A DNA stretch of 64,000 nucleotides from Candidatus Uhrbacteria bacterium (GTDB taxonomy: Bacteria; Patescibacteriota; Patescibacteriia; 2-12-FULL-60-25). Positions within the stretch are counted from its first letter, which is position 1; every line of letters begins with the position of its first letter. The stretch is from contig JADZEJ010000007.1 in the NCBI GenBank assembly GCA_020850575.1, forward strand, positions 1 through 64,000, given 5' to 3'. Of the stretch, positions 1 to 64,000 are shown piece after piece. The position numbers and the translations under genes are program-made. The notes under the pieces are model-generated. The model was not told where the DNA came from, did not search any database, and saw nothing but the letters and a program-made list of their open reading frames with translations.

Positions 1-124
1 AACCGGAGCCTCAACCGGAGCCTCAACCGGAGCCTCAACCGGAGCCTCAACCGGAGCCTCAACCGGAGCCTCAACCGGAGCCTCAACCGGAGCCTCAACC
101 GGAGCCTCAACCGGAGCCTCAACC
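1..124. repeat. 12-bp tandem repeat, 10 copies in window
   Basis: The unit AACCGGAGCCTC is repeated ten times without a mismatch from 1 to 120, followed by the first four bases of an eleventh copy. It continues past the left edge of the window. Read on the minus strand it encodes EAPV in frame with the gene at 1-441, so every copy-number change keeps the frame. Perfect identity between copies points to recent expansion or active slippage. Confidence 0.97.
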
Positions 125-441
125 TCCGCTAAAGAATTATATTCTGCTTGAATCTGAGCTAATTCAGCTTGAACAGTAGCAAGTTCAGTCTGTTTCTCTG
201 CAAGACTCGCTTGAATTGCTTCAAAAGCCGAAGCTAAACTTGGCACAACTTTTACCGCTTCTCCGGTTGATTGAACAGATAAAGAAAGACTTTCAAACTG
301 ATCATAAACCGATCTAAGTTGCGCCGCTTTTTCTTCAAGAGACTTACCAACTTGTTCCTTACTCGTTACTGATTTCGTTTCTTGCGATGAAGCTTCCACT
401 GAAGTTCTCTTCGTTCCTTCAAACTTCGATTGAGCAAACAT
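1..441 (-). CDS. EAPV-repeat protein, partial (C-terminal part outside window)
   Basis: The ATG is at 439-441 and the frame stays open to base 1, so 147 residues are visible and the rest lies beyond the window. Residues 1-40 are Ser/Thr/Lys/Glu-rich. Residues 40-107 are Ala/Glu/Gln/Leu-rich with heptad-like spacing, suggesting a coiled coil. From residue 108 the protein becomes a pure tandem repeat of Glu-Ala-Pro-Val encoded by a 12-bp unit. No signal peptide is visible in the N-terminus. The start is 9 bp downstream of the 66-residue gene at 451-651, so the two are probably co-transcribed. There is no Shine-Dalgarno-like sequence before the ATG. I do not recognise a family. Pro-rich EAPV tracts usually act as stiff spacers, but that is inference. 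Confidence 0.7.
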   Translation of the reverse strand, partial: MFAQSKFEGTKRTSVEASSQETKSVTSKEQVGKSLEEKAAQLRSVYDQFESLSLSVQSTGEAVKVVPSLASAFEAIQASLAEKQTELATVQAELAQIQAEYNSLAEVEAPVEAPVEAPVEAPVEAPVEAPVEAPVEAPVEAPVEAPV

Positions 442-450
442 ATATAAATA

Positions 451-651
451 TTAGAGATTACGTAATTTATCTTTAATCCGTTGAATATCAGCCTCATTTT
501 CTTGTTTATTGACTTCATTATTCAAATCAAGAGCCTTTTTTTTCAAAGAAACAATACCTTTTTGTAAGGTAAGAATTTTATTTCCTAATTCTTTTATTTT
601 CGTTAAAAACTGACCCTTATATGAAGTTGAAGAATGAGAAGTAGAATTCAT
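451..651 (-). CDS. Small coiled-coil protein, 66 aa
   Basis: A 66-residue protein with a Ser/Thr-rich first dozen residues, followed by a highly charged Lys/Glu/Leu/Ile segment from residue 14 to the end with heptad-like hydrophobic spacing. It is likely a single long helix or short coiled coil. It has no Cys, no membrane segment and no signal peptide. It sits 9 bp upstream of the EAPV-repeat gene on the same strand, and that protein is also predicted coiled coil, so the pair may interact (inference). The upstream sequence has only a weak purine stretch as a possible ribosome binding site. I do not recognise the family. Confidence 0.6.
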   Translation of the reverse strand: MNSTSHSSTSYKGQFLTKIKELGNKILTLQKGIVSLKKKALDLNNEVNKQENEADIQRIKDKLRNL

Positions 652-687
652 AAATTATCTTCATAATACATGAAAAACGTATATGTA

Positions 688-716
688 CAAAATAAAACAC
701 CTTCACTATTGAAGGT
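688..716 (-). terminator. Rho-independent terminator after tRNA-Asp
   Basis: The 7-bp stem ACCTTCA/TGAAGGT (699-705 with 710-716) has a 4-nt loop. On the minus strand it is followed by a T-rich run (GTTTTATTTT), just downstream of the tRNA-Asp 3' end. On the plus strand seven T follow, so it could act in both directions. Confidence 0.7.
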
Positions 717-723
717 ATTTTTT

Positions 724-801
724 TGGCGGGTGCGAAGGGATTCGAACCCTCGGTCTTCTCCGTGACAGGGAGACGTGTTAACCGGGCTACACCACGCACC
801 C
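724..801 (-). tRNA. tRNA-Asp (GTC)
   Basis: The minus strand folds as a tRNA. The acceptor GGGTGCG pairs with CGCACCC, and the anticodon stem TCTCC/GGAGA encloses loop CTGTCAC with anticodon GTC. The T arm is GAGGG-TTCGAAT-CCCTT, and the discriminator G is followed by an encoded CCA (724-726). It has its own promoter upstream and a hairpin terminator immediately downstream, so it is a single-gene unit. Confidence 0.95.
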
Positions 802-826
802 ATGCGTGATTCCAATTTGTGGCGAA

Positions 827-855
827 AAAGTACCACGGTTCCTAAAAACTGGCAA
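827..855 (-). promoter_or_regulatory. Promoter of tRNA-Asp
   Basis: On the minus strand TTGCCA (850-855) and TACTTT (827-832) are 17 bp apart. This predicts a start about 20 nt before the tRNA. The tRNA-Val promoter uses the same TTGCCA -35 box. Confidence 0.55.
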
Positions 856-875
856 GATTTCGAATAATCCATCTT

Positions 876-2249
876 TTACGCCTTTTTAACCTCTACGATA
901 AAGTGCCCTTTTTCCTCAACAATATGCGCATATAACATCCCTTTTTTTAACCCAATTTTTGACAAAGAAGCTGGACTAAGTGTTTTTGAAATAAAAACAT
1001 GCGGACAAACTCCCCAAGACAATCGCCATTGACGCGCCAATCTTTCATCCTTCGTCAAAGCATGAATTTGAACCTCAGGACGAAAAGAAGAAAAAGTTCG
1101 TACAAACAAATCATTCGCAGAAACAACAACATGTGACAAATGTAAAGCATCGACCAATAAGCGCGTAGATAAACTGAACGCATGTACTTCATCAGTTGGA
1201 AATGAAACGTTCAAAGGACTCAAATTATCATACGAAGTCGCCTCCATATTCCGAATTGTCTCGCACATAATTTTAACCGAATCAACCGGGTACAAACCGC
1301 CGGCGGTTTCACCAGAAAGCATAACCGCATCGGCATGATCCACAACTGCATTTGCCACATCTGAAACTTCGGCGCGTGTTGGTCGTGGATTACGTTGCAT
1401 GGAATCCAACATTTGGGTTGCGACAATCACGGGTTTTCCAATTTCACGACAAGCGTCAATTAATTGTTTTTGCACGACTGGTACTTCAGCCGCAGGTGTT
1501 TCAATACCCAAATCACCACGTGCAACCATTACTGCGTCAATGAACGGTACTATTTTTCCAAAGTTCTCAAGAGCTTCACGTTTTTCAATCTTCGCAATAA
1601 TGCGTGTATTTTTTCCACCGCGCGTCGTTAATAACAATTTACGTAAACCTTTCACATCCTCAGCCGATCGCACAAAAGACAAAGCGACATAATCAACGCC
1701 AAGTGATGCGCCAAAAATAACGTCATCTCGATCTTTTTTTGATAATGCAGGAATATGTAAAGACGTGCCCGGTAAATTCAAACCTTTATGTGAAAATAAA
1801 GTACCGCCTATAATAACGTCGGTATGAATACGAGCACCGTCAATCTTGCGAACAACGACTTCTAATAATCCATCATCAAACAACAAATGCTCTCCTGATT
1901 TCACGTCATGATGCAAACGATGCAAACTCACCGGAATATCTCCCGGCTTTGGAAAAACGGATGTCGAAAAAATAGCCGATTTTCCAACCACCAACTTGAT
2001 CCCTTCTTTTGGCAAATTCCCGACACGAATCTTCGGTCCCTGCAAATCTTGTAAGATGGTAAATGGTCGACCGAGCTGTTTTCCTGCCGTTTGCAAACGC
2101 TCATACAACCGACGATGATCCGCATGTGTTCCGTGCGAAAAATTTAAACGCGCTACATCCATTCCTGCTTGACCCAATTCGACCATCGTCGAAATGTCAT
2201 GCGAAGATGGACCGATTGTACACACAATTTTTGTTCGTTTTGTTTGCAT
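876..2249 (-). CDS. pyk: Pyruvate kinase
   Basis: Catalyses the last glycolytic step, phosphoenolpyruvate plus ADP to pyruvate plus ATP, in the cytoplasm. The 457-residue protein starts at the ATG at 2247-2249, giving the canonical MQTKRTKIVCTIGPSS N-terminus. An upstream in-frame start would overlap the preceding gene. Visible family features are the ARLNFSHG segment, the catalytic lysine region AKIEKRE, the metal-binding VARGDLGIE, and the long MLDSM...RPTRAEVSDVANAV signature ending in MLSGETA. The C-terminal domain is present but short. It follows the HtrA-like gene by 10 bp. With eno, pgk and gap in the same window it gives most of lower glycolysis. Phosphoglycerate mutase is not seen here. 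Confidence 0.97.
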   Translation of the reverse strand: MQTKRTKIVCTIGPSSHDISTMVELGQAGMDVARLNFSHGTHADHRRLYERLQTAGKQLGRPFTILQDLQGPKIRVGNLPKEGIKLVVGKSAIFSTSVFPKPGDIPVSLHRLHHDVKSGEHLLFDDGLLEVVVRKIDGARIHTDVIIGGTLFSHKGLNLPGTSLHIPALSKKDRDDVIFGASLGVDYVALSFVRSAEDVKGLRKLLLTTRGGKNTRIIAKIEKREALENFGKIVPFIDAVMVARGDLGIETPAAEVPVVQKQLIDACREIGKPVIVATQMLDSMQRNPRPTRAEVSDVANAVVDHADAVMLSGETAGGLYPVDSVKIMCETIRNMEATSYDNLSPLNVSFPTDEVHAFSLSTRLLVDALHLSHVVVSANDLFVRTFSSFRPEVQIHALTKDERLARQWRLSWGVCPHVFISKTLSPASLSKIGLKKGMLYAHIVEEKGHFIVEVKKA

Positions 2250-2259
2250 AGAAAAAAGA

Positions 2260-3402
2260 TTAAGGAACGAATTCAACTAATGAAATATCAAACGACATAG
2301 GAATATCATGACGTAAAATATCAATATGAAGACGATCTCCCACCTGATGCTTTCCGATTAATTGCACTGGCGTATGGACATCATCAATCGAAACACCATC
2401 AATCGCTATAACAACATCTCCTTCACGTAAACCAGCATGATCAGCAGGAGAACCAATAACGATTGCCGGCTCATGCGCTCCAACACCCGATAAAATTTCC
2501 GCACCTCCTTCTTCACGTAATTCATATCGAATGCCCAAAAAAGGACGAATAACACGTCCATATAATTTTACGCTTTCGATACTGCGTAACAATACATCGC
2601 TTGGAAGCGCAAAACCTAAAGATTGACCGTCAATTGCTACCGCAGTATTCATTCCGACAACTTTTCCATAAACATTCAGCAAAGGACCGCCAGAATTGCC
2701 AGGATTGATCGCTGCATCAGTTTGGATAGCTTCTTCCAACATTTCTTCACCAAAATCATCTTCAGCTAAAATACGTCGATTCAATCCAGAAACGACTCCA
2801 CGCGTTACCGTATTTGGAAATTCAGACAATGCATTTCCAACGGCTAAAACCGTTTCTCCAACCCGCAAACGACTACTACTTGCAAAACTTAAAATTGGAA
2901 ACGGAATTCCTCGTGTTGATGAAACCGACAAAAAAGCAATATCCAGAACAGGATCAATTGCCGTAACAGTGGCATCAAAATTCTGACCACCATGCGATAC
3001 GATTGAAATATGATGTTTATTTGCAGGAACATCCGGAATATCTATCACATGTCGATTTGTAACAACCAAACCTTGCTCGGTAACAAAAAAACCGGAGCCG
3101 GAACTCACACGCCTGACCCCATCATGTATTTCAGAAAGATCAGGTTCAGGTAAAGTGTCAAGTAATTGTTTTGGAACAAACTCTTCATCTACCGCAACAT
3201 CCACCGCTACTATGGAAGGCTGAACGGCAGACACAACATCAGGGATATCTGGTGGCATAGAAACAACAAGAGGTGGTGCCTGCACAGAAGCCACCGATGG
3301 TGTTTGCCTAACATTATATGCGACCAAAAAAGCAATAAGTGCGGATACCGTCGCGCAAATAGCCAGTTGGGATGCAAATAAAAAAACACGACGATCCTCC
3401 AT
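2260..3402 (-). CDS. HtrA/DegP-like serine protease with PDZ domain
   Basis: Membrane-anchored trypsin-fold quality-control protease, predicted to act outside the membrane on misfolded or surface proteins. Residues 8-29 form the single N-terminal anchor, followed by a Pro/Val-rich stalk. The catalytic triad is complete: His118 (VTNRHVI), Asp154 (DPVLDIA) and Ser237 (NPGNSGGPL). One PDZ domain fills about 285-375, with a degraded carboxylate-binding loop (FLGIRYE) and the GSPADHAGLREGDVV core. The length of 380 fits single-PDZ HtrA proteins. The gene lies 18 bp after nrdR but has its own extended -10 six bases before the ATG. It probably reads through into pyk. Confidence 0.93.
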   Translation of the reverse strand: MEDRRVFLFASQLAICATVSALIAFLVAYNVRQTPSVASVQAPPLVVSMPPDIPDVVSAVQPSIVAVDVAVDEEFVPKQLLDTLPEPDLSEIHDGVRRVSSGSGFFVTEQGLVVTNRHVIDIPDVPANKHHISIVSHGGQNFDATVTAIDPVLDIAFLSVSSTRGIPFPILSFASSSRLRVGETVLAVGNALSEFPNTVTRGVVSGLNRRILAEDDFGEEMLEEAIQTDAAINPGNSGGPLLNVYGKVVGMNTAVAIDGQSLGFALPSDVLLRSIESVKLYGRVIRPFLGIRYELREEGGAEILSGVGAHEPAIVIGSPADHAGLREGDVVIAIDGVSIDDVHTPVQLIGKHQVGDRLHIDILRHDIPMSFDISLVEFVP

Positions 3403-3408
3403 ACGAAC

Positions 3409-3417
3409 AGTATAACA
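3409..3417 (-). promoter_or_regulatory. Extended -10 promoter of the htrA-like gene (leaderless)
   Basis: TG-T-TATACT ends six bases before the ATG at 3400-3402, with no recognisable -35. A start 6-7 nt downstream of the -10 falls on the ATG itself, predicting a leaderless mRNA. Confidence 0.55.
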
Positions 3418-3420
3418 TTT

Positions 3421-3894
3421 TTAACGTGTTCTTTTATTACCTTTAGATAAACCAAGTGCTTCTAACTCTTTTGAAAAAGAAGCAACGTCTTCAAACTGTC
3501 GATAAACCGATGCAAACCGAATAAAAGCCACATTATCAAACGTCCTTAAACGCTCCATAACAACATCCCCTAATTGCATACTAGTCACTTCAGATGTCTT
3601 TAATCTCTGAATATCTCGTTCAATGGCGGAAGAAAGGCTACGAAACGAGCTTTCCGTAAATGGGCGTTTTTCAAGCGAATGTCGCAAACCCCGTTCAATT
3701 TTAGCTCGATCATATGGTTCACGACGTCCATTTCGTTTAATCACCGTAATATCAAGCAATTCCACCGCTTCACTTGTTGAAAATCGATAATTACAAGACA
3801 CACACTCGCGTCTGCGTCTTACCCCATCACCTTCAGGATATAAACGAGAGTCAATAACTTTTGTCTCTTCATGATTGCATACCGGACAAAACAT
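3421..3894 (-). CDS. nrdR: Transcriptional repressor NrdR
   Basis: Regulates ribonucleotide reductase genes by sensing (d)ATP. The 157-residue length is normal. The N-terminal zinc ribbon has Cys3, Cys6, Cys31 and Cys34 (MFCPVCNHEE, CVSCNYRF) with the basic GVRRRREC stretch used for DNA binding. An ATP-cone domain follows from about residue 46 (ITVIKRNGRREPYDRAKI) to about 136, with FIRFASVYR near its end. It lies 7 bp downstream of ftsZ and is probably co-transcribed with it. No reductase gene lies in this window. Confidence 0.97.
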   Translation of the reverse strand: MFCPVCNHEETKVIDSRLYPEGDGVRRRRECVSCNYRFSTSEAVELLDITVIKRNGRREPYDRAKIERGLRHSLEKRPFTESSFRSLSSAIERDIQRLKTSEVTSMQLGDVVMERLRTFDNVAFIRFASVYRQFEDVASFSKELEALGLSKGNKRTR

Positions 3895-3901
3895 ACCGGA
3901 G

Positions 3902-5416
3902 TTACATCATTTTTCGACGAATAAAAGCTGGTATTTCCAATTCTTCCTCATCAGATTTCACTGCCGAGCGATTGCTCATCACGGTTGGTGTTGGTCTTTG
4001 TGTTGAAGTCGGAGCATATTGCGGGGCTTGAACATGTGGTTGCCGCGCTGCTGGCGCAGGAGTTGGCGCAGAATGAGGTTCTGGTAAGACATCCGATTCC
4101 ACTTCATCATCAACGTCTTTTTCATATTCATCTTTTTGAAATACCTGTTGTTGCGGCGTCTGAGTCTGTACTTGAGCGGGTGTCATAGTCGCACTCATAC
4201 GAGAATTCAAAGATGCATGATACGCTTCTTGCGCTGATATTCCTTGATTGACACTGCGCTCTGTTGAAACATTTTGGCGTACAGTCGGTTGTTGTTGAAC
4301 GGAACGTGATGCGGCAAATGAAACAGATTCAAGCGGTTCCGCGGGACGAAAAGGGGCTTGATAAGATGGAGCTTGGTATGCTGAAGGTTGATGCACTGGA
4401 GCCGATGTCGTATTTGAATGCAAAACTCCTGAACCAATACCACTTTTCTTTGGTCCACCACTACGTCCATCAAAACCGGTTGCTACAACCGTAACTTTCA
4501 CCTCGTCTTTCATCGCTTCATCAATAATTGCTCCAAAAATAATTTTTGCCGTTGTATCAGCCGATTGCGTAATTACCTTGGCCGCTTCAGACACTTCATA
4601 CATTCCCAAATTAGAACCGCCAGTAATCGTAAACAAAATACCTTTTGCACCATCAATCGAGACTTCAAGCAAAGGTGATGCAATGGCAGCCTTCGCTGCT
4701 TCTGCGGATCGATTTTCTCCACTGCCGCGTCCGATACCCATTAAAGCCGAGCCTCGATTCGCCATAATCGATCTCACGTCTGCGAAATCAACATTAATCA
4801 AACCTGGAACAGTAATCAGTTCTGAAATACCTTGCACACCCTGACGTAATACATCATCAACAATTTCAAACGCATCCAGCAAAGATGTTTTACGATCAAT
4901 AATTTGCAATACACGATCATTCGGAATGGTAATAATCGTATCAACAACATCACAAAAACGATCATACGCTGCATCAGCAACCACTTTTCTTTGCTGACCT
5001 TCAAAAATAAATGGACGAGTAACAACCGCAACCGTTAATGCTCCCATTTCTTTCGCAATTTCAGCTACTTTCGGACCTGCACCTGAGCCTGTACCTCCAC
5101 CCAAACCACACGTAATAAAAACCATATCCGCTCCTTTGAGAGCTTCACGAATTTCATTTTGACTCTCTTCGGCAGCACGTGAACCGATCTCAGGATCCAT
5201 ACCGGCACCTAAACCACGTGTAACTGTCTTTCCAATATGAAGTTTTACTGCAGCTTGAGAATAATGCAAAGCCTGGACATCCGTATTCATGGCAATAAAT
5301 TGCACACCACGAATTTTAGATGCGACCATTCTATTAACGGCGGATCCACCAGAACCGCCAATGCCAACAACTTTAATATTAGCAAAAGTTTCAATTTCAG
5401 GTCTGATTTCAGCCAT
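3902..5416 (-). CDS. ftsZ: Cell division protein FtsZ
   Basis: Tubulin-like GTPase forming the cytokinetic ring. The GTPase signature GGGTGSGAG begins at residue 106, the N-terminal nucleotide loop [13 protein letters not shown] is at 18-30, and the T7-loop region ([10 protein letters not shown]) is present. The GTPase body ends near residue 325. A roughly 160-residue Gln/Pro/Ser-rich linker follows, then a conserved tail ([12 protein letters not shown]) for binding FtsA. At 504 residues it is longer than the usual 380-400, entirely through the linker. It lies downstream of ftsA with a 100-bp gap that contains an inverted repeat (GACTCA at 5435-5440, TGAGTC at 5466-5471). A separate promoter there is possible but none is convincing. 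Confidence 0.98.
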
Positions 5417-5516
5417 AATAATGAATACGATAATGACTCATAATCCGCTTTATTAAGCCACAATTTGAGTCTTCAAAAGAAGCATACCGAAGCTCTTTCA
5501 GTGCGTCAAGTAACTA

Positions 5517-6797
5517 TTATGGAATGAATGATTTAAAAATTTTCTTTAACGGATTTCCAATTTTTCCTAAAAGTTCCCCTCCTTTACTCGCTACCGATTT
5601 AACATTCCCATACATCGGTACTCCATCCGCCGCACGACGTTCATGTTCAAACTGCCACTGAACCAAACCTAAAGAAGTACTAAAAGCAGAATCCTGAATC
5701 ATTTCAGGTAAAGAACTGGAAATATGACACACGCCATGCGAACAAGGTAAGCGCATAATTTTTTTCCCAACTTCTATCATCCCTGGTAACTTTGCGCCGC
5801 CTCCCGTTAAAACGATACCGGATGGAAGCAACCCTTCTCGATCGATTTTTCTCAATTCAATTACTACTTTTTCAAACATCTCTTCAACACGTGCTTCAAT
5901 AATATCTGCCACTAAACGAAATGAAACTTCTTCACTTGTATCGCCGCCGTAATCAATCAAATCAAAAACACCTGATCGTTTAGGAACAGACTCAGCAAAT
6001 GCAGTTCCATGAACACGTTTTATTTTTTCAGCTGTTTCCAAAGAAACGCGCAAACCGATCGCTAAATCATTTGTGATATGATCTGCTCCGATTGGAATCG
6101 TCACCGCACGTAATAATTCTCCATTTTCATAAACTGAAACACCGGTTGTTGCTCCACCGATAGTTACTACACAAACACCAAGCTCACGTTGTCGTGCTGT
6201 CGTAATCGCTTCACCGGAAGCTAAAGGCGCATACACAAGCTCCGTAATATCAAGACCAGTGCGGAATACGGCACGCGTAAAATTACGTACATGACTCGAC
6301 AAACCCTGAACAATTAATGCATCAACTTCCAACCGAATCCCTTGCATACCTACAGGATCCTTTATTCCGGATTGACCATCAATACTAAAACTACGCGGTA
6401 AAACATGTAAAATTTCTTGATTTGCAGGATTAACAAATGTTTTCGCAGCTTCAATTGCACGAGCAACATCTTCCGCACGAATATCACCATCCGTACGTGA
6501 AACTCCAATAACACCCCGAGCATCTTGAGAAGTTATATATGTTCCACCAATACCAACTGCGGCTTCAACCAATGGCTCGCCAATAACACGCTCAGCCTGT
6601 TCGAGGCAGCTTGAAATAGCGGAAACAGTGTCTTCAATCGAACTCACACTCCCTTTTGAAACGCCTTGAGATGCTACCTCGGCGCCACCAACGATATTCA
6701 AAGACAACCGCCGATCTTGACCGACAGAAACTTTTCCTGCAGCAAGTCGAATGGCAGTTGTACCGACATCAAGACCTATGAGTAATCGTTCTTTCAT
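5517..6797 (-). CDS. ftsA: Cell division protein FtsA
   Basis: Actin-fold ATPase that tethers FtsZ to the membrane. The phosphate-1 motif GLDVGTTAIRLAAG is at residues 8-21, SHVRNFTRAVF marks the 1C domain, and VLTGGGAKLPG near 335 is the adenosine-binding motif. The C-terminus is a short amphipathic basic helix (NPLKKIFKSFIP), the expected membrane anchor. The 426-residue length is normal. The start codon overlaps the dgkA stop as ATGA, so translation is probably coupled. Gene order ybeY-dgkA-ftsA-ftsZ joins wall-lipid recycling to division. Confidence 0.97.
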   Translation of the reverse strand: MKERLLIGLDVGTTAIRLAAGKVSVGQDRRLSLNIVGGAEVASQGVSKGSVSSIEDTVSAISSCLEQAERVIGEPLVEAAVGIGGTYITSQDARGVIGVSRTDGDIRAEDVARAIEAAKTFVNPANQEILHVLPRSFSIDGQSGIKDPVGMQGIRLEVDALIVQGLSSHVRNFTRAVFRTGLDITELVYAPLASGEAITTARQRELGVCVVTIGGATTGVSVYENGELLRAVTIPIGADHITNDLAIGLRVSLETAEKIKRVHGTAFAESVPKRSGVFDLIDYGGDTSEEVSFRLVADIIEARVEEMFEKVVIELRKIDREGLLPSGIVLTGGGAKLPGMIEVGKKIMRLPCSHGVCHISSSLPEMIQDSAFSTSLGLVQWQFEHERRAADGVPMYGNVKSVASKGGELLGKIGNPLKKIFKSFIP

Positions 6798-7171
6798 ACA
6801 CGACCTAAAACAATGTGTACATATGGAGCTAAAATTAACGCTCCGATAACCGCGGCGAACGCTGCGGCAACCAAAACTGCCGCAGCCATCAAATCCTTAA
6901 TTTCTTTCACATAAGAATGAAGCCGAGGTTTCACTAAATCTACTAAACGTTCGACCATGCTGTTTACTAATTCTAACACAAGCATCGTAGCCGTGACCAT
7001 AAGCAATAAAATGCGTTCCCAGCTCTCAAGTGGAAGTACGGTTATTGCAATACAAACAACTAATGTTGCGGCAACTAGTATACGAAAACTCCGTTCATCA
7101 CGAAAAGCAGTGAGAAGACCATCCCAAGCATGTGAAAAACTTTTTCCGATTTCTATCAAGGCTTTGTTCAT
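6794..7171 (-). CDS. dgkA: DgkA-type lipid kinase (undecaprenol or diacylglycerol kinase)
   Basis: Small integral-membrane kinase with three hydrophobic segments (about residues 31-48, 52-72 and 93-118). The family signature appears as ELVNSMVERLVD followed by KEIKDLMAAAVL. These supply the catalytic Glu and the Asn/Glu metal ligands. In Gram-positive-like bacteria this family phosphorylates undecaprenol for wall synthesis. That is the likelier role here, beside ftsA and with murA and rodA in the window, but substrate choice cannot be read from sequence. It starts inside the ybeY stop (ATGA) and ends in TGA overlapping the ftsA start. Confidence 0.92.
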   Translation of the reverse strand: MNKALIEIGKSFSHAWDGLLTAFRDERSFRILVAATLVVCIAITVLPLESWERILLLMVTATMLVLELVNSMVERLVDLVKPRLHSYVKEIKDLMAAAVLVAAAFAAVIGALILAPYVHIVLGRV

Positions 7172-7599
7172 ACAAGAAGCGTCTTAGCAAGTACTTTTTC
7201 TTGAAGAGTAAACATTTCTATCTCCGTTTCATCTGTTGCGTGATCATAACCCAGTAAATGAAGCATCCCATGAATAACAACACGTACTATTTCTTCTTCT
7301 ATAGGTATGCCGCGACGAGCTGCTTCTCCACGCACATAAGATACTGAAACAAAAATATCTCCCCAACTCTGTCGAATACCGGGCACTTCTGGTTCTGAAA
7401 AAGAAAGTACGTCAGTAGCTCTATCTTGGTTTCGATATTGTTTATTCAAACTGCGCATCTTTGTATCGGAAACGAAAGTAACCGTAACCGATCCTTTTAC
7501 GTGTTTTTTTGCTAAACGAATTGTTGTTTGACAAGCTCGTTGAAGCAATTCCCGTCCAACACGTAAGGGCAAGCGCCCAATTAGTACTATTTCAAGCAT
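7168..7599 (-). CDS. ybeY: Endoribonuclease YbeY
   Basis: Zinc-dependent single-strand endoribonuclease used in 16S rRNA 3'-end maturation and ribosome quality control. The metal site H-x3-H-x5-H is complete: His110, His114 and His120 in VIHGMLHLLGYDH. The upstream ATDVLSFSEP motif at residues 61-70 is also canonical. The length of 143 is normal. It ends in TGA overlapping the dgkA start and begins 5 bp after the stop of the FN3 protein gene. It is therefore the first housekeeping gene after the surface island. Confidence 0.97.
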   Translation of the reverse strand: MLEIVLIGRLPLRVGRELLQRACQTTIRLAKKHVKGSVTVTFVSDTKMRSLNKQYRNQDRATDVLSFSEPEVPGIRQSWGDIFVSVSYVRGEAARRGIPIEEEIVRVVIHGMLHLLGYDHATDETEIEMFTLQEKVLAKTLLV

Positions 7600-7604
7600 G
7601 TGAA

Positions 7605-8975
7605 TTATGGAGAAACGCTTCCCGATTCAGTACTTGTTGTGAAGTTAACTGCTTCCGGCTGCGAAATTACACTTGTTGTAGTTGCTGCCGGTTCTGTTGA
7701 AGTAACTGCTTCAGGCTGTGAAATAACCCCTGTCGTAGTAGCCGCAGGTTCAAATGGCAATGGTTCTGCTGACACCACATTTGGTGCCAATTGCGGCAAA
7801 CCACGTAACTCCAACGAGTTCATCATGAGTGAAAACAAAGTTTGATAATTAATAAATGGTTCACCTTCTAACACGTAATTGAAGACAAAAATTTTATCAC
7901 CCCATGGTAGATAACGTGTTAATAAATCGGCTCCAATAATACCTTCATATCCACGCTTGGTTCTGTATTTCAATACATGTTCAGCCTTAACATTTGGATT
8001 TTTTTGCAAATACCAATCCAAAATTGCTAATTGTTTCGGATTATCTTCGACTGATATTTCAAAATGTTCTTTTCCGGCTGTTTTTACACTCGCTTTACTT
8101 CCATCTTTGATCGTCAAAGTAAATATCCAGTCATTTGGCAATTGAAAAGAATAGCCGATACTTGCATCAACTTGCTTCACAAGTTTTGCGTCCAATAATC
8201 GAGCTGGAGCACGTCCATTTGGATTATATAAATGAAAAGCTTCATTCCCATCCAAAAAACCATCATTGTCGGTATCTGGATTCTTCGGATCTGAATGAAG
8301 TAATGCTTCTTCAAGATCAGTTAATCCGTCAGAGTCAGTATCCAATCCGGCAGGAGGTAATTTTGGAGCCGGAGGTGCTGGCGGCGGCAATGATTGAATC
8401 GTCACTGCGACTTCTATGGTTACTGGCGATTCCCCGCCTGAATTACGAGCGCTTACTCGATAACGATAGTTTTTTCCTGCTTGAACTGATGCATCGATGT
8501 ACGATGTGCTATTCGGAGGTAGGCTGGTCAAATCAACAAAAGTTCCATCGTTTTCAGCACGTTCAATACGAAATCCGGACTCGGATGAAGCATTATCGAC
8601 CCACATCAAACTCGCAGTCTGAGGATTAGTCGACGTAACCGTCAAATTTGTAGGGGCTTCAGGCGCTACAACAGGAGGCGGAACATCCGGAGGTTTCTGT
8701 GTAACCGGCGGTTGAATGACCGGCTTCGGAAAAAGCGTATCTCGAAAGAAATAAACTCCAACACCACCCGCAATCAAAAATAATACTAGAACTCCGATCA
8801 CAATGAAAACACCGTGACGCGCCGGGGGATGCGTTAAACCTTCTGTTTTTTTTGTAGGGTCTGGAATTTTTGCTTTTAAGGCAGCACCATAAAAAGCCTC
8901 GGGGATCACATGAATCTCAGGCTCTGTCGTAACAGTCTGAGATGATTGTACATTTAGTAAAGGTGCTTCGGCCAT
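7605..8975 (-). CDS. Membrane-anchored FN3 / thrombospondin type 3 repeat surface protein
   Basis: A 456-residue type II-like anchored protein. A cytoplasmic tail of about 53 residues precedes one membrane helix (54-75). Then come a Pro-rich stalk, a fibronectin type III domain (about 104-193, starting APTNLTVTST and ending in a VTIEVAV strand) and two thrombospondin type 3-like calcium loops (DTDSDGLTD, DTDNDGFLD) near 212-245. An alpha/beta domain follows (about 255-395), then a Thr/Ser/Pro-rich tail with a duplicated 19-residue unit. It is paralogous in layout to the next gene upstream (8986-10101). It probably displays calcium-stabilised domains at the cell surface. The ligand is unknown. 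Confidence 0.88.
   Translation of the reverse strand: MAEAPLLNVQSSQTVTTEPEIHVIPEAFYGAALKAKIPDPTKKTEGLTHPPARHGVFIVIGVLVLFLIAGGVGVYFFRDTLFPKPVIQPPVTQKPPDVPPPVVAPEAPTNLTVTSTNPQTASLMWVDNASSESGFRIERAENDGTFVDLTSLPPNSTSYIDASVQAGKNYRYRVSARNSGGESPVTIEVAVTIQSLPPPAPPAPKLPPAGLDTDSDGLTDLEEALLHSDPKNPDTDNDGFLDGNEAFHLYNPNGRAPARLLDAKLVKQVDASIGYSFQLPNDWIFTLTIKDGSKASVKTAGKEHFEISVEDNPKQLAILDWYLQKNPNVKAEHVLKYRTKRGYEGIIGADLLTRYLPWGDKIFVFNYVLEGEPFINYQTLFSLMMNSLELRGLPQLAPNVVSAEPLPFEPAATTTGVISQPEAVTSTEPAATTTSVISQPEAVNFTTSTESGSVSP
7647..7760. repeat. 57-bp imperfect tandem duplication
   Basis: Two adjacent copies with period 57 encode a 19-residue unit beginning EPAATTT near the C-terminus of the FN3 protein. The copies differ at several third positions and one non-synonymous site (TTTG versus TTTS), so the duplication is not brand new. 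Confidence 0.8.
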
Positions 8976-8985
8976 ATGAAAAATA

Positions 8986-10101
8986 TTACTGAGCTATACG
9001 AACAGATTGAATGATCATGCGAATCAACGTACGAAACGCCGGTGTCATCATAGGATCAGCCGGAGTTAACACGAATCGTGTCTTTGGTAATTTTACGTCG
9101 CCTGAAAGACCATTTTCACCAAGAATAGCCTGAAACTCATTTTTTGTAGTCAAAGTAGTTCCTAATATTGAGCTTGCAACCCCTCCATCATACATAGATA
9201 AGATAAATCTATCACCACCTTGTGTTTGTATCGTTGCTGTCACATCCGTTTGATCAATTAAATTCCATACGACAGGCATCAAAAAGGTTACACCTGCCCA
9301 ACGCACCACCTTGATCGAAGCTAAAGACATGATTGTTCCCGCTTTTTCAAGAGGATTATACAAATCTCCAATTTCTGCTGAATCTGAAAAACCGTCATTA
9401 TCGGTATCAATGATTGTCAAATTTGTCCCTAAAATCGTTTCTTCTGCATCCGTCAAGCCATCACCATCAGTATCCGTCGTAGAAGTAAAATTAGGTATTG
9501 ATGGTGGTGACAACGAAGTATCGGTATCAACGACCGGTGGTGGGACAATTGGCGTCGGTGGTGGAATGTTTGGCGGTGCACTTGGCGGCGATTGTGTATT
9601 ACTTGCATCCGTATTTTCAATAGAATTCAAATTCGTATTTTCTTGTATTGGATTTGTTTCCGTAACTGGGGGCGTATTCACCAACGGTTGAGCGACTTGG
9701 TTTGTTGATGTATTTGTTGTTTTCGTTAAAGCAATTGCACGAGCTTCTTCTTCAGCAGCCGGACGAATGACAAGCATGTAATACACCCCACCCCCAATTC
9801 CACCTAATAACAATAAAACAACAAACACACCAATGATAATCTTTCCCACCGAACGACCGGAATGATTCTGTGATTCCACCGATGTATTTTCAAGAGTACT
9901 TGAAGAACGAGTATCAATAGATGCATCGGGTACATTCGAAAAAATATCTTCCGGTTCGCGCACACCTGTTTCATTTCCTAATACTGGCTTCGGTGTTTGA
10001 ATTGATTGTGCTCGTGGTACTGGTTGTGGATCACGCGGAGGTGCGGATGACGGAGTCTGGGCTGGTTCGATGGGGAGATTTGAAGGTGTTGAATCAAACA
10101 T
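8986..10101 (-). CDS. Membrane-anchored thrombospondin type 3 repeat surface protein
   Basis: A 371-residue protein. A Pro/Ser-rich cytoplasmic tail of about 85 residues precedes one membrane helix (GKIIIGVFVVLLLLGGIGGG, about 86-108). A low-complexity Thr/Asn/Pro stalk follows to about 210. Two calcium loops (DTDGDGLTD and DTDNDGFSD) sit near 211-243, and then a compact domain reaches the end (about 250-371). It has the same order of parts as its neighbour at 7605-8975, minus FN3, and both place a SxSP/NP segment after the calcium loops. The shared plan suggests duplication and divergence. Function at the surface is inferred only from topology. Confidence 0.87.
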   Translation of the reverse strand: MFDSTPSNLPIEPAQTPSSAPPRDPQPVPRAQSIQTPKPVLGNETGVREPEDIFSNVPDASIDTRSSSTLENTSVESQNHSGRSVGKIIIGVFVVLLLLGGIGGGVYYMLVIRPAAEEEARAIALTKTTNTSTNQVAQPLVNTPPVTETNPIQENTNLNSIENTDASNTQSPPSAPPNIPPPTPIVPPPVVDTDTSLSPPSIPNFTSTTDTDGDGLTDAEETILGTNLTIIDTDNDGFSDSAEIGDLYNPLEKAGTIMSLASIKVVRWAGVTFLMPVVWNLIDQTDVTATIQTQGGDRFILSMYDGGVASSILGTTLTTKNEFQAILGENGLSGDVKLPKTRFVLTPADPMMTPAFRTLIRMIIQSVRIAQ

Positions 10102-10125
10102 ATTAGTACGATAAAAAACAAATAA

Positions 10126-10449
10126 TTACTTAGACTGTACAAATCCATCCGGCGTTAAAATCGGTTGACCAACTGGCAATTTCGTAGGAATTACAACGGA
10201 TGGGTTTTGTGGTGGCGGACCATGTGGCAACTGATCATACGGAACTGGAACATATCCATTATCTCTCGAATTACCTGTATTGGAAACACCCTTTTTTTCT
10301 TGGGGTTTTGTGCTGTTACGAATGCCCGTCCCTTTAATCGGTAAGAAATCCGCTTCCGGTGTATTCCTTACACGAAGAAACCACACAATGCCAATAAGCA
10401 TTATAAAAGTAAAAATGATTCCGAATGTGATAAGTAAACGATGTTTCAT
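10126..10449 (-). CDS. Small membrane-anchored protein, 107 aa
   Basis: The start is taken at the ATG at 10447-10449, just after the giant gene stop (10460). An earlier in-frame start would overlap that gene. Residues 4-26 form one hydrophobic helix (LLITFGIIFTFIMLIGIVWFL). The rest is an extracytoplasmic, Pro/Gly/Asn-rich low-complexity tail with no Cys. It lies between the giant protein and the paired calcium-repeat proteins on the same strand with short gaps, so it is likely part of one surface transcription unit. No family is recognised. Confidence 0.7.
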   Translation of the reverse strand: MKHRLLITFGIIFTFIMLIGIVWFLRVRNTPEADFLPIKGTGIRNSTKPQEKKGVSNTGNSRDNGYVPVPYDQLPHGPPPQNPSVVIPTKLPVGQPILTPDGFVQSK

Positions 10450-10459
10450 AAGGAATTTT

Positions 10460-13400
10460 TTACCAATTAAGTTTCTGAAGTTCAGGTGTAGAATATTGAT
10501 TGCATTGATACGCATAGGAATAACATGCTTGACCTTGTGTATGCATATCAGCTCCTTTATTTTGATTGATTACTTCAAAATTACCGGTAGATGGATTCAA
10601 ATCAGCTATATGGAGCGCACCCGTCACCGAAGAAACAGGAGTCACTTTTGTCAATAAATCAGCCGTTGCCAGATAAACGACTCCTCCTTGCTTCGCTAAT
10701 GAAGTAGCTTCGCTTCCGTCACCTTGCCAAACAAAACGTATTGGTTCATTAGTAGGATTATTAATAGAAAATTGTTTATAATTTATGAAACTCGTAAAAG
10801 GAGGATTCTTACCATAACACGATTCCCACTGCGGAAGCTCTGAACAATTTGATTGACCTATTCGTTGACCTTTCAAGAAAATATTACTCTCTCCGAGAGA
10901 ATTAATCCCCAATCCACAAAAATCCTTACACTGTTGTCCAGTTTTTTTGTTTTCTTGAGTACAGTTCATTAAACACGCAGTTGTACCTTCAATCGGGCAA
11001 TCATTAATCGATCCACCTTCACTAGAAGAATAATTCCAACCAAATGTTCTATCGCCAGGTGGATGAATACAGATCATGCGTGTAAATGGTAATTGCGTTC
11101 GATCCCAATATCCGATAGCACGCGGATTAATGTCTCTTGAACAAGCAGAAAATCCATCCGGTCGATTATCATACGAACACAATTGGGATCGAAGTTTATT
11201 ATTACATTTTCCATTTGGATCACTTGAAAATGAACAATACCCCTGACCAGCATCATCAACTGGTAAACTGAAAGCATATGTTTTCGGCAAAATTGTGTGT
11301 AGACTGAAAAAACTTGGAATGAATCCGTTCTTCCAGAAAACAGCTGCATAGGCATCTCCATAAGCTGGTCGTGGAAAAATATTTACATGAGCTGGCTCAG
11401 CTTGATTTGCGTGGAACACTTCATCAAAAGTATTCACACTGAATGTTTCGGAAGTAAACGGAAAATACCCACCTAAAACACCCTCGTCGATTGTGAGCGG
11501 ATACGTATACGGAGAATTTACTTGTCGACGACAATTAGCTGTGCCACCCCCTTTATTAACAGAAACATCAGTGCACGGATTATCCTGATACATATCGATA
11601 ACTAAACGATACGTATTACATTCTGAGCGAGTATTTAAGACACCGAATGTAAAATACCCATCTTCATTCGTGTACATTTCATCTACTTTTATACCTTTAC
11701 TCATTAAACTCACACGTGCATTTGGTACTACTTGTTGATACACAGCATCGTACACATACCCCTTAATCACTCCACTGCCTGAAGAATCGGAACACTTGCC
11801 ACATCCTGAAAATGAACAAGATAATCCACACATTGGTTTTTGAACATTATCATCAGATTTAACAGAAATATTGTACTTAGGTCCTTTTTGTGCGACGCAT
11901 TTCCAAAAATCACCTGAGGTCAACGGAATATTTGATGAATCCCATACATTCATAAATGCTTCATGTGGCGGCACTGTCCCTGGAACTATCATTTTCTTAC
12001 AAGATAAACCGGCACATTCTTTATACATCTGGAAAACCGGCCAAGTCATTCCGACAAGCGGACCACATGAACTGCTCTTGTATTCAGAACTAATCTCAAC
12101 ACCTTCAGGAGGAGTAGCCGGTCCAATAATTCTTGGATTACGCGGGTTCGATGAAAAATCGTAACCAAGAGCTAAACAAGAAACACTTTGAACCTTTGAA
12201 TCCAAACAAGGTTGATTCATACAAACAGTAGGAAAAATTGCCTCGCATAAGTAGTCTGGAGTCCCTGCTGGGCAATTTCCAGCCTGCACGACCGGTGTAT
12301 TACCATCGCATTGTTCTGATCCATTTTTTATACCATCTCCGCAAAAACCTCCCTGTGCGGCCAATAATTTACAAGAATTATTACAATCTAAACACGATGA
12401 ACCATATTCAGCATTACATTTAACCTTGCCATTATCTGCCCCATTATCGCATTCTTCGACTCCTGAATTAACATAACCGTCCCCACATGAATTCTGCTGA
12501 CATATATTCGTACAACTATCATTATTATTTGTATTTCCATCATCACATTTTTCACCTTCATCTAAGATACCATCGCCGCAAGAACCGATCGCAACACAAG
12601 GCGACCAATCAAGATACTGACATTTATTTGCTGCTGATGGATCTGCACAACCTCGAACATGTTGTGTATCGCGTACAGCACCTAATTGATCAGTAACAGT
12701 TTTTCCGACACATGATTGATACATTGGTCCAGGTACAACAGAATATTTATTTGCTGGTGTAACAACAATGGATTGACCACCACCACAAGTCCCTGCCGAA
12801 CCAGGTACAGAACAATCTGCATCAGTTTGACACAGCTTACCAGGCATACCTGAACTACAGATAGCGCTAGGATCAGTTTGCGAATTTCCATCACACTGTT
12901 CATTAGCATTCACTTGTTTATCTCCACATTTTGGTCCAGGACCCTTACAATCAAGTGCACAACTTTCATTCCAAACACCATTCTTTGATCCTTCATCACA
13001 CAATTCTCCTGGTTCAATTTTTCCATTTCCACAAAATTTATCGTATCCGCTACAAGATGGGTTACAGTGTGCATAAGAACCATTTAAGACACCGTCATCA
13101 CATACTTCTTTTGCAACACAGGAACCTTGTATAGTTACTGGATCACTATTTATCGTTTTTTTGTACACACATCCTTGATCATTTACACAACTTTGATTAA
13201 TCGGTGAACCAGGTTCTGTCCATGTACATACTCTATCAATCTTTCCATTTCCACATTGAACAACATCCGTACAGCTTGGATTTTTTGGATCATCTTGATA
13301 TCCCTGACAAGTACTTGAACAAATTTGTAACTTACTTTGATTTGCAGGACATGATTCGGTCGTCTGTTTCGTTTGACCGATTTCACAAACCTCTCCTTGT

Positions 13401-16400
13401 TGCACAATTCCATCACCACAAACACCAGTTTGACCAAACAATGTATTTTTACAAATATCTGAATATTTAAAATTACCACCTGTTTTTTGACAAACGCCTG
13501 ATACCGTTGGCACTTCACCACATGAATCTCCGGCAACGGTACTGCATGCAGTTGCGTCACTTGGGGCACATTCTACACCGGACTTAACACACTTAAAGCA
13601 ATTTAACGGATTAGAACAAACACGACATGATTTATCTCCGGCTAAACCTTCGCCCGCACAAATTCTTCCTCGTGCAGCATCTTCTGTAAAACATCGATAA
13701 TCCGCATTTGGTAAAGGCATATCCCACCAAGAATTTACATTTGTCGGAGGTATTTCAAATTCTGCACCCAACTCATACTGCTTACCAGTATTTAATGCTC
13801 GGTACATGTATAAACGTGAAACGCTACTTGGTAAGGCACCGATTCGAGGACAAGAAAAACTACCTTCAGTTTTATTCCAACAAGAAGCGGGATCAACATT
13901 GTCATCAAAAACAAATTGATTTGAAGAGTCTATTCGACCACCACGACACGCTTCGTTTGTAGGACAATCTGCATTTGAACTACATGGCGTACTAATGGAT
14001 TTTTCACAACGCCCACAGGCAATCATCCGATTGATTGGATCAACTGCACCCCCTAAAATTCCACCCATCTCAGATGTCCACGATGACCAAAGAGAATTAG
14101 TTTGTCCTGGTAAAAAGGTTCCGGTTTTCAAGCTTGGATAATTGACACTAATGTCAATCTTTCCTTTCTCTAAATTCTTCGCCATTCGGAAAAAATCTCC
14201 AATTCGAATAGTATCTCGTGCTAATTTCGCTTTTTGACTTTCACATGAAACTGTTTCATTGCCAAATGTCAAACAATCCCAGTCAGTATTACATCTAATC
14301 GGTCTACCATCATTAAATTCAGGTTTCGCAAAAAGATCATTTGTCGCTTCATTTAAACAAACATTTCCCTGTTGCAAAACATTAATATTAAATGTCATTG
14401 ATTCCAGTAATTGTTTTGCGATAACTTGAGTCGTTTTTTCTGCATTCGGATTAAATGAAAATACAAAGATATTAGAATAAATCTTACTTTCTACACCCGG
14501 ACGATTCGAAATAGCTATGTAAATTGTATTTCCATCGATCAAAGCAGGGTATCCATCAACTAAACTTAATTCAATATCCTCACTGCTAAACCCTTGCGCC
14601 GCATACCATTCTTCCGGTGATAAATGTAATGGATTTTGATAAACACGAATACCAATACCATCTTGTTTTAAGCCTGGAACAGAATCCGGATAAGTCAATA
14701 AATATTGACGAATAATACCTTTATTTACATCATTAAACGTCTTTGGAACAAATGTAATATCCATTGCGGGTAAATCATCCGAATCAGTAGTTGCGCTGCC
14801 GTCATCACGACAATACATCATGAGAAAATTCATCGGTGATGCAAAAGGATCTCCTACTAATTGAGAGGCATTCGATAAATCAGCCTTACTTGGCGAATTA
14901 GCCATGTCTCTAAATGGTGCCGTAGCGACGCCATTTAAAGCTGGCCATGGATTTTGACAAGCCAAAACCGACACCGGCGCAACTCCTTCAATCGCCAAAT
15001 CTTTCGAAGACGGAGTATTGATCGTATCATTTTCCACCTTCATACGAGCCGTTAAAATCGATGTACCGTTAATCTTTCCTGAAACAAATGTTGCATCACT
15101 TGTCGATTGAATTTTATCCAATCCCAAATCAGTTGCTAGCATGACAATCTTTTTTGATTCGGCGCTTGAAGTCCAATGATCCCATTTCCAATCATAACCC
15201 TGGACAGGCGACAACGGTATCGCCTGACCATTTTGAATTGATTGTGCATTTGCCTGAAAAGCACGAGTCTCAACTTCATAATTTGGATTCACAAACAAAA
15301 ACGGATGATCATTCGGAGACGTCGTATCTCTGATCTCAACTTGATTCACAGCGCAAACCTGATTTCCTGTTTTAAATGTCCAAGTTAATTCACCATTGGA
15401 AAAAGATTCAAACTTCTGAACAACACCTTTTGCAGTCATGACGCCTTGCCTATTTTTCTTATCACTATTATCTGTCAAATCTTGATCGCCAAAAAATCGA
15501 ACACGATACTGCGTATTAGGTTTCAGCGCTTGATCCAAGGTAAAAGTAAATAATTTACTGTCTTTATCACCGGCCGATTTTAATTGACCCGTTACACCAC
15601 CTTTGCACCATTTTTCTGCATAAACCGGTTCTCCGGTCAACCAAGCAACAAACGAATCCCATCGTTTTTGCATTCCACCCCAAAAATCAGCCTTGTATGA
15701 CTTCAACACTAAGACCTCAGAAGTACCTTGCGGGCAGTCAGCCGAAACTCCAACGTCTTCAGTAATTTCAAAATTACTTATAGCAACTGCAGCTCGCATT
15801 TCTTCGTTAAAAGCGCCGCTAATCAAAACATTACGACAAACATTTATGGCATTTTTTGGTGGGTATGGTGTAACGACACTTGGTCTTGGTCTACAACAAC
15901 CAACGTCATCCAAACCAAAACCAGCCTCACAACTCGCCTCATCAGTAAAACCGCATTGTAACCCATACACCGCTTTTCCATCTTTCGACTCAACGTTTGC
16001 AGTGATATCTGTCTTCATTAATCCATTTGAATCAGTTTCTGCATCTCCAACTATCGAAGCTAATTGTGTCCGATCAATAAAAGAATCACCGGATTGAATT
16101 GCTTCACATTGTTCGCCTCTTGCTTTTATTCCGTCACTACAAAAACTTGGTGCTGGTTTACCGAATGCATCCACATAATAAGGTGATGATCCTTCATACA
16201 AACATGCTTCACTACACCCATCTCCAGAAACAGAATTTCCGTCATCACAGTCTTTACCTGGTTCATTTGGTACTGAATTTCCACAACAATTTAATTGACC
16301 AACTGATGTACAAAACGCAACACCTGTATGCAAGCATGTTTTAACGTTACATCCGGCAGGAAAAATAGCATTGTTTTGCGCATCAACTCCGGTGGCTTCA

Positions 16401-19400
16401 CAAGCCTCACCAGGTTCTAGTTTAAGATTTCCACAAACAGCGTACAAAACACTCTTTGATTTCGAACCTTCATGCAAACACATTGCGCTGCATCCATCTC
16501 CTGAAACGGAATTTCCGTCATCACAATCTTTACCATCACCTAAAACATCATAATTTCCACATGAACTTAAACCTGCTAATGCACCCAAGTGTTTACAGCT
16601 TTCGCTACATCCACGAAACTGTCGCAATTTACACTCTCCTCCGGCAGCAATACAAGCATCTTTTTGTGTTTGTAATAAACAAGTCGCAAACTCAGGGACC
16701 GCAGGTGCACCATTTGTTGGCAATGAAGCACCAACACAAGTAGGTCCATAATCACATTCTTCACCTTTTTGTGGATCAACGATTCCGTTTCCACAAGTAC
16801 TTGATCCTGGATCGGCTAAAATTAAACATGAAGTCGAATCGCATTTGGCACCCAAAATGCCTACGCCAGGTTCACATTCTTCACCGCCATTCGCACCTGC
16901 CGCCAGCAGAAAACAAGCATCACCAGCTGGAGTTTTTCCATTTTTACAATAAGCTGTGTTTGTTGTTTCTATAGTGCCATTACCACACACTGCCGTTTTA
17001 TCCTTAATTGATAATGGTGCACCGGCAAGCAAACAAGAACCTGAACATCCTTCCGGTAATACTCCACCGGTATTTACATTTCCTTTTTTCCACAAAGTAG
17101 CAACTTTAGGATCTGTAACATTCCATGTCGCTTGAGTTGTTTGAACTAATGCTTGCCCTGTCGCGCTACAAGCATCCGTTACACCGTAAGGAGTCGCATT
17201 AAATAACTGTGAAGTCCCAACTCGGGATTCAAATTTTTCTTCTGGAACAACTTCAACTCGATCAGCCACACAGTACGCATCAGGTTCTTGTTTAACCCGA
17301 AACTTCCATGCAAATCCATCTGCCGTATTTAAGCCATCCATCGGAACACCGTTCAAGCCTTTAATTCCATTTGATTGTCCTGCGCCTCCACGAAGCAAAA
17401 CGTGATAAAAAGCACCAGGCGTCATTACTACTTGCGGTTCAATTTCAATTCTACGAAGTTTCGTATCACCCGAAGGAGCTACCAACGAAACTGCTTTAAG
17501 CGCAATTGGCGCTGTAAAATCCGCTGGATTACATTGTTCATTTAAACAACGGTGTACCACAATGTTTCCTAACGTTGTAACACTTGATAGATCCAATGTG
17601 GTACTGAAATTAGCCCAAATTAATGCATTCGTACAAGCTAAATCACAATTTGGTCCATAAGCTAAAACACGCGGTGGAAGAAACCGAACAAATAATTTAG
17701 CCGTTCCAACAACAGGAGAAGATTGAAGTAATTTTGCATTCACATCAACCGGTACATCTCCCGTTTCTTTCAAAGCTACACCTTGTTGAACACATCCTTG
17801 CAAATTCTGATTTGGATTTTTTGAAATTGAAGCTCGATTATCCTCACTGGCTTCCGAACTCCCTGTATACCAACTCCACTGCTTAGTTGAACATTCGACA
17901 TAAATACATTTGTCATCTGAATTAACCGGACTTGCTAGATAATTCGTTGTTTCACCCACATCATGCATTTCATAAGGATTTGGTGCCAAGTTTACATCAT
18001 GTATCTTACTTGGTTCATCCGAATTACGCGTCTTAAAACGAAAACAATATCCTATATCAGCTTTTGTTGCTGTCACGCCACATTCCTTCCTAACTTCCAT
18101 CATAGCTCCATCCGGTCCATTCGCTTTCACATTCGCTAAAATTTGAACAAGATACGTCGTATCTTTTTCCAAAGCGGTATTCTTATTAAATTTAACAATA
18201 TCTTGTGTGTTCCCGGCATGAATCAAATTCAAACCAGAATAAGGAACACTCTCAGTTGTAGCACAGGCATCTGATCCGGTACCTGTACACTTTAACAAAA
18301 GAAAATTCGACGAAACAACCGTTGACGCATTCAATACACGTGAAAAACGAACTTGTATAGCTGAATCCGTCGGAGCTTGATCACCTCCCGCACGACCCAT
18401 CCACGGTGACGGTGATGGATAAGGTGTAGGATCAAGGTCAGGTCGGCATTCTTCAATAACACGTGGAGCAATTGGAATAATTCCAGTCGATGCCTGCCAA
18501 GCATATTGAGCACTCAAAGACGCAACTCCGCATGACTCACTTGCCGGTCTGCAAGCTCCAGTAGGACAACATTGAAAAGAATCTTCTGGACCGCAAATGC
18601 CCGGTGCTTGATTACAATTTAAAACTTGAAAATTCACCTTATTTGATTCTTGACCCTGCACTTTTACCGACATCGAACCTGTAATGGCAAATTTTGGAAC
18701 TATAGTATTCGTTACTAAATCAGTAAAATTATCTTCCACAACTGATTGAACCGTTTCTCCCTTCGCTGCTGAAAAAAAGACGAGTGGTTTTTCGGTACCC
18801 AATCTTTCACCTTCAATCTTTACCGTTGTCTTTTCAGGACCGATAGCTGGATTCAAAGAACAGATACCAGGCTTTGGATTACCATCTTGAATTGTAAAAT
18901 CCATTGAATTCGACAATGCATTATCCGCGCGTCTAAGTGAGACTTTATACACACCATTACCCATCACCTGACTATTCTTAAATAATTGAGGAACTTTAAT
19001 AATGACACTGTCATCTCTCCAAAAACCATTTGCACAAGCTGCAGGAAAACTCGTGTCACCTATTGCTTCAAGTTGTTGAACAGGATCTGTAAATAATACA
19101 AAGCCTTTTGAATAACCAAAATTTTTACCCAAAATCGTTACATATTCTTGTTTTGGTCCAGCATCAGGACTTAAGCTCGCAATAACCGGTGGGGCACCTA
19201 AATTTTTATCAATAACCAAAAAATCAACAGGATTACTTTCTCCGGCTGATGTTTTAATCGTGACCGATTGAATACCAGAATTTGTGACAGGTGATTTAAA
19301 ACGAACAGCAGACGTCGTCCATTGGATAACATTCGTAAGTTCCAATTTACCGAATACAACTTTCGCAGCAGTTGTACCAAAATCCAATCCTCGAGCTTCT

Positions 19401-21028
19401 ATTTCAGTTCCTGGAATGCCGGTATTTGGTTTTAATGCACACAACCCAGGATGAACGGTGTCATCAACAACAAAATCAAGAATCTTTGGACCGATAGCAT
19501 CATCAGTTGAATCGACTAAACCGCTTGAAACATTTTTAATTTGAATTGGACCATTTCCGGCGCCTTCAGGAACTGCAACGACAACTTGAGTATTTCCCCA
19601 GTTTCCTGTATCGGAAACGCATTGCAATGGAGCTTTAGCGATTTTATCATCACTTGCATCACTCGGATTTCCTAAAAAGACAACTTCACCTTCAGTAAAC
19701 CCGAAATTTGTTCCCTTAATAGTAACAAAAGTACCAGGTTTTCCGTTTATCGGATCAATCGAACTGATAACCGGGTGTGCCACACAAATAGATCCCTGAC
19801 AAAAACCAGAAGAACACTCAAAGTTTTGACTACAGCTCCCACCGGAACAAGCACCGCAATAATCCGATGATTGCGGATCTCCACCACAATCCAAGCCAGT
19901 TTCTCCTTCATCTTGTTGACCATTAAAACAATGTTCCGAACGAATAACTACCGTGACCGGACTGCTGGTCGACGTATTAGCATCGATATCATGTGCCACC
20001 GCTGACAATGTATGTTCTCCAAAATTTGTTCCTGCCGTGTCCCAATCAGTTTTTCCGTTAAACGACATTGGAGTTCCTGAAGCGGCATCAATACCAATCT
20101 TACCCGCTGCATCGTAAAATTCAATCAATGAAACTCCAGAATCATCCGTTGCCGCAGCCTGAATCAACTGAATCGAATTAACCGAAACTGACATCCCTGA
20201 AAAGGGATACGTCAACGTAACGTTTGGAGCTTGAACATCAACAACATTCCCCGTTGTAAATGTCGCTGTACATGGAGAAGAAGCCGAACAAATCAAACTT
20301 TGACCTGATAAAGATTTAACCGCTGTAGGAATCGTTACGGTAAATGTTTGATCCGCATCGAAACATTTGCGACTTTGATTTGGTGCAGGGCAAGCTGCCT
20401 CAGGTGTAAATGTAACCAAGGCTCCGTTCGTCTGAAGTGTTCCGGGTACATTCGTTCCGTCAACGGTTTTTATGTTGATTCCACTGACAGTCTGATCATC
20501 GACTGGTTTAGTGAACAACATTTTAATTTCAACATTCCGTATAGAAACCGTTCCTTTCGGAGAGATAGCTTGAACCTGAAATCGTGCTGAACTTGAACCA
20601 CCGCCAAAACCGCCACCAAAACCTGAGTCACCGCCAAAACCACCGCCGCCATCACCTGATGTAGCGCCAAGCAAACGCTCAATAACAAACTTAGTGATTG
20701 CCCACGCCGATAAAATAATAATTAGACCAATAATTGCATTTCGAAGAATCTGTTTTGCGCGGCTAATCTGATCCTCTTTTCCTCCGGAAGTCATCCACAA
20801 AAATCCAGCATACAAAATTAAACAAACTAAAATAATCCCAATTAGTCCAAGCGCAATATTAATAATACGAACAACGATCAATCGTGGGTCAGTACTTGGT
20901 AATTTAATTGTTTGACCCACTTCCTCAAGTCCGGTAGTAACCTGTGCTTGTACAGGCAAAGCTGAAACGCTCAATCCGCCAAACAATGGAAGAGCGAGTG
21001 CGATAAGGAGAAGAAAGCGACGGAGCAT
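10460..21028 (-). CDS. Giant Cys-rich surface protein with VirB2/TrbC-like N-terminus, 3522 aa
   Basis: Residues 1-28 are a signal peptide. Residues 51-78 and 97-118 are two membrane helices joined by a short charged loop (WMTSGGKEDQ), a layout like VirB2/TrbC pilins. A Gly-rich linker (about 121-146) leads to a huge ectodomain. In order it holds an SbsA/Big_5-like Ig domain (about 150-260), a further Ig-like domain (about 265-365) and a small Cys-rich module. Four IPT/TIG-like repeats (about 420-810) and more Big_5-like domains follow. Many Cys-rich modules of the CGNG-x-EPGE-x-CDDGN-SGDGCS type resemble DUF4215 (near 1500, 1600 and 2840). A carboxypeptidase-regulatory-like domain (about 3085-3190) precedes a final domain. 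The Cys content implies extracellular disulfides. Likely role: adhesion or surface structure; inference. Confidence 0.93.
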   Translation of the reverse strand: MLRRFLLLIALALPLFGGLSVSALPVQAQVTTGLEEVGQTIKLPSTDPRLIVVRIINIALGLIGIILVCLILYAGFLWMTSGGKEDQISRAKQILRNAIIGLIIILSAWAITKFVIERLLGATSGDGGGGFGGDSGFGGGFGGGSSSARFQVQAISPKGTVSIRNVEIKMLFTKPVDDQTVSGINIKTVDGTNVPGTLQTNGALVTFTPEAACPAPNQSRKCFDADQTFTVTIPTAVKSLSGQSLICSASSPCTATFTTGNVVDVQAPNVTLTYPFSGMSVSVNSIQLIQAAATDDSGVSLIEFYDAAGKIGIDAASGTPMSFNGKTDWDTAGTNFGEHTLSAVAHDIDANTSTSSPVTVVIRSEHCFNGQQDEGETGLDCGGDPQSSDYCGACSGGSCSQNFECSSGFCQGSICVAHPVISSIDPINGKPGTFVTIKGTNFGFTEGEVVFLGNPSDASDDKIAKAPLQCVSDTGNWGNTQVVVAVPEGAGNGPIQIKNVSSGLVDSTDDAIGPKILDFVVDDTVHPGLCALKPNTGIPGTEIEARGLDFGTTAAKVVFGKLELTNVIQWTTSAVRFKSPVTNSGIQSVTIKTSAGESNPVDFLVIDKNLGAPPVIASLSPDAGPKQEYVTILGKNFGYSKGFVLFTDPVQQLEAIGDTSFPAACANGFWRDDSVIIKVPQLFKNSQVMGNGVYKVSLRRADNALSNSMDFTIQDGNPKPGICSLNPAIGPEKTTVKIEGERLGTEKPLVFFSAAKGETVQSVVEDNFTDLVTNTIVPKFAITGSMSVKVQGQESNKVNFQVLNCNQAPGICGPEDSFQCCPTGACRPASESCGVASLSAQYAWQASTGIIPIAPRVIEECRPDLDPTPYPSPSPWMGRAGGDQAPTDSAIQVRFSRVLNASTVVSSNFLLLKCTGTGSDACATTESVPYSGLNLIHAGNTQDIVKFNKNTALEKDTTYLVQILANVKANGPDGAMMEVRKECGVTATKADIGYCFRFKTRNSDEPSKIHDVNLAPNPYEMHDVGETTNYLASPVNSDDKCIYVECSTKQWSWYTGSSEASEDNRASISKNPNQNLQGCVQQGVALKETGDVPVDVNAKLLQSSPVVGTAKLFVRFLPPRVLAYGPNCDLACTNALIWANFSTTLDLSSVTTLGNIVVHRCLNEQCNPADFTAPIALKAVSLVAPSGDTKLRRIEIEPQVVMTPGAFYHVLLRGGAGQSNGIKGLNGVPMDGLNTADGFAWKFRVKQEPDAYCVADRVEVVPEEKFESRVGTSQLFNATPYGVTDACSATGQALVQTTQATWNVTDPKVATLWKKGNVNTGGVLPEGCSGSCLLAGAPLSIKDKTAVCGNGTIETTNTAYCKNGKTPAGDACFLLAAGANGGEECEPGVGILGAKCDSTSCLILADPGSSTCGNGIVDPQKGEECDYGPTCVGASLPTNGAPAVPEFATCLLQTQKDACIAAGGECKLRQFRGCSESCKHLGALAGLSSCGNYDVLGDGKDCDDGNSVSGDGCSAMCLHEGSKSKSVLYAVCGNLKLEPGEACEATGVDAQNNAIFPAGCNVKTCLHTGVAFCTSVGQLNCCGNSVPNEPGKDCDDGNSVSGDGCSEACLYEGSSPYYVDAFGKPAPSFCSDGIKARGEQCEAIQSGDSFIDRTQLASIVGDAETDSNGLMKTDITANVESKDGKAVYGLQCGFTDEASCEAGFGLDDVGCCRPRPSVVTPYPPKNAINVCRNVLISGAFNEEMRAAVAISNFEITEDVGVSADCPQGTSEVLVLKSYKADFWGGMQKRWDSFVAWLTGEPVYAEKWCKGGVTGQLKSAGDKDSKLFTFTLDQALKPNTQYRVRFFGDQDLTDNSDKKNRQGVMTAKGVVQKFESFSNGELTWTFKTGNQVCAVNQVEIRDTTSPNDHPFLFVNPNYEVETRAFQANAQSIQNGQAIPLSPVQGYDWKWDHWTSSAESKKIVMLATDLGLDKIQSTSDATFVSGKINGTSILTARMKVENDTINTPSSKDLAIEGVAPVSVLACQNPWPALNGVATAPFRDMANSPSKADLSNASQLVGDPFASPMNFLMMYCRDDGSATTDSDDLPAMDITFVPKTFNDVNKGIIRQYLLTYPDSVPGLKQDGIGIRVYQNPLHLSPEEWYAAQGFSSEDIELSLVDGYPALIDGNTIYIAISNRPGVESKIYSNIFVFSFNPNAEKTTQVIAKQLLESMTFNINVLQQGNVCLNEATNDLFAKPEFNDGRPIRCNTDWDCLTFGNETVSCESQKAKLARDTIRIGDFFRMAKNLEKGKIDISVNYPSLKTGTFLPGQTNSLWSSWTSEMGGILGGAVDPINRMIACGRCEKSISTPCSSNADCPTNEACRGGRIDSSNQFVFDDNVDPASCWNKTEGSFSCPRIGALPSSVSRLYMYRALNTGKQYELGAEFEIPPTNVNSWWDMPLPNADYRCFTEDAARGRICAGEGLAGDKSCRVCSNPLNCFKCVKSGVECAPSDATACSTVAGDSCGEVPTVSGVCQKTGGNFKYSDICKNTLFGQTGVCGDGIVQQGEVCEIGQTKQTTESCPANQSKLQICSSTCQGYQDDPKNPSCTDVVQCGNGKIDRVCTWTEPGSPINQSCVNDQGCVYKKTINSDPVTIQGSCVAKEVCDDGVLNGSYAHCNPSCSGYDKFCGNGKIEPGELCDEGSKNGVWNESCALDCKGPGPKCGDKQVNANEQCDGNSQTDPSAICSSGMPGKLCQTDADCSVPGSAGTCGGGQSIVVTPANKYSVVPGPMYQSCVGKTVTDQLGAVRDTQHVRGCADPSAANKCQYLDWSPCVAIGSCGDGILDEGEKCDDGNTNNNDSCTNICQQNSCGDGYVNSGVEECDNGADNGKVKCNAEYGSSCLDCNNSCKLLAAQGGFCGDGIKNGSEQCDGNTPVVQAGNCPAGTPDYLCEAIFPTVCMNQPCLDSKVQSVSCLALGYDFSSNPRNPRIIGPATPPEGVEISSEYKSSSCGPLVGMTWPVFQMYKECAGLSCKKMIVPGTVPPHEAFMNVWDSSNIPLTSGDFWKCVAQKGPKYNISVKSDDNVQKPMCGLSCSFSGCGKCSDSSGSGVIKGYVYDAVYQQVVPNARVSLMSKGIKVDEMYTNEDGYFTFGVLNTRSECNTYRLVIDMYQDNPCTDVSVNKGGGTANCRRQVNSPYTYPLTIDEGVLGGYFPFTSETFSVNTFDEVFHANQAEPAHVNIFPRPAYGDAYAAVFWKNGFIPSFFSLHTILPKTYAFSLPVDDAGQGYCSFSSDPNGKCNNKLRSQLCSYDNRPDGFSACSRDINPRAIGYWDRTQLPFTRMICIHPPGDRTFGWNYSSSEGGSINDCPIEGTTACLMNCTQENKKTGQQCKDFCGLGINSLGESNIFLKGQRIGQSNCSELPQWESCYGKNPPFTSFINYKQFSINNPTNEPIRFVWQGDGSEATSLAKQGGVVYLATADLLTKVTPVSSVTGALHIADLNPSTGNFEVINQNKGADMHTQGQACYSYAYQCNQYSTPELQKLNW

Positions 21029-21040
21029 GAAGGTAAATAA

Positions 21041-22903
21041 TTACGGATGAAGCAAAGTTTTACACTCACCTTTAGTAGCCTGACTATTACAACAATTAGG
21101 ACCCTGGGTCAGCATGTCTGAATAATCCAAAGACCCACACTTTGCCGCAGGGTTAAAACAGTTTTGATAAACATCTTGAACACCGTGAAACACATATGGA
21201 TCGTAAAAATTTAAATCTTGAAAAGTTTTACCAGATGGCAGAAAAACACGATGTTGAATAAATGCACCAGACTTTGGAGGATCAACCGCATTCGGCTGTT
21301 TCGGATCAAAGGTAGTCCCATCTTGATTTAATAAACTCATAGCCACAGTCCACCAAAAAGAATCAACTCTTGTCTCGTCTTTTCCATGTGCATCAAGCAT
21401 AATCGTTTGCGTATTCAATGACGACGAACGTAAACGAGTATCAAACTTTACTTCAAACGGTAAATCAAGCGGTATATTTGAATTCAAACCAGTTTGTGGA
21501 TCGGAACTAGGAATTGTTGCCTCGATCCGTGGTGGTGTCAGTTTGACATCACCAGTTGTTCCAAATTGCCACGAATAATTATCTCCTGGCGGACCTTCCG
21601 CTTTTCCGTCCTTACTACCATCTAAAGAGTTCCCTGCCACACTCACAATTCCATTGTACCCATTACTTGTTAACTCAGCTTGAGGACTATCCGCATTCGC
21701 CAAAGTCGCTGCTTTTGCGACAACTTGTATTGAAGAATCTCCCGGTAAACAAAATACTTCTTGAGCGCATGAATTCGTTCCACATTTTTCTTCTGTTGTA
21801 AATTCAACTGTTCGATATTGATTTGAAATCACAAATGAACCGGCAACCGCACCTGGAGTCCCACCTCCTGCCGAGGTTGATAAAATTTCAATATTTGAAA
21901 AACCATCAGCTGTTTTACCGCTCACTGCCGTCGGATCCATTGCTTTGTCAAAAGTAATTTGAATCACAACATTACGGGCATATAAACCAGCTTGAACCGG
22001 AACGACATCAACGACCTTAGGAGGAACTAAATCAACAACAGTCGAAACTTCAAATGGCCAAATATAACCTGAAGTGAACGCTCCGGAAAACGCAGCTCCG
22101 CCATTCATTTTTTGGATACCAAACGTCCCACCCTTCAATTCAACAGTATATCCGGTTTTCTTTATCGGATTTCCTAAATATTCAACAGGTCGAATAACAA
22201 AAGTTTTTAAATCATCTAAAAAAGTGACACGGGCTGTCGCACTCGTTAATTTCGCCGATTCACCAACAGTTGTTGGGTAAATCTTTATATTAGTATCATT
22301 CAATCCATGAGCGGTGTTACTCGTCGCATCCGTCCAACCTTCTATAAAAGATTCTGGTTTAATCGCTTCTTTAAATGTAATAATAATCGACGTATTCCGA
22401 GGAACATCTGTTGCATTTCGCATTGGTAAATGTGATTCGATAATTCCACCACCTAATGAACCAGAACTCAAAACCAAGCCGCCTGGCTTTGTCCTATAGT
22501 TTCCATTACCACTGCTCCCTCCTCCAAAAAAACTCTGTCCATTTAATAAACCGAAAATAAAATTAGTAATTGCAAAAGCTGATGCAGTAATCAAAAGACC
22601 AATAACGGCTTGTCGAATAGTATCTTTTGATTTCTGCACTTGCTTATCATCTCCAGCTGCCGTCATCCATAAATATCCGGCATACAACATTAAGATCAAA
22701 AAAATGACCCCAAGAAAACCTAAAAAGATATACACGATACGACTAATGATAGTCACTAAATCGGTATTTCCAACTCCTGCCGCTTCAGCAACAATTTGTG
22801 CATTATTTTGTGCATCAGCAACCGACTGCGCCGAAACAGTCGAAACCATAAAACTAAATCCCAAAATAGGGATCATGAAAAGGGACAAAAGAATATTCCG
22901 CAT
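21041..22903 (-). CDS. VirB2/TrbC-like two-helix protein with SbsA Ig-like domains, 620 aa
   Basis: Start at the ATG at 22901-22903, giving a normal signal peptide (MRNILLSLFMIPILGFSFM...). An upstream TTG adds only five residues. After the signal peptide come two membrane helices around LYAGYLWMTAAGDDKQ, nearly the same arrangement as in the 3522-residue protein next to it. A Gly/Ser linker follows, then at least three SbsA/Big_5-like Ig domains (phrases such as IIITFKEAIKPESF, VIQITFDKAMDPTAV and PFEVKFDTRLRSSS mark their edge strands). A Cys-containing C-terminal segment has CGSLDYSDM. It is 12 bp upstream of the giant gene, so the two paralogues are probably co-expressed and may form one assembly. 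Confidence 0.9.
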   Translation of the reverse strand: MRNILLSLFMIPILGFSFMVSTVSAQSVADAQNNAQIVAEAAGVGNTDLVTIISRIVYIFLGFLGVIFLILMLYAGYLWMTAAGDDKQVQKSKDTIRQAVIGLLITASAFAITNFIFGLLNGQSFFGGGSSGNGNYRTKPGGLVLSSGSLGGGIIESHLPMRNATDVPRNTSIIITFKEAIKPESFIEGWTDATSNTAHGLNDTNIKIYPTTVGESAKLTSATARVTFLDDLKTFVIRPVEYLGNPIKKTGYTVELKGGTFGIQKMNGGAAFSGAFTSGYIWPFEVSTVVDLVPPKVVDVVPVQAGLYARNVVIQITFDKAMDPTAVSGKTADGFSNIEILSTSAGGGTPGAVAGSFVISNQYRTVEFTTEEKCGTNSCAQEVFCLPGDSSIQVVAKAATLANADSPQAELTSNGYNGIVSVAGNSLDGSKDGKAEGPPGDNYSWQFGTTGDVKLTPPRIEATIPSSDPQTGLNSNIPLDLPFEVKFDTRLRSSSLNTQTIMLDAHGKDETRVDSFWWTVAMSLLNQDGTTFDPKQPNAVDPPKSGAFIQHRVFLPSGKTFQDLNFYDPYVFHGVQDVYQNCFNPAAKCGSLDYSDMLTQGPNCCNSQATKGECKTLLHP

Positions 22904-22956
22904 GTTGGTAACACGCAAGATGCGTATGAAATAAGTATATACTAAAAATCACTCTC

Positions 22957-23403
22957 TTACGAGAGCAACTTCTTAAGAAGTTCTCTTACCTGAACTCCGT
23001 CGGCACCACCACCAATTTTTTTCATTGCAAGTCCCATCGCTTTTCCCATATCCTTAATCTGAGTAATTCCACTTTCCGTAATTGCTTCACGAATAATAGC
23101 TTCAATCTGTTCTTCACTCATCGCTGGTGGTAGATACTTCTCCAAAAGTTCAATTTCTAAACGCTGTTTATCCGCAAGATCAATTCGTCCGGCTCGTTCA
23201 AAATCTTGCAACGCATCCTTATATTGTTTAATCATGGTACGTAAAACTGCCTGAACATCTTCTTCAGTCAATTCTTTGCCCATCGCATCAATTTGTTTAT
23301 TTTTTATAGCCGTTCGCGCCATACGAATAGTCGAAAGAGCTGATTCATTCTTCGCCTTCATTGCTTCTTTAAAATCAGTCTCTAATTGTTCAAGCGTCTT
23401 CAT
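22957..23403 (-). CDS. yqeY: GatB/YqeY-domain protein
   Basis: A 148-residue, all-helical protein matching the stand-alone YqeY family throughout: an N-terminal TDFKEAMKAKN segment, the central LRTMIKQYKDALQDFERAGR and ELLEKYLPPAMSEEQ, and the C-terminal KDMGKAMGLAMKKIGGGADGVQVRELL. The family shares its C-terminal fold with the tail domain of GatB, which binds tRNA. Its own function is not settled. It follows rpsU, the usual pairing in many bacteria, but a hairpin terminator sits between them, so it would rely on readthrough or its own start. Confidence 0.95.
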   Translation of the reverse strand: MKTLEQLETDFKEAMKAKNESALSTIRMARTAIKNKQIDAMGKELTEEDVQAVLRTMIKQYKDALQDFERAGRIDLADKQRLEIELLEKYLPPAMSEEQIEAIIREAITESGITQIKDMGKAMGLAMKKIGGGADGVQVRELLKKLLS

Positions 23404-23421
23404 AATGTTTTTTATAGTTTA

Positions 23422-23448
23422 TCAAAAAAGCCTCCCGTTTGGGAAGCT
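23422..23448 (-). terminator. Terminator after rpsU
   Basis: On the minus strand an 8-bp stem AGCTTCCC/GGGAGGCT (one G-T pair, loop AAAC) is followed by TTTTTTG, immediately after the rpsU stop. It separates rpsU from yqeY. Confidence 0.85.
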
Positions 23449-23453
23449 CTTTA

Positions 23454-23690
23454 TTACCGACGTGAACGAACCTCATCTTTTAATTGTCCTGTTTTAAGTT
23501 GATACTCGTATTCAGAACGCTTAGCAACACGGAACAAGGCACTTTCGCGACGCTTGTTACGACTTCCATCCTTTTTCAAGAAACGAATTTTTTTCGCTTG
23601 TAAGACTTTTCCACTCGCTTGAACACGACGTTGAAAACGACGGAGCAAGGCATCGAACGTCTCACCTTTTTTACGTTTTACTTCTGCCAT
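23454..23690 (-). CDS. rpsU: 30S ribosomal protein bS21
   Basis: A 78-residue, very basic protein of the small subunit that contacts the 3' end of 16S rRNA near the anti-Shine-Dalgarno region. The family core FDALLRRFQRRVQASG is at residues 12-27, followed by a Lys/Arg-rich helix. The C-terminal tail KTGQLKDEVRSRR is somewhat longer than in E. coli (71 aa). It has a consensus promoter, a 5' leader with a CTCCT/AGGAG hairpin and a strong terminator, so it forms a single-gene unit with potential leader-level control. Confidence 0.96.
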   Translation of the reverse strand: MAEVKRKKGETFDALLRRFQRRVQASGKVLQAKKIRFLKKDGSRNKRRESALFRVAKRSEYEYQLKTGQLKDEVRSRR

Positions 23691-23704
23691 AAGAAATGAT
23701 TAAA

Positions 23705-23748
23705 CCACCTTTCCTTCAAGATTTGTTCTCCTTAAAAGGAGTTCGACA
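23705..23748 (-). promoter_or_regulatory. rpsU leader: CTCCT/AGGAG hairpin and AAGGTGG
   Basis: The predicted transcript starts near 23748. Within the next bases CTCCT (rc of 23737-23741) can pair with AGGAG (rc of 23728-23732) across a 4-nt loop. Further on, AAGGTGG (rc of 23705-23711) lies 14 nt before the ATG. Both AGGAG and AAGGTGG could pair with the 16S 3' end. Few other genes in the window show such motifs. Confidence 0.45.
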
Positions 23749-23754
23749 AAGAGG

Positions 23755-23783
23755 ACTATAAAGAAATTCGAAAGTAATGTCAA
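23755..23783 (-). promoter_or_regulatory. Consensus sigma-70-type promoter of rpsU
   Basis: TTGACA (23778-23783) and TATAGT (23755-23760) on the minus strand are exactly 17 bp apart. The -35 box begins 3 bp past the hisS stop region. The predicted start is about 58 nt upstream of the rpsU ATG. Confidence 0.85.
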
Positions 23784-23786
23784 TAA

Positions 23787-25133
23787 TTACGCTTTATGTA
23801 GCTTTTTCTTGAGTTCATGAACAATCTTACGAACGTCAACAATCTCTTGTGTTCCAGAGTCCATATCACGCAAAACGGCTGTTCCATCTAAAACTTCTTT
23901 TTGACCAATTATGATTGCAAATTTAGCATGTCGACGATTAGCGATTTCCATCTGAGCCTTAATTGCATCTTTTGAAAAAGCTTCGCCTGCTTTGATACCA
24001 CCTTTACGCAAATCTTCAAATACTGCTAATGCACGTTTACGACCCTGATCACCCAATTGCGCGATAAATACATCAACATTCTGAGATACTTCAGGTTGCT
24101 GATCCTTAATAAGGTTAAAACAACGATCAAGACCAATACCAAAACCCGCCGAAGGTGTGGCACGTCCACCCAGTAATTCACTTAATCCATCAAAACGACC
24201 GCCTCCTCCAATCGCCGCTTGGGCAGCTTCCTGATCTGTCGAATTTGGAAAAATCTCAAATACCGTTTTCGTATAATAATCCAAACCACGAACTAAATGA
24301 GGATTCATTTGATACGGAATGCCCAATTCATCAAGATATTCAAGCACTCGCATAAAATGCGTCTTTGATTCTTCATCTAACCAATCAACAATCTGTGGAG
24401 CTTCAGTTTTTAATTCGGCCATACCGGGTTCTTTTGAATCCAATAAACGCATCGGATTCTTAAGCAAGCGCTTTTTATCTTCTTCAGATAATTTACTCTT
24501 TTTCGTTCTGAAATAGCTCACCAAAGCATTCTTATAATTTGCACGAGATTCAGGCGTACCGATCGAATTGACATGAACCACCGCATCAATGCCCATCTCT
24601 TTAATAAACAAATGAGCCATCAAAATCAGTTGCGCATCAACAATTGCATTTGCATCACCGATAACTTCACAGCCGAATGATTGAAACTGTCGATAACGCC
24701 CATGCTGCGGACGATCATGACGGAACATGGGTCCAACATAATACATCTTAACCGGTTGCGGTAAATTAAACATGCCATGCTGAATATACGCACGAATAAC
24801 CGGAGCAGTTCCTTCTGGACGTAAAGCGACATTTTCTTTACCGGAAGTTTCAAACGAATATAATTCTTTTTCAACAATATCTGTCATCTTACCCACACCA
24901 CGAATGAATAATGAGGTATCTTCGAGCATTGGAGTATCGATACGACCAAAACCATACGATTCAGAAATGGAACGCGCTAAATCACGCATTCGCTCCCAAA
25001 CTGGTTGATCGACCGGAAGAATATCCTTCATGCCTCGAACTAAATTAATAGGTTGAGGAGTTTTTTTCACCGCATTTCCAGTTGAAGAAGTAACTTTCTC
25101 CTTTGATTTTGTAACAGGTTTTTTGATTGGCAT
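23787..25133 (-). CDS. hisS: Histidyl-tRNA synthetase
   Basis: Class II synthetase charging tRNA-His with histidine. The 448-residue protein has a Lys/Thr-rich N-terminal extension of about 28 residues before the usual start of the fold (LVRGMKDILP). Motif 2 is seen as MFRHDRPQHGRYRQF, the histidine-specific motif as LVRGLDYYTKTVFE, and motif 3 as GFGIGLDR. The C-terminal anticodon-binding domain (about 345-440) contains VFIAQLGDQGRKRAL and FAIIIGQKEV. It lies 32 bp downstream of lepB on the same strand. The extension is removable if a later start is used, but no good internal ATG precedes the core except Met35. Confidence 0.97.
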   Translation of the reverse strand: MPIKKPVTKSKEKVTSSTGNAVKKTPQPINLVRGMKDILPVDQPVWERMRDLARSISESYGFGRIDTPMLEDTSLFIRGVGKMTDIVEKELYSFETSGKENVALRPEGTAPVIRAYIQHGMFNLPQPVKMYYVGPMFRHDRPQHGRYRQFQSFGCEVIGDANAIVDAQLILMAHLFIKEMGIDAVVHVNSIGTPESRANYKNALVSYFRTKKSKLSEEDKKRLLKNPMRLLDSKEPGMAELKTEAPQIVDWLDEESKTHFMRVLEYLDELGIPYQMNPHLVRGLDYYTKTVFEIFPNSTDQEAAQAAIGGGGRFDGLSELLGGRATPSAGFGIGLDRCFNLIKDQQPEVSQNVDVFIAQLGDQGRKRALAVFEDLRKGGIKAGEAFSKDAIKAQMEIANRRHAKFAIIIGQKEVLDGTAVLRDMDSGTQEIVDVRKIVHELKKKLHKA

Positions 25134-25165
25134 ACCACCATGGGTGTTAATAGATAAAGTTAAAA

Positions 25166-25762
25166 TTACAGAGATGGATAAGGCTTTGTTTCAAAATCGC
25201 GCCATCGATCAAGCGGCCAACCTCGGAGCCAAACACGACCAATAACATCACTTCGACGAATTGGACCAAAAATACGAGAATCAAGACTCACTCCTCGATT
25301 ATCACCTAACACATAATACTCATCCGCTTTCAAAGTTACATTGCGTGTATTTGCAGTAAAAGTATCTTTCTCCAAATATCCCGTTTCGTCCAATACAACT
25401 CCATTCGGATGTGTCGTATTAAAAACTTTAACCTGACCACCAGCGACTTCAACCGTTTCTCCCGGCAATCCAACAACACGCTTTATAAAGTACTGTTTTG
25501 GATCATTAGGATATCGAAACACGACGATATCCCCTCTCTGTGGCTCACGAAACCGATACGATAACTCATCTATAATAAGATATTCATGATCGTAAAAATT
25601 CGGCTCCATCGAGGCACCTTTAACATAAAAAGGTTGAACTAAAAAATACCGAATCGGGATGATAATCGCCAGAGAGATTGCAACGACCTGCACAAGCTCA
25701 AATAAAAAGCCGAGTACCGCCGCAGGTTTCCCTCTTATTGAGCTAAAAAATCGAGAAGACAT
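25166..25762 (-). CDS. lepB: Signal peptidase I
   Basis: Cleaves signal peptides of exported proteins at the outer face of the membrane. One N-terminal helix (about 20-43) precedes the catalytic Ser51 (GASMEPNF, box B). Lys94 lies in box D (YFIKRVVGLPGE), and box E appears as GDNRGVSLDSRIFG. At 198 residues it is the short single-anchor form. Its substrates should include the two signal-peptide proteins at 10460-22903 and the repeat protein at 60024. It lies 9 bp after the stop of the 415-residue membrane protein, so it is probably co-transcribed with it. Confidence 0.96.
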   Translation of the reverse strand: MSSRFFSSIRGKPAAVLGFLFELVQVVAISLAIIIPIRYFLVQPFYVKGASMEPNFYDHEYLIIDELSYRFREPQRGDIVVFRYPNDPKQYFIKRVVGLPGETVEVAGGQVKVFNTTHPNGVVLDETGYLEKDTFTANTRNVTLKADEYYVLGDNRGVSLDSRIFGPIRRSDVIGRVWLRGWPLDRWRDFETKPYPSL

Positions 25763-25771
25763 ACGTGTAGA

Positions 25772-27019
25772 CTACGACATCATTCTCCCTTTGTCGAGAG
25801 TCTCTCCTAAAGCTCGACGTAACTTATAACGGAACAAAGATTTCTCAAATGAAGTAGACATCGTGACAACGGCTCCGGCAACTAATGATTCAACAGAGCC
25901 TAATAAAGCCAAAATCCATCCATTTTCAACCAAATGAGTAAATGAACTAAAAACAAAAGCCGCCATCAATGGCGAACAAATGGCACCGATAAACAAGCCT
26001 AAACGAGCAGGATTCGTGAAATCCTGTTTTAAAGCGAAACCTATAACACTTTGACCCGGTAATAGTTGCAATTTGTTTTCTCTCACCAAGGATTCATACG
26101 AATGTTTATACAAAAAAATCGATTGAACGGCCGTTGTAAGCGATAACGCAACCGCAGACAAACCAAATACCACACCGGCTAAACCCACGTGTCCGGCACG
26201 AATCATCGGCTCAACTTGAAAAGCTCCGATAGTTGCCAATATAAAAACAGGAATCAAAATTTTTCCGCGTATTGCTAATTGACGCCAAGTAAAACCGGAA
26301 CCGCGTAAAGCAAATAATTCCGCCACTTCTGCTAAAATATCGTCAGCACTGGCCGCAAAAACTTTTCCTAAACCGGATAGTACATGCTCAAGCGCATGTG
26401 CACATGGACCAATAAAAATAAGAGATTTTATAATAGTTTGTGCCACCGCCGTACGGCTATGTGCATTATCAAACATCACACGATGCACAATGGCATCAAT
26501 CGCTAAAGGAAAAATATCTTCGTTCACTTCTTGCATGAAACGCCTTTGCTCGTCACCAACCCCATGATTATGTAAATCAACTATCACGATCTTCCGAAAT
26601 TCAAAACGCTTTTCCAAAATAATTTTAATCTCTTCATACAAAAACACACCTGCCTTTTCAGCTGATTCTAACTCAGAGGTTGTAAATATCGGGATCTTTT
26701 CTTCACGAAGTAAAATTTCAAGCCAAGGCAAAATCGTATTATGTTGGGTGTATCTTGAAATACGATCCACCGCATGTAAAACACGTTCAGGAGTTTTTTC
26801 AACGACACGAACACCTATACCATAACCTTCATCCAATAATTTCCGAAAAATCTCAAAACGCATTGGACGTAAAGCGAGCGCATAACGAATCTCAAGAGGA
26901 ACTAGTTCAGCCACCGTTAATTCAAGCGAAGAAGTCACGACATCTACTCGATATCGATCGATTGGAGAAACTTTTTTGAGTGGTAAAAAACGCTTCCACC
27001 ATGATTCAAATGAAGACAT
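25772..27019 (-). CDS. Conserved-looking membrane protein of unknown function, 415 aa
   Basis: Start at the ATG at 27017-27019. Roughly the first 250 residues form a soluble, mixed alpha/beta domain without an obvious catalytic motif, apart from a His-rich VDLHNHGVGDEQ segment near residue 165. The C-terminal third holds four or five hydrophobic helices (about 255-275, 282-305, 338-360 and 365-390), and the tail is basic. It starts a minus-strand unit with lepB and hisS. Its -10 (TGTTACACT) lies 7 bases before the ATG. I do not recognise the family, and a link to secretion is suggested only by the position next to lepB. Confidence 0.8.
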   Translation of the reverse strand: MSSFESWWKRFLPLKKVSPIDRYRVDVVTSSLELTVAELVPLEIRYALALRPMRFEIFRKLLDEGYGIGVRVVEKTPERVLHAVDRISRYTQHNTILPWLEILLREEKIPIFTTSELESAEKAGVFLYEEIKIILEKRFEFRKIVIVDLHNHGVGDEQRRFMQEVNEDIFPLAIDAIVHRVMFDNAHSRTAVAQTIIKSLIFIGPCAHALEHVLSGLGKVFAASADDILAEVAELFALRGSGFTWRQLAIRGKILIPVFILATIGAFQVEPMIRAGHVGLAGVVFGLSAVALSLTTAVQSIFLYKHSYESLVRENKLQLLPGQSVIGFALKQDFTNPARLGLFIGAICSPLMAAFVFSSFTHLVENGWILALLGSVESLVAGAVVTMSTSFEKSLFRYKLRRALGETLDKGRMMS

Positions 27020-27026
27020 GTGGGAG

Positions 27027-27035
27027 AGTGTAACA
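27027..27035 (-). promoter_or_regulatory. Extended -10 of the 415-residue membrane protein gene
   Basis: TG-T-TACACT on the minus strand ends 7 bases before the ATG at 27017-27019. The same motif with the same leading ATG trinucleotide precedes the 297-residue gene at 34247-34255. Confidence 0.5.
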
Positions 27036-27040
27036 TGACT

Positions 27041-27069
27041 TTGACACAAAAAATACTGTTTGTCAGACT
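27041..27069 (+). promoter_or_regulatory. Promoter of the nucleotidyltransferase gene at 27077
   Basis: TTGACA (27041-27046) is 17 bp from CAGACT (27064-27069), and the ATG at 27077 follows after seven bases. A perfect -35, correct spacing and the same short -10-to-ATG distance as other genes favour this start over the earlier ATG at 27035. Confidence 0.5.
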
Positions 27070-27076
27070 ACGTAAT

Positions 27077-27565
27077 ATGGTAGCAAATCAATCCGATCCA
27101 GCTCCAATTCTCAGTTTTTCAGAATTCAATACATTACGTGACAAATGCGGCACAATTGTTTGCACTTCTGGTGGTTTTGATCCGATTCATCCGGGACATT
27201 TAAGCTGTATCGCAACCTCCAAACAATTTGGCGACACAATTGTAGTTATTGTGAACGGTGACACCTTCCTGACCCTAAAAAAAGGAAAATCTTTTCAAGA
27301 TCTTGAAACTCGCTGCCGTATTATTTCTTATATACGAGGCGTGGATTATGTGATCCCTTTTGAAATCGAAAACGATCAAACCGTATGCGAAGCGCTCCGT
27401 CATCTCCGTCCTCATATTTTTACCAAAGGGGGCGACCGCTGCTCACCCGAAACCATACCGGAATGGAATATTTGCCAAGAACTTGGCATTCGCATCGAAA
27501 CCGGCATTGGTGAACCAAAACTCTGGTCAAGTTCCGACTTTCTCTCAAAATGGAAAAATACATAA
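27077..27565 (+). CDS. Cytidylyltransferase-like (RfaE/TagD family) nucleotidyltransferase
   Basis: HIGH-superfamily transferase that would attach a nucleotide to a phosphorylated sugar or alcohol. The core begins with CTSGGFDPIHPGHLSCI, whose HPGH is the catalytic motif. It continues with VIVNGDTFLTLKKG, the RxxII helix (RCRIISYIRGVDYVI) and KGGDR, and ends in a serine run in place of the usual ISTT. The length of 162 is right for a stand-alone domain. I chose the ATG at 27077 because a promoter fits it; the ATG at 27035 would add 14 residues. A second family member lies at 40419-40970. The substrate is not predictable. Confidence 0.85.
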   Translation: MVANQSDPAPILSFSEFNTLRDKCGTIVCTSGGFDPIHPGHLSCIATSKQFGDTIVVIVNGDTFLTLKKGKSFQDLETRCRIISYIRGVDYVIPFEIENDQTVCEALRHLRPHIFTKGGDRCSPETIPEWNICQELGIRIETGIGEPKLWSSSDFLSKWKNT

Positions 27566-27566
27566 A

Positions 27567-27604
27567 AAACAAAAATCCGATACAAAAATGTCGGATTTTG
27601 ATTA
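27567..27604. terminator. Bidirectional terminator
   Basis: An 11-bp stem AAAATCCGATA/TGTCGGATTTT (one G-T pair) with loop CAAAAA at 27572-27599 serves the nucleotidyltransferase on the plus strand. On the minus strand it is followed by TGTTTTTT and serves tRNA-Val. Confidence 0.8.
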
Positions 27605-27620
27605 CTCGAACGTTATTCGA

Positions 27621-27697
27621 TGGTGGACGCACCAAGGATCGAACTTGGGACCTCACGAATGTGAATCGTGCGCTCTAACCAGCTGAGCTATGCGTCC
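27621..27697 (-). tRNA. tRNA-Val (CAC)
   Basis: On the minus strand the acceptor GGACGCA pairs with TGCGTCC. The D arm has GCTC-AGCTGGTTA-GAGC, and the anticodon stem CACGA/TCGTG encloses TTCACAT with anticodon CAC. The T arm is CCAAG-TTCGATC-CTTGG, and discriminator A and CCA are encoded. It lies antisense between two plus-strand genes with its own promoter and terminator. Confidence 0.95.
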
Positions 27698-27720
27698 AAA
27701 AATATCGTATTAGTTGTCGC

Positions 27721-27749
27721 AGAATACCCAAATCCCTATGACTTGGCAA
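27721..27749 (-). promoter_or_regulatory. Promoter of tRNA-Val
   Basis: TTGCCA (27744-27749) and TATTCT (27721-27726) on the minus strand are 17 bp apart, predicting a start about 17 nt before the tRNA. Confidence 0.75.
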
Positions 27750-27778
27750 GTACAAGAGTTATACTAAATCAAAGGTAC

Positions 27779-28693
27779 ATGACCATCCAACAATGCCTCA
27801 TGTGGGCAAAACCACAACTTCAACCCAAGCACATCACTTGCCCCTCCACTGAGAAAGATATCGGCATGTTTGAAGCTACTGTATTATTGCGTTACGTTTT
27901 ACAAAAAGATGAACTATGGATTGCTACAAATTCATCTTTCCGGCTCACAACAAAACAAATAAACACGTTTAAAAAAATTGTTCATCTTCGCACAAAGCAC
28001 AAACCTATAGCTTATATTTTAGGCGAAAAAGAATTTTACGGATATCTTTTCTCCGTCAATAAATCCACCCTCATCCCAAGACCAGAAACCGAAACACTGA
28101 TTGACAGCGCAATCGAGATCATATCCCAATCTCATCTTTCTGAACCACTCGTATGGGATATTGGTACTGGTTCAGGTGCGATAGCTATTACTTTGGCGAA
28201 AAAAATCCCACGCGCTCAAATCCTTGCTACCGATACAAGCAAACGAGCCCTACAAACAGCACAAAAAAATGCAACGAGTCATCAAATACAATCACGTATT
28301 ACTTTTCTTCAACAGAACTTATTACAACCAAAAGCCTACAAGTGGCTCCTTGCACATCAATCAAGCGATAAACAAGTAATCATCTGCGCCAATCTCCCCT
28401 ACTTGCCGGAAAGCGATAAAACCAAACTTGCGCCGGATATCACTGAATACGAGCCGAAAAGCGCTCTTTATTCCGGCAAGGATGGGCTTGCACTCATCTT
28501 TCGTCTTCTCGGACAAATAGCTCGTCATTACAACGAATGGAAATACGACTCAATCTACATATTGCTTGAATTTGATCCACCGCAAATCACTCAACTTTAC
28601 GCTCAAATAAAAAAACTTTTTCCAAAAGCAACAATTACATTTAAACAAGATCTTGCAAAACGAGATCGTATCTGTCTTATTCAATTATTTTAA
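27779..28693 (+). CDS. prmC: Peptide chain release factor glutamine methyltransferase PrmC
   Basis: Methylates the glutamine of the GGQ motif in release factors using SAM. The start at 27779 gives a 304-residue protein; a frame extension upstream would run through the tRNA-Val gene. The N-terminal helical domain (about 1-85) contains KPIAYILGEKEFYG. The SAM site is VWDIGTGSGAIAITLAKK with LATDTSKRAL. The catalytic motif reads ANLPYL where the family usually has NPPY, so one proline is replaced by leucine. TATACT lies 13 bases before the ATG. Its stop overlaps the convergent murA stop by 4 bp with no terminator between them. Confidence 0.93.
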   Translation: MTIQQCLMWAKPQLQPKHITCPSTEKDIGMFEATVLLRYVLQKDELWIATNSSFRLTTKQINTFKKIVHLRTKHKPIAYILGEKEFYGYLFSVNKSTLIPRPETETLIDSAIEIISQSHLSEPLVWDIGTGSGAIAITLAKKIPRAQILATDTSKRALQTAQKNATSHQIQSRITFLQQNLLQPKAYKWLLAHQSSDKQVIICANLPYLPESDKTKLAPDITEYEPKSALYSGKDGLALIFRLLGQIARHYNEWKYDSIYILLEFDPPQITQLYAQIKKLFPKATITFKQDLAKRDRICLIQLF

Positions 28694-29997
28694 ATTGTCT
28701 TAACCTGAATATTAGCACCTAGCGAATTCATCTTACCGATTAAATCTTCATATCCACGTTCCAAATGATCAACACCTGTTAAAATAGATGTTCCGTTTGA
28801 AATTAATGCCGCTAAAAGATATGAAAATCCAGCACGAATATCAGGCACCACGATATGTGCCGCTTTTAATTTGGTCGGTCCAACGATAATTGCACTATGT
28901 CGGTAATCACGATTCACAAAACGGCATGGTTTTGACCCTAAACATTCATGATGTAGCTGAATTTTTGCACCCATTTTTTTTAAAGCGTCAGTATAACCAA
29001 ATCGGTCTTCATACACCGTTTCATGAACAATTGATACACCGTTTGCCTGAGTTAACATCACAACAAGCGGCTGCTGCCAATCAGTCATAAAACCGGGATG
29101 AACATCCGTCTCAATCGCTATAGGCTTCAAATCGGTATGACCAAAAAAACGAATACCATCCTCTTGTATTTCATACTTTATACCAAGCCGACGAAACACA
29201 TTTAAAAAAGATAACAAATCCACCTGACGAGCATCTTTCACAAATACATCACCCCCCGTTATTGCGGCAGCCACTGCAAATGATGCGGCTACTAGTCGAT
29301 CCGGTATGATCCGGTGTGTCGCACCATGTAAACTTTCAACACCTTCTATAATCCATTTACGATTCACATCCTGATGAATAATCGCTCCCATTGATTGTAA
29401 AAGCATCGCTAAATCAACCACTTCAGGCTCTACTGCTGCATTACAAATAACCGTTGTCCCTTTTGCTTTAACTGCCGCTAACATCACATTCTCCGTCGCT
29501 CCGACCGATGGATAAGGCAATTGGATTACCTGACCGTGTAAACGTGTAGCCTTAGCAATATAAGTTTCTCCATCATGAATAATCTCCGCACCCATTTTTT
29601 GTAAAGCTTCCAAATGAAAATTAATTGGCCGCGCACCAATCGCATCGCCTCCCAATGCTGGAATCACAGCTTCGCCAAAACGATGCAATAATGGACCAAG
29701 TAATAAAATAGGAATTCTATTTTTTCTACTAAAGCTAGTCGAGACTTGTGAGGTAGTCATGGTTCGTGGATCAATTTCCAGTTTTGTACCACGACGTCGA
29801 ATGCGTGCCCCAACATCTTCAGCTAATTTAATTGTCAAATCTATTTCCCCAATCCGCGGAACATTTGATAAATAAACCACGTCATCAGCCATTAGAGACG
29901 CTACAATTTCTTTCGAAGCTGCATTTTTCGCCCCTGGAATATCCACGCTTCCTTGTAAGGTGACGCCTCCTCTAACCTGATAACTTGTTTGTTTCAT
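28690..29997 (-). CDS. murA: UDP-GlcNAc 1-carboxyvinyltransferase MurA (Asp active-site variant)
   Basis: First committed step of peptidoglycan precursor synthesis, transferring enolpyruvate from PEP to UDP-GlcNAc. The 435-residue protein matches the family end to end. Lys24 and Asn25 lie in PGAKNAASKE, VGATENVMLAAV marks the substrate loop, and the C-terminal PDIRAGFSYLLAALI is conserved. The position of the fosfomycin-reactive cysteine is Asp118 (ALGGDAIGARP). This is the same Cys-to-Asp change known from mycobacterial and chlamydial MurA, and it predicts intrinsic fosfomycin resistance. It lies 9 bp after the DUF3048 gene on the same strand. Confidence 0.96.
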   Translation of the reverse strand: MKQTSYQVRGGVTLQGSVDIPGAKNAASKEIVASLMADDVVYLSNVPRIGEIDLTIKLAEDVGARIRRRGTKLEIDPRTMTTSQVSTSFSRKNRIPILLLGPLLHRFGEAVIPALGGDAIGARPINFHLEALQKMGAEIIHDGETYIAKATRLHGQVIQLPYPSVGATENVMLAAVKAKGTTVICNAAVEPEVVDLAMLLQSMGAIIHQDVNRKWIIEGVESLHGATHRIIPDRLVAASFAVAAAITGGDVFVKDARQVDLLSFLNVFRRLGIKYEIQEDGIRFFGHTDLKPIAIETDVHPGFMTDWQQPLVVMLTQANGVSIVHETVYEDRFGYTDALKKMGAKIQLHHECLGSKPCRFVNRDYRHSAIIVGPTKLKAAHIVVPDIRAGFSYLLAALISNGTSILTGVDHLERGYEDLIGKMNSLGANIQVKTI

Positions 29998-30006
29998 ATT
30001 GTAAAA

Positions 30007-31092
30007 TTAAATACTCTGAGAAGTACTTGTTGATACCATTCCAGGCAAAACTACTTGAATCCAAGTTGGACCAGGTTGTAATAGTAAATCCGTACCTTCT
30101 ATTGTTTCAAAACGTAGGTGTTCTCCGTCAACACGTTTCCATACTCCATGCATTTTTTTTCCTTGTCGGTATAAAGTGACCGATCCCTTTCCTGTTGTAC
30201 GAATCGTCAAACGACCGTAATCATCAACCACCTGTCCAGTCGTTTCAAGCACAATAACATTAGCTGCATGTATGATGTTTCCTTCTAAATCTTTCTTTAT
30301 CGTCTTTCCGTCTTTACGTTGATATAAACCAATCGAAGCATCGTAAATCCAAGTAATTGGTAGTTCTGCAGGATAAGTGATAACGGGAATCGGAATCATC
30401 TGTGTACTAGTGGGAACAATGTCAGTGGTATATTTCCATGATACGAATTGACCGGTTTCCCATGATTTTTTTTCTTCAACATCTTTCAATAAATCAATTT
30501 TTGTAAACACATTATGAGGAGCAGCTTTTATTTTGCTGCGCCAAAAACTTGAACCATTATAAAATTCATTTAAATCCTTAAAATTTTTCCAATTTTTTGC
30601 TTTTTCTAATGCCTCAGGACTCCCTCCTACATGAGCATATACAGAACCGAGTCCACGAGCTAACTCTTCAAAATACAAACGAGCACTACGCACCGGACCG
30701 ATTTGAACAGCTGTGGAAGAAGCATCAAAGATGGCCATAAACCGCGTCAAACCACCCTCCACTGGTATTTCATACACTAATGAAGCTTCTGCTAAACCCG
30801 CTTGTGGCTTCGCCTCAGGGTGATTGTCAATCATGACCGCAAAATTTGAAAGATGCGTAGCCGAAGGATCGACTAAAACGCCATCCAAATCTCTTGGTTG
30901 CAACGTCACTTCACTGTTTTCTTGCGTCGTTGTCGCAGATAAAGATTGAGTAGTGAGTGTTTGGGTGTTCTTTCTTCCAATTCCACTCACTGCAAACCAC
31001 ATCAATCCAAAAATGATAACAAAAATAATAACGGCTCCGGCAGTTAATAACTTCCAGAACCGTTTTATCCAAGCCACAAACTCCTCCTGCAT
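30007..31092 (-). CDS. DUF3048 (YerB-like) membrane-anchored protein
   Basis: A 361-residue protein with one N-terminal helix (about 17-35, AVIIFVIIFGLMWFAV) and a large extracytoplasmic part. DUF3048 features are the start HLSNFAVMIDNHPEAKPQAG, EIPVEGGLTRFMAIF, IGPVRSARLYFEELA, and the C-terminal half with VLETTGQVVDDYGRL and a final HGVWKR strand. YerB in Bacillus is a lipoprotein of unsettled function linked to the cell envelope. Here the lipobox is replaced by a membrane helix. It is upstream of murA and downstream of rplY on the same strand, so it may share transcripts with both. Confidence 0.9.
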   Translation of the reverse strand: MQEEFVAWIKRFWKLLTAGAVIIFVIIFGLMWFAVSGIGRKNTQTLTTQSLSATTTQENSEVTLQPRDLDGVLVDPSATHLSNFAVMIDNHPEAKPQAGLAEASLVYEIPVEGGLTRFMAIFDASSTAVQIGPVRSARLYFEELARGLGSVYAHVGGSPEALEKAKNWKNFKDLNEFYNGSSFWRSKIKAAPHNVFTKIDLLKDVEEKKSWETGQFVSWKYTTDIVPTSTQMIPIPVITYPAELPITWIYDASIGLYQRKDGKTIKKDLEGNIIHAANVIVLETTGQVVDDYGRLTIRTTGKGSVTLYRQGKKMHGVWKRVDGEHLRFETIEGTDLLLQPGPTWIQVVLPGMVSTSTSQSI

Positions 31093-31105
31093 GTGGCATC
31101 TTCTC

Positions 31106-31777
31106 TTATCCCGCCTCTTCGTCAGCCTTCTTTGCAGCTTCAGCGGCTTTCTTTTCTTCTGCTTCCGTCTTAATCGCTGTTACATCTCCGACTTCTGATT
31201 CTTCAAGTTTTTTCAGTTGTTCTTCAGTTAAAGGCGCAGCAACTGTAGCGATCACGCTATCTGCTTCATGGGTAGCGGTAACACCGGTTGGTAATGTAAG
31301 CGAACCGATTGTAATTACATCATCAAACGTCGCAAGTAATGAGAGATCGACTTCAATTTCATGAGGCAAGTCTTTAGGTAAACAAGTGACTTCAATTGAA
31401 GTAAGATTTGTAATCAATGTTCCAGACAATACTCTAACGGCAGCAGCTTCACCAATAAATTTCAATGGAATCTCGGTTGTCATTTTTTCGTCCATACGCA
31501 CTTGATGAAAATCAATATGGGCTGGCGTCATTTGAACGCGATCCACTTGCATTTCCTTCACGATGACCTTAACCGTATTTGAACCAATCGTAAGATCAAT
31601 CAAAGAAGACATACCGGCGCCTCGATAAACTTTTCTGAATTCTGATTGGTGTACTTTTATTGACTGTGGCTCGACACCATGTCCATAAATCACAGCAGGA
31701 ATCATTCCTTCTGCAAGAACATGCTTAGAACGACGACCGGTTTCAGTACGATTTTGGGCAGCTAAGGCGTATATCAT
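31106..31777 (-). CDS. rplY: 50S ribosomal protein bL25 (Ctc form)
   Basis: Binds 5S rRNA in the large subunit. The N-terminal L25 domain (about 1-90) shows LAAQNRTETGRRSKHVLAEGMIPAV, the HQSEFRKVYR helix and THE-like HIDFHQV. The C-terminal TL5/Ctc beta domain (about 95-185) follows, then a Glu/Ala/Lys-rich acidic-basic tail. The 223-residue length is that of the two-domain form. A consensus promoter directly upstream and a short leader of about 15 nt are present. Its -35 overlaps the end of the zinc-ribbon gene. Confidence 0.96.
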   Translation of the reverse strand: MIYALAAQNRTETGRRSKHVLAEGMIPAVIYGHGVEPQSIKVHQSEFRKVYRGAGMSSLIDLTIGSNTVKVIVKEMQVDRVQMTPAHIDFHQVRMDEKMTTEIPLKFIGEAAAVRVLSGTLITNLTSIEVTCLPKDLPHEIEVDLSLLATFDDVITIGSLTLPTGVTATHEADSVIATVAAPLTEEQLKKLEESEVGDVTAIKTEAEEKKAAEAAKKADEEAG

Positions 31778-31798
31778 AAGTGAGCGTAATGTGGGCGA

Positions 31799-31827
31799 AG
31801 GATAGCTATCTCAAGCTTTTTTGTCAA
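31799..31827 (-). promoter_or_regulatory. Consensus promoter of rplY
   Basis: TTGACA (31822-31827) and TATCCT (31799-31804) on the minus strand are exactly 17 bp apart. The -35 lies just 9 bp beyond the stop codon of the preceding gene. Confidence 0.8.
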
Positions 31828-32143
31828 GCAAGCGACGACCCCAAGCTTGGGCCTCATGTTCTAATTCCATATGAAGTTGCAAAACCTCATCAGCTGAAAC
31901 GGGAGCCATATCTTTAAAACGAAGAGCATCTTGTAATTCCAAATCCGTCACCATACCTACCGTGCTCACAGCTCCCGGTGTCTCTAAAATAACTGCCAAA
32001 ACAGCATGTTTACAGCTTGTACAGGAACAATGAAACACCTTGGTCATGCCTTTTTCTCCAACCAAACGAATACCTTTCGGTGAATATGCCGTTCGGCAAA
32101 CAGGACAATGAGCCAAAAGTTTTTGAGAAAGTGGCATATCCAT
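31811..32143 (-). CDS. Small zinc-ribbon protein, 110 aa
   Basis: The N-terminal half has two Cys pairs, CPVC (residues 13-16) and CSCTSC (about 39-44), spaced like a treble-clef or zinc-ribbon fold. The C-terminal half is acidic and helical, with an RFKDMAPVSADEVLQLH segment followed by HMELEHEAQAW. A clear Shine-Dalgarno AGGAG precedes the ATG by nine bases, which is rare in this window. It is downstream of rodA on the same strand. The arrangement is common in Patescibacteria small proteins, but I cannot name a function. Confidence 0.8.
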   Translation of the reverse strand: MDMPLSQKLLAHCPVCRTAYSPKGIRLVGEKGMTKVFHCSCTSCKHAVLAVILETPGAVSTVGMVTDLELQDALRFKDMAPVSADEVLQLHMELEHEAQAWGRRLLDKKA

Positions 32144-32191
32144 ATTCCATTACTCCTATCCTACCTGTTTATCCAATTTTGAGCAAAGAAT

Positions 32192-33301
32192 TTAATCCGA
32201 GGAAATAAAACGAGAACTGGTAGCAACTGACTGCGCCAATCCAATCGCTAAAAACAGTACTACCAAGGAAGAAGCACCTGCCGAAACAAAAGGAAGTGGA
32301 ATCCCGGTAACAGGCGAAATACCGATATTCATTCCAGCATTCACAAACAAATGAAATGCGATTAATGCTGCCAATCCAACCAGCAAAACTGCCGAGGATG
32401 CATCTTCCGCAAGTGATCCAATTCGTAATAAACGATACAAAATAATCCCAAATAAGCTTAAAATCATACTAATTCCGGCAAATCCCATTTCTTCACCAAT
32501 GACCGCAAACATAAAATCAGACGTAGCTACGGGCAAAAAACGTAAACGTGCCTGAGATCCCTCCCCAACCCCCTTTCCAAACCATCCTCCTGATCCGAAT
32601 GCGATCCGAGCCTGTGTCACATTATAACCAGCTCCACGCACATCGGATTTTGGATCGATAAAAGCGATTAAACGATTTTTTTGATATGGTTTCAACCCAA
32701 ATGACCACATGAGAGGGAGAGCGATAATAGACGCTAGCAACATCATCCACCACGCATGCCGTGGTAATCCACAAAACAAAACGCAAACGAGCCAAATTGC
32801 AACTAAAACCATTCCCGATCCAAAATCAGGTTGCAACATGATGAAAAGTAAATACAAAATCAACGCTAAACCACTCCCGATAAATGCCGTCCACGTTAAA
32901 CGTTTGCGAGTGTATCTTGGTAAATATGAAGCTAAAAAGATGATAAAACAAATTTTTGCCAATTCAACCGGTTGAAAAGAAAGTACTCCAACCTGAAACC
33001 AGCGCCCACCTCCATTCAAACTCATTCCAAAAAGCAAAGACAAGAGCAATAAAACTCCACCAAATATATATATCGGTAAAGCAAAAGCCCTCAAGTCACG
33101 GAAATGAATAAAAACAAAACTCAAAGATAAAACAACGCCCAAACAAGCGGAAATAAGTTGCTTTTGAAATTGAAAAATATCACTCGCCCCACGTGACGAA
33201 TTAATTCCATAAATTTCAAGCAAACCAATCGCGCAGAGTGCAACAGCTGAAAAAAGCAATATCCAATCAAATCGAACAAATGTTTTAAGAAATTGCTGCA
33301 T
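32192..33301 (-). CDS. rodA: RodA/FtsW-family peptidoglycan glycosyltransferase
   Basis: SEDS-family polytopic membrane protein that polymerises lipid II into glycan strands. It has 369 residues with about ten hydrophobic segments. Family markers are FLASYLPRYTRKR and LQPDFGSGMVLVAIW (the Asp region of the SEDS active site). GAGYNVTQARIAFGSGGWFGKG and FMFAVIGEEMGFAG are also present, as is the C-terminal PVTGIPLPFVSAGASSL. Length and the Q-A-R-I-A motif suit RodA, but FtsW cannot be excluded and no PBP2 gene is adjacent. It is 39 bp downstream of the 297-residue anchored protein gene. Confidence 0.94.
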   Translation of the reverse strand: MQQFLKTFVRFDWILLFSAVALCAIGLLEIYGINSSRGASDIFQFQKQLISACLGVVLSLSFVFIHFRDLRAFALPIYIFGGVLLLLSLLFGMSLNGGGRWFQVGVLSFQPVELAKICFIIFLASYLPRYTRKRLTWTAFIGSGLALILYLLFIMLQPDFGSGMVLVAIWLVCVLFCGLPRHAWWMMLLASIIALPLMWSFGLKPYQKNRLIAFIDPKSDVRGAGYNVTQARIAFGSGGWFGKGVGEGSQARLRFLPVATSDFMFAVIGEEMGFAGISMILSLFGIILYRLLRIGSLAEDASSAVLLVGLAALIAFHLFVNAGMNIGISPVTGIPLPFVSAGASSLVVLFLAIGLAQSVATSSRFISSD

Positions 33302-33340
33302 GTATTGCAGCTTAACGTAAACTCAAAATTGAAGAAAGTT

Positions 33341-34234
33341 TTAATTTTTTTCAAAAAAATTCGGATCCAAAAAAACGCTTCTTTCCATAATATTCGCCTG
33401 GGGAATCACTTCAGTTTTAGTAACGCCCGTTAAATTGTCCGGCCATAAAACTTGCATTTCACGTCTTTCTCCGGGACGTACTCTTTGTGCTTTGACTGTT
33501 TGAATGCTGGATACGGTACTGCCACGATACAACCGTATTAATAACTCCACTTCCCAAAAACCATAAGCACTAGAGTTAACAAGGGTGAAGTTTGTTTGAC
33601 CGACTCTTTTTCCATTGTAAGCGATACTCGTATCATAACGTACACTTTCCGCATTTATTTGAAATCGATTTTTATAATAAGCGGGATAATCTCCATTCGT
33701 TAACATAGGATCAACCCGATGCCAACGAATAGAATCAATCGAAATAACCGCACTCCGACTTCCACGTGTCTGAGGTTTATAACCTAATTCTGATAAAATT
33801 TGTTTTCCAGACGGCAAAACATATCCTTTTCGCAACGGCGTTTCTTCGCCGGATAAATTAAAACGATATGTAAATTCTCCCCACCACTGCGGATTTGGAT
33901 TTATAACTTCAACCGACAAATCCATTCGGTCAGCGGTTGAATTCAAAACCGACACTTCTGACAAAGAAACATCTTCAGGTCGATCCCCCTCAAGTTCGGC
34001 TAATAATTGCTGATTAACAGCCATTTGTCGCATTAATCGAGATTCGCGTGGGTATGAAATGACATATGCATCTAGTAAACCAGTAAAGGCATAACCCCAA
34101 CTTAACACGCAAATGGTAATAATAAATCCATAACCAAAACGTCGTAGTTCTAAGCGGTGTTGTACCCACCAAGATGCGATCTGTAATTCTCCTTGTGTAA
34201 AAGAACCAATTCGCTGTTGTGGTGAATCGGGCAT
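33341..34234 (-). CDS. Single-pass membrane protein of unknown function, 297 aa
   Basis: Start at the ATG at 34232-34234. Residues 1-32 are cytoplasmic and one helix follows (about 34-60, FGYGFIITICVLSWGYAF). The remaining about 235 residues are extracytoplasmic and rich in beta-strand patterns, with alternating N-x-T/S and aromatic residues. Two halves each begin with a strand resembling LSVEVINPNPQWWGEF and NFTLVNSSAYGFWEV, which suggests a duplicated Ig-like fold. It is upstream of rodA on the same strand and divergent from gyrB. Its -10 is TGTTACACT at 34247-34255. No family is recognised. Confidence 0.8.
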   Translation of the reverse strand: MPDSPQQRIGSFTQGELQIASWWVQHRLELRRFGYGFIITICVLSWGYAFTGLLDAYVISYPRESRLMRQMAVNQQLLAELEGDRPEDVSLSEVSVLNSTADRMDLSVEVINPNPQWWGEFTYRFNLSGEETPLRKGYVLPSGKQILSELGYKPQTRGSRSAVISIDSIRWHRVDPMLTNGDYPAYYKNRFQINAESVRYDTSIAYNGKRVGQTNFTLVNSSAYGFWEVELLIRLYRGSTVSSIQTVKAQRVRPGERREMQVLWPDNLTGVTKTEVIPQANIMERSVFLDPNFFEKN

Positions 34235-34297
34235 ATGATCAAAACAAGTGTAACATGAAAATGAAAACCCGCGCAGATTATGAAGCAAATAATATAA

Positions 34298-36376
<2,079 letters not shown>

Positions 36377-36418
36377 GTCTTTAAAAAAGACACTGATAAC
36401 ACTGATATTTACCCACCA

Positions 36419-36447
36419 TTGTCAAAATTCCAACAATTTGATACACT
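36419..36447 (+). promoter_or_regulatory. Promoter upstream of secE
   Basis: TTGTCA (36419-36424) and TACACT (36442-36447) are 17 bp apart. The predicted start near 36454 lies just before a terminator-like hairpin and 41 nt before the secE ATG. Confidence 0.6.
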
Positions 36448-36457
36448 CCACAACATG

Positions 36458-36481
36458 AAATCCCCCACCAAGGGGATTTTT
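36458..36481 (+). terminator. Terminator or attenuator between gyrB and secE
   Basis: An 8-bp stem AAATCCCC/GGGGATTT with loop CACCAA is followed by a short T tract. It can end gyrB transcripts. Because a promoter lies directly upstream, transcripts of the secE-nusG-rplK unit also begin with it. Confidence 0.7.
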
Positions 36482-36494
36482 AGAAACAAGAATT

Positions 36495-36812
36495 ATGAAC
36501 CCACTCCAAAAAACCATCGCCTATTTCCGTTCTTCTAAAGCTGAAATGGAAAAAGTCTCCTGGCCGACGCGCAAAGAAACAATTCGCTACAGCGCTCTCG
36601 TCATCGGACTCAGTATTAGCGTAGCTATTTTTTTTGCCGGCCTCGATTTTGGTCTCACGAAATTAGTTGAAATCACAATCTCGACTCGTCAAACACCCCA
36701 AACCGAACAACCATCTGATATTCAAGTAACTCCAGTTACACCAGATGTAGTCCCAAGCACAGTTCCAAGCGTCGAAGCTTCAACTACCCCAGTAACCACC
36801 CCAAAACTCTAA
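36495..36812 (+). CDS. secE: Preprotein translocase subunit SecE
   Basis: Small essential subunit of the SecYEG channel. The cytoplasmic amphipathic helix and hinge show the canonical KAEMEKVSWPTRKETIRYS (about residues 15-33), followed by one membrane helix (about 34-58). The protein then has an unusual extracytoplasmic Pro/Thr/Val-rich tail of about 40 residues. At 105 residues it is longer than the usual 60-65 for a single-helix SecE. It heads a secE-nusG-rplK run, the ancestral bacterial order. The gap to nusG is 24 bp. Confidence 0.94.
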   Translation: MNPLQKTIAYFRSSKAEMEKVSWPTRKETIRYSALVIGLSISVAIFFAGLDFGLTKLVEITISTRQTPQTEQPSDIQVTPVTPDVVPSTVPSVEASTTPVTTPKL

Positions 36813-36836
36813 TCCTCCAACGTACTTTTTTGTAAT

Positions 36837-37385
36837 ATGCCTAAACAAACCCTTGACTATGGTCGCCGTTGGTTCGCCATTCATACCTACTCTGGATATG
36901 AAGAAAATGTCGCCGACGGTCTCCGTCGTCGTATTGCCACCATGGGTATGCAGAACACTATTTTTAATGTTCTCGTTCCAACGGAAAAGAAAATAAAATT
37001 AAAAAACGGCAAACGCAAACTCGTTGAAGAAAAGATCTATCCGGGCTATGTATTAGTCGAAATGACTGTAACTGATGACTCTTGGTACGTCGTCCGCAAT
37101 ACCCCAAATGTGACCGGATTTATTGGAACGGGCACCACGCCAACCCCACTATCAGACAAAGAAATTCAATCTATCATGAAAAAGATGTCAACCGAGGAAG
37201 AAACTACTTTTTCTATTGATCTGCAAGTTGGAACTCCGGTAAAAATCGGTGACGGTCCTTTCAAAGGTTTTGAAGGCAAGGTCAATGAAATCGACGGTTC
37301 TCGCGGCAAGGTCAAGGTTTTGGTTTCAATGTTTGGTCGCGAAACCCCACTCGAACTTGACTTTACCCAAATCAAAAAGGTATAA
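36837..37385 (+). CDS. nusG: Transcription termination/antitermination factor NusG
   Basis: Binds RNA polymerase to regulate elongation and couples it to the ribosome through S10. The NGN domain (about 10-118) shows RRWFAIHTYSGYEENVA, KIYPGYVLVEM and VRNTPNVTGFIG. The KOW domain (about 130-182) shows VKIGDGPFKGFEGKVNEID and VSMFGRETPLELDF. The 182-residue length is standard. Transcripts run on into the structured rplK leader. Confidence 0.97.
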   Translation: MPKQTLDYGRRWFAIHTYSGYEENVADGLRRRIATMGMQNTIFNVLVPTEKKIKLKNGKRKLVEEKIYPGYVLVEMTVTDDSWYVVRNTPNVTGFIGTGTTPTPLSDKEIQSIMKKMSTEEETTFSIDLQVGTPVKIGDGPFKGFEGKVNEIDGSRGKVKVLVSMFGRETPLELDFTQIKKV

Positions 37386-37390
37386 AAAAT

Positions 37391-37450
37391 CCGATCAGGA
37401 CGAGGTAACTCGTCCGGGGAACAGGCACGATGCGCTTCTCGTCGGACCTG
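37391..37450 (+). promoter_or_regulatory. Structured leader before rplK
   Basis: A perfect 7-bp stem GGACGAG/CTCGTCC closed by a GNRA-type GTAA tetraloop lies at 37398-37415. A second copy of CTCGTC at 37438-37443 could compete for the same GACGAG. CAGG (37422-37425) can also pair with CCTG (37447-37450) around ACGA/TCGT. L1 or another protein could control rplK here; this is inference. Confidence 0.5.
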
Positions 37451-37472
37451 AATACCCATTCATAAATTATCT

Positions 37473-37898
37473 ATGGCAAAAAAAATTAAGGCGCTTATCA
37501 AGCTCCAAATCCAAGGAGGCGCTGCTAACCCAGCTCCTCCGGTCGGTACCGCTCTTGGTCCTCAAGGTTTAAACATCGCTGAATTTTGTAAAAAATTCAA
37601 TGATGCAACCGCAGACCGCCGTGGCGAAGTTGTTCCATGTATTATCACCGTGTATGAAGACCGTACCTATGACTTCATACTAAAGATAGCTCCAGTACCA
37701 GAAATGTTAAAAAAGGCAGCTGGAATTCAAAAAGGTTCAGCTAAGCCACTAACGGATAAAGTCGGTAAAGTAACCCGCGCACAAATCCGCCAAATCGCAG
37801 AAAAAAAACTCCCTGATTTAAACTGTCACACTGTCGAAGCGGCAATGCGCCAAATCGAAGGTACAGCTAAAAACATGGGTCTCAGTATCATTGATTAA
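37473..37898 (+). CDS. rplK: 50S ribosomal protein uL11
   Basis: Binds the GTPase-associated region of 23S rRNA and the L10-L12 stalk. The 141-residue protein matches the family throughout. The N-terminal domain shows [32 protein letters not shown], with the hinge prolines. The C-terminal RNA-binding domain contains [25 protein letters not shown] and ends in the usual [16 protein letters not shown]. It is the last gene of the secE-nusG-rplK unit. Unlike most bacteria, rplA does not follow directly. A strong terminator and two unrelated genes separate them. Confidence 0.98.
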
Positions 37899-37905
37899 CT
37901 GATAG

Positions 37906-37939
37906 AAAAACCGCCCTAATAGTCAACAGGGCGGTTTTT
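37906..37939 (+). terminator. Strong terminator after rplK
   Basis: A 12-bp perfect stem AAAAACCGCCCT/AGGGCGGTTTTT with a 10-nt loop starts 7 bp after the rplK stop and ends in a T run. Confidence 0.95.
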
Positions 37940-37968
37940 CATATAAAATGATTTGTATCTTCAATCAT

Positions 37969-38598
37969 ATGGATACCCTTCCAAACCAAACTCCAACCAC
38001 ACCGAAAAAAAATCCGACTCAGTACTCTAGAGTTATTATGGCACTAATAGCTTTAATAGCTCTCGTCACGCTTGGTGCAACAATTTTATACGTCCTACGT
38101 CGTCCGAATCAACCAACAATGCCGGCAGTAAGCGACATCAAACCGGAAGCGAAAGTTTCTAAAACGATAGTCCCGCCTTTAGCAGAAAACAAAATAGACA
38201 ACGAAAAAGCAACTCCGGAACCGTCTACCGTAACAACAACCGCATCAATTACAACACCAAATAAAGAAAACGACGCCAATATAACTCTAGGGGAAACCTT
38301 TCAAATTTTTAAAGGTGATGCAATAAACATTAGTCTTCCAAATCAAACTCATCCTCGTTGGAATATAAAAGCCATTTCTTTTAGCGATTCACGCTGTCCG
38401 GTGGGTGTTCAGTGTATCTGGGCGGGTGAACAAACTGTAACTTTACTCATTACCGACCTAGTTGCACGCGTAGCGCCACAAGACATAACCCTGGGAACAA
38501 CTCGAAATACAAACCAATCTGTGTACGGTATAAACCTTACAGTAAAAACCATTGAAGACGGCAAAGGTGGAACCTATGCTGAAATTGAAACGAAATAA
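37969..38598 (+). CDS. Membrane-anchored protein with Cys-pair domain, 209 aa
   Basis: The ATG at 37969 is preferred; the earlier in-frame ATG at 37948 adds seven residues. A short cytoplasmic tail is followed by one helix (about 22-43, IMALIALIALVTLGATILYVL), then a Pro/Thr/Lys-rich stalk to about 105. The C-terminal beta domain (about 107-209) contains DSRCPVGVQCIWAGEQTV. This Cys-pair motif recurs in small lipoprotein-like domains of several bacterial groups and probably forms a disulfide outside the cell. Function is unknown. It sits between rplK and the MGMT-like gene, six bp before the latter. Confidence 0.8.
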   Translation: MDTLPNQTPTTPKKNPTQYSRVIMALIALIALVTLGATILYVLRRPNQPTMPAVSDIKPEAKVSKTIVPPLAENKIDNEKATPEPSTVTTTASITTPNKENDANITLGETFQIFKGDAINISLPNQTHPRWNIKAISFSDSRCPVGVQCIWAGEQTVTLLITDLVARVAPQDITLGTTRNTNQSVYGINLTVKTIEDGKGGTYAEIETK

Positions 38599-38604
38599 AA
38601 ACAA

Positions 38605-38904
38605 ATGTCACAATCTTTTACCGATCGCGTTAATAGCATCGTGCGTAAAATTCCGGATGGAAAAACCATGAGCTATAAAGAAGTGGCTAAAGCCGCAGGC
38701 AGCCCTCATGCATTTCGCGCCGTCGGAAACATTATGGGTAAAAATTGTGATCCAAAAATCCCTTGTCACCGCGTTATTCGTGCCGACGGCAAACCCGGTG
38801 GCTATGCTTTTGGTGCCAATAAAAAGAAATATTTATTAAACAAAGAAAAGAACGGTCAAACCACATTTAAAGAACGTGTGAATCTCTTTCGTTCAAAGGG
38901 ATAA
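38605..38904 (+). CDS. MGMT-type alkyltransferase domain protein, 99 aa
   Basis: Covers only the DNA-binding and active-site half of O6-methylguanine-DNA methyltransferase. The helix-turn-helix YKEVAKAAGSPHAFRAVGNIMGKN is followed by IPCHRVIRADGKPGGYAFG. The PCHR cysteine is intact, so alkyl acceptance is possible, unlike Atl proteins that carry Trp at this position. The length of 99 is that of the small alkyltransferase-like group without the N-terminal ribonuclease-like domain. It is probably co-transcribed with the preceding anchored protein. Confidence 0.92.
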   Translation: MSQSFTDRVNSIVRKIPDGKTMSYKEVAKAAGSPHAFRAVGNIMGKNCDPKIPCHRVIRADGKPGGYAFGANKKKYLLNKEKNGQTTFKERVNLFRSKG

Positions 38905-38976
38905 CGTATTCCAAATAAACAATTGCTTTTGGCACGAATATCTGAAAGAATAGACTTTTTTACTCAAGTCATCATC

Positions 38977-39005
38977 TTGACGAAAATGTGTATTTTATAT
39001 ACATT
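38977..39005 (+). promoter_or_regulatory. Promoter of rplA
   Basis: TTGACG (38977-38982) and TACATT (39000-39005) are 17 bp apart. The predicted start near 39012 gives a leader of about 54 nt that contains a long hairpin. Confidence 0.65.
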
Positions 39006-39024
39006 CAAGATACTAATTATAACC

Positions 39025-39054
39025 GTGGGAGCCGAAGAAAAACGGCGTCCGCAC
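39025..39054 (+). promoter_or_regulatory. rplA leader hairpin, possible L1 site
   Basis: GTGGGAGCCG (39025-39034) pairs with CGGC-g-TCC-g-CAC (39043-39054), giving ten base pairs with two single-G bulges and an 8-nt A-rich loop. The 5' strand GTGGGAG resembles the GGUGGGAGGCU stretch of the L1 site in E. coli 23S rRNA as I recall it. Autogenous control by L1 is therefore plausible. It ends 11 nt before the ATG. Confidence 0.5.
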
Positions 39055-39065
39055 CACAGTCACAT

Positions 39066-39755
39066 ATGGCGCACTCTAAGCGTTACACAGAGCTTAAAAA
39101 ACTCATCGTTCCAAAAAAGGCTTACACGATCGCAGAAGCGATTGAACTCGCCAAAAAGACCTCAACCACCAAGTTTGACAGCTCAATCGAGCTTCACATG
39201 AACTTGGGAATTGATGTCTCCAAGAGTGATCAACTCGTTCGTTCTACCATCGTAATGCCACACTCGATTGGCAAAACCAAGCGCATAGCAGCCTTTGTAC
39301 CAGCCGACAAAGAAAAAGAAGCTCGTGAAGCGGGCGCTGAAATTGTCGGTGCCGAAGAATTGATTGAAGAAATCGCCAAATCTGGTAAAGTTGACTTTGA
39401 TGTTGCGGTTGCAACCCCAGACATGATGCCTAAAATGGCAAAAGTCGCAAAGGTTTTGGGTCCAAAAGGGATTATGCCAAATCCGAAAACAGAAACCGTA
39501 AGCCCAAATGTTAAAAAGATGATTGAAGAATTGAAAAAAGGTAAAGTGACTATCAAAAATGACTCAACCGGTAATATTCACCAATCAATCGGTAAAACCT
39601 CCATGGATAACAAGGCATTGCTCGAAAATTTCGAAGCCATTGTTACTGGTATTAAGAAAGCAAAACCATCTTCGGCTAAAGGCACATTCATCAAGAATGT
39701 CGTTCTGGCTACCACCATGGGTCCAGGTATCAAGGTGGAAGTCAGTAACCAATAA
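39066..39755 (+). CDS. rplA: 50S ribosomal protein uL1
   Basis: Forms the mobile L1 stalk that handles E-site tRNA. It is also a known translational repressor of its own operon in other bacteria. The start at 39066 gives MAHSKRYTELKKL and 229 residues, the normal size. Family features are IELHMNLGIDVSKSDQLVRSTIVMPH, the DVAVATPDMMPKMAKVAKVLGPKGIMPNPK signature region, and the C-terminal SSAKGTFIKNVVLATTMGPGIKVEV. It has its own promoter and leader and a 15-bp terminator, so it is transcribed separately from rplK. Confidence 0.97.
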   Translation: MAHSKRYTELKKLIVPKKAYTIAEAIELAKKTSTTKFDSSIELHMNLGIDVSKSDQLVRSTIVMPHSIGKTKRIAAFVPADKEKEAREAGAEIVGAEELIEEIAKSGKVDFDVAVATPDMMPKMAKVAKVLGPKGIMPNPKTETVSPNVKKMIEELKKGKVTIKNDSTGNIHQSIGKTSMDNKALLENFEAIVTGIKKAKPSSAKGTFIKNVVLATTMGPGIKVEVSNQ

Positions 39756-39764
39756 TCAATCAGC

Positions 39765-39802
39765 AAAATAAAATATCCCAATAAGAAGGGATATTTTATT
39801 TT
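39765..39802 (+). terminator. Strong terminator after rplA
   Basis: A 15-bp perfect stem AAAATAAAATATCCC/GGGATATTTTATTTT with an 8-nt loop. Its last T bases overlap the -35 region of the next promoter. Confidence 0.92.
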
Positions 39803-39829
39803 GACGTCAACATTTCACAAGACTATCAT
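39801..39829 (+). promoter_or_regulatory. Promoter of the kinase gene at 39836 (leaderless)
   Basis: TTGACG (39801-39806) and TATCAT (39824-39829) are 17 bp apart. Only six bases separate the -10 from the ATG at 39836, so the transcript should begin at or next to the start codon. Confidence 0.75.
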
Positions 39830-39835
39830 AGCAAT

Positions 39836-40414
39836 ATGCCAAAACTAATCATCGGTCTCGTTGGACGACAAGGTTCAGGTAAAGGAACCGTTACTCAAAT
39901 CTTACAAGAAATGTATAAAGTAGAAGTCTTCCGCTTTAGCTCAGTTCTAAATACAATTCTTGAGCGACTCGCTATAAAACAAACCAGAGATAATCTCATC
40001 AAACTATCCGGTTCGCTTCGTGAAACCTTTGGTGAAGATGTACTTTCCTATTCCATTAGTCGCGATGTCATCAATTCATCAAGCGATATTGTGATCGTGG
40101 ATGGAATTCGCCGCATTGAGGATATTGCCGCACTGGACCCGCTTCCACAATTTAAACTAATCGAAGTTACTGCTCCGGCAAAATTTCGATATGAACGCAT
40201 GACTATGCGAGGAGAAAAAGCGGGCGAAAGTACTATGACTTACGATGAATTTACCACGCAAGAATTAGCGCCAACTGAAAATACCATTCCCTTGGTAGCC
40301 GCTCTCGCCTGGAAAGTACTCAACAATGGAAAAGACAAACAATATCTGGAACAGCAAGTAAAAGATCTCATGAACGAGCTTGGAGCAGAACCACAAAATA
40401 AAAGTAAATCTTAA
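39836..40414 (+). CDS. P-loop nucleotide kinase (dNMP/dephospho-CoA kinase-like)
   Basis: A 192-residue kinase with a Walker A at residues 9-16 (GRQGSGKGT) and a Walker B-like IVIVDGIRR near 90. A lid-like, Arg-rich region (FRYERMTMRGEKAGE) lies near 120-135. The overall pattern resembles phage and archaeal-type deoxynucleotide or dephospho-CoA kinases rather than adenylate or thymidylate kinase. It leads a plus-strand run with an RfaE-like transferase and a dCMP-deaminase-like gene, facing thyA and folA. That context favours a deoxynucleotide substrate, but this is inference. Confidence 0.82.
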   Translation: MPKLIIGLVGRQGSGKGTVTQILQEMYKVEVFRFSSVLNTILERLAIKQTRDNLIKLSGSLRETFGEDVLSYSISRDVINSSSDIVIVDGIRRIEDIAALDPLPQFKLIEVTAPAKFRYERMTMRGEKAGESTMTYDEFTTQELAPTENTIPLVAALAWKVLNNGKDKQYLEQQVKDLMNELGAEPQNKSKS

Positions 40415-40418
40415 TCGT

Positions 40419-40970
40419 ATGCGAACTGCTGAACGTGCTGTTAAGGATGCGAGGGATTTACATAAAATTGTTTCTGATTTTAAAAAACAGGGCTCAAAGA
40501 TCGTCTTAACACAAGGATCATACGATTTAGTTCATATTGGACATGCACGTTATCTTGAAGCCGCAAAAAAATACGGAGACATCCTCATTGTGGGGATCGA
40601 TAATGACAAAAAAATTAAAACACGCAAAGGACCTGAGCGACCTATCGTGCCCGAAAAAGAACGTCTCGAAATGATCCTGCATCTCCGTCCGGTTGATTTT
40701 GCCATTCTCAAAAAACAAACTGATCCAAAATGGCATTTAATTAAACAGGTGCAACCGGATGTTTTAATTGCGACTAAAGGATCGTACTCAAAAAAAGAAT
40801 TATCCGAATTACATAAATATTGTGGAAAAATTATAGTATTGAATCGCATGGCAACCACTTCAACCAGTGCAAAAATTCGTAACCTGCAATTAAAAACAGC
40901 CAACAAACTAAAACGAGTGATCACCCCAAAACTCATCAACGCCCTACAAGAAGCATTGGAAGGTGTATAA
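40419..40970 (+). CDS. RfaE-like nucleotidyltransferase (HldE domain II type)
   Basis: A HIGH-superfamily transferase of 183 residues starting at the ATG at 40419, four bp after the kinase stop. The core has LTQGSYDLVHIGHARYLEAAKKYGD, whose HIGH is the catalytic motif, followed by VGIDNDKKIKTRKGPERPIVPEKERLEMI. It ends with NRMATTSTSAKI in the place of the ISTT motif. In heptose synthesis the related domain makes ADP-heptose. No other heptose genes are here, and a cell without outer-membrane LPS would not need that reaction. The real substrate is open. The length and context point to a small-molecule step linked to the neighbouring kinase. Confidence 0.85.
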   Translation: MRTAERAVKDARDLHKIVSDFKKQGSKIVLTQGSYDLVHIGHARYLEAAKKYGDILIVGIDNDKKIKTRKGPERPIVPEKERLEMILHLRPVDFAILKKQTDPKWHLIKQVQPDVLIATKGSYSKKELSELHKYCGKIIVLNRMATTSTSAKIRNLQLKTANKLKRVITPKLINALQEALEGV

Positions 40971-40976
40971 ATTCAT

Positions 40977-41819
40977 ATGCCCTCTTCATCCGTAATTGTA
41001 GCGTATATACCTGTACTGCACGAAGGATATAGACGTTTTTTCTTGCGTCACTCGAATACAAAAGATCTTTACATTTTTGGAGAAGACTTAATAAAAAGCT
41101 ACGAACAACTCGTAAAAGATATTCGAGGATTAAAACCGGAACTCATACAATCTGCAATCGCATCATGGAATTTGTTTGAAAAAGTGCATATCCTCGATGA
41201 ACAAACGATACAAGAACTTAAAAAAAATAACATCTCACTAATTATTTCGGACGATGATGTAAATACAGAACTTATAAAAAAATATTTTCCGCATCATCCT
41301 GTTCAAACGGATACTATTTTTTTACGTTGGGATAAAAAAAATTCAATCAAGCCGATGCAAATTTCACCTGATATCGAAATCAGTGAATCAGTTATCGACA
41401 AAAAAATGATCGAACAAGCTATCGAACAAGGAAAACATAGCCCTGATTGGTGGCGTCGCATTGGAGCTATTGCCGTTAAAAACGGGACTATTATTTTAAA
41501 AACAAATAATACCTACGTTCCGTCAGATCAAATCGCAAATGATGAAGGCGACCCACGCAGTAATTTCTCCAAAGGAATCAACCTTGAATCATCTCTGGCG
41601 ATTCATGCTGAAGCTCGTTTAATCGCCGAAGCAGCGAAACAAGGACTTGCGCTTCAAGACGCTGAAATCTACTGCGATACATTTCCCTGCCCTCCATGCG
41701 CGAAACAACTTGCCTATGCTGGAATCTCTAAACTCTACTATCGTAATGGGTATGCGGTGCTTGATGGTGAACGTATCTTAAAAAGCCAAGGCGTAAGAAT
41801 TATTTTCGTAAAACCGTAA
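40977..41819 (+). CDS. dCMP-deaminase-like protein with N-terminal extra domain
   Basis: The C-terminal half (about 135-280) is a cytidine/deoxycytidylate deaminase fold. The zinc motif HAEARLIAEAA (His-Ala-Glu) is followed by FPCPPCAKQLAYAGISKLYY (Pro-Cys-x2-Cys), and all metal and catalytic residues are present. Ordinary dCMP deaminases have about 150 residues. This one has an extra N-terminal domain of about 130 whose start, AYIPVLHEGYRRFFLRH, resembles a nucleotidyltransferase HxGH region with the last His replaced by Tyr. dCMP deamination gives dUMP, the substrate of the convergent thyA. It lies seven bp after the RfaE-like gene. Confidence 0.85.
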   Translation: MPSSSVIVAYIPVLHEGYRRFFLRHSNTKDLYIFGEDLIKSYEQLVKDIRGLKPELIQSAIASWNLFEKVHILDEQTIQELKKNNISLIISDDDVNTELIKKYFPHHPVQTDTIFLRWDKKNSIKPMQISPDIEISESVIDKKMIEQAIEQGKHSPDWWRRIGAIAVKNGTIILKTNNTYVPSDQIANDEGDPRSNFSKGINLESSLAIHAEARLIAEAAKQGLALQDAEIYCDTFPCPPCAKQLAYAGISKLYYRNGYAVLDGERILKSQGVRIIFVKP

Positions 41820-41827
41820 TCAAGGTA

Positions 41828-42337
41828 TTAAACATCATTCTTCTCAGATTTTTCATCCTTGTGATAATTCTTCGACTGTCCGAATTTAAATTTCCAAGCC
41901 TCATGTTCACCCAAAACAGCTAAATCCGGTTCGATCAAATGCGCATGAATGTGATGTACGCTTGAACCGTAATTCCCTTCTTCGGAAAGACCAAAGCGCA
42001 GCGCAATTCCACCACCGGAGATGTTTCGTTTTTTCGATTCATTGATAAAAAATTCAAATAATTCTTTCCCCGAGTCCGGATCGAGTTCATTCAAATGTTC
42101 AACATGTGTTTTATAAATTGCTAATAATTGATGCTTTGTTTTTTCATAAGGCCATTGATTTTCCGTCAATATCCAAAATTTTCCTTCGTTTAAAATAGGA
42201 TTCTTATGGTATGTTTCTAAATTTTCTCTACAAAAAGGACAATGACCTTCATCTCGAATTTTTTCCATCACCTGTTTCTGATCGTCAAGACGAACAGAAG
42301 ACAAGTTAATAAAACGATTATCCACGACGTCGCTCAT
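41828..42337 (-). CDS. HIT-family protein
   Basis: Histidine-triad nucleotide hydrolase or transferase, 169 residues from the ATG at 42335-42337. The catalytic HHIHAHLIEPD gives the H-x-H-x-H motif, and the N-terminal Cys pair (HCPFCRENL) is of the kind that binds zinc in many HIT proteins. Between them lie KHQLLAIYKTHVEHLNEL and a central basic region. The start lies inside the 3' end of folA (20-bp overlap), so translation is probably coupled. Such proteins cleave nucleoside 5'-phosphoramidates or similar. The exact substrate is unknown. Confidence 0.88.
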   Translation of the reverse strand: MSDVVDNRFINLSSVRLDDQKQVMEKIRDEGHCPFCRENLETYHKNPILNEGKFWILTENQWPYEKTKHQLLAIYKTHVEHLNELDPDSGKELFEFFINESKKRNISGGGIALRFGLSEEGNYGSSVHHIHAHLIEPDLAVLGEHEAWKFKFGQSKNYHKDEKSEKNDV

Positions 42338-42818
42338 AAATTTGATAGGTTGCATCAACCAAATTTTCTTCATCTTTAAACCATTGTTCTTCAAACACTA
42401 ATTTCCAATCTGAAACATGAAAAGCGGGAAATACAACGTCACCCTCAGCCTGCAAATGAACTCGAGTTAAAATCAAACGATCTGCGAATGGAAGTGCTAT
42501 TGTATAAATATCCGCCCCTCCACAAACAAACACATCTTCGTTTTGAGTTTTTTGCATCGCATCTTCCCAAGAAGCGGCTACAACGACACCCGTTGGAACT
42601 GTAAAATGAGCTTGTCGTGTAATCACCACATTTTTTCTATCCGGCAACGGTTTACCAATACGCGCCACGATCGACTCAAACGTTTTTCTCCCCATAAGTA
42701 CCGTATGCCCCACCGTCAAAGCTTTAAAATTCTTCAAATCACGTGGCAAATACCAAGGAATATCATTCAGATGTCCTATGACATTCGTATCGGAAACAGC
42801 AACGATGATTGAAATCAT
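42318..42818 (-). CDS. folA: Dihydrofolate reductase
   Basis: Reduces dihydrofolate to tetrahydrofolate with NADPH, regenerating the folate used by ThyA. The start at 42816-42818 gives MISIIVAVSDTNVIG, the standard N-terminus, and 166 residues. Visible motifs are the IPWYLPRDLKNFKALT substrate loop (Leu-Pro-x-Asp), MGRKTFESI, NVVITRQ, and VCGGADIYTIALPFADRLILTRV with the conserved Gly-Gly. It starts four bp after the thyA stop and overlaps the HIT gene, making a thyA-folA-HIT operon. Trimethoprim sensitivity cannot be judged from the window. Confidence 0.96.
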   Translation of the reverse strand: MISIIVAVSDTNVIGHLNDIPWYLPRDLKNFKALTVGHTVLMGRKTFESIVARIGKPLPDRKNVVITRQAHFTVPTGVVVAASWEDAMQKTQNEDVFVCGGADIYTIALPFADRLILTRVHLQAEGDVVFPAFHVSDWKLVFEEQWFKDEENLVDATYQIYERRRG

Positions 42819-42822
42819 ATCG

Positions 42823-43737
42823 TTAAATTGCCACAGGAATTGATTTAATTCCTGGATGAGGAAAGTAATCTTCCAAAAGAAAATGTTCTTTTCGAAAATC
42901 AAAAAAATCGGTCACCGAGGGATCAATTTTCATCGTTGCCAATGTTTTTGGTTCACGAGCTAACATCGTTTCAACTGCTGGAATCTGATCGACATAAATA
43001 TGCGCATCCGAAAAACTATGTATATACTCATACGGAATCGTTCCCGTCGCCTGAGCAATCATCATAAGTAAAGCTCCGTATTGAACCATATTAGCCGGCA
43101 CACCAACCGGTACATCTGCAGAGCGTTGAAACATGTGTAATGTCAACCTGTTATCCATGACTCTCAAATGAATCCATCCATGACAAGGTGCAACAACTAC
43201 TTTTTGACACTTTCCTTGCCCTCGAATTGTATACTGCGGAATCCACGGCGATATAAAATGAGTTCGTAAATGTGGAAATTCACGAATCTGTTCAAGAATA
43301 TGTTTAAATTGATTAAAAACATCACCTTCAGCCGTTGGAAAATCATGAAAAGCCGCACCGTAAGACCCGGGTCCCAAATCTCCAGCTTCAAGTCCACGTT
43401 TAGCACACTTCTCGGGCACAACCCATGATTGCCACCAGTGACACCCAAAAGATTCCAATTGTGACTGAGTTCGTGCTCCATTCACAAATCCACACATTTC
43501 TGCGATTGCTTGTTTCCAAATCGTAACTGGTAAACGATCTGATTCTCCCGGAGCCATATTACGTTCATTGATAATCGGAAATCCATTATCAAATTTATAA
43601 TGAAGCGGATTTGGACCCATTAAGGTCAAAGCATCCACACCCTGTTGACTGTTAGTCCTCTCACCTTTTTCATAAATATCACGCAATAAACGCTGATATT
43701 GCGAGTCCGGAGTTCGCTCCAAAATAGGCTTCATCAT
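42823..43737 (-). CDS. thyA: Thymidylate synthase ThyA, divergent
   Basis: Converts dUMP to dTMP using methylene-tetrahydrofolate. The catalytic cysteine is in VVAPCHGWIHLRV. The phosphate-binding arginine and downstream loop read FQRSADVPVGVPANMVQYG, SFSDAHIYVDQ carries the dUMP contacts, and the tail PHPGIKSIPVAI ends in the conserved Val-Ala-Ile. The N-terminal third departs from the classic form. The DRTGTG loop is replaced by GERTNSQQG, and RRIIVSAW by LRTHFISPW, so one of two adjacent arginines is missing. At 304 residues it exceeds the usual 264. Two adjacent ATGs open the gene; the first is used here. Confidence 0.93.
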   Translation of the reverse strand: MMKPILERTPDSQYQRLLRDIYEKGERTNSQQGVDALTLMGPNPLHYKFDNGFPIINERNMAPGESDRLPVTIWKQAIAEMCGFVNGARTQSQLESFGCHWWQSWVVPEKCAKRGLEAGDLGPGSYGAAFHDFPTAEGDVFNQFKHILEQIREFPHLRTHFISPWIPQYTIRGQGKCQKVVVAPCHGWIHLRVMDNRLTLHMFQRSADVPVGVPANMVQYGALLMMIAQATGTIPYEYIHSFSDAHIYVDQIPAVETMLAREPKTLATMKIDPSVTDFFDFRKEHFLLEDYFPHPGIKSIPVAI

Positions 43738-43746
43738 ATAAATCCA

Positions 43747-43807
43747 AATGTAACAATCAATACGACAACCTAACAGAGACTGTCAAGTGATAGTCACCAT
43801 GTCGTAT
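43747..43807 (-). promoter_or_regulatory. thyA upstream region: nested inverted repeats and promoter-like boxes
   Basis: ATACGACA (43760-43767) and TGTCGTAT (43800-43807) form an inverted repeat. A second one, GACTGTCA/TGATAGTC, lies inside it (43778-43795). TTGACA (minus, 43781-43786) falls within the inner repeat. The nearest -10, TATTGA, is 18 bp away and weak. An extended -10 TG-T-TACATT (43747-43755) ends nine bases before the ATG. Confidence 0.45.
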
Positions 43808-43940
43808 CATTAAGCATGTACCTTATTATTAAAGAAAATGCTATTAATAGAACAAAGTTCTTATTCAAACAAATAACTAACCAAAGCCCAAAGCCGATGA
43901 AATAGTTTTATTGACAATTATTCGCTATACTCTAAGCAAT

Positions 43941-44690
43941 ATGAATAAAACCCTACCAAGCGTCATTACTCTCATAAAGGAGTCTTGGAATCAATTTAAA
44001 AATACCTGGAATGAAAGCTCCAAAGTCTCAATGTGGATATTGTATCTCAGTTTGGTCAGTTTTTTTCTTTCTATCATCGAAAAATTTGCACCAAACGCCC
44101 GTACATGGCTTTTTCCTATTGATATCACAATTGCAGTTATCTCGATTTGGGTAGGGATTCGCATGATGCAAGTTATGCTCGACATCGAAGATGGAAAAAA
44201 GCCAAATCTAACAAAAGAAATTCAAAAAAAAGCTTGGTCCTTATTTTGGCCAATGCTCTGGATAGGATTACTTCAAGGTATTGTGACACTCGGTGGAGTA
44301 TTACTTCTAATTATCCCGGGTATCTTCATCGGTTTCGCGGTAACATTTGCTCCATATTATCTTTTAGACGAAAACAAACGTGGTCTAACGTCACTCTCAG
44401 CATCACTCGCCCTCGTAAAAGGACGCTGGTGGGCAACTTGGTGGCGTTTATTTGCTGGTAATATGATTATTGGACTTGGAATTGTGTCGCTCATCGTTCT
44501 CGCTAATATATGTATTGGTCTTGCCATTGGTCAAACAAATTTCATGATAGCCATTCGCAACCCCCAACTCGCTGATCCACTCGTCATTGGTATCCAAAAT
44601 TTAATAGAGGGAATCATAAGTGCAGCTTTCTTGCCTTTCATAACCCTTTACAGTGTCAAAGTCTTTCGTGCCTTGGAAAAGTCTCGTTAG
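43941..44690 (+). CDS. Polytopic membrane protein, 249 aa
   Basis: Start at the ATG at 43941, nine bases after a TATACT. About six hydrophobic segments lie at roughly 28-48, 62-82, 103-130, 135-152, 178-205 and 218-240. Cytoplasmic loops are basic, with LVKGRWWATWWRLFAGNMIIG between the fourth and fifth helices. The GGVLLLIIPGIFIGFAV segment resembles the DUF975/YciC-like membrane families, but I cannot assign one firmly. It is 27 bp upstream of gatB on the same strand. No catalytic motif is seen. Confidence 0.8.
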   Translation: MNKTLPSVITLIKESWNQFKNTWNESSKVSMWILYLSLVSFFLSIIEKFAPNARTWLFPIDITIAVISIWVGIRMMQVMLDIEDGKKPNLTKEIQKKAWSLFWPMLWIGLLQGIVTLGGVLLLIIPGIFIGFAVTFAPYYLLDENKRGLTSLSASLALVKGRWWATWWRLFAGNMIIGLGIVSLIVLANICIGLAIGQTNFMIAIRNPQLADPLVIGIQNLIEGIISAAFLPFITLYSVKVFRALEKSR

Positions 44691-44717
44691 AAGTGCTAGG
44701 CTGAACACACTACCAGT

Positions 44718-46253
44718 ATGAAACTCATTCCAATTATCGGTCTTGAAGTCCATGTTCAGCTAAAAACAGCATCAAAAATGTTTTGTAGTTGCGCTAATGT
44801 TGATGATGGCGCACCACCAAATTCAGCTATTTGTCCTGTCTGCACCGGTCAACCAGGCGCCCTTCCAGCCCTAAATAGCAAAGCCATAGAACTCGGCGTC
44901 AAAGTTGGTTTAGCTTTAAATTGCTCAATTCCTGATCTTTCAATTTTTGATCGTAAAAACTACTTCTACCCGGACTTACCAAAAGGGTATCAAATCTCTC
45001 AATTCTACGAACCCATTGCCGAACACGGCTATATCGAATTCGATGTGCCTAAGGCTCAACCTCCACGTGATCATATTCGAATTAACATCACACGGGCACA
45101 TCTTGAAGAAGATGCGGCAAAAAATGCTCACATTGCAGATTCCGACAGTCATGCGACCTACGTCGATTATAATCGCGCCGGAACTCCACTCATCGAGATC
45201 GTAAGCGAACCAGAAATTCGTTCTCCCCAAGAAGCGAAAGCGTATTTGCAAGAAATGCGTGCAATCTTACGCACACTCAAAGCCTCAGACGCAGACATGG
45301 AAAAAGGTCAAATGCGCTGCGATGCCAACATTTCTCTCATCGAAGTAGACGACAACAATCTCCCGCGCAAACAAGGATTTAATCCAAAAATCGAGATAAA
45401 AAATCTTAATTCCTTCAAAGCTGTTGAACGCGCTCTCACATACGAAATCGAACGTCAAACCAGAGAATACGAATCCGGTCGCATCCCTGTTGGAGCCACT
45501 CGTGGTTGGGATGAAAATAAAAACCAAACTTTTGAACAACGTCTCAAAGAAACAAACGCCGATTATCGTTATTTTCCAGAACCAGATCTCCCACCGCAAG
45601 ACTTACTCGCTATTCGTGAACACCTTATCCATCGTATGCCAGAACTTCCACAAGCAAAACGCACTCGTCTCATGAACGAATGGGGTTTTTCTAAACCAGA
45701 TGCTGAATTTTTAGTCGAAAATGCCTGGGACGAATATGCAGAACACGTCATGGGTGAATTAGGCGGCTGGATGGAAGCAACCGATGATTCAGCTTCTTCT
45801 GGCGGCGAATTAGTAAGTGAACGTAAAAAAGCATTAGCAAAACTCGCCGGTGGCTGGTTAACATCAAAACTGGCCGGTATTTTAACGGAAAAGAATCTAA
45901 CGATAAAAGAGTGTAAAATTGAGGCCGAAGATTTTGCTGAACTGTTACATCTCCTCGACAAAGGTGAAATCGGAAGCGCGAATGCTCAAAAACTTCTTGT
46001 AATGATGGTCGAAACCGGTGATGACCCATCTCATCTCATGGAGCGTCATAATCTTGGACAAAACATGGATATCACCGCATTAACTAAAATAATCCGCGAT
46101 ATCATCAAAAACTCACCTGACCAAGTCTCCCAAGTCAAACAAGGTAAGCTCGGTATTCTCAAGTGGTTTGTCGGTGCTGTTATGAAAGCCACCGAAGGAA
46201 AAGCAAATCCAACCATTGCCGAAGAAATAATAAAAAAAGAAATCGGAGAATAA
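44718..46253 (+). CDS. gatB: Asp/Glu-tRNA amidotransferase subunit B
   Basis: Kinase and tRNA-binding subunit of GatCAB, which amidates misacylated Glu-tRNA(Gln) or Asp-tRNA(Asn). The family start IIGLEVHVQLKTASKMFCSC carries a zinc-type Cys pair that is completed by ICPVCTGQPGALP. RKNYFYPDLPKGYQISQ, EEDAAKNAH, DYNRAGTPLIEIVSEP and MEKGQMRCDANIS follow. The C-terminal YqeY-like domain (about 360-511) ends in AIMKATEGKANP-type sequence. The length of 511 is slightly over the usual 475-480. gatA and gatC are not in this window. Its stop codon lies in the loop of the terminator. Confidence 0.97.
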   Translation: MKLIPIIGLEVHVQLKTASKMFCSCANVDDGAPPNSAICPVCTGQPGALPALNSKAIELGVKVGLALNCSIPDLSIFDRKNYFYPDLPKGYQISQFYEPIAEHGYIEFDVPKAQPPRDHIRINITRAHLEEDAAKNAHIADSDSHATYVDYNRAGTPLIEIVSEPEIRSPQEAKAYLQEMRAILRTLKASDADMEKGQMRCDANISLIEVDDNNLPRKQGFNPKIEIKNLNSFKAVERALTYEIERQTREYESGRIPVGATRGWDENKNQTFEQRLKETNADYRYFPEPDLPPQDLLAIREHLIHRMPELPQAKRTRLMNEWGFSKPDAEFLVENAWDEYAEHVMGELGGWMEATDDSASSGGELVSERKKALAKLAGGWLTSKLAGILTEKNLTIKECKIEAEDFAELLHLLDKGEIGSANAQKLLVMMVETGDDPSHLMERHNLGQNMDITALTKIIRDIIKNSPDQVSQVKQGKLGILKWFVGAVMKATEGKANPTIAEEIIKKEIGE

Positions 46254-46268
46254 CTCCGATTTTTTTAT
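46240..46268. terminator. Bidirectional terminator between gatB and miaA
   Basis: The 9-bp stem AAATCGGAG/CTCCGATTT has loop AATAA, which contains the gatB stop codon. T tracts follow on the plus strand (TTTTTTT) and, for miaA, on the minus strand (TTTCTTTTTTT). Confidence 0.88.
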
Positions 46269-47167
46269 TATTGCGATGCAATAAATTGCTCAACTAAGGC
46301 TATCGCCTCAGTTTCATCTGACACCCAATGAATTCGAGGATCTCGTCGAAACCAAGTCATCTGCCTTTTAGCAAAAGCCCAAGTGTCTTTTTTAATCATT
46401 TCGATAGCCAAAGGCAAATCCCATTCCCCTGCAATAACTTTTACTAATTGCGGATATCCTATAGATGTCATTGAAATCGCATCCAGTGGAACCCCTGATT
46501 CAATCAATCGTTGTACTTCGTCAATCCAACCACGCGCAATCATTACTTCCACCATCGATTCCATGCGTGCACGAAGAACATCAGGAGAATGACGGAGACC
46601 GATCTGCAAAGATCGAATTAAGGGCGAGCCCATTATTTTTTGTGCGGTAAACGGCGTTCCCGTCATCGTTGCAACTTCCAAAGCACGCAGCACGCGTCGA
46701 GGATTTTTTAAATCAACACAAGTCGCCGCATCCGGATCACATGCTAATAAGTCAGCAACTAAATCTTTTAATGATTTTTGCTCCATGAATTTACGCCAAG
46801 CTTCTTGCGGTGGAACTTTAGGATACTGTGGATTATCAACAATAGAACGAATATACAAACCTGTTCCACCTACAAGCAGAGGAAGTTTTTGACGACCGGC
46901 AATGCTCAAAATATTACCATGAGCCATATCACGCCATTCAGATACCGTAATCGCTAATTTTGGATCTAGAAAAGCATATAAATGATGTGGAACAATAAAC
47001 AAATCATCGGGCACACTCGTCCCAATTTCAAGCCCCCGATAAATTTGACGTGAATCAGCATTCACGATTTCACCCTGATAATGCTGCGCTAAGGCAATCG
47101 CTAAAGTCGACTTCCCAGAAGCCGTTGGTCCAACTACGCAAACAACTTTTGGAAGAACATCGGACAT
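46268..47167 (-). CDS. miaA: tRNA dimethylallyltransferase MiaA
   Basis: Adds an isopentenyl group to A37 of tRNAs reading UNN codons. The P-loop VVGPTASGKSTLAIALA is at residues 10-27. VNADSRQIYRGLEIGTSVP contains the catalytic Asp, HHLYAFLDP and LLVGGTGLYIRSIVD are typical, and AKRQMTWFRRDPRIHW lies near the C-terminus. The 299-residue length is normal. It begins five bp after the miaB stop, so one minus-strand unit carries both enzymes of ms2i6A37 synthesis. Confidence 0.97.
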   Translation of the reverse strand: MSDVLPKVVCVVGPTASGKSTLAIALAQHYQGEIVNADSRQIYRGLEIGTSVPDDLFIVPHHLYAFLDPKLAITVSEWRDMAHGNILSIAGRQKLPLLVGGTGLYIRSIVDNPQYPKVPPQEAWRKFMEQKSLKDLVADLLACDPDAATCVDLKNPRRVLRALEVATMTGTPFTAQKIMGSPLIRSLQIGLRHSPDVLRARMESMVEVMIARGWIDEVQRLIESGVPLDAISMTSIGYPQLVKVIAGEWDLPLAIEMIKKDTWAFAKRQMTWFRRDPRIHWVSDETEAIALVEQFIASQ

Positions 47168-47172
47168 ATGTG

Positions 47173-48546
47173 CTACAGAATTACTTCACCCAACAACTGC
47201 CATTCCATCGCCAACCTGATTTGAACTAAAACGATAGATCCAATCGTAATTCCTTCTTTAACGGGAAATGACACTCGTTTCATTTCATTCGAATTCCCAG
47301 AAGCTGTTCCATTTTTTATTGCATCCACTAAAACGGAGACAGTTTTTCCAATATACGCTTGATTTTTTCGCTTTGTCGTCTCTTCCATCAGAGATTGTAA
47401 AATTCCCCAACGTCTTTTCTTTTCTTCTTTAGGTACATCATCCTGAAACAACTTTACACCCAGTGTACCAGAACGCGGGCTATACTGTGCTGTATACGAA
47501 ATATCAAAATCACATTCACGATACAAAGACACAGTTTCATCGAATTGGTCCGCCGTTTCACCAGGAAAACCAACAATAATATCTGTGCCCAAAGCAATAC
47601 CAGGACGTTTTGCTTTAATTTTTTGAATAACGTGTAAAAATTGTTCACGAGTATATTTACGATTCATTCGAGATAAAACAGCTGTACTCCCCGCTTGAAC
47701 GGGCAAATGCAAATAATTAACCTGTTTAGGTAAACATAAAGCATCTATCACTTCATCCGTCATTGAATTTGGATGCGGCGCTGTCCAATGCAATCTTTCC
47801 AATCCAGGAATCTGTTGTATCTCCCATAACAATTCCGCAAAATGGTTCAATTGAAGAGATGGAATGATCGTATAATCACGAACATATGGATTATTCACAG
47901 AAAAACAGTCTTGATCCGGCGCTTTATACGAATTTACCGTTTGACCAAGTAACGTAATTTCAACGACACCATGTTCCACTAAATCCCGAATTTCATTCAA
48001 AATATCTTTTGCCGGACGATTCCGTTCCATTCCGCGCGCATACGGAACGACACAATACGTACAAAATTTATTACACCCGGTCTGAATCGTCACAAAAGCC
48101 TGAGCCGAAGGCACGCGTAAAGGTTGTAATTTCAAATAATCGACTTCGAGTGAATCGGAATTTACTAAATCCGGACGAAGTTCCGCAATCCATCGAGGCA
48201 AATGAACCATTTGTGGTGTAGGAAAGTACAAATCCACAGGATCCATTTTGGCTTTAAATTCCTGTTTCTTATCTCTACCGGCCATACAACCAGTAACCGC
48301 AACAATTACCTCTGGACGCTTTTGTTTAAGCTTAATCATGTCTTCCATCTTGCCATAAACTCGTTCCTCAGCCGTCTGACGAACCGAACATGTGTTAAAC
48401 AAAATCACATCTGCAACGGATTCATCTTCCGTTTCAATAAAACCTAAATTCGCCAAAACACCTGCAATTCGTTCAGAATCATTCTTGTTCATCTGGCAAC
48501 CATAGGTAACTAAATGAAATTTTGGTTGTTGTGAGCCTGCGTTCAT
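47173..48546 (-). CDS. miaB: tRNA-2-methylthio-N6-dimethylallyladenosine synthase MiaB
   Basis: Radical-SAM methylthiotransferase that acts on the product of MiaA. The N-terminal UPF0004 domain shows VTYGCQMNKNDSE with NTCSVRQTAEE and VTGCMAG, giving three Cys for the auxiliary cluster. The radical-SAM cluster is GCNKFCTYCVVPYARG (C-x3-C-x2-C), and a TRAM domain closes the protein. I place the start at the ATG at 48544-48546 because an extended -10 (TGTTACGGT) ends seven bases before it. A GTG three codons upstream is the alternative. It is upstream of miaA on the same strand. Confidence 0.96.
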   Translation of the reverse strand: MNAGSQQPKFHLVTYGCQMNKNDSERIAGVLANLGFIETEDESVADVILFNTCSVRQTAEERVYGKMEDMIKLKQKRPEVIVAVTGCMAGRDKKQEFKAKMDPVDLYFPTPQMVHLPRWIAELRPDLVNSDSLEVDYLKLQPLRVPSAQAFVTIQTGCNKFCTYCVVPYARGMERNRPAKDILNEIRDLVEHGVVEITLLGQTVNSYKAPDQDCFSVNNPYVRDYTIIPSLQLNHFAELLWEIQQIPGLERLHWTAPHPNSMTDEVIDALCLPKQVNYLHLPVQAGSTAVLSRMNRKYTREQFLHVIQKIKAKRPGIALGTDIIVGFPGETADQFDETVSLYRECDFDISYTAQYSPRSGTLGVKLFQDDVPKEEKKRRWGILQSLMEETTKRKNQAYIGKTVSVLVDAIKNGTASGNSNEMKRVSFPVKEGITIGSIVLVQIRLAMEWQLLGEVIL

Positions 48547-48553
48547 AGGCGGC

Positions 48554-48562
48554 ACCGTAACA
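48554..48562 (-). promoter_or_regulatory. Extended -10 before miaB
   Basis: TG-T-TACGGT on the minus strand ends seven bases before the ATG at 48544-48546. The -10 itself matches consensus at only three positions, so this rests on spacing and the TG element. Confidence 0.35.
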
Positions 48563-48590
48563 TACGTTTACTGAATTTTCCAGGGACTCA

Positions 48591-48599
48591 TGTTATCCT
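48591..48599 (+). promoter_or_regulatory. Extended -10 before the 55-residue gene
   Basis: TG-T-TATCCT ends eight bases before the ATG at 48608, in line with the short -10-to-ATG distance of other genes here. Confidence 0.4.
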
Positions 48600-48607
48600 A
48601 CAACTAT

Positions 48608-48775
48608 ATGCCAATCTCAACCGAACAACAAAAGAAAATCAAACAAACGATCAAAAATTATCGTGAATCTGTAAAAAAAATTTTGATTGAACATCGCGAA
48701 AAAGTACTTGGGGCAGCAAATTCGTTTGACACAAAAAAAGCCGATAATATCCGGAGTCGCATCAAAAAAAACTAA
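48608..48775 (+). CDS. Small basic helical protein, 55 aa
   Basis: From the ATG at 48608 the protein has 55 residues, is very rich in Lys, Gln, Glu and Ile, and has no Cys or membrane segment. A pattern of hydrophobic residues every 3-4 positions suggests one or two helices. It lies alone on the plus strand between the divergent miaB and the convergent eno. It has its own extended -10 but no visible terminator. A short DNA- or RNA-binding role is possible from its charge. Coding status rests on promoter spacing and composition only. Confidence 0.5.
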   Translation: MPISTEQQKKIKQTIKNYRESVKKILIEHREKVLGAANSFDTKKADNIRSRIKKN

Positions 48776-48781
48776 AATAAC

Positions 48782-50050
48782 TTATGCTTTATTGTTCATT
48801 TCACGTTCAATTTCCATGAGGCGATTATATTTTTCTACTCGCTCTGAGCGTGACAATGATCCGGTTTTTATGTATTCGGCACCACATGCAACACTTAAAT
48901 CCGCAATAAACGTACTATCCGTTTCACCTGAACGATGCGAAATAATAACAGCAAATTTTGCCGCTTGTGCTGTTTGAATAGTTTCAACAGTTTCAGAAAG
49001 TGTTCCTATTTGATTCAATTTGATTAAAATCGCAGTTGCGGCTTTTTCTTCAATTCCTTTTTTCAATCGCTCCACATTCGTAACAAAAAAATCATCTCCT
49101 ACCAATAAAGATTTCTTTTTCAAAATCGGAACCGCTTTTTTCCAAGATTGCCAATCATCTTCCGCAAACGGATCTTCAATCGACATGAGTGGATACGTTT
49201 TTTGCCAAGATGCGTAACGTTGCAATAATTCGGAAGATGTCATCTGTCGATTTTCAGCACGAAATACATATAAATCTCGTGCAGCATCATAAAATTCGCT
49301 GGACGCCACATCCGTTGCTAAAGCAACATCTTTTCCTGGTTTATATCCTGCTTTTTTAATTGCATGAATCAGAATTTCAAATGCTTGTTCAACATTTTGT
49401 AATTTTGGAGCAAATCCGCCTTCATCACCTACGGTTGTCGCAAAGCCTTTTGATTGTAATAATCCTGCTAAAACATGAAAAATTTCAGCTCCGGCACGAA
49501 CTCGTTCTGCCATTGTTTTTTGTCGAGGCAGAATCATACACTCCTGAACATCTAAGGACCAATCCGCATGCGCTCCACCGTTTAGCACATTCATCATCGG
49601 TACTGGTAAGTTTGGTTTTTTATCAAACTGAAACGTTTTACACAACGATTGCCACAAGGGAATTCGGCGATGCTGTGCCATCGCCTGAGCAATGGCTAAA
49701 GAAACGGCTAAAATAGCATTCGCGCCAAGCGTAACCTTATTTTCAGTTCCATCCAATTCAATCAACACATGATCCAAATCCTGTTGACGAGACGCATCAA
49801 TCCCGCGTAAAACCGGCGCGATTATCTCGTTTACATGCTTGACTGCCTTCATCACACCTTTACCACCATACCGTTTTCCACCATCTCGCAACTCCAAAGC
49901 TTCATGTGAACCGGTTGATGCCCCGGACGGTACTTTTGCTTCAAACGTAGCTCCCGAAGCTAAACGTACACGACAAGCCACCGTTGGATTTCCCCGTGAA
50001 TCTAAAATTTCACGCGCAACGATTGTTTTTATTTTTGAAGAAGAAAACAT
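48782..50050 (-). CDS. eno: Enolase
   Basis: Converts 2-phosphoglycerate to phosphoenolpyruvate. The 422-residue protein shows REILDSRGNPTVAC, KVPSGASTGSHEALELRDG and VPMMNVLNGGAHADW. The metal ligands lie in DVASSEFYD, SIEDPFAEDDW and VGDDFFVTN. The catalytic lysine is in LIKLNQIGTLSETVET, followed by the SHRSGETDSTFIADL signature and KTGSLSRSERVEKYN. Compared with the family the usual KTGAP is KTGSL. It is downstream of the SIMPL-domain gene (15-bp gap) and convergent with the 55-residue gene. Confidence 0.97.
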   Translation of the reverse strand: MFSSSKIKTIVAREILDSRGNPTVACRVRLASGATFEAKVPSGASTGSHEALELRDGGKRYGGKGVMKAVKHVNEIIAPVLRGIDASRQQDLDHVLIELDGTENKVTLGANAILAVSLAIAQAMAQHRRIPLWQSLCKTFQFDKKPNLPVPMMNVLNGGAHADWSLDVQECMILPRQKTMAERVRAGAEIFHVLAGLLQSKGFATTVGDEGGFAPKLQNVEQAFEILIHAIKKAGYKPGKDVALATDVASSEFYDAARDLYVFRAENRQMTSSELLQRYASWQKTYPLMSIEDPFAEDDWQSWKKAVPILKKKSLLVGDDFFVTNVERLKKGIEEKAATAILIKLNQIGTLSETVETIQTAQAAKFAVIISHRSGETDSTFIADLSVACGAEYIKTGSLSRSERVEKYNRLMEIEREMNNKA

Positions 50051-50065
50051 AAAAAAATTAAAATT

Positions 50066-50827
50066 TTAACGTACTTCGAATGTAATATTCACATGAGAAA
50101 CCACATCTAAAGAACCGCTTTGGATCTCTGGATTCTGTACAGCTCGTTCAAATGAATCCGCCATCTGTGCTTTAGCGTAAACCGGAATAGGAGGAAGTGT
50201 GTTTCCATTAACACCTTCTGAAAAAGTGACAACCTTTACGATACGTAATCCTAATTCTTTAGCGAGTTGATCAGCTTTTTTACGTGCATCCTCAATTGCC
50301 ATGGTGCGAGCGCGTTCCTGCAACGTTTTTGGTTCGTCAATGGTAAATTGAATACCACCGCTTTGATTCATTCCGAGTTCAGCTGATGTAGAAAGTACCT
50401 CACCAGCCTTGTCTAAATCACGCAACTTCACCGTTAAATTCTGATAAATCGTGTAACCGATAATATTTTGTTTACCATCACGCCAGTCAATCTTTGGATT
50501 CAAAGTATAGTTTGATGTTTGCAAGTCTTTATCAGCAATGCCAAGTTTTTTCATCGCAGCGACAATTGCATTCATTTTTTGTGTATTATTTTTTTGTGTT
50601 TCTTTCACGGTTAACGCTTCAGTTTGAACTCCTAAATTAATAATTGCCACGTCAGGCGTAGCCGTAATTTTACCCGTACCATCAATCGTAATCACATCAC
50701 GATCACGAACAGTCTTACCGATAAAATAATATTCTTCTGCGGCATTACGTGCTTTCAAACCAATAAAAATAACAAGCGTAAGCGCAAGTAAACCAAGAGT
50801 TCCTTGAAAAAATTTATTTTGAAACAT
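50066..50827 (-). CDS. SIMPL-domain (DUF541) exported protein
   Basis: A 253-residue protein with one N-terminal hydrophobic segment (about 7-24, GTLGLLALTLVIFIGLKA), acting as anchor or uncleaved signal. The SIMPL domain covers about 40-250: ITIDGTGKITATPDVAIINLGVQT, NYTLNPKIDWRDGKQNIIGY, ARTMAIEDARKKADQLAKELG and a final VSHVNITFEV strand. Family members in other bacteria are periplasmic or membrane-linked proteins with roles in stress or signalling that are not well defined. It is 51 bp downstream of pgk and just upstream of eno, so it appears to sit inside a glycolytic run. Confidence 0.9.
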   Translation of the reverse strand: MFQNKFFQGTLGLLALTLVIFIGLKARNAAEEYYFIGKTVRDRDVITIDGTGKITATPDVAIINLGVQTEALTVKETQKNNTQKMNAIVAAMKKLGIADKDLQTSNYTLNPKIDWRDGKQNIIGYTIYQNLTVKLRDLDKAGEVLSTSAELGMNQSGGIQFTIDEPKTLQERARTMAIEDARKKADQLAKELGLRIVKVVTFSEGVNGNTLPPIPVYAKAQMADSFERAVQNPEIQSGSLDVVSHVNITFEVR

Positions 50828-50878
50828 AGTGAATGTAGCTCGTTTAAATAAAGTAATAAATAATCATTCAACAAAAAC

Positions 50879-52072
50879 CTACTTCAAAAGACAAACCAAA
50901 CCCGGTAATTTTCCTTTTGCAGCAATAAATTCCAACATAGCTCCTCCGCCTGTAGATAAATAATCAAACCACTCCGACATTCCAGTGGCAATCGCAATCG
51001 GCAAAGTATCTCCACCTCCCACTACACCGTAAGTCTTTCCCTTACTGCGCGCTGCAATTGCACGACCAATAACCAAAGATCCGTGTGAAAAAACTGGGAT
51101 CTCTGCTACACCCATCGGACCATTCCAAACCACTGTCTTGGCTTGTGCAATAAGTTCAGACCAATCTTGCATCGTTTTCGGTCCAATATCTCCGATCATT
51201 TCTGATTTTAATACTCCAGAAACCGGAACGACACGGGCAATGGCCCCATCTTCAATTTTCTTTGTCACGGTGACATCAACTGGCAAATGAATTTTTTTAT
51301 TTTTTAATAAAGTCTTCGCAACCACAACACCTTCTTTTTCAACAAACGATTTTCCAATTTCTCTTTTTTGCGCTACAAAAAAAGCATGCGCCATTGCCCC
51401 ACCGATACACACATGATCAGCAATCTGAAGTAATGACTGTATGACTTCAATCTTAGTCGTAATCTTTGCTCCACCAATAAAAGCCACAAATGGTTTTTTT
51501 GGTTTTTCAATCAGCTTTTCCAAGGCTTTCACTTCATCCGACAAATTTTGTCCAGCAAAATGTGGGAGTAATGAAGCAACACCGACAACGGAAGCATGTG
51601 AACGATGTGCGCTCGCAAAAGCATCATTCACGTACAAATCAGCTAAAGAAGCATAAGCTTTTGCTAATTTTTTATCGTTTTTCTCTTCTCCTTTATTAAA
51701 ACGAACATTCTCCAAAAGAAAAACCGTTCCCGGTAAAGCATTCGAAACGATTGAAGAAACTCGAGACAAACCACGTTCTGCATCTAATGCATACGGTAAA
51801 TGACCAACTTCCAAACCATGACCCAAAGATAATAAAGTTAGTAAACGTTTTGTGCTTAATTTCAAATCTCTTCCTTGAGGTCTACCAAGATGAGTTGCAA
51901 TTAAAACAATCGCCCCTCGTTCTTTCAGCATATTCACTGTTGCAATGGAACGAGATAACTTCAATGAATCTACTGCGTCAAAACCGGCATCTAAAGGAAC
52001 GTTCCAATCAACACGTAAAAAAACGCGCTTACCTTGTAATGACTTACTCGTTGAAAGGAGAGGGAGTTTCAT
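50879..52072 (-). CDS. pgk: Phosphoglycerate kinase
   Basis: Makes ATP from 1,3-bisphosphoglycerate. The start at 52070-52072 gives 397 residues and the expected early motif VFLRVDWNVPLD. The substrate region THLGRPQG, LLENVRFNKGEEKND, NDAFASAHRSHASVVG and the GGAKITTKIEVI signature follow. The C-terminal nucleotide domain ends in TVVWNGPMGVAE, VVGGGDTLPIA and STGGGAMLEFIA. The extended -10 TGCTACACT ends six bases before this ATG and the upstream frame overlaps the gap stop, so 52072 is preferred. It directly follows gap, the usual order. Confidence 0.97.
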   Translation of the reverse strand: MKLPLLSTSKSLQGKRVFLRVDWNVPLDAGFDAVDSLKLSRSIATVNMLKERGAIVLIATHLGRPQGRDLKLSTKRLLTLLSLGHGLEVGHLPYALDAERGLSRVSSIVSNALPGTVFLLENVRFNKGEEKNDKKLAKAYASLADLYVNDAFASAHRSHASVVGVASLLPHFAGQNLSDEVKALEKLIEKPKKPFVAFIGGAKITTKIEVIQSLLQIADHVCIGGAMAHAFFVAQKREIGKSFVEKEGVVVAKTLLKNKKIHLPVDVTVTKKIEDGAIARVVPVSGVLKSEMIGDIGPKTMQDWSELIAQAKTVVWNGPMGVAEIPVFSHGSLVIGRAIAARSKGKTYGVVGGGDTLPIAIATGMSEWFDYLSTGGGAMLEFIAAKGKLPGLVCLLK

Positions 52073-52078
52073 TGCAAC

Positions 52079-52087
52079 AGTGTAGCA
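52079..52087 (-). promoter_or_regulatory. Extended -10 of pgk (leaderless)
   Basis: TG-C-TACACT on the minus strand ends six bases before the ATG at 52070-52072. It lies just downstream of the gap stop codon, so pgk may also be expressed independently of gap. Confidence 0.5.
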
Positions 52088-52101
52088 TGATTTCGAAGTC
52101 A

Positions 52102-53109
52102 TTAACGGAGCGTTTTACCTACAAGTATCGCCATTTCCGCTAATCGATGCGAATAACCCCATTCATTATCATACCAAGCTAAAACCTTCACCATGTCACC
52201 ATCGACAACCTGGGTACAATTCAAATCAACGATACATGAAGCAGGATTGCCAATAAAATCACTTGAAACTAATTCTTCTTCCGTTACCGTCAAAATACCT
52301 TTATAACGTGCATTTTTTGACGATTTTTTTAATACAGAATTTATTTCTTCAATCGTCGTTTTCCTTTTCAATAAAAATGTAAAATCCGATAAAGAAACGC
52401 AAGGAGTTGGAACTCGAATCGAAATCCCATCAAAAATACCTTTAAATTCAGGGATCGTTTCAGCAACCGCTATTGCAGCTCCAGTCGTCGTCGGTATGAT
52501 ATTCTGTGCTGCTGCACGAGCACGACGCAAATCTTTATGCGGACCATCTTGCAAAACTTGATCTGCCGTATACGAATGAATTGTCGTCATCATTGCTTTT
52601 TTGACCCCGAACACTTCATGCATAACTGCTGCGACAGGTGCGATGCAATTAGTAGTACAACTTGCGTTATTAATCACTTTTGTTGTTTTTCCTGCATTTT
52701 TTTCATTTACACCAAGCACATGGGTTGGAACATTTCCGCCTTTCGCTGGAGCAGAAATAATGACACGCTTTGCACCAGCTGTAATGTGTTGCAAAGCACC
52801 CGTTTCATCCGTAAACCGACCGGTACATTCTAAAACCACATCAACTTTCAATGCACCCCAAGGTAATTTTGTCGGATCTTTCTCGGCAAAAACTGGAATT
52901 TTAAAACCATCAATAATAATATGTTTCGCATCGAAAGTAACCTCATGATTCCACATGTGATAAGTAGAATCATGCTTTAACAAATGTGCCAAAGTTTTTG
53001 TATCCGTTAAATCGTTAATTCCAACGACTTTAAATCCGGGCTTCCCAAATCCTGCTTTCAAACTGTTGCGGCCTATTCGGCCAAATCCATTAATTGCAAT
53101 TGTAGGCAT
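52102..53109 (-). CDS. gap: Glyceraldehyde-3-phosphate dehydrogenase
   Basis: Oxidative phosphorylation of glyceraldehyde-3-phosphate to 1,3-bisphosphoglycerate with NAD(P). The N-terminal AINGFGRIGRNSLKA is the dinucleotide fold. The catalytic NNASCTTNCIAPV contains the nucleophilic Cys, and HSYTADQVLQDGPHKDLRRARAA and the C-terminal WYDNEWGYSHRLAEMA are canonical. The 335-residue length is normal. TATACT lies eight bases before the ATG. A terminator for the upstream 242-residue gene separates it from that gene. Confidence 0.97.
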   Translation of the reverse strand: MPTIAINGFGRIGRNSLKAGFGKPGFKVVGINDLTDTKTLAHLLKHDSTYHMWNHEVTFDAKHIIIDGFKIPVFAEKDPTKLPWGALKVDVVLECTGRFTDETGALQHITAGAKRVIISAPAKGGNVPTHVLGVNEKNAGKTTKVINNASCTTNCIAPVAAVMHEVFGVKKAMMTTIHSYTADQVLQDGPHKDLRRARAAAQNIIPTTTGAAIAVAETIPEFKGIFDGISIRVPTPCVSLSDFTFLLKRKTTIEEINSVLKKSSKNARYKGILTVTEEELVSSDFIGNPASCIVDLNCTQVVDGDMVKVLAWYDNEWGYSHRLAEMAILVGKTLR

Positions 53110-53117
53110 ATTTCAAG

Positions 53118-53123
53118 AGTATA
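53118..53123 (-). promoter_or_regulatory. -10 box of gap
   Basis: TATACT on the minus strand ends eight bases before the gap ATG. The region upstream is the T-rich side of a terminator hairpin and shows no clear -35. Confidence 0.4.
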
Positions 53124-53134
53124 GCGTACTATAT

Positions 53135-53171
53135 AAAAAATCTCACTTCATGCTGCATAGTGAGATTTTTT
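53135..53171 (-). terminator. Terminator after the 242-residue protein gene
   Basis: A 13-bp perfect stem (AAAAAATCTCACT with AGTGAGATTTTTT) and an 11-nt loop lie 17 bp after the stop. On the minus strand the stem ends in T6 and the run ATATA. Confidence 0.9.
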
Positions 53172-53188
53172 ATTGAATATGTATGGTC

Positions 53189-53917
53189 TTAGAAAAAAAT
53201 CTGTACTTCACGTTTTTCTTTTTTCCATTCAGATTTTACTTTCACTAACACATCGTACTCAATCGTTTTGGCGTCCTTCCATCGTACTGACATTTCTTTT
53301 TCAAATGGAGTACCAATACCGGTCGATTCGGTCAAAGCATTAAAAATGACAATAAATCGTTCTTTTCGTGCAGTGGTCGTATCATTCAAAAGTTCAACCG
53401 CAACACCTTTTTTACCAACTTTTACATCTTCATATCCTGCAAACTTTGAACCATCCGCTGAAACCGAACCACGAGATAAAATCCCACTTGGACTCGATCC
53501 GTTTTGTACCAAATCAGCCCCTCCTTTTGCGGGTACTAAATTCAAATCTGATTCTTGAGATCCAGGAGGTGAAACCGCTGGTATACTCGAAGAAGATACT
53601 GATGATAACTGTTGCACTGCTTCAAGTAATTGCGATATGCGTGACTCTTGTTTCATCATGTATAACTCAATATCAGCAAAGTTTTTCATTTTAGATTCAA
53701 GAATTTGCAAACGTGTTGCAATAATCAAAATCATTAGACCTCCTGCTAAACTAAAGCCAAGAAGCACTACCCACAACATCAAAATATGCGCGCCATGTTG
53801 ACCCATCGTACGTCGATGATAAGCATGATGCGAATGATCAAACACTGATGGCGATTTTATTTTCAACGTTCGTTGCGATGCAACTGAACGAGTTCGTGTG
53901 GTAGAAGAGCGAGACAT
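53189..53917 (-). CDS. Single-pass membrane protein with coiled coil, 242 aa
   Basis: Start at the ATG at 53915-53917. About 42 basic, Ser/Thr/His-rich cytoplasmic residues precede one membrane helix (about 44-68, ILMLWVVLLGFSLAGGLMILII). A Leu-rich helical or coiled-coil stretch (about 70-105) and a Ser/Pro/Gly linker follow. The C-terminal beta domain (about 155-242) contains VELLNDTTTARKERFIVIFNAL and ends in a basic strand. No family is recognised. It is divergent from the P-type ATPase, with the two -10 boxes 10 bp apart, and is closed by a strong terminator. Confidence 0.8.
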   Translation of the reverse strand: MSRSSTTRTRSVASQRTLKIKSPSVFDHSHHAYHRRTMGQHGAHILMLWVVLLGFSLAGGLMILIIATRLQILESKMKNFADIELYMMKQESRISQLLEAVQQLSSVSSSSIPAVSPPGSQESDLNLVPAKGGADLVQNGSSPSGILSRGSVSADGSKFAGYEDVKVGKKGVAVELLNDTTTARKERFIVIFNALTESTGIGTPFEKEMSVRWKDAKTIEYDVLVKVKSEWKKEKREVQIFF

Positions 53918-53927
53918 GTTGAGACAA

Positions 53928-53949
53928 AGTATAACATATTCGATATCAT
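53928..53949. promoter_or_regulatory. Divergent -10 boxes of the 242-residue protein and P-type ATPase genes
   Basis: On the minus strand TG-T-TATACT (53928-53936) ends ten bases before the ATG of the 242-residue gene. On the plus strand TATCAT (53944-53949) ends six bases before the ATPase ATG at 53956. The whole intergenic space is 38 bp. Confidence 0.5.
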
Positions 53950-53955
53950 TCACCC

Positions 53956-56550
53956 ATGCCTCATCCACGCGATCTCGCTCCTCTTGAAAAAACAATTGTT
54001 CTTAAACAATTACAAACACAACTCTCGGGACTCACACAAAAACAAATTACCATAAATAGTAAGTCTGAAACGAATGAAGTAAAAACTGCCAAACCGGCAG
54101 GAATAGTCAGACGTTTTTTTCGTGAATTCAAAAGTCCATTAATTTATATTTTATTACTAGTTGCAATCATCTCTCCGCTAATTGGTAAATGGACAGATGC
54201 AATCATTATTTTTGCAGTTCTCCTCTTAAATGCCTGCATTGGTGTATACCAAGAAGGCAAGGCTTCTGAAGCTCTTTCAAAACTACAACATGCTTTTGTC
54301 TCAACTACTACGGTAAGACGAAACGGGAGCGTTCAACGCATTTCAACGAATGAAGTTCTCATGGGAGATATCGTGCTCTTGCAAGCAGGTGATCAAGTTC
54401 CTGCTGATGGTCGCATCATTCAATCAATCGGCCTTCAGGTAGACGAAAGCGCTTTAACCGGTGAATCTGTTCCGGTAAATAAAACTGACACGGTGCAACA
54501 AATCAATAAAGATACGCCACTTGGTGATATCCGTAATGCAGCGTTTCGACAAACCTTAATAGTGCATGGTTCGGGAGAAATGGTCGTTTCTGCCATTGGT
54601 CACAATACAGAAATAGGACATATTGCAACCTTACTAAAACAACATCAAACAGAACCTCCTCTTGTCAAAAAAATTCGTACGCTCAGTCGAAACATTGCTT
54701 TTGCTGTTATAAGTTTTTCTTTGTTTCTTGGAGTAATCGGTTTACTTTCTGGTCGTCCAAAAGGACTCATTATCGCTACTGTCGCAAGCCTGGCGGTATC
54801 GATTATCCCAGAAGGTCTACCCGTTGTTCTCACGCTTGTCTTGGCACGAGGTGTAGGACGTATGGCAACAAAAAACGCCATTGTAAAGCATCAACATGCA
54901 GTTGAAGGACTTGGCAATATTGATGTAATCTGTACAGATAAAACAGGTACATTAACCGAAAATCGTCTCAAGGTAGCGTATGCATTTTCTGATGGAGAGC
55001 TCTTATCACTTTCTTCCGGCAAAGAAAACAAAAAAATTTTAAAGAAAAAACCCTTTACTCAATTAACCCTTGCTTGCGCTGCATTAGGTGTCGGTTCAAT
55101 GCATCAAGAAAAAGGAGAATGGATAAAAGATGGTGATCCGATTAATTCTGCTCTGGCCATGTTCGCCTTACGCATGAACACGCAGCTCTTCCCCGAACAT
55201 ATTTTAGAAGAAATACCCTTTTCATTTGAAACAAAAACTCGCACACTTCGTTTTCAATATAAACAAAAAAAGCTAGACATTTTAGCCGGAGCTCCAGAAG
55301 AAGTTGCTAAACTCTGTCAATTTCAAATAAATCAAATTGAACAAAAAACCTGGCAAGATCTTGCCAAACAAGGACAACGTATCATCGCTATCGCAATTCG
55401 CGACAGTCAGGAGGAAATTAAAAAAACGACCAATTGGAGTTTTCTCGGCTTCGTCGGCTTAAGTGATACCTTAAGATCACAAGTAAAAGAAAGCGTTCGT
55501 TGGTGCCAAACTCAAGGAATCCGAGTCGCTATGATTACCGGAGATCATCCTGATACGGCTTTTGCAATAGCAAAAAAAGCGGGCATTGCCACAAACAGTA
55601 ATCAAGTACTTGCAGGAAAACAACTAGATCAATTAGACGATGCAATTCTTGCGGAAAAAATCATGAACATTTGTGTATTTGCGCGCATCACGCCAGAACA
55701 CAAAGTACGTATCGTTAAAGCTTTCCAAGCAAAAAATAAAAAAACAGCCATGACTGGCGATGGCGTCAATGATGCACCCGCACTTCAGGCGGCTGATATC
55801 GGAATTGCTATGGGAAAGAGTGGTACCGACGTCGCACGTGAAGCCGCTGATATCATTTTAACTGATGATCACTTTGCGACGATCATCACTGCTATTCAAG
55901 AAGGGCGAGCTATCATTGGCAATGTACGCAAAGTACTCACATACCTCTTCTCCACCAGCATGGGAGAGGCTTTGATTATCTCTCTTGCTCTCATCGGACA
56001 ATTACCGATTCCTTTACTTCCAGCACAAATTCTCTGGCTGAATTTTGTAACCGATGGCTTACTTGTTGTGGCTTTAGCAATGGAACCAACCCACTACAGC
56101 CTCCACGCTCATCGAGATGGAAAATTGCTTGATCGTTCATCCGTAATTCGCATCTCGTTATTAGGAGCAACGATGGCAATCGGCAGCTTAATCGTTTATG
56201 TCTACACAATAAAAAATTTATCTGTTATTCAATCACAAAGTATAACCTTGCTTACAATGGCAATATTTCAATGGGTCAATGCCTGGTGTACGCGTAGCGA
56301 ATCACACTCAATTTTCAAACTTTCAATCATCACCAATCCCTTCCTCATTCTTGCTACCGTATTAGTTGCTCTTACCCAACTAAGTGCTTTCAATACATCT
56401 TTCCTCCAAAATATTCTTCATGTTGTTCCTATTTCTTGGGAGGCTTGGGCGATATCCGTAACTGTTTCGTTAAGTGTGATTGTGGTTGACGAAGGTTGGA
56501 AACAGTGGAGCGCACGCCATCGCCTAAAGATTGCTCGCGTCGCCATCTAG
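53956..56550 (+). CDS. Cation-transporting P-type ATPase (P2 type)
   Basis: An 864-residue ATP-driven ion pump. The actuator loop has DESALTGESVPVNK and the phosphorylation site is Asp328 in ICTDKTGTLTENRL. The hinge has MTGDGVNDAPALQAADIGIAMG, and the fourth membrane helix has SIIPEGLPVVLTL. PEGLP and the overall layout fit P2 pumps (calcium or sodium/potassium-like), and the N-terminal cation-ATPase segment PRDLAPLEKTIVLKQL is shortened. About ten membrane helices are present, including a C-terminal group after residue 660. The last 122 bp overlap the trmD 3' end on the other strand. The ion cannot be fixed from motifs alone, and calcium or manganese is likeliest. Confidence 0.93.
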   Translation: MPHPRDLAPLEKTIVLKQLQTQLSGLTQKQITINSKSETNEVKTAKPAGIVRRFFREFKSPLIYILLLVAIISPLIGKWTDAIIIFAVLLLNACIGVYQEGKASEALSKLQHAFVSTTTVRRNGSVQRISTNEVLMGDIVLLQAGDQVPADGRIIQSIGLQVDESALTGESVPVNKTDTVQQINKDTPLGDIRNAAFRQTLIVHGSGEMVVSAIGHNTEIGHIATLLKQHQTEPPLVKKIRTLSRNIAFAVISFSLFLGVIGLLSGRPKGLIIATVASLAVSIIPEGLPVVLTLVLARGVGRMATKNAIVKHQHAVEGLGNIDVICTDKTGTLTENRLKVAYAFSDGELLSLSSGKENKKILKKKPFTQLTLACAALGVGSMHQEKGEWIKDGDPINSALAMFALRMNTQLFPEHILEEIPFSFETKTRTLRFQYKQKKLDILAGAPEEVAKLCQFQINQIEQKTWQDLAKQGQRIIAIAIRDSQEEIKKTTNWSFLGFVGLSDTLRSQVKESVRWCQTQGIRVAMITGDHPDTAFAIAKKAGIATNSNQVLAGKQLDQLDDAILAEKIMNICVFARITPEHKVRIVKAFQAKNKKTAMTGDGVNDAPALQAADIGIAMGKSGTDVAREAADIILTDDHFATIITAIQEGRAIIGNVRKVLTYLFSTSMGEALIISLALIGQLPIPLLPAQILWLNFVTDGLLVVALAMEPTHYSLHAHRDGKLLDRSSVIRISLLGATMAIGSLIVYVYTIKNLSVIQSQSITLLTMAIFQWVNAWCTRSESHSIFKLSIITNPFLILATVLVALTQLSAFNTSFLQNILHVVPISWEAWAISVTVSLSVIVVDEGWKQWSARHRLKIARVAI

Positions 56551-57205
56551 CGATTGCCGCATGATTTCCGGACAATAAAATCGACGGAACCTTCCATCCA
56601 CAAAATTCTTCTGGTCGCGAATATTGCGGATATTCTCGTGTCTCACCATCACTCCAAGATTCTTCTTGTAACGATTGTTCCTTACCTAAAACACCATGGC
56701 GTAAACGTGCGACTGCATCCGTCATAACAAGTGATGCTAATTCCCCACCCGTCATGACATAAGGACCAATTGACAACTCTTCATCAACCAAATGTGTCGC
56801 CACACGCTCATCAACACCTTCATAACGTCCACACAAAAAAACTAACCGATCATAATCCGCTAAACGTTGCGCGTCCGCTTGTGTAAATAATGTTCCTTTT
56901 GCGCTAGTCAAGATAATTCGTGTCTTTTTTGCAGCTACCGTTGGTTCCCCGTTTTTTTTACGTAATTTCAAATCCATCAAAGCCTTTTGAAAAGGCTCAA
57001 TCATCATCACCATACCGACACCTCCGCCAAAAGGACGATCGTCAACATGACCATATTGATCCACTGCCCAATCACGCAATTGATGTACCACGATTTCTAA
57101 TCGCCCTGTCTGTTGCGCTCGTCCTAAAATTGATGCATTCAAATATCCCGGAAACATTTCCGGAAATAAACTCAAAAAATCTACACGCAAAGACTTACCT
57201 TTCAT
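56429..57205 (-). CDS. trmD: tRNA (guanine-N1)-methyltransferase TrmD
   Basis: Methylates G37 of tRNAs, preventing +1 frameshifting. The trefoil-knot SAM site is VFLCGRYEGVDERV with ELSIGPYVMTGGELASLVMTDAVARL. The early LFPEMFPGYLNASILGRA and YGHVDDRPFGGGVGMVM are canonical. The normal C-terminus ARWRREQSL is followed by about 30 extra residues. That extra tail is encoded where the gene overlaps the convergent ATPase. It lies downstream of khpA and rpsP with a bidirectional terminator between, and has its own promoter six bases before the ATG. Confidence 0.96.
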   Translation of the reverse strand: MKGKSLRVDFLSLFPEMFPGYLNASILGRAQQTGRLEIVVHQLRDWAVDQYGHVDDRPFGGGVGMVMMIEPFQKALMDLKLRKKNGEPTVAAKKTRIILTSAKGTLFTQADAQRLADYDRLVFLCGRYEGVDERVATHLVDEELSIGPYVMTGGELASLVMTDAVARLRHGVLGKEQSLQEESWSDGETREYPQYSRPEEFCGWKVPSILLSGNHAAIARWRREQSLGDGVRSTVSNLRQPQSHLTKQLRISPKPPKK

Positions 57206-57211
57206 GAAAAA

Positions 57212-57240
57212 GATGTATCACAAAACAAGAAACATGTCAC
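57212..57240 (-). promoter_or_regulatory. Promoter of trmD (leaderless)
   Basis: GTGACA (57235-57240) and the extended -10 TG-A-TACATC (57212-57217) are 17 bp apart. The ATG at 57203-57205 begins after six bases. Confidence 0.6.
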
Positions 57241-57246
57241 CTCTTC

Positions 57247-57282
57247 ATATAAAAAAACAGACGTTCATCTGTTTTTTTATAT
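57247..57282. terminator. Terminator between khpA and trmD
   Basis: A 15-bp perfect stem ATATAAAAAAACAGA/TCTGTTTTTTTATAT with loop CGTTCA. T7 runs on both strands make it usable in either direction. Here it ends khpA. Confidence 0.9.
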
Positions 57283-57292
57283 TTATATGAGA

Positions 57293-57664
57293 TTAAATCC
57301 CCAAATCCGCCAAATCATCATCGCTCACCAAACCTGAGTCACCGTGTTTACCGGCATCAGAAGTCATTGGAGCCTGCATTGATCTCGATTCTTGGTGTTG
57401 ACGACGCATCTCTTCGGGTTCATAAATTTTCAAATTTACCCGAGCATTTTCTTTTGCTCCTACAATTTTAAGTAATATACGTAGGGCTCTTGCAGTCTGA
57501 CCCTGACGGCCAATGACATACCCCATATCATCCGGATTAACATAGAGCGTAATTAATACGCCTCGTTCATCCACTGTACGTTCAGTCTTCACATCAGCAC
57601 CGTGATTCACGATGGATTTGACAACGTACTCAATAAAAGCCTGGTCTTGATTCATGTCTGCCAT
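57293..57664 (-). CDS. khpA: KH-domain RNA-binding protein (KhpA-like)
   Basis: A 123-residue protein starting at the ATG at 57662-57664. The single KH domain (about 5-80) shows EYVVKSIVNHGADVKTE, YVNPDDMGYVIGRQGQTARAL (the Gly-x-x-Gly loop IGRQG) and NARVNLKIYEP. A Gln/Ser/Asp-rich acidic tail follows, longer than in Firmicutes KhpA (about 75-80 aa). It lies between rpsP and trmD, the usual place of khpA, but rimM is missing. It has its own promoter and a structured leader of about 70 nt. A second in-frame ATG three codons later is possible. Confidence 0.92.
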   Translation of the reverse strand: MADMNQDQAFIEYVVKSIVNHGADVKTERTVDERGVLITLYVNPDDMGYVIGRQGQTARALRILLKIVGAKENARVNLKIYEPEEMRRQHQESRSMQAPMTSDAGKHGDSGLVSDDDLADLGI

Positions 57665-57679
57665 ATCGACTTTATATAT

Positions 57680-57733
57680 CCCATCAAAAAAATGGGTTTT
57701 TAAGAATACTGAGCCGGATGGGCCGGTCTCTGA
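57680..57733 (-). promoter_or_regulatory. khpA leader hairpins
   Basis: The first hairpin on the minus strand is CCGG-CCCAT-CCGG. A second CCCAT (rc of 57692-57696) then pairs with ATGGG (rc of 57680-57684) across TTTTTTG. Because the loop of the first hairpin is also CCCAT, the single ATGGG can pair with either. The possible switch or pseudoknot ends 16 nt before the ATG. Confidence 0.4.
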
Positions 57734-57739
57734 TAACAA

Positions 57740-57768
57740 AGCATAACAGACCTTAACAAAGGGAGCAA
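57740..57768 (-). promoter_or_regulatory. Promoter of khpA
   Basis: TTGCTC (57763-57768) and TATGCT (57740-57745, with TG two bases upstream of it) on the minus strand are 17 bp apart. It begins directly after the rpsP terminator, predicting a start near 57733. Confidence 0.6.
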
Positions 57769-57771
57769 ATA

Positions 57772-57798
57772 AAAAAGTCTGCTTTATGCAGACTTTTT
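57772..57798 (-). terminator. Terminator overlapping the rpsP stop codon
   Basis: The 11-bp perfect stem AAAAAGTCTGC/GCAGACTTTTT has a 5-nt loop that contains the rpsP stop TAA. The last codons of rpsP form the 5' strand, and T6 follows on the minus strand. Confidence 0.9.
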
Positions 57799-58092
57799 CG
57801 CCAACTTTACTTTACGCTTCTTGGAAATTTTTACTTTCTTACGCTTCTCTCCTTCAACTAATTTTTCATCAATAAAGAGATTCCAAACCGTATCCGTAGG
57901 CTGTGCGCCTTTACTGATCCAATGTTCAATACGTTCTTTTTTCAATGTAATCGTTGCTGGAGTTGTCATTGGATTAACCAAGCCAACATTTTCAACAATT
58001 TTACCCCATGGATCCTTAGATTTTTCACATACAACCAAACGATAAATCGGTTGTTTTTTCTTACCGACGCGACTCAAGCGAATACTTAACAT
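57784..58092 (-). CDS. rpsP: 30S ribosomal protein bS16
   Basis: Small-subunit assembly protein of 102 residues. The family start SIRLSRVGKKKQPIYRLVVCEKSK and the middle WGKIVENVGLVNPM are canonical, with the typical HWISKGAQPTDTVWNLF near 53-68. The C-terminus is Lys-rich. It has a consensus promoter about 100 nt upstream and a long structured leader. Its stop codon lies in the loop of its terminator. It heads the rpsP-khpA-trmD cluster, but each of the three genes has its own promoter and a terminator after it or overlapping its end. Confidence 0.97.
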   Translation of the reverse strand: MLSIRLSRVGKKKQPIYRLVVCEKSKDPWGKIVENVGLVNPMTTPATITLKKERIEHWISKGAQPTDTVWNLFIDEKLVEGEKRKKVKISKKRKVKLAKKSA

Positions 58093-58190
58093 GTAGTAAA
58101 AGTAAATTTTTTAGATAAACCACAAAACCGACACAGAGATCGGCATGATAAAGTTGAGCTACCAGACCCATTCTTTATCTAACATTACGG
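58093..58190 (-). promoter_or_regulatory. Structured 98-nt rpsP leader with competing helices
   Basis: Near the 5' end TTAGATAAA (rc of 58174-58182) pairs perfectly with TTTATCTAA (rc of 58111-58119) close to the ATG. The overlapping GATAAAG (rc of 58173-58179) pairs equally well with an internal CTTTATC (rc of 58147-58153). A CCGA/TCGG hairpin (58128-58143) sits inside. The two long helices are mutually exclusive. Autogenous or other regulation of S16 is plausible; I know no matching RNA family. Confidence 0.55.
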
Positions 58191-58197
58191 TAATAAA

Positions 58198-58226
58198 AGA
58201 ATACGTAAATAAAGCGAATTTGTCAA
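58198..58226 (-). promoter_or_regulatory. Consensus promoter of rpsP
   Basis: TTGACA (58221-58226) and TATTCT (58198-58203) on the minus strand are 17 bp apart, predicting a start near 58191. Confidence 0.8.
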
Positions 58227-58284
58227 TAGATATACTAAAAAAGTCATACAAAGGACATTCGAAAAAAACAAAACAAAAAACAAG

Positions 58285-58314
58285 TTGATATTCAAAAATC
58301 AGACAAAATATAAT
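58285..58314 (+). promoter_or_regulatory. Upstream promoter toward tRNA-Glu
   Basis: TTGATA (58285-58290) and a perfect TATAAT (58309-58314) are 18 bp apart. It lies about 110 bp before the tRNA. It could feed the tRNA or start an unrecognised short RNA. Confidence 0.55.
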
Positions 58315-58379
58315 CATAAAGTATATTCTTATTCAGAAAATCCAAACAAAAAGAATAAAAAATACGTAATTGTCGAGAT

Positions 58380-58408
58380 TTGACAAAATGGCTAAAATCT
58401 CATATATT
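58380..58408 (+). promoter_or_regulatory. Consensus promoter of tRNA-Glu
   Basis: TTGACA (58380-58385) and TATATT (58403-58408) are 17 bp apart, predicting an 18-nt 5' leader before the tRNA. Confidence 0.85.
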
Positions 58409-58432
58409 TTTGCACACAAAAAGACAAACCAT

Positions 58433-58507
58433 GGCTCGTTCGTCTAACGGTTAGGACAGCGGCTTTTCAAGCCGTTAACAGGGGTTCGATTCCCCTACGA
58501 GCTACCA
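58433..58507 (+). tRNA. tRNA-Glu (TTC)
   Basis: The acceptor GGCTCGT pairs with ACGAGCT (terminal G-T). The D arm GTC-TAACGGTTAG-GAC and anticodon stem GCGGC/GCCGT enclose loop TTTTCAA with anticodon TTC. The T arm is GGGGT-TCGATTC-CCCT, and discriminator A and CCA are encoded (58505-58507). It is flanked by its own promoter and a terminator. Confidence 0.95.
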
Positions 58508-58512
58508 AACAA

Positions 58513-58537
58513 AATCCTGCCTTCCGGCGGGTTTTTG
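58513..58537 (+). terminator. Terminator after tRNA-Glu
   Basis: CCTGCC/GGCGGG stem (one T-G pair) with TTCC loop at 58516-58531, followed by TTTTTG, eight bp after the tRNA CCA. Confidence 0.88.
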
Positions 58538-58647
58538 ATTGTTCGTTATTTTAATAAAATACTGCCACCCGGCATCATTTTTGTTGTTCAAAATCCCTTC
58601 CCCGGAACCCTTCCCAAAAAAGACATTTCAGCCTAATCTGGCGCTAT

Positions 58648-59649
58648 ATGGAACAACGTATTGCTCAATTGGCAAAACACCTCAAAACCGTTCTCACAGA
58701 TGCCATTTGCCTTCAACCAAATGAACATGCCTTGGTCATTTATGATACCGAAGCACCACTGACACGCATCGTAACCGAAGCCTATCGTGAGGCTCTGCCA
58801 CAAGGGCGTTTTGTCGATTTTGCAACCGTTACACCGACAGATATTTTTACCAGTATCGAAAATCTCAAAGCAGGAGATCTTGTTATCCTCGTTCAATCAA
58901 CCAATTTTCGTTTAAGTGAATTCCGCATTCGAATTGAGCTCTTTAAGCGTGGACTAAAAACCATTGAACATAGTCACCTGCTCCGCATGTCTGAAGATCA
59001 ATTTGATACCTATATTGCTGCCCTCGCCTACGATAAACAACGTCTACGCCAACAAGGTCATACATTAAAAAATATCTTAGATGCCTGCAATACCATCACA
59101 GTTGAATGTGAAGACACGACGCTAACATTTTCAGGTGGCATGGAAGAAACCAAACTCAATATTGGAGATTATTCTGGCATGACCAATGTCGGTGGCACAT
59201 TCCCCATCGGTGAAGTATTTTCCGAAGCAAAAGATTTGACCAAAACGCAAGGCTCAGTACGTATTTTTGGTTTTGCAGGCGACGATCATGCCGTACGCCT
59301 ATTTTCCCCGTTCATCGCCACCGTAACTAACGGCATTCTTGATGCAAGCGACTGTCCGGTAGAATTCACTCACGTGTTAAATCTGATACGTGAAGATGAG
59401 CCAGTTACCGTTCGTGAATTTGGTCTCGGTTTAAACAATGCATTGGGCAAAAACAATATTGTCAACGACATAACTGCCTTTGAACGTCAAAAAGGCTTAC
59501 ACCTCTCACTAGGTGCAAAGCATGCCCAATATAATAAAGAAGGATTTAATCGAAAAACCGGACGCTACCATGTCGATATTTTTATAGACGCTACACGAAT
59601 CTTAGTTGACGATAAAATCATCTACCAAAACGGAGACTTTACATTTTAG
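58648..59649 (+). CDS. M29-type aminopeptidase-like protein
   Basis: A 333-residue protein matching the thermophilic metallo-aminopeptidase (AmpS/M29) group in its C-terminal half. TNVGGTFPIGEVFSEAK carries a metal-ligand Glu, and VTVREFGLGLNNALGKN and LHLSLGAKH follow. RYHVDIFID supplies the His and Asp ligands. The N-terminal half is an alpha/beta domain with an ALVIYDTEAP start. Other members of this fold are dioxygenases, so peptidase activity is likely but not certain. A TTCCCA-17 bp-TAATCT promoter ends eight bases before the ATG. The stop overlaps the convergent 83-residue gene by 11 bp. Confidence 0.85.
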   Translation: MEQRIAQLAKHLKTVLTDAICLQPNEHALVIYDTEAPLTRIVTEAYREALPQGRFVDFATVTPTDIFTSIENLKAGDLVILVQSTNFRLSEFRIRIELFKRGLKTIEHSHLLRMSEDQFDTYIAALAYDKQRLRQQGHTLKNILDACNTITVECEDTTLTFSGGMEETKLNIGDYSGMTNVGGTFPIGEVFSEAKDLTKTQGSVRIFGFAGDDHAVRLFSPFIATVTNGILDASDCPVEFTHVLNLIREDEPVTVREFGLGLNNALGKNNIVNDITAFERQKGLHLSLGAKHAQYNKEGFNRKTGRYHVDIFIDATRILVDDKIIYQNGDFTF

Positions 59650-59890
59650 TTGTCGTCGAGGTGGAGTTCGATCGATATTTTCCAACTCGAGCTAAAAAAC
59701 GATATACCAAATATGGCGATTGTTTGTGATACAACGTCGCGCATCCTTTACAGGCAACTTTTCCCTCTTTACGAAATGATTCGCAACATTCAATTTTAAT
59801 TTCCTTTTTACCAATCAAAATCAAAAAATGAATCCACCAACGTTGAAGCCGCGGGCGATCACGAAAATCTGTCGGTAATGGAGAAATCAT
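59639..59890 (-). CDS. Small Cys-rich protein, 83 aa (doubtful)
   Basis: An 83-residue basic frame with a CC-x(10)-C-x2-C arrangement (residues about 35-50, ECCESF and ACKGCATLYH) that could bind zinc or an iron-sulfur centre. It is followed by a YLVYRFLARVG segment. The N-terminus is Arg/Trp-rich and the tail Ser/Thr-rich. It is convergent with the M29-like gene and divergent from the repeat protein, and has no clear promoter. The Cys spacing argues for a real gene; otherwise coding is unproven. Confidence 0.45.
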   Translation of the reverse strand: MISPLPTDFRDRPRLQRWWIHFLILIGKKEIKIECCESFRKEGKVACKGCATLYHKQSPYLVYRFLARVGKYRSNSTSTTTKM

Positions 59891-60008
59891 AGAGCTAACA
59901 GTAAAAAAACAAATTGACTCAATGAACTCACGCTGAAGAGTCGAAAAACAATATCAAAACAAAAAGTAAAAAGAAAGAAAGAATTGTATTAAGAAAAATT
60001 GATTAACA

Positions 60009-60017
60009 TGTTACTAT
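60009..60017 (+). promoter_or_regulatory. Extended -10 of the repeat protein gene (leaderless)
   Basis: TG-T-TACTAT ends six bases before the ATG at 60024. Confidence 0.5.
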
Positions 60018-60023
60018 AGTTCT

Positions 60024-63000
60024 ATGAGCATGAAACACTTTTTTCATTCATTTATTTTTTGTTCCATTTTGTTTTTCATTTGCACATTTGCCAATACAGG
60101 TCATGCAATGTCTGCAACCAATGTCCAACCCGCAAATCTCGTCCAATCAAATCAAATTTCTAATACCATTACCTTTACCAGTGCAGTATCAATACCGTCC
60201 GATGGAAAAATCAAAATTATTTTTCCATCCGGTTTTAATGTAAGTAATGCCTCGAGTGGATCTTGTAGCTCAATGAATGGTGGATTCTTAACCTCTGTTT
60301 CCGGTCAAACTGTAACCATCACCCGAAATAATACGGGAACAATAAGAATAGCCGGTGCTCAAACCTGTACTATTGAAGGAATTGCTAATCCATCAAGCCT
60401 AGGAAGTACCGGTACTTACACCATTCAAATAGCCAATGGATCAAACGCTGTCATCGATCAAGATACGGTCGTAGCCGCAGATACGATAATCGCTCCAGGA
60501 ACAATAAGTGTTTCCAATGTCGCAACCGAAAACCAAGTAAGTGGAGTCAAATCCCGTGCGACCATCACCTTTACCTCCCAAAACACAATCGCCCGAGATG
60601 GCATCGTTTCTGTTATTTTTCCAACAGGTTTTGACACAACGAACATTACGAGTCCAACGTGCACATCTATGGACGGAAGTTTTTCTTTCTCCACTTCAAG
60701 TCAAACCGTTAACATTATCCGTACAGGTAACGGAATCAATCAACCGGCAGCAGCTGAATCATGCATAATTGACGGGATCATCGCACCAACTAGTACCGGA
60801 TTAAGTGGCACATACTTCATCAATACAAAAGATAATCTTGGAAATATCACCGATAGCGCAACAGTAACCGGAGACATGTACTATGCGGCGCCAAGCTTAA
60901 TTTCGACGGATGTTCAGCCAGCAACGTTGGTCGCAGGCGCAAACAGTGTGGCTACAATCAGCTTTACTACGGTAACTTCAACGCCAATCGATGCAAAAAT
61001 TCGCGTGACTTTTCCGTCAAATTTTAATCTATCTCCAATTTCCACCGTAACATGTGCCACCATATCAGGAAGTATCAGTTTTTCCACTTCAAGCAATGTT
61101 CTTTTAATTTCTCGAAACGGGAATGGCATCACCGAAATCGCAGGTGCCGAATCTTGTACAGCAACCAATGTACGCAATCCTCAAATTTCAGGGTCAACCG
61201 GAACCTACAATATCGAAATTATCGATAGTCAATCCACTCCGGTAGTCATATCTTCAGCAAGCGTATCCGCGGACACGATTGCGCCAAATGCATTGACTGG
61301 CGCTAACATAACTCCAGAGAATTATGTTGCGAATACAACACAAGTCCATACGCTAAATTTCACAAGCGCAAATCCTATTCCAGCTGACGGAAAAATAATT
61401 GTCACCTATCCTGCAGGTTTCTCCTTAAACGAAGCAGCTTCAGCAAATTGTGCTGGTTTTGACGGCTCATTGGGAGTGACAACTTCAAGTCAAAGTCTCA
61501 TCCTTACTCGGAGTGGTGGTACACCGAGTACTCCGGGACCTGTTGATTGTTTAATTTATAGCATAGGTAATCGAAGCCCAGGCGCGAGTGGTATCTACAG
61601 CGTCAGCACCACCAATGCCACCAATATCGTAATCGACCAAGCTGCTGCAGCCTCTGATACCTATATCGCATCAGCTGCTTTAACAGGAACAAATGTCCAA
61701 CCGATCACTCTCGTTCGTAATGTATATACCGATCAAATAATTTTATTCACCACGACACTTAATATTCCAACTGAAGGTAAAATTCGCATTACTTATGCAG
61801 CTGGCTTTGATGTAAGTGCAGCCACCGGTGGTACTTGTACCGGTTTTGACGGCTCACTTTCAACGAGTAGTAGCGGCCAAATCGTAACATTATCCAGAAG
61901 TGGAGGTAGTACCGATGTTTCAGGTGCAAAAACTTGTCGTATTTACGGAATAAGAAATCCATCCGGCGCAGGAAGCACTGGTACATACACTATAAGCGTA
62001 ACCGACAAAAATAACGTCATCATTAGCACCTTAGCCACTGTTACCGCAGATATAATTACCGTACCGGGGACCCTCACTTCACCTGATATTCAACCACTAA
62101 ACCTTGTTGCTGGCGCCACCACGACTGCCACCGTCGTTTTTAGCACAGCCGTAGGTATCCCCCATGATGGAAAAATAGCTCTTACCTTCCCTTCTGATTT
62201 TGTACTAAATGGAGCAAGTGGAATTAGTTGTTCTGGTTTTCTTGGTGGTGCTTCAATCGCAACATCTGGCACAAATCAATTAATCATTTCACGTGATGGA
62301 ACTGATAACGGGGTGTCGGCAGCAACAATTTCTTGTCTCATAACCTCAATCAAAAATCCAACGGTAAGCGGAAGCGCTGGTTCGTATCTCATTGAAAACA
62401 CGGATTTGAATGGAAATCTGATTTCTTCGGTCATTGCCGGAGCCGATACGCTCACAGCCGGAAATATAACGGCAAACCTCGAACCGGATACTTTGCTCAT
62501 AAGCGCCACCACAACATATACATACTCATTTACTGCCACCAATACAATTCCTTCTAATGGAAAACTATCCGTCACGTTCCCATCAAGCATAAGTTTAGTT
62601 GGCGTAACATCAACATCAATGACTTGTAGCGGTCTTGATGGAAGTCTATCTTCTTCCGTCTCCGGACAAACCATCACGAGCGTAAGAAGTGGGGGCACGA
62701 CTACAACCGAAAATAGCCTTATAACCTGTACCATTGTAAATCTACGCAATCCTACAATGATCGGTTCAGCCGGAACGTATATCGGACGTACGACGAATTT
62801 TATCGACCAATTTATCGATGAAAATACTTCAATCGCCGGACAAACATTTGCTACCAGTGGAACACTTCCTAGTGCTGATTTGTCTCTTTCTTCTCTCACA
62901 ACAAATAGTACGCCAACTATAACGCTCAATTTCAATACATCTCTTGGATTACCCCGTGATGGAAAAATAGTACTCACTTTTCCCAATGGCTTTAACCTAA

Positions 63001-64000
63001 CGAATACCATTACGACAAGCTGCTCTGGATTATCCGGTAGCACAACAAGTTCAGTCTCCGGTCAAATTCTGACCATTACAAGATCCGGAGCAAACAGTCG
63101 TGGATTGGGGAGCATCACATGCACCATTTCAGGAATAGTAAATCCAGCTTCAGCAGGCGTAGCTGGAAACTATTCCCTTGAACTTCAAACTCCACACAAC
63201 CTGACTATCGAACAAAATATGGCTATCACAGGCGATACGTTTATTGCACCGGTGGTTAGCAGCGGTGGTGGAGGCGGAGGGGGTGGCTCAAGCACACCAA
63301 TCACTACACCAACATTTCAAACTTCAGCTGATCCGCAAATTCGAAAACAAATCGAAGAACGTTTAGCAAAACTCCCAGTTGCTCAACATACTCTCGTAAA
63401 ACTCATCGATGACGGTAATCCAAATACCCAACAAGATAGCGCCGTCTATTACATTGGGAGCGATGGTCTACGACATGCATTTCCAAACAGTAAAATTTAT
63501 TTTTCTTGGTATTGTGATTTTAACGGAGTGGTTACACTCACCGCAAAAGACCTCGCTTCAATCGGATTAGGTCGCAACATTCCATATCGTGCCGGCAGTA
63601 AACTTGTTAAATTCACCACCGATACCAAAGTCTACCTCGTCACTCAATTCTCTGAACTCCGTGCCATTCCAGACGAAAAATTTGCTGCAAAACTTTTCGG
63701 TTCGAATTGGAATAAACTGGTTGACGATATTTCAGACGCATTCTACCTAGACTACACTTTTGGAAAACCATTCTCCGAAAACGAGAATATATCACTCGAA
63801 AGTATCCTCGCTAGCTCTCTTATTCCAAGCGACGATCTCCGAATCACCGGCTACACTCGTCCAGCAGGACTAAACAAACAAATTTGTACCGCCAATAAAG
63901 AAGAACCCGTAGCATCCAATACAACAAATGCCTTCAAAAGACCAAGTTCAATCCCAAAGACCTTCATCTTTAAGAACGAACTTTCAATTTCCAGTGCCAG
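60024..64000 (+). CDS. Secreted repeat protein with eight ~130-aa Cys-paired repeats, partial
   Basis: The frame opens at the ATG at 60024 and is still open at the window end (about 1325 residues). Residues 1-29 are a signal peptide (FCSILFFICTFANTGHA). Eight repeats of about 130 residues follow. Each has a DGKI-x-VTFP-type strand, a first Cys followed by Gly/Ser-Asp-Gly-Ser in most copies, a GQT-like strand and a second Cys before a G-I-x-NP turn. Each ends near ADTI. The two Cys per copy probably form a disulfide. After a run of eight Gly (about 1080) a different domain begins: DSAVYYIGSDGLRHAFPN and SKLVKFTTDTKVYLVTQFSEL. It recalls a domain common in Patescibacteria surface proteins. An S-layer or adhesin role is inferred. 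Confidence 0.9.
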   Translation, partial: MSMKHFFHSFIFCSILFFICTFANTGHAMSATNVQPANLVQSNQISNTITFTSAVSIPSDGKIKIIFPSGFNVSNASSGSCSSMNGGFLTSVSGQTVTITRNNTGTIRIAGAQTCTIEGIANPSSLGSTGTYTIQIANGSNAVIDQDTVVAADTIIAPGTISVSNVATENQVSGVKSRATITFTSQNTIARDGIVSVIFPTGFDTTNITSPTCTSMDGSFSFSTSSQTVNIIRTGNGINQPAAAESCIIDGIIAPTSTGLSGTYFINTKDNLGNITDSATVTGDMYYAAPSLISTDVQPATLVAGANSVATISFTTVTSTPIDAKIRVTFPSNFNLSPISTVTCATISGSISFSTSSNVLLISRNGNGITEIAGAESCTATNVRNPQISGSTGTYNIEIIDSQSTPVVISSASVSADTIAPNALTGANITPENYVANTTQVHTLNFTSANPIPADGKIIVTYPAGFSLNEAASANCAGFDGSLGVTTSSQSLILTRSGGTPSTPGPVDCLIYSIGNRSPGASGIYSVSTTNATNIVIDQAAAASDTYIASAALTGTNVQPITLVRNVYTDQIILFTTTLNIPTEGKIRITYAAGFDVSAATGGTCTGFDGSLSTSSSGQIVTLSRSGGSTDVSGAKTCRIYGIRNPSGAGSTGTYTISVTDKNNVIISTLATVTADIITVPGTLTSPDIQPLNLVAGATTTATVVFSTAVGIPHDGKIALTFPSDFVLNGASGISCSGFLGGASIATSGTNQLIISRDGTDNGVSAATISCLITSIKNPTVSGSAGSYLIENTDLNGNLISSVIAGADTLTAGNITANLEPDTLLISATTTYTYSFTATNTIPSNGKLSVTFPSSISLVGVTSTSMTCSGLDGSLSSSVSGQTITSVRSGGTTTTENSLITCTIVNLRNPTMIGSAGTYIGRTTNFIDQFIDENTSIAGQTFATSGTLPSADLSLSSLTTNSTPTITLNFNTSLGLPRDGKIVLTFPNGFNLTNTITTSCSGLSGSTTSSVSGQILTITRSGANSRGLGSITCTISGIVNPASAGVAGNYSLELQTPHNLTIEQNMAITGDTFIAPVVSSGGGGGGGGSSTPITTPTFQTSADPQIRKQIEERLAKLPVAQHTLVKLIDDGNPNTQQDSAVYYIGSDGLRHAFPNSKIYFSWYCDFNGVVTLTAKDLASIGLGRNIPYRAGSKLVKFTTDTKVYLVTQFSELRAIPDEKFAAKLFGSNWNKLVDDISDAFYLDYTFGKPFSENENISLESILASSLIPSDDLRITGYTRPAGLNKQICTANKEEPVASNTTNAFKRPSSIPKTFIFKNELSISSA
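60111..63245 (+). repeat. Eight diverged ~390-bp coding repeats
   Basis: Approximate units begin at 60111, 60489, 60885, 61278, 61671, 62058, 62451 and 62847. They encode the repeated Ig-like domains of the secreted protein. DNA identity between copies is low by eye while the protein motif order is kept, so the array is old. Confidence 0.75.

Follow-up and report, generated by a model that had tools for sequence, protein, structure and literature searches.

Conjugation-type pilin hairpins fused to very large arms at a locus conserved across a class of Patescibacteria

Two open reading frames lie 12 bases apart on the minus strand of the window (the whole stretch of DNA that was analysed, 64 kb, with 0 Ns): a giant gene at 10460..21028 (3,522 aa) and, upstream of it, a medium gene at 21041..22903 (620 aa from ATG). 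All window coordinates given below are on the same strand. The giant protein opens with a signal peptide (about residues 1-29, 20942..21028; cleavage is predicted after ...LPVQA, before Q, from sequence, hydropathy and the invariance of A28 in the alignment), followed by a T4SS_pilin hairpin (residues 48-123; 20660..20887) and a Gly-rich linker (residues 124-148; 20585..20659; low pLDDT at 126-145). The medium protein repeats this order of signal, T4SS_pilin hairpin (residues 49-120; 22544..22759) and Gly-rich linker, continued by tandem Ig-like domains and a Cys-containing end; it is 31-50% identical to its relatives along its length, with six Cys invariant. Hydropathy, AlphaFold and PF18895 thus agree with the common N-terminal plan proposed in a first-pass annotation of this DNA, as does the charged loop between the helices, of the form WMT-(S/A)-x-G (WMTSGG and WMTAAG in the two proteins). 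The marked inequality of the ectodomains also stands, with about 3,400 residues past the hairpin in the giant and about 500 in the medium protein.

Both hairpins pass the curated cut-off of PF18895 (T4SS_pilin, 26.6 bits), the giant with 31.9 bits (residues 55-115) and the medium protein with 34.0 bits (residues 47-116). The model NF045849, "pilin-like conjugal transfer protein", gives 41.0 bits for the medium protein and 25.9 for the giant (cut-off 40). PF04956 (TrbC/VirB2) had 0 matches at E 0.001 in the genome concerned, the window proteins included; at E <= 0.01 the N-parts of 6 of 29 relatives match it, and the one whole relative protein that was scored reached 27.0, just below the cut-off of 27.9. 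The earlier designation of a VirB2/TrbC-like unit is upheld in so far as the unit is a conjugation-type pilin (PF18895); as a family label it is too broad, PF04956 itself being unmatched. Hydropathy resolves three hydrophobic segments per protein, a signal plus two helices. AlphaFold, run with relatives, places a signal helix at residues 2-20 and the hairpin helices at 48-80 and 85-123 in the giant (mean pLDDT 82), and a nearly identical hairpin at 49-81 and 86-120 in the medium protein (mean pLDDT 79.5). The three segments, together with a hairpin lying beyond the signal helix, rule out that helix 1 is merely the cleaved signal, an objection that the first-pass annotation had raised against itself. 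Traits of modular type IV pilins (class III leader, single N-terminal helix) are absent; a Sec-type signal is followed by two helices. A profile search of the hairpin against solved pilin chains gave no meaningful match, and in Foldseek and VIA searches with hairpin-containing models the Ig domain took up the lists, so that no VirB2 structural match was obtained, a negative without weight against a VirB2-type fold. At 620 and 3,522 aa neither protein consists mostly of the pilin domain, as a plain small pilin does; both are pilin-domain fusions, not plain pilins.

In the arm of the giant, profile scans detected Big_5, TIG and Big_7 domains and Cys-rich repeats. The first Ig-like domain (Big_5, PF13205; CopC/Ig-like fold, Z about 11) occupies residues 149-260 (20249..20584), and the best of three IPT/TIG domains (PF01833) residues 419-492 (19553..19774). 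Matches to TIGR02232 fall in three stretches, the best-scoring of these Cys-rich repeats of myxo_disulf_rpt/DUF4215 type lying at residues 2811-2845 (12494..12598; TIGR02232 8.8e-17); the DUF4215 match is weak. A conserved stretch of about 280 residues is common to the giants, and in the window giant this core domain spans residues 2003-2342 (14003..15022). It had no match in Pfam or PDB and is found in 104 of 115 class genomes; in 64 it shares a frame with the pilin. A type IV pseudopilin, suspected in its second half from an RDxxR...YP motif, was dropped (hhalign probability 8). Two further loci, L062 (1518-4433) and L071 (16006 onward), carry a giant apparently split in two ORFs, of which the next ORF begins with a signal-like segment and holds all or most of the core domain; arm and pilin can thus be separate chains.

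A gene for a small protein of 129 aa with one TM segment (10126..10515) overlaps the giant gene at its 3' end, and a similar small ORF occurs at the same place in several relatives. Two partner genes follow. Partner 1 (8986..10101; profile scan, motif and hydropathy) has an EDIF motif in its presumed cytoplasmic N-part, one TM segment and TSP3 repeats outside; partner 2 (7605..8975) has an I-x-x-M/I-P-x-x-F motif, one TM segment, fn3 and TSP3, and a C-terminal domain with which columns 89-195 of the core domain profile align (hhalign probability 94, E 1e-7). The two motifs are conserved ahead of the TM helix, also in the relatives L054-L073. That of partner 2 is similar to the tail of FtsZ (here [13 protein letters not shown]), whose gene lies a few genes on, and it possibly binds FtsA. 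Farther out lie yqeY upstream (22957..23403) and ybeY, dgkA, ftsA and ftsZ downstream (3902..7599), gene names that we assign by sequence recognition.

Among named lineages, the closest relatives of the giant come from Ca. Uhrbacteria, followed by Magasanikbacteria and Falkowbacteria among others, which we take to belong to class ABY1. A profile built from the N-termini of the giants matches all 115 class genomes at E <= 1e-20, a sharing far beyond chance. The pilin lies in a frame of at least 1,500 aa in at least 73 of the 115 among the matches listed, a count of 74 less G060, with frame lengths checked for Ns in the fetched loci only. G060 was discarded because its "giant" of 14,266 aa results from a frame that crosses masked Ns; L064 also contains 748 Ns. 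All 20 fetched loci are syntenic, with a long open frame, in the shared order hisS-rpsU-yqeY-[medium]-GIANT-partners-ybeY-dgkA-ftsA-ftsZ. Upstream of the giant these 20 loci have hisS (20), rpsU (20), lepB (19) and yqeY (18); downstream, within the length available at each locus, they have partner 2 (14), ybeY (12), dgkA (9), ftsA (10) and ftsZ (5). The medium gene is directly upstream of the giant in a subset of loci, and in L077, L088 and L115 a short free pilin gene lies between the two. The arrangement is conserved throughout the class, and the fusion is no peculiarity of this one locus.

Across the wider phylum matches occur in 65 of 192 genomes, and among the matches listed all frames longer than 1,900 aa fall within the same class. 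Five genomes outside the class (L151-L154, L157) have the pilin fused to arms in frames of 1.1-1.67 kaa; the arm consists of PKD domains in both of those that were scanned, and four of the five loci (L151-L154) have two neighbouring genes, each with three tandem T4SS_pilin-like hairpins. Here a T4SS pilin and a long arm seem to have been joined a second time, independently.

The genome (1.04 Mb, 7 contigs) holds 13 PF18895 matches: six short pilins in one array (L014), the giant and medium proteins, and others on other contigs. The adjacent pair singled out by the first-pass annotation does consist of two PF18895 carriers, and is an incomplete picture of the set. Three of the six short pilins (L014 12231-14480) have Cys-rich segments ahead of the hairpin. 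The search for VirB4/VirD4-like ATPases that had been proposed returned a VirB4 P-loop domain (PF19044, 91 bits) and a TrwB-like ATPase (PF10412, 45 bits), along with other T4SS parts such as PrgI (PF12666, 36 bits); PF02534 was not found in this genome. A conjugation-type secretion system is present in the genome, and VirB4 was detected in 107 of the 115 class genomes. In one family (G009, G078 and G107) the VirB4 frames measure 1,244-1,299 aa, being interrupted near the P-loop by about 640 extra residues, possibly an intein. A distant group at L015, a clade of its own in the tree, joins the hairpin to domains of peptidoglycan-hydrolase type, partly below curated cut-offs: at L015 7552-15201 (contig C2) and L016 8505-10385, adjoining recG and radA, pilin-like hairpins occur with glucosaminidase, NlpC/P60-like and C39-peptidase-like domains. 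These proteins could supply a VirB1-like function, which is said to be mostly missing.

Three comparisons relate the fused pilins to the free ones. Fused and free pilins are identical at 58 of 81 consensus positions, and their per-column entropies correlate with rho 0.84. Giant and medium hairpins are more similar within a genome than across genomes (0.56 vs 0.46, p 5e-6; 43 pairs, two of them duplicates of the same genome fetched by different routes); relatedness of the sampled genomes may account for part of this similarity. A tree that also served as a test of one origin, built on only 90 columns and with many forks unresolved, places the pilin domains of giants, medium proteins and short pilins among one another. 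The same residues kept, the likeness within genomes, the interleaved tree and the short pilin in the operon point to selection for packing with other pilins, and hence to pilins that present an arm at a T4SS assembly and are modular as the term is used for type IV pilins (PMC8179133).

We therefore favour, with a probability of about one half, the reading that the giant and medium proteins are modular pilins of a chromosomal T4SS that display arms for cell contact, probably in few copies at the tip or base. The Sec pathway would export the chain and the signal would be cleaved; the two pilin helices would remain embedded in the membrane, the charged loop facing inwards and the C-terminus outwards, and the arm with its Ig, TIG and Cys-rich parts would project from the cell. 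The fused pilins would work with the short pilins and with VirB4 and PrgI of the chromosomal T4SS, a few copies probably entering the tip or base of a pilus or pilus-like assembly, where the arm would be presented to a partner cell and the proteins would do the job of VirB5 or of surface adhesins in other T4SSs. Partners 1 and 2, from the same operon, would presumably assemble with the arm. An arm of about 3,400 residues does not fit easily with a subunit that repeats along a pilus. Somewhat more tentative is the extension to a class-wide surface organelle: a T4SS pilus, or an assembly resembling one, would carry at its tip or base one or a few giant modular pilins whose arms run to thousands of residues, would be built together with the partners from the operon next to ftsA/ftsZ, and would have arisen again, with PKD arms, in another class.

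Alternatively, the hairpin might have been co-opted only to hold the large surface arms in the membrane by its two helices, and would then play no role in building the T4SS. The giant locus adjoins neither virB4 nor the short-pilin array in its own genome, the giant is kept in 5 of the 8 class genomes without detected VirB4 (in assemblies that are mostly fragmented), and the arm far exceeds the pilin in size, all of which such an anchor would accommodate. An anchor would need hydrophobicity only, however, and hairpin and loop residues are kept as in free pilins, giant and medium hairpins are alike within genomes, and pilin genes are associated in the relatives and in another class; we regard the anchor as a rather unlikely account, though a serious one.

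Distinctly less probable is an envelope, S-layer-like or septal complex of the medium protein, the giant and partners 1 and 2, linked to FtsA/FtsZ through the cytoplasmic motifs of the partners. The core domain and the ftsA/ftsZ synteny could point to such an envelope role instead of a T4SS: in most loci long enough to show it, the operon-like order continues into ybeY-dgkA-ftsA-ftsZ, the partner 2 motif is like the FtsZ tail, and a Foldseek search with the model of the giant's N-part ranks the S-layer protein SbsC first. Ig folds are common, however, so that the SbsC match says little; the motif spacing is unlike that of FtsZ, the gene order is perhaps mere co-transcription, and the pilin hairpin is left unexplained. 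That there is no real feature, only misassembly or a chance likeness of two hydrophobic helices, deserves hardly any credence. Short hydrophobic hairpins do match many profiles weakly, as in weak Cyt_bd_oxida_II matches, but curated cut-offs are passed here, the window has no Ns, and conservation across the class, with every fetched locus syntenic and long-framed, refutes both chance and misassembly.

Patescibacteria depend on other cells, and the fused pilins, as modular pilins of the T4SS, may be a means of gripping them. According to the accessible parts of a survey of Patescibacteria T4SSs, no PrgB-type adhesin was detected (PMC12102498), which leaves an adhesin role free to be filled; the same text cites the T4SS as essential in the one strain tested. 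T4SS pilins are among the highly expressed genes in other Patescibacteria (PMC10936435). For the question of how the Patescibacteria T4SS makes contact, giant-arm pilins at one class-wide locus are concrete, testable candidates.

The first-pass annotation knew of no described machine with this architecture. As to the machine this does not hold, since Patescibacteria T4SSs with arrays of VirB2-like pilins are published (PMC12102498; review PMC12857230); as to the fusions it does, for no description of T4SS pilins fused to giant arms was found in the literature searched, most subscription papers being outside its scope. A single paper in that literature names PF18895 or T4SS_pilin. The published systems share with the present one the PF18895 pilins, VirB4, PrgI/VirB3, the phylum and divergent pilin arrays like the six short pilins here; pilins with giant ectodomains, the hisS-ftsZ locus and the core domain are not described in the accessible parts of these papers, which focus on genes near virB4. 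The Mbov_0395 family (NF045849), whose cut-off the medium protein passes, has a similar two-helix pilin-like unit, but in a model of 80 positions without a large ectodomain. The giant membrane proteins of Vampirococcus lugosii (PMC8080830) are comparable in that they belong to an epibiont of the Patescibacteria, lie at the surface, measure 1,392-4,163 aa and are proposed for host attachment; they come from a different lineage, and the accessible text does not mention a T4SS_pilin domain. Modular type IV pilins such as PilB of Streptococcus sanguinis (PMC8179133) likewise graft a functional module on a pilin for display, but on an unrelated pilin with a single N-terminal helix and a class III leader, whereas the fusions here have a Sec signal, a two-helix T4SS pilin and an arm of up to thousands of residues. 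They would work alike without being members of that group and, if our reading is true, would carry the principle of modular pilins beyond type IV pili to those of conjugation type.
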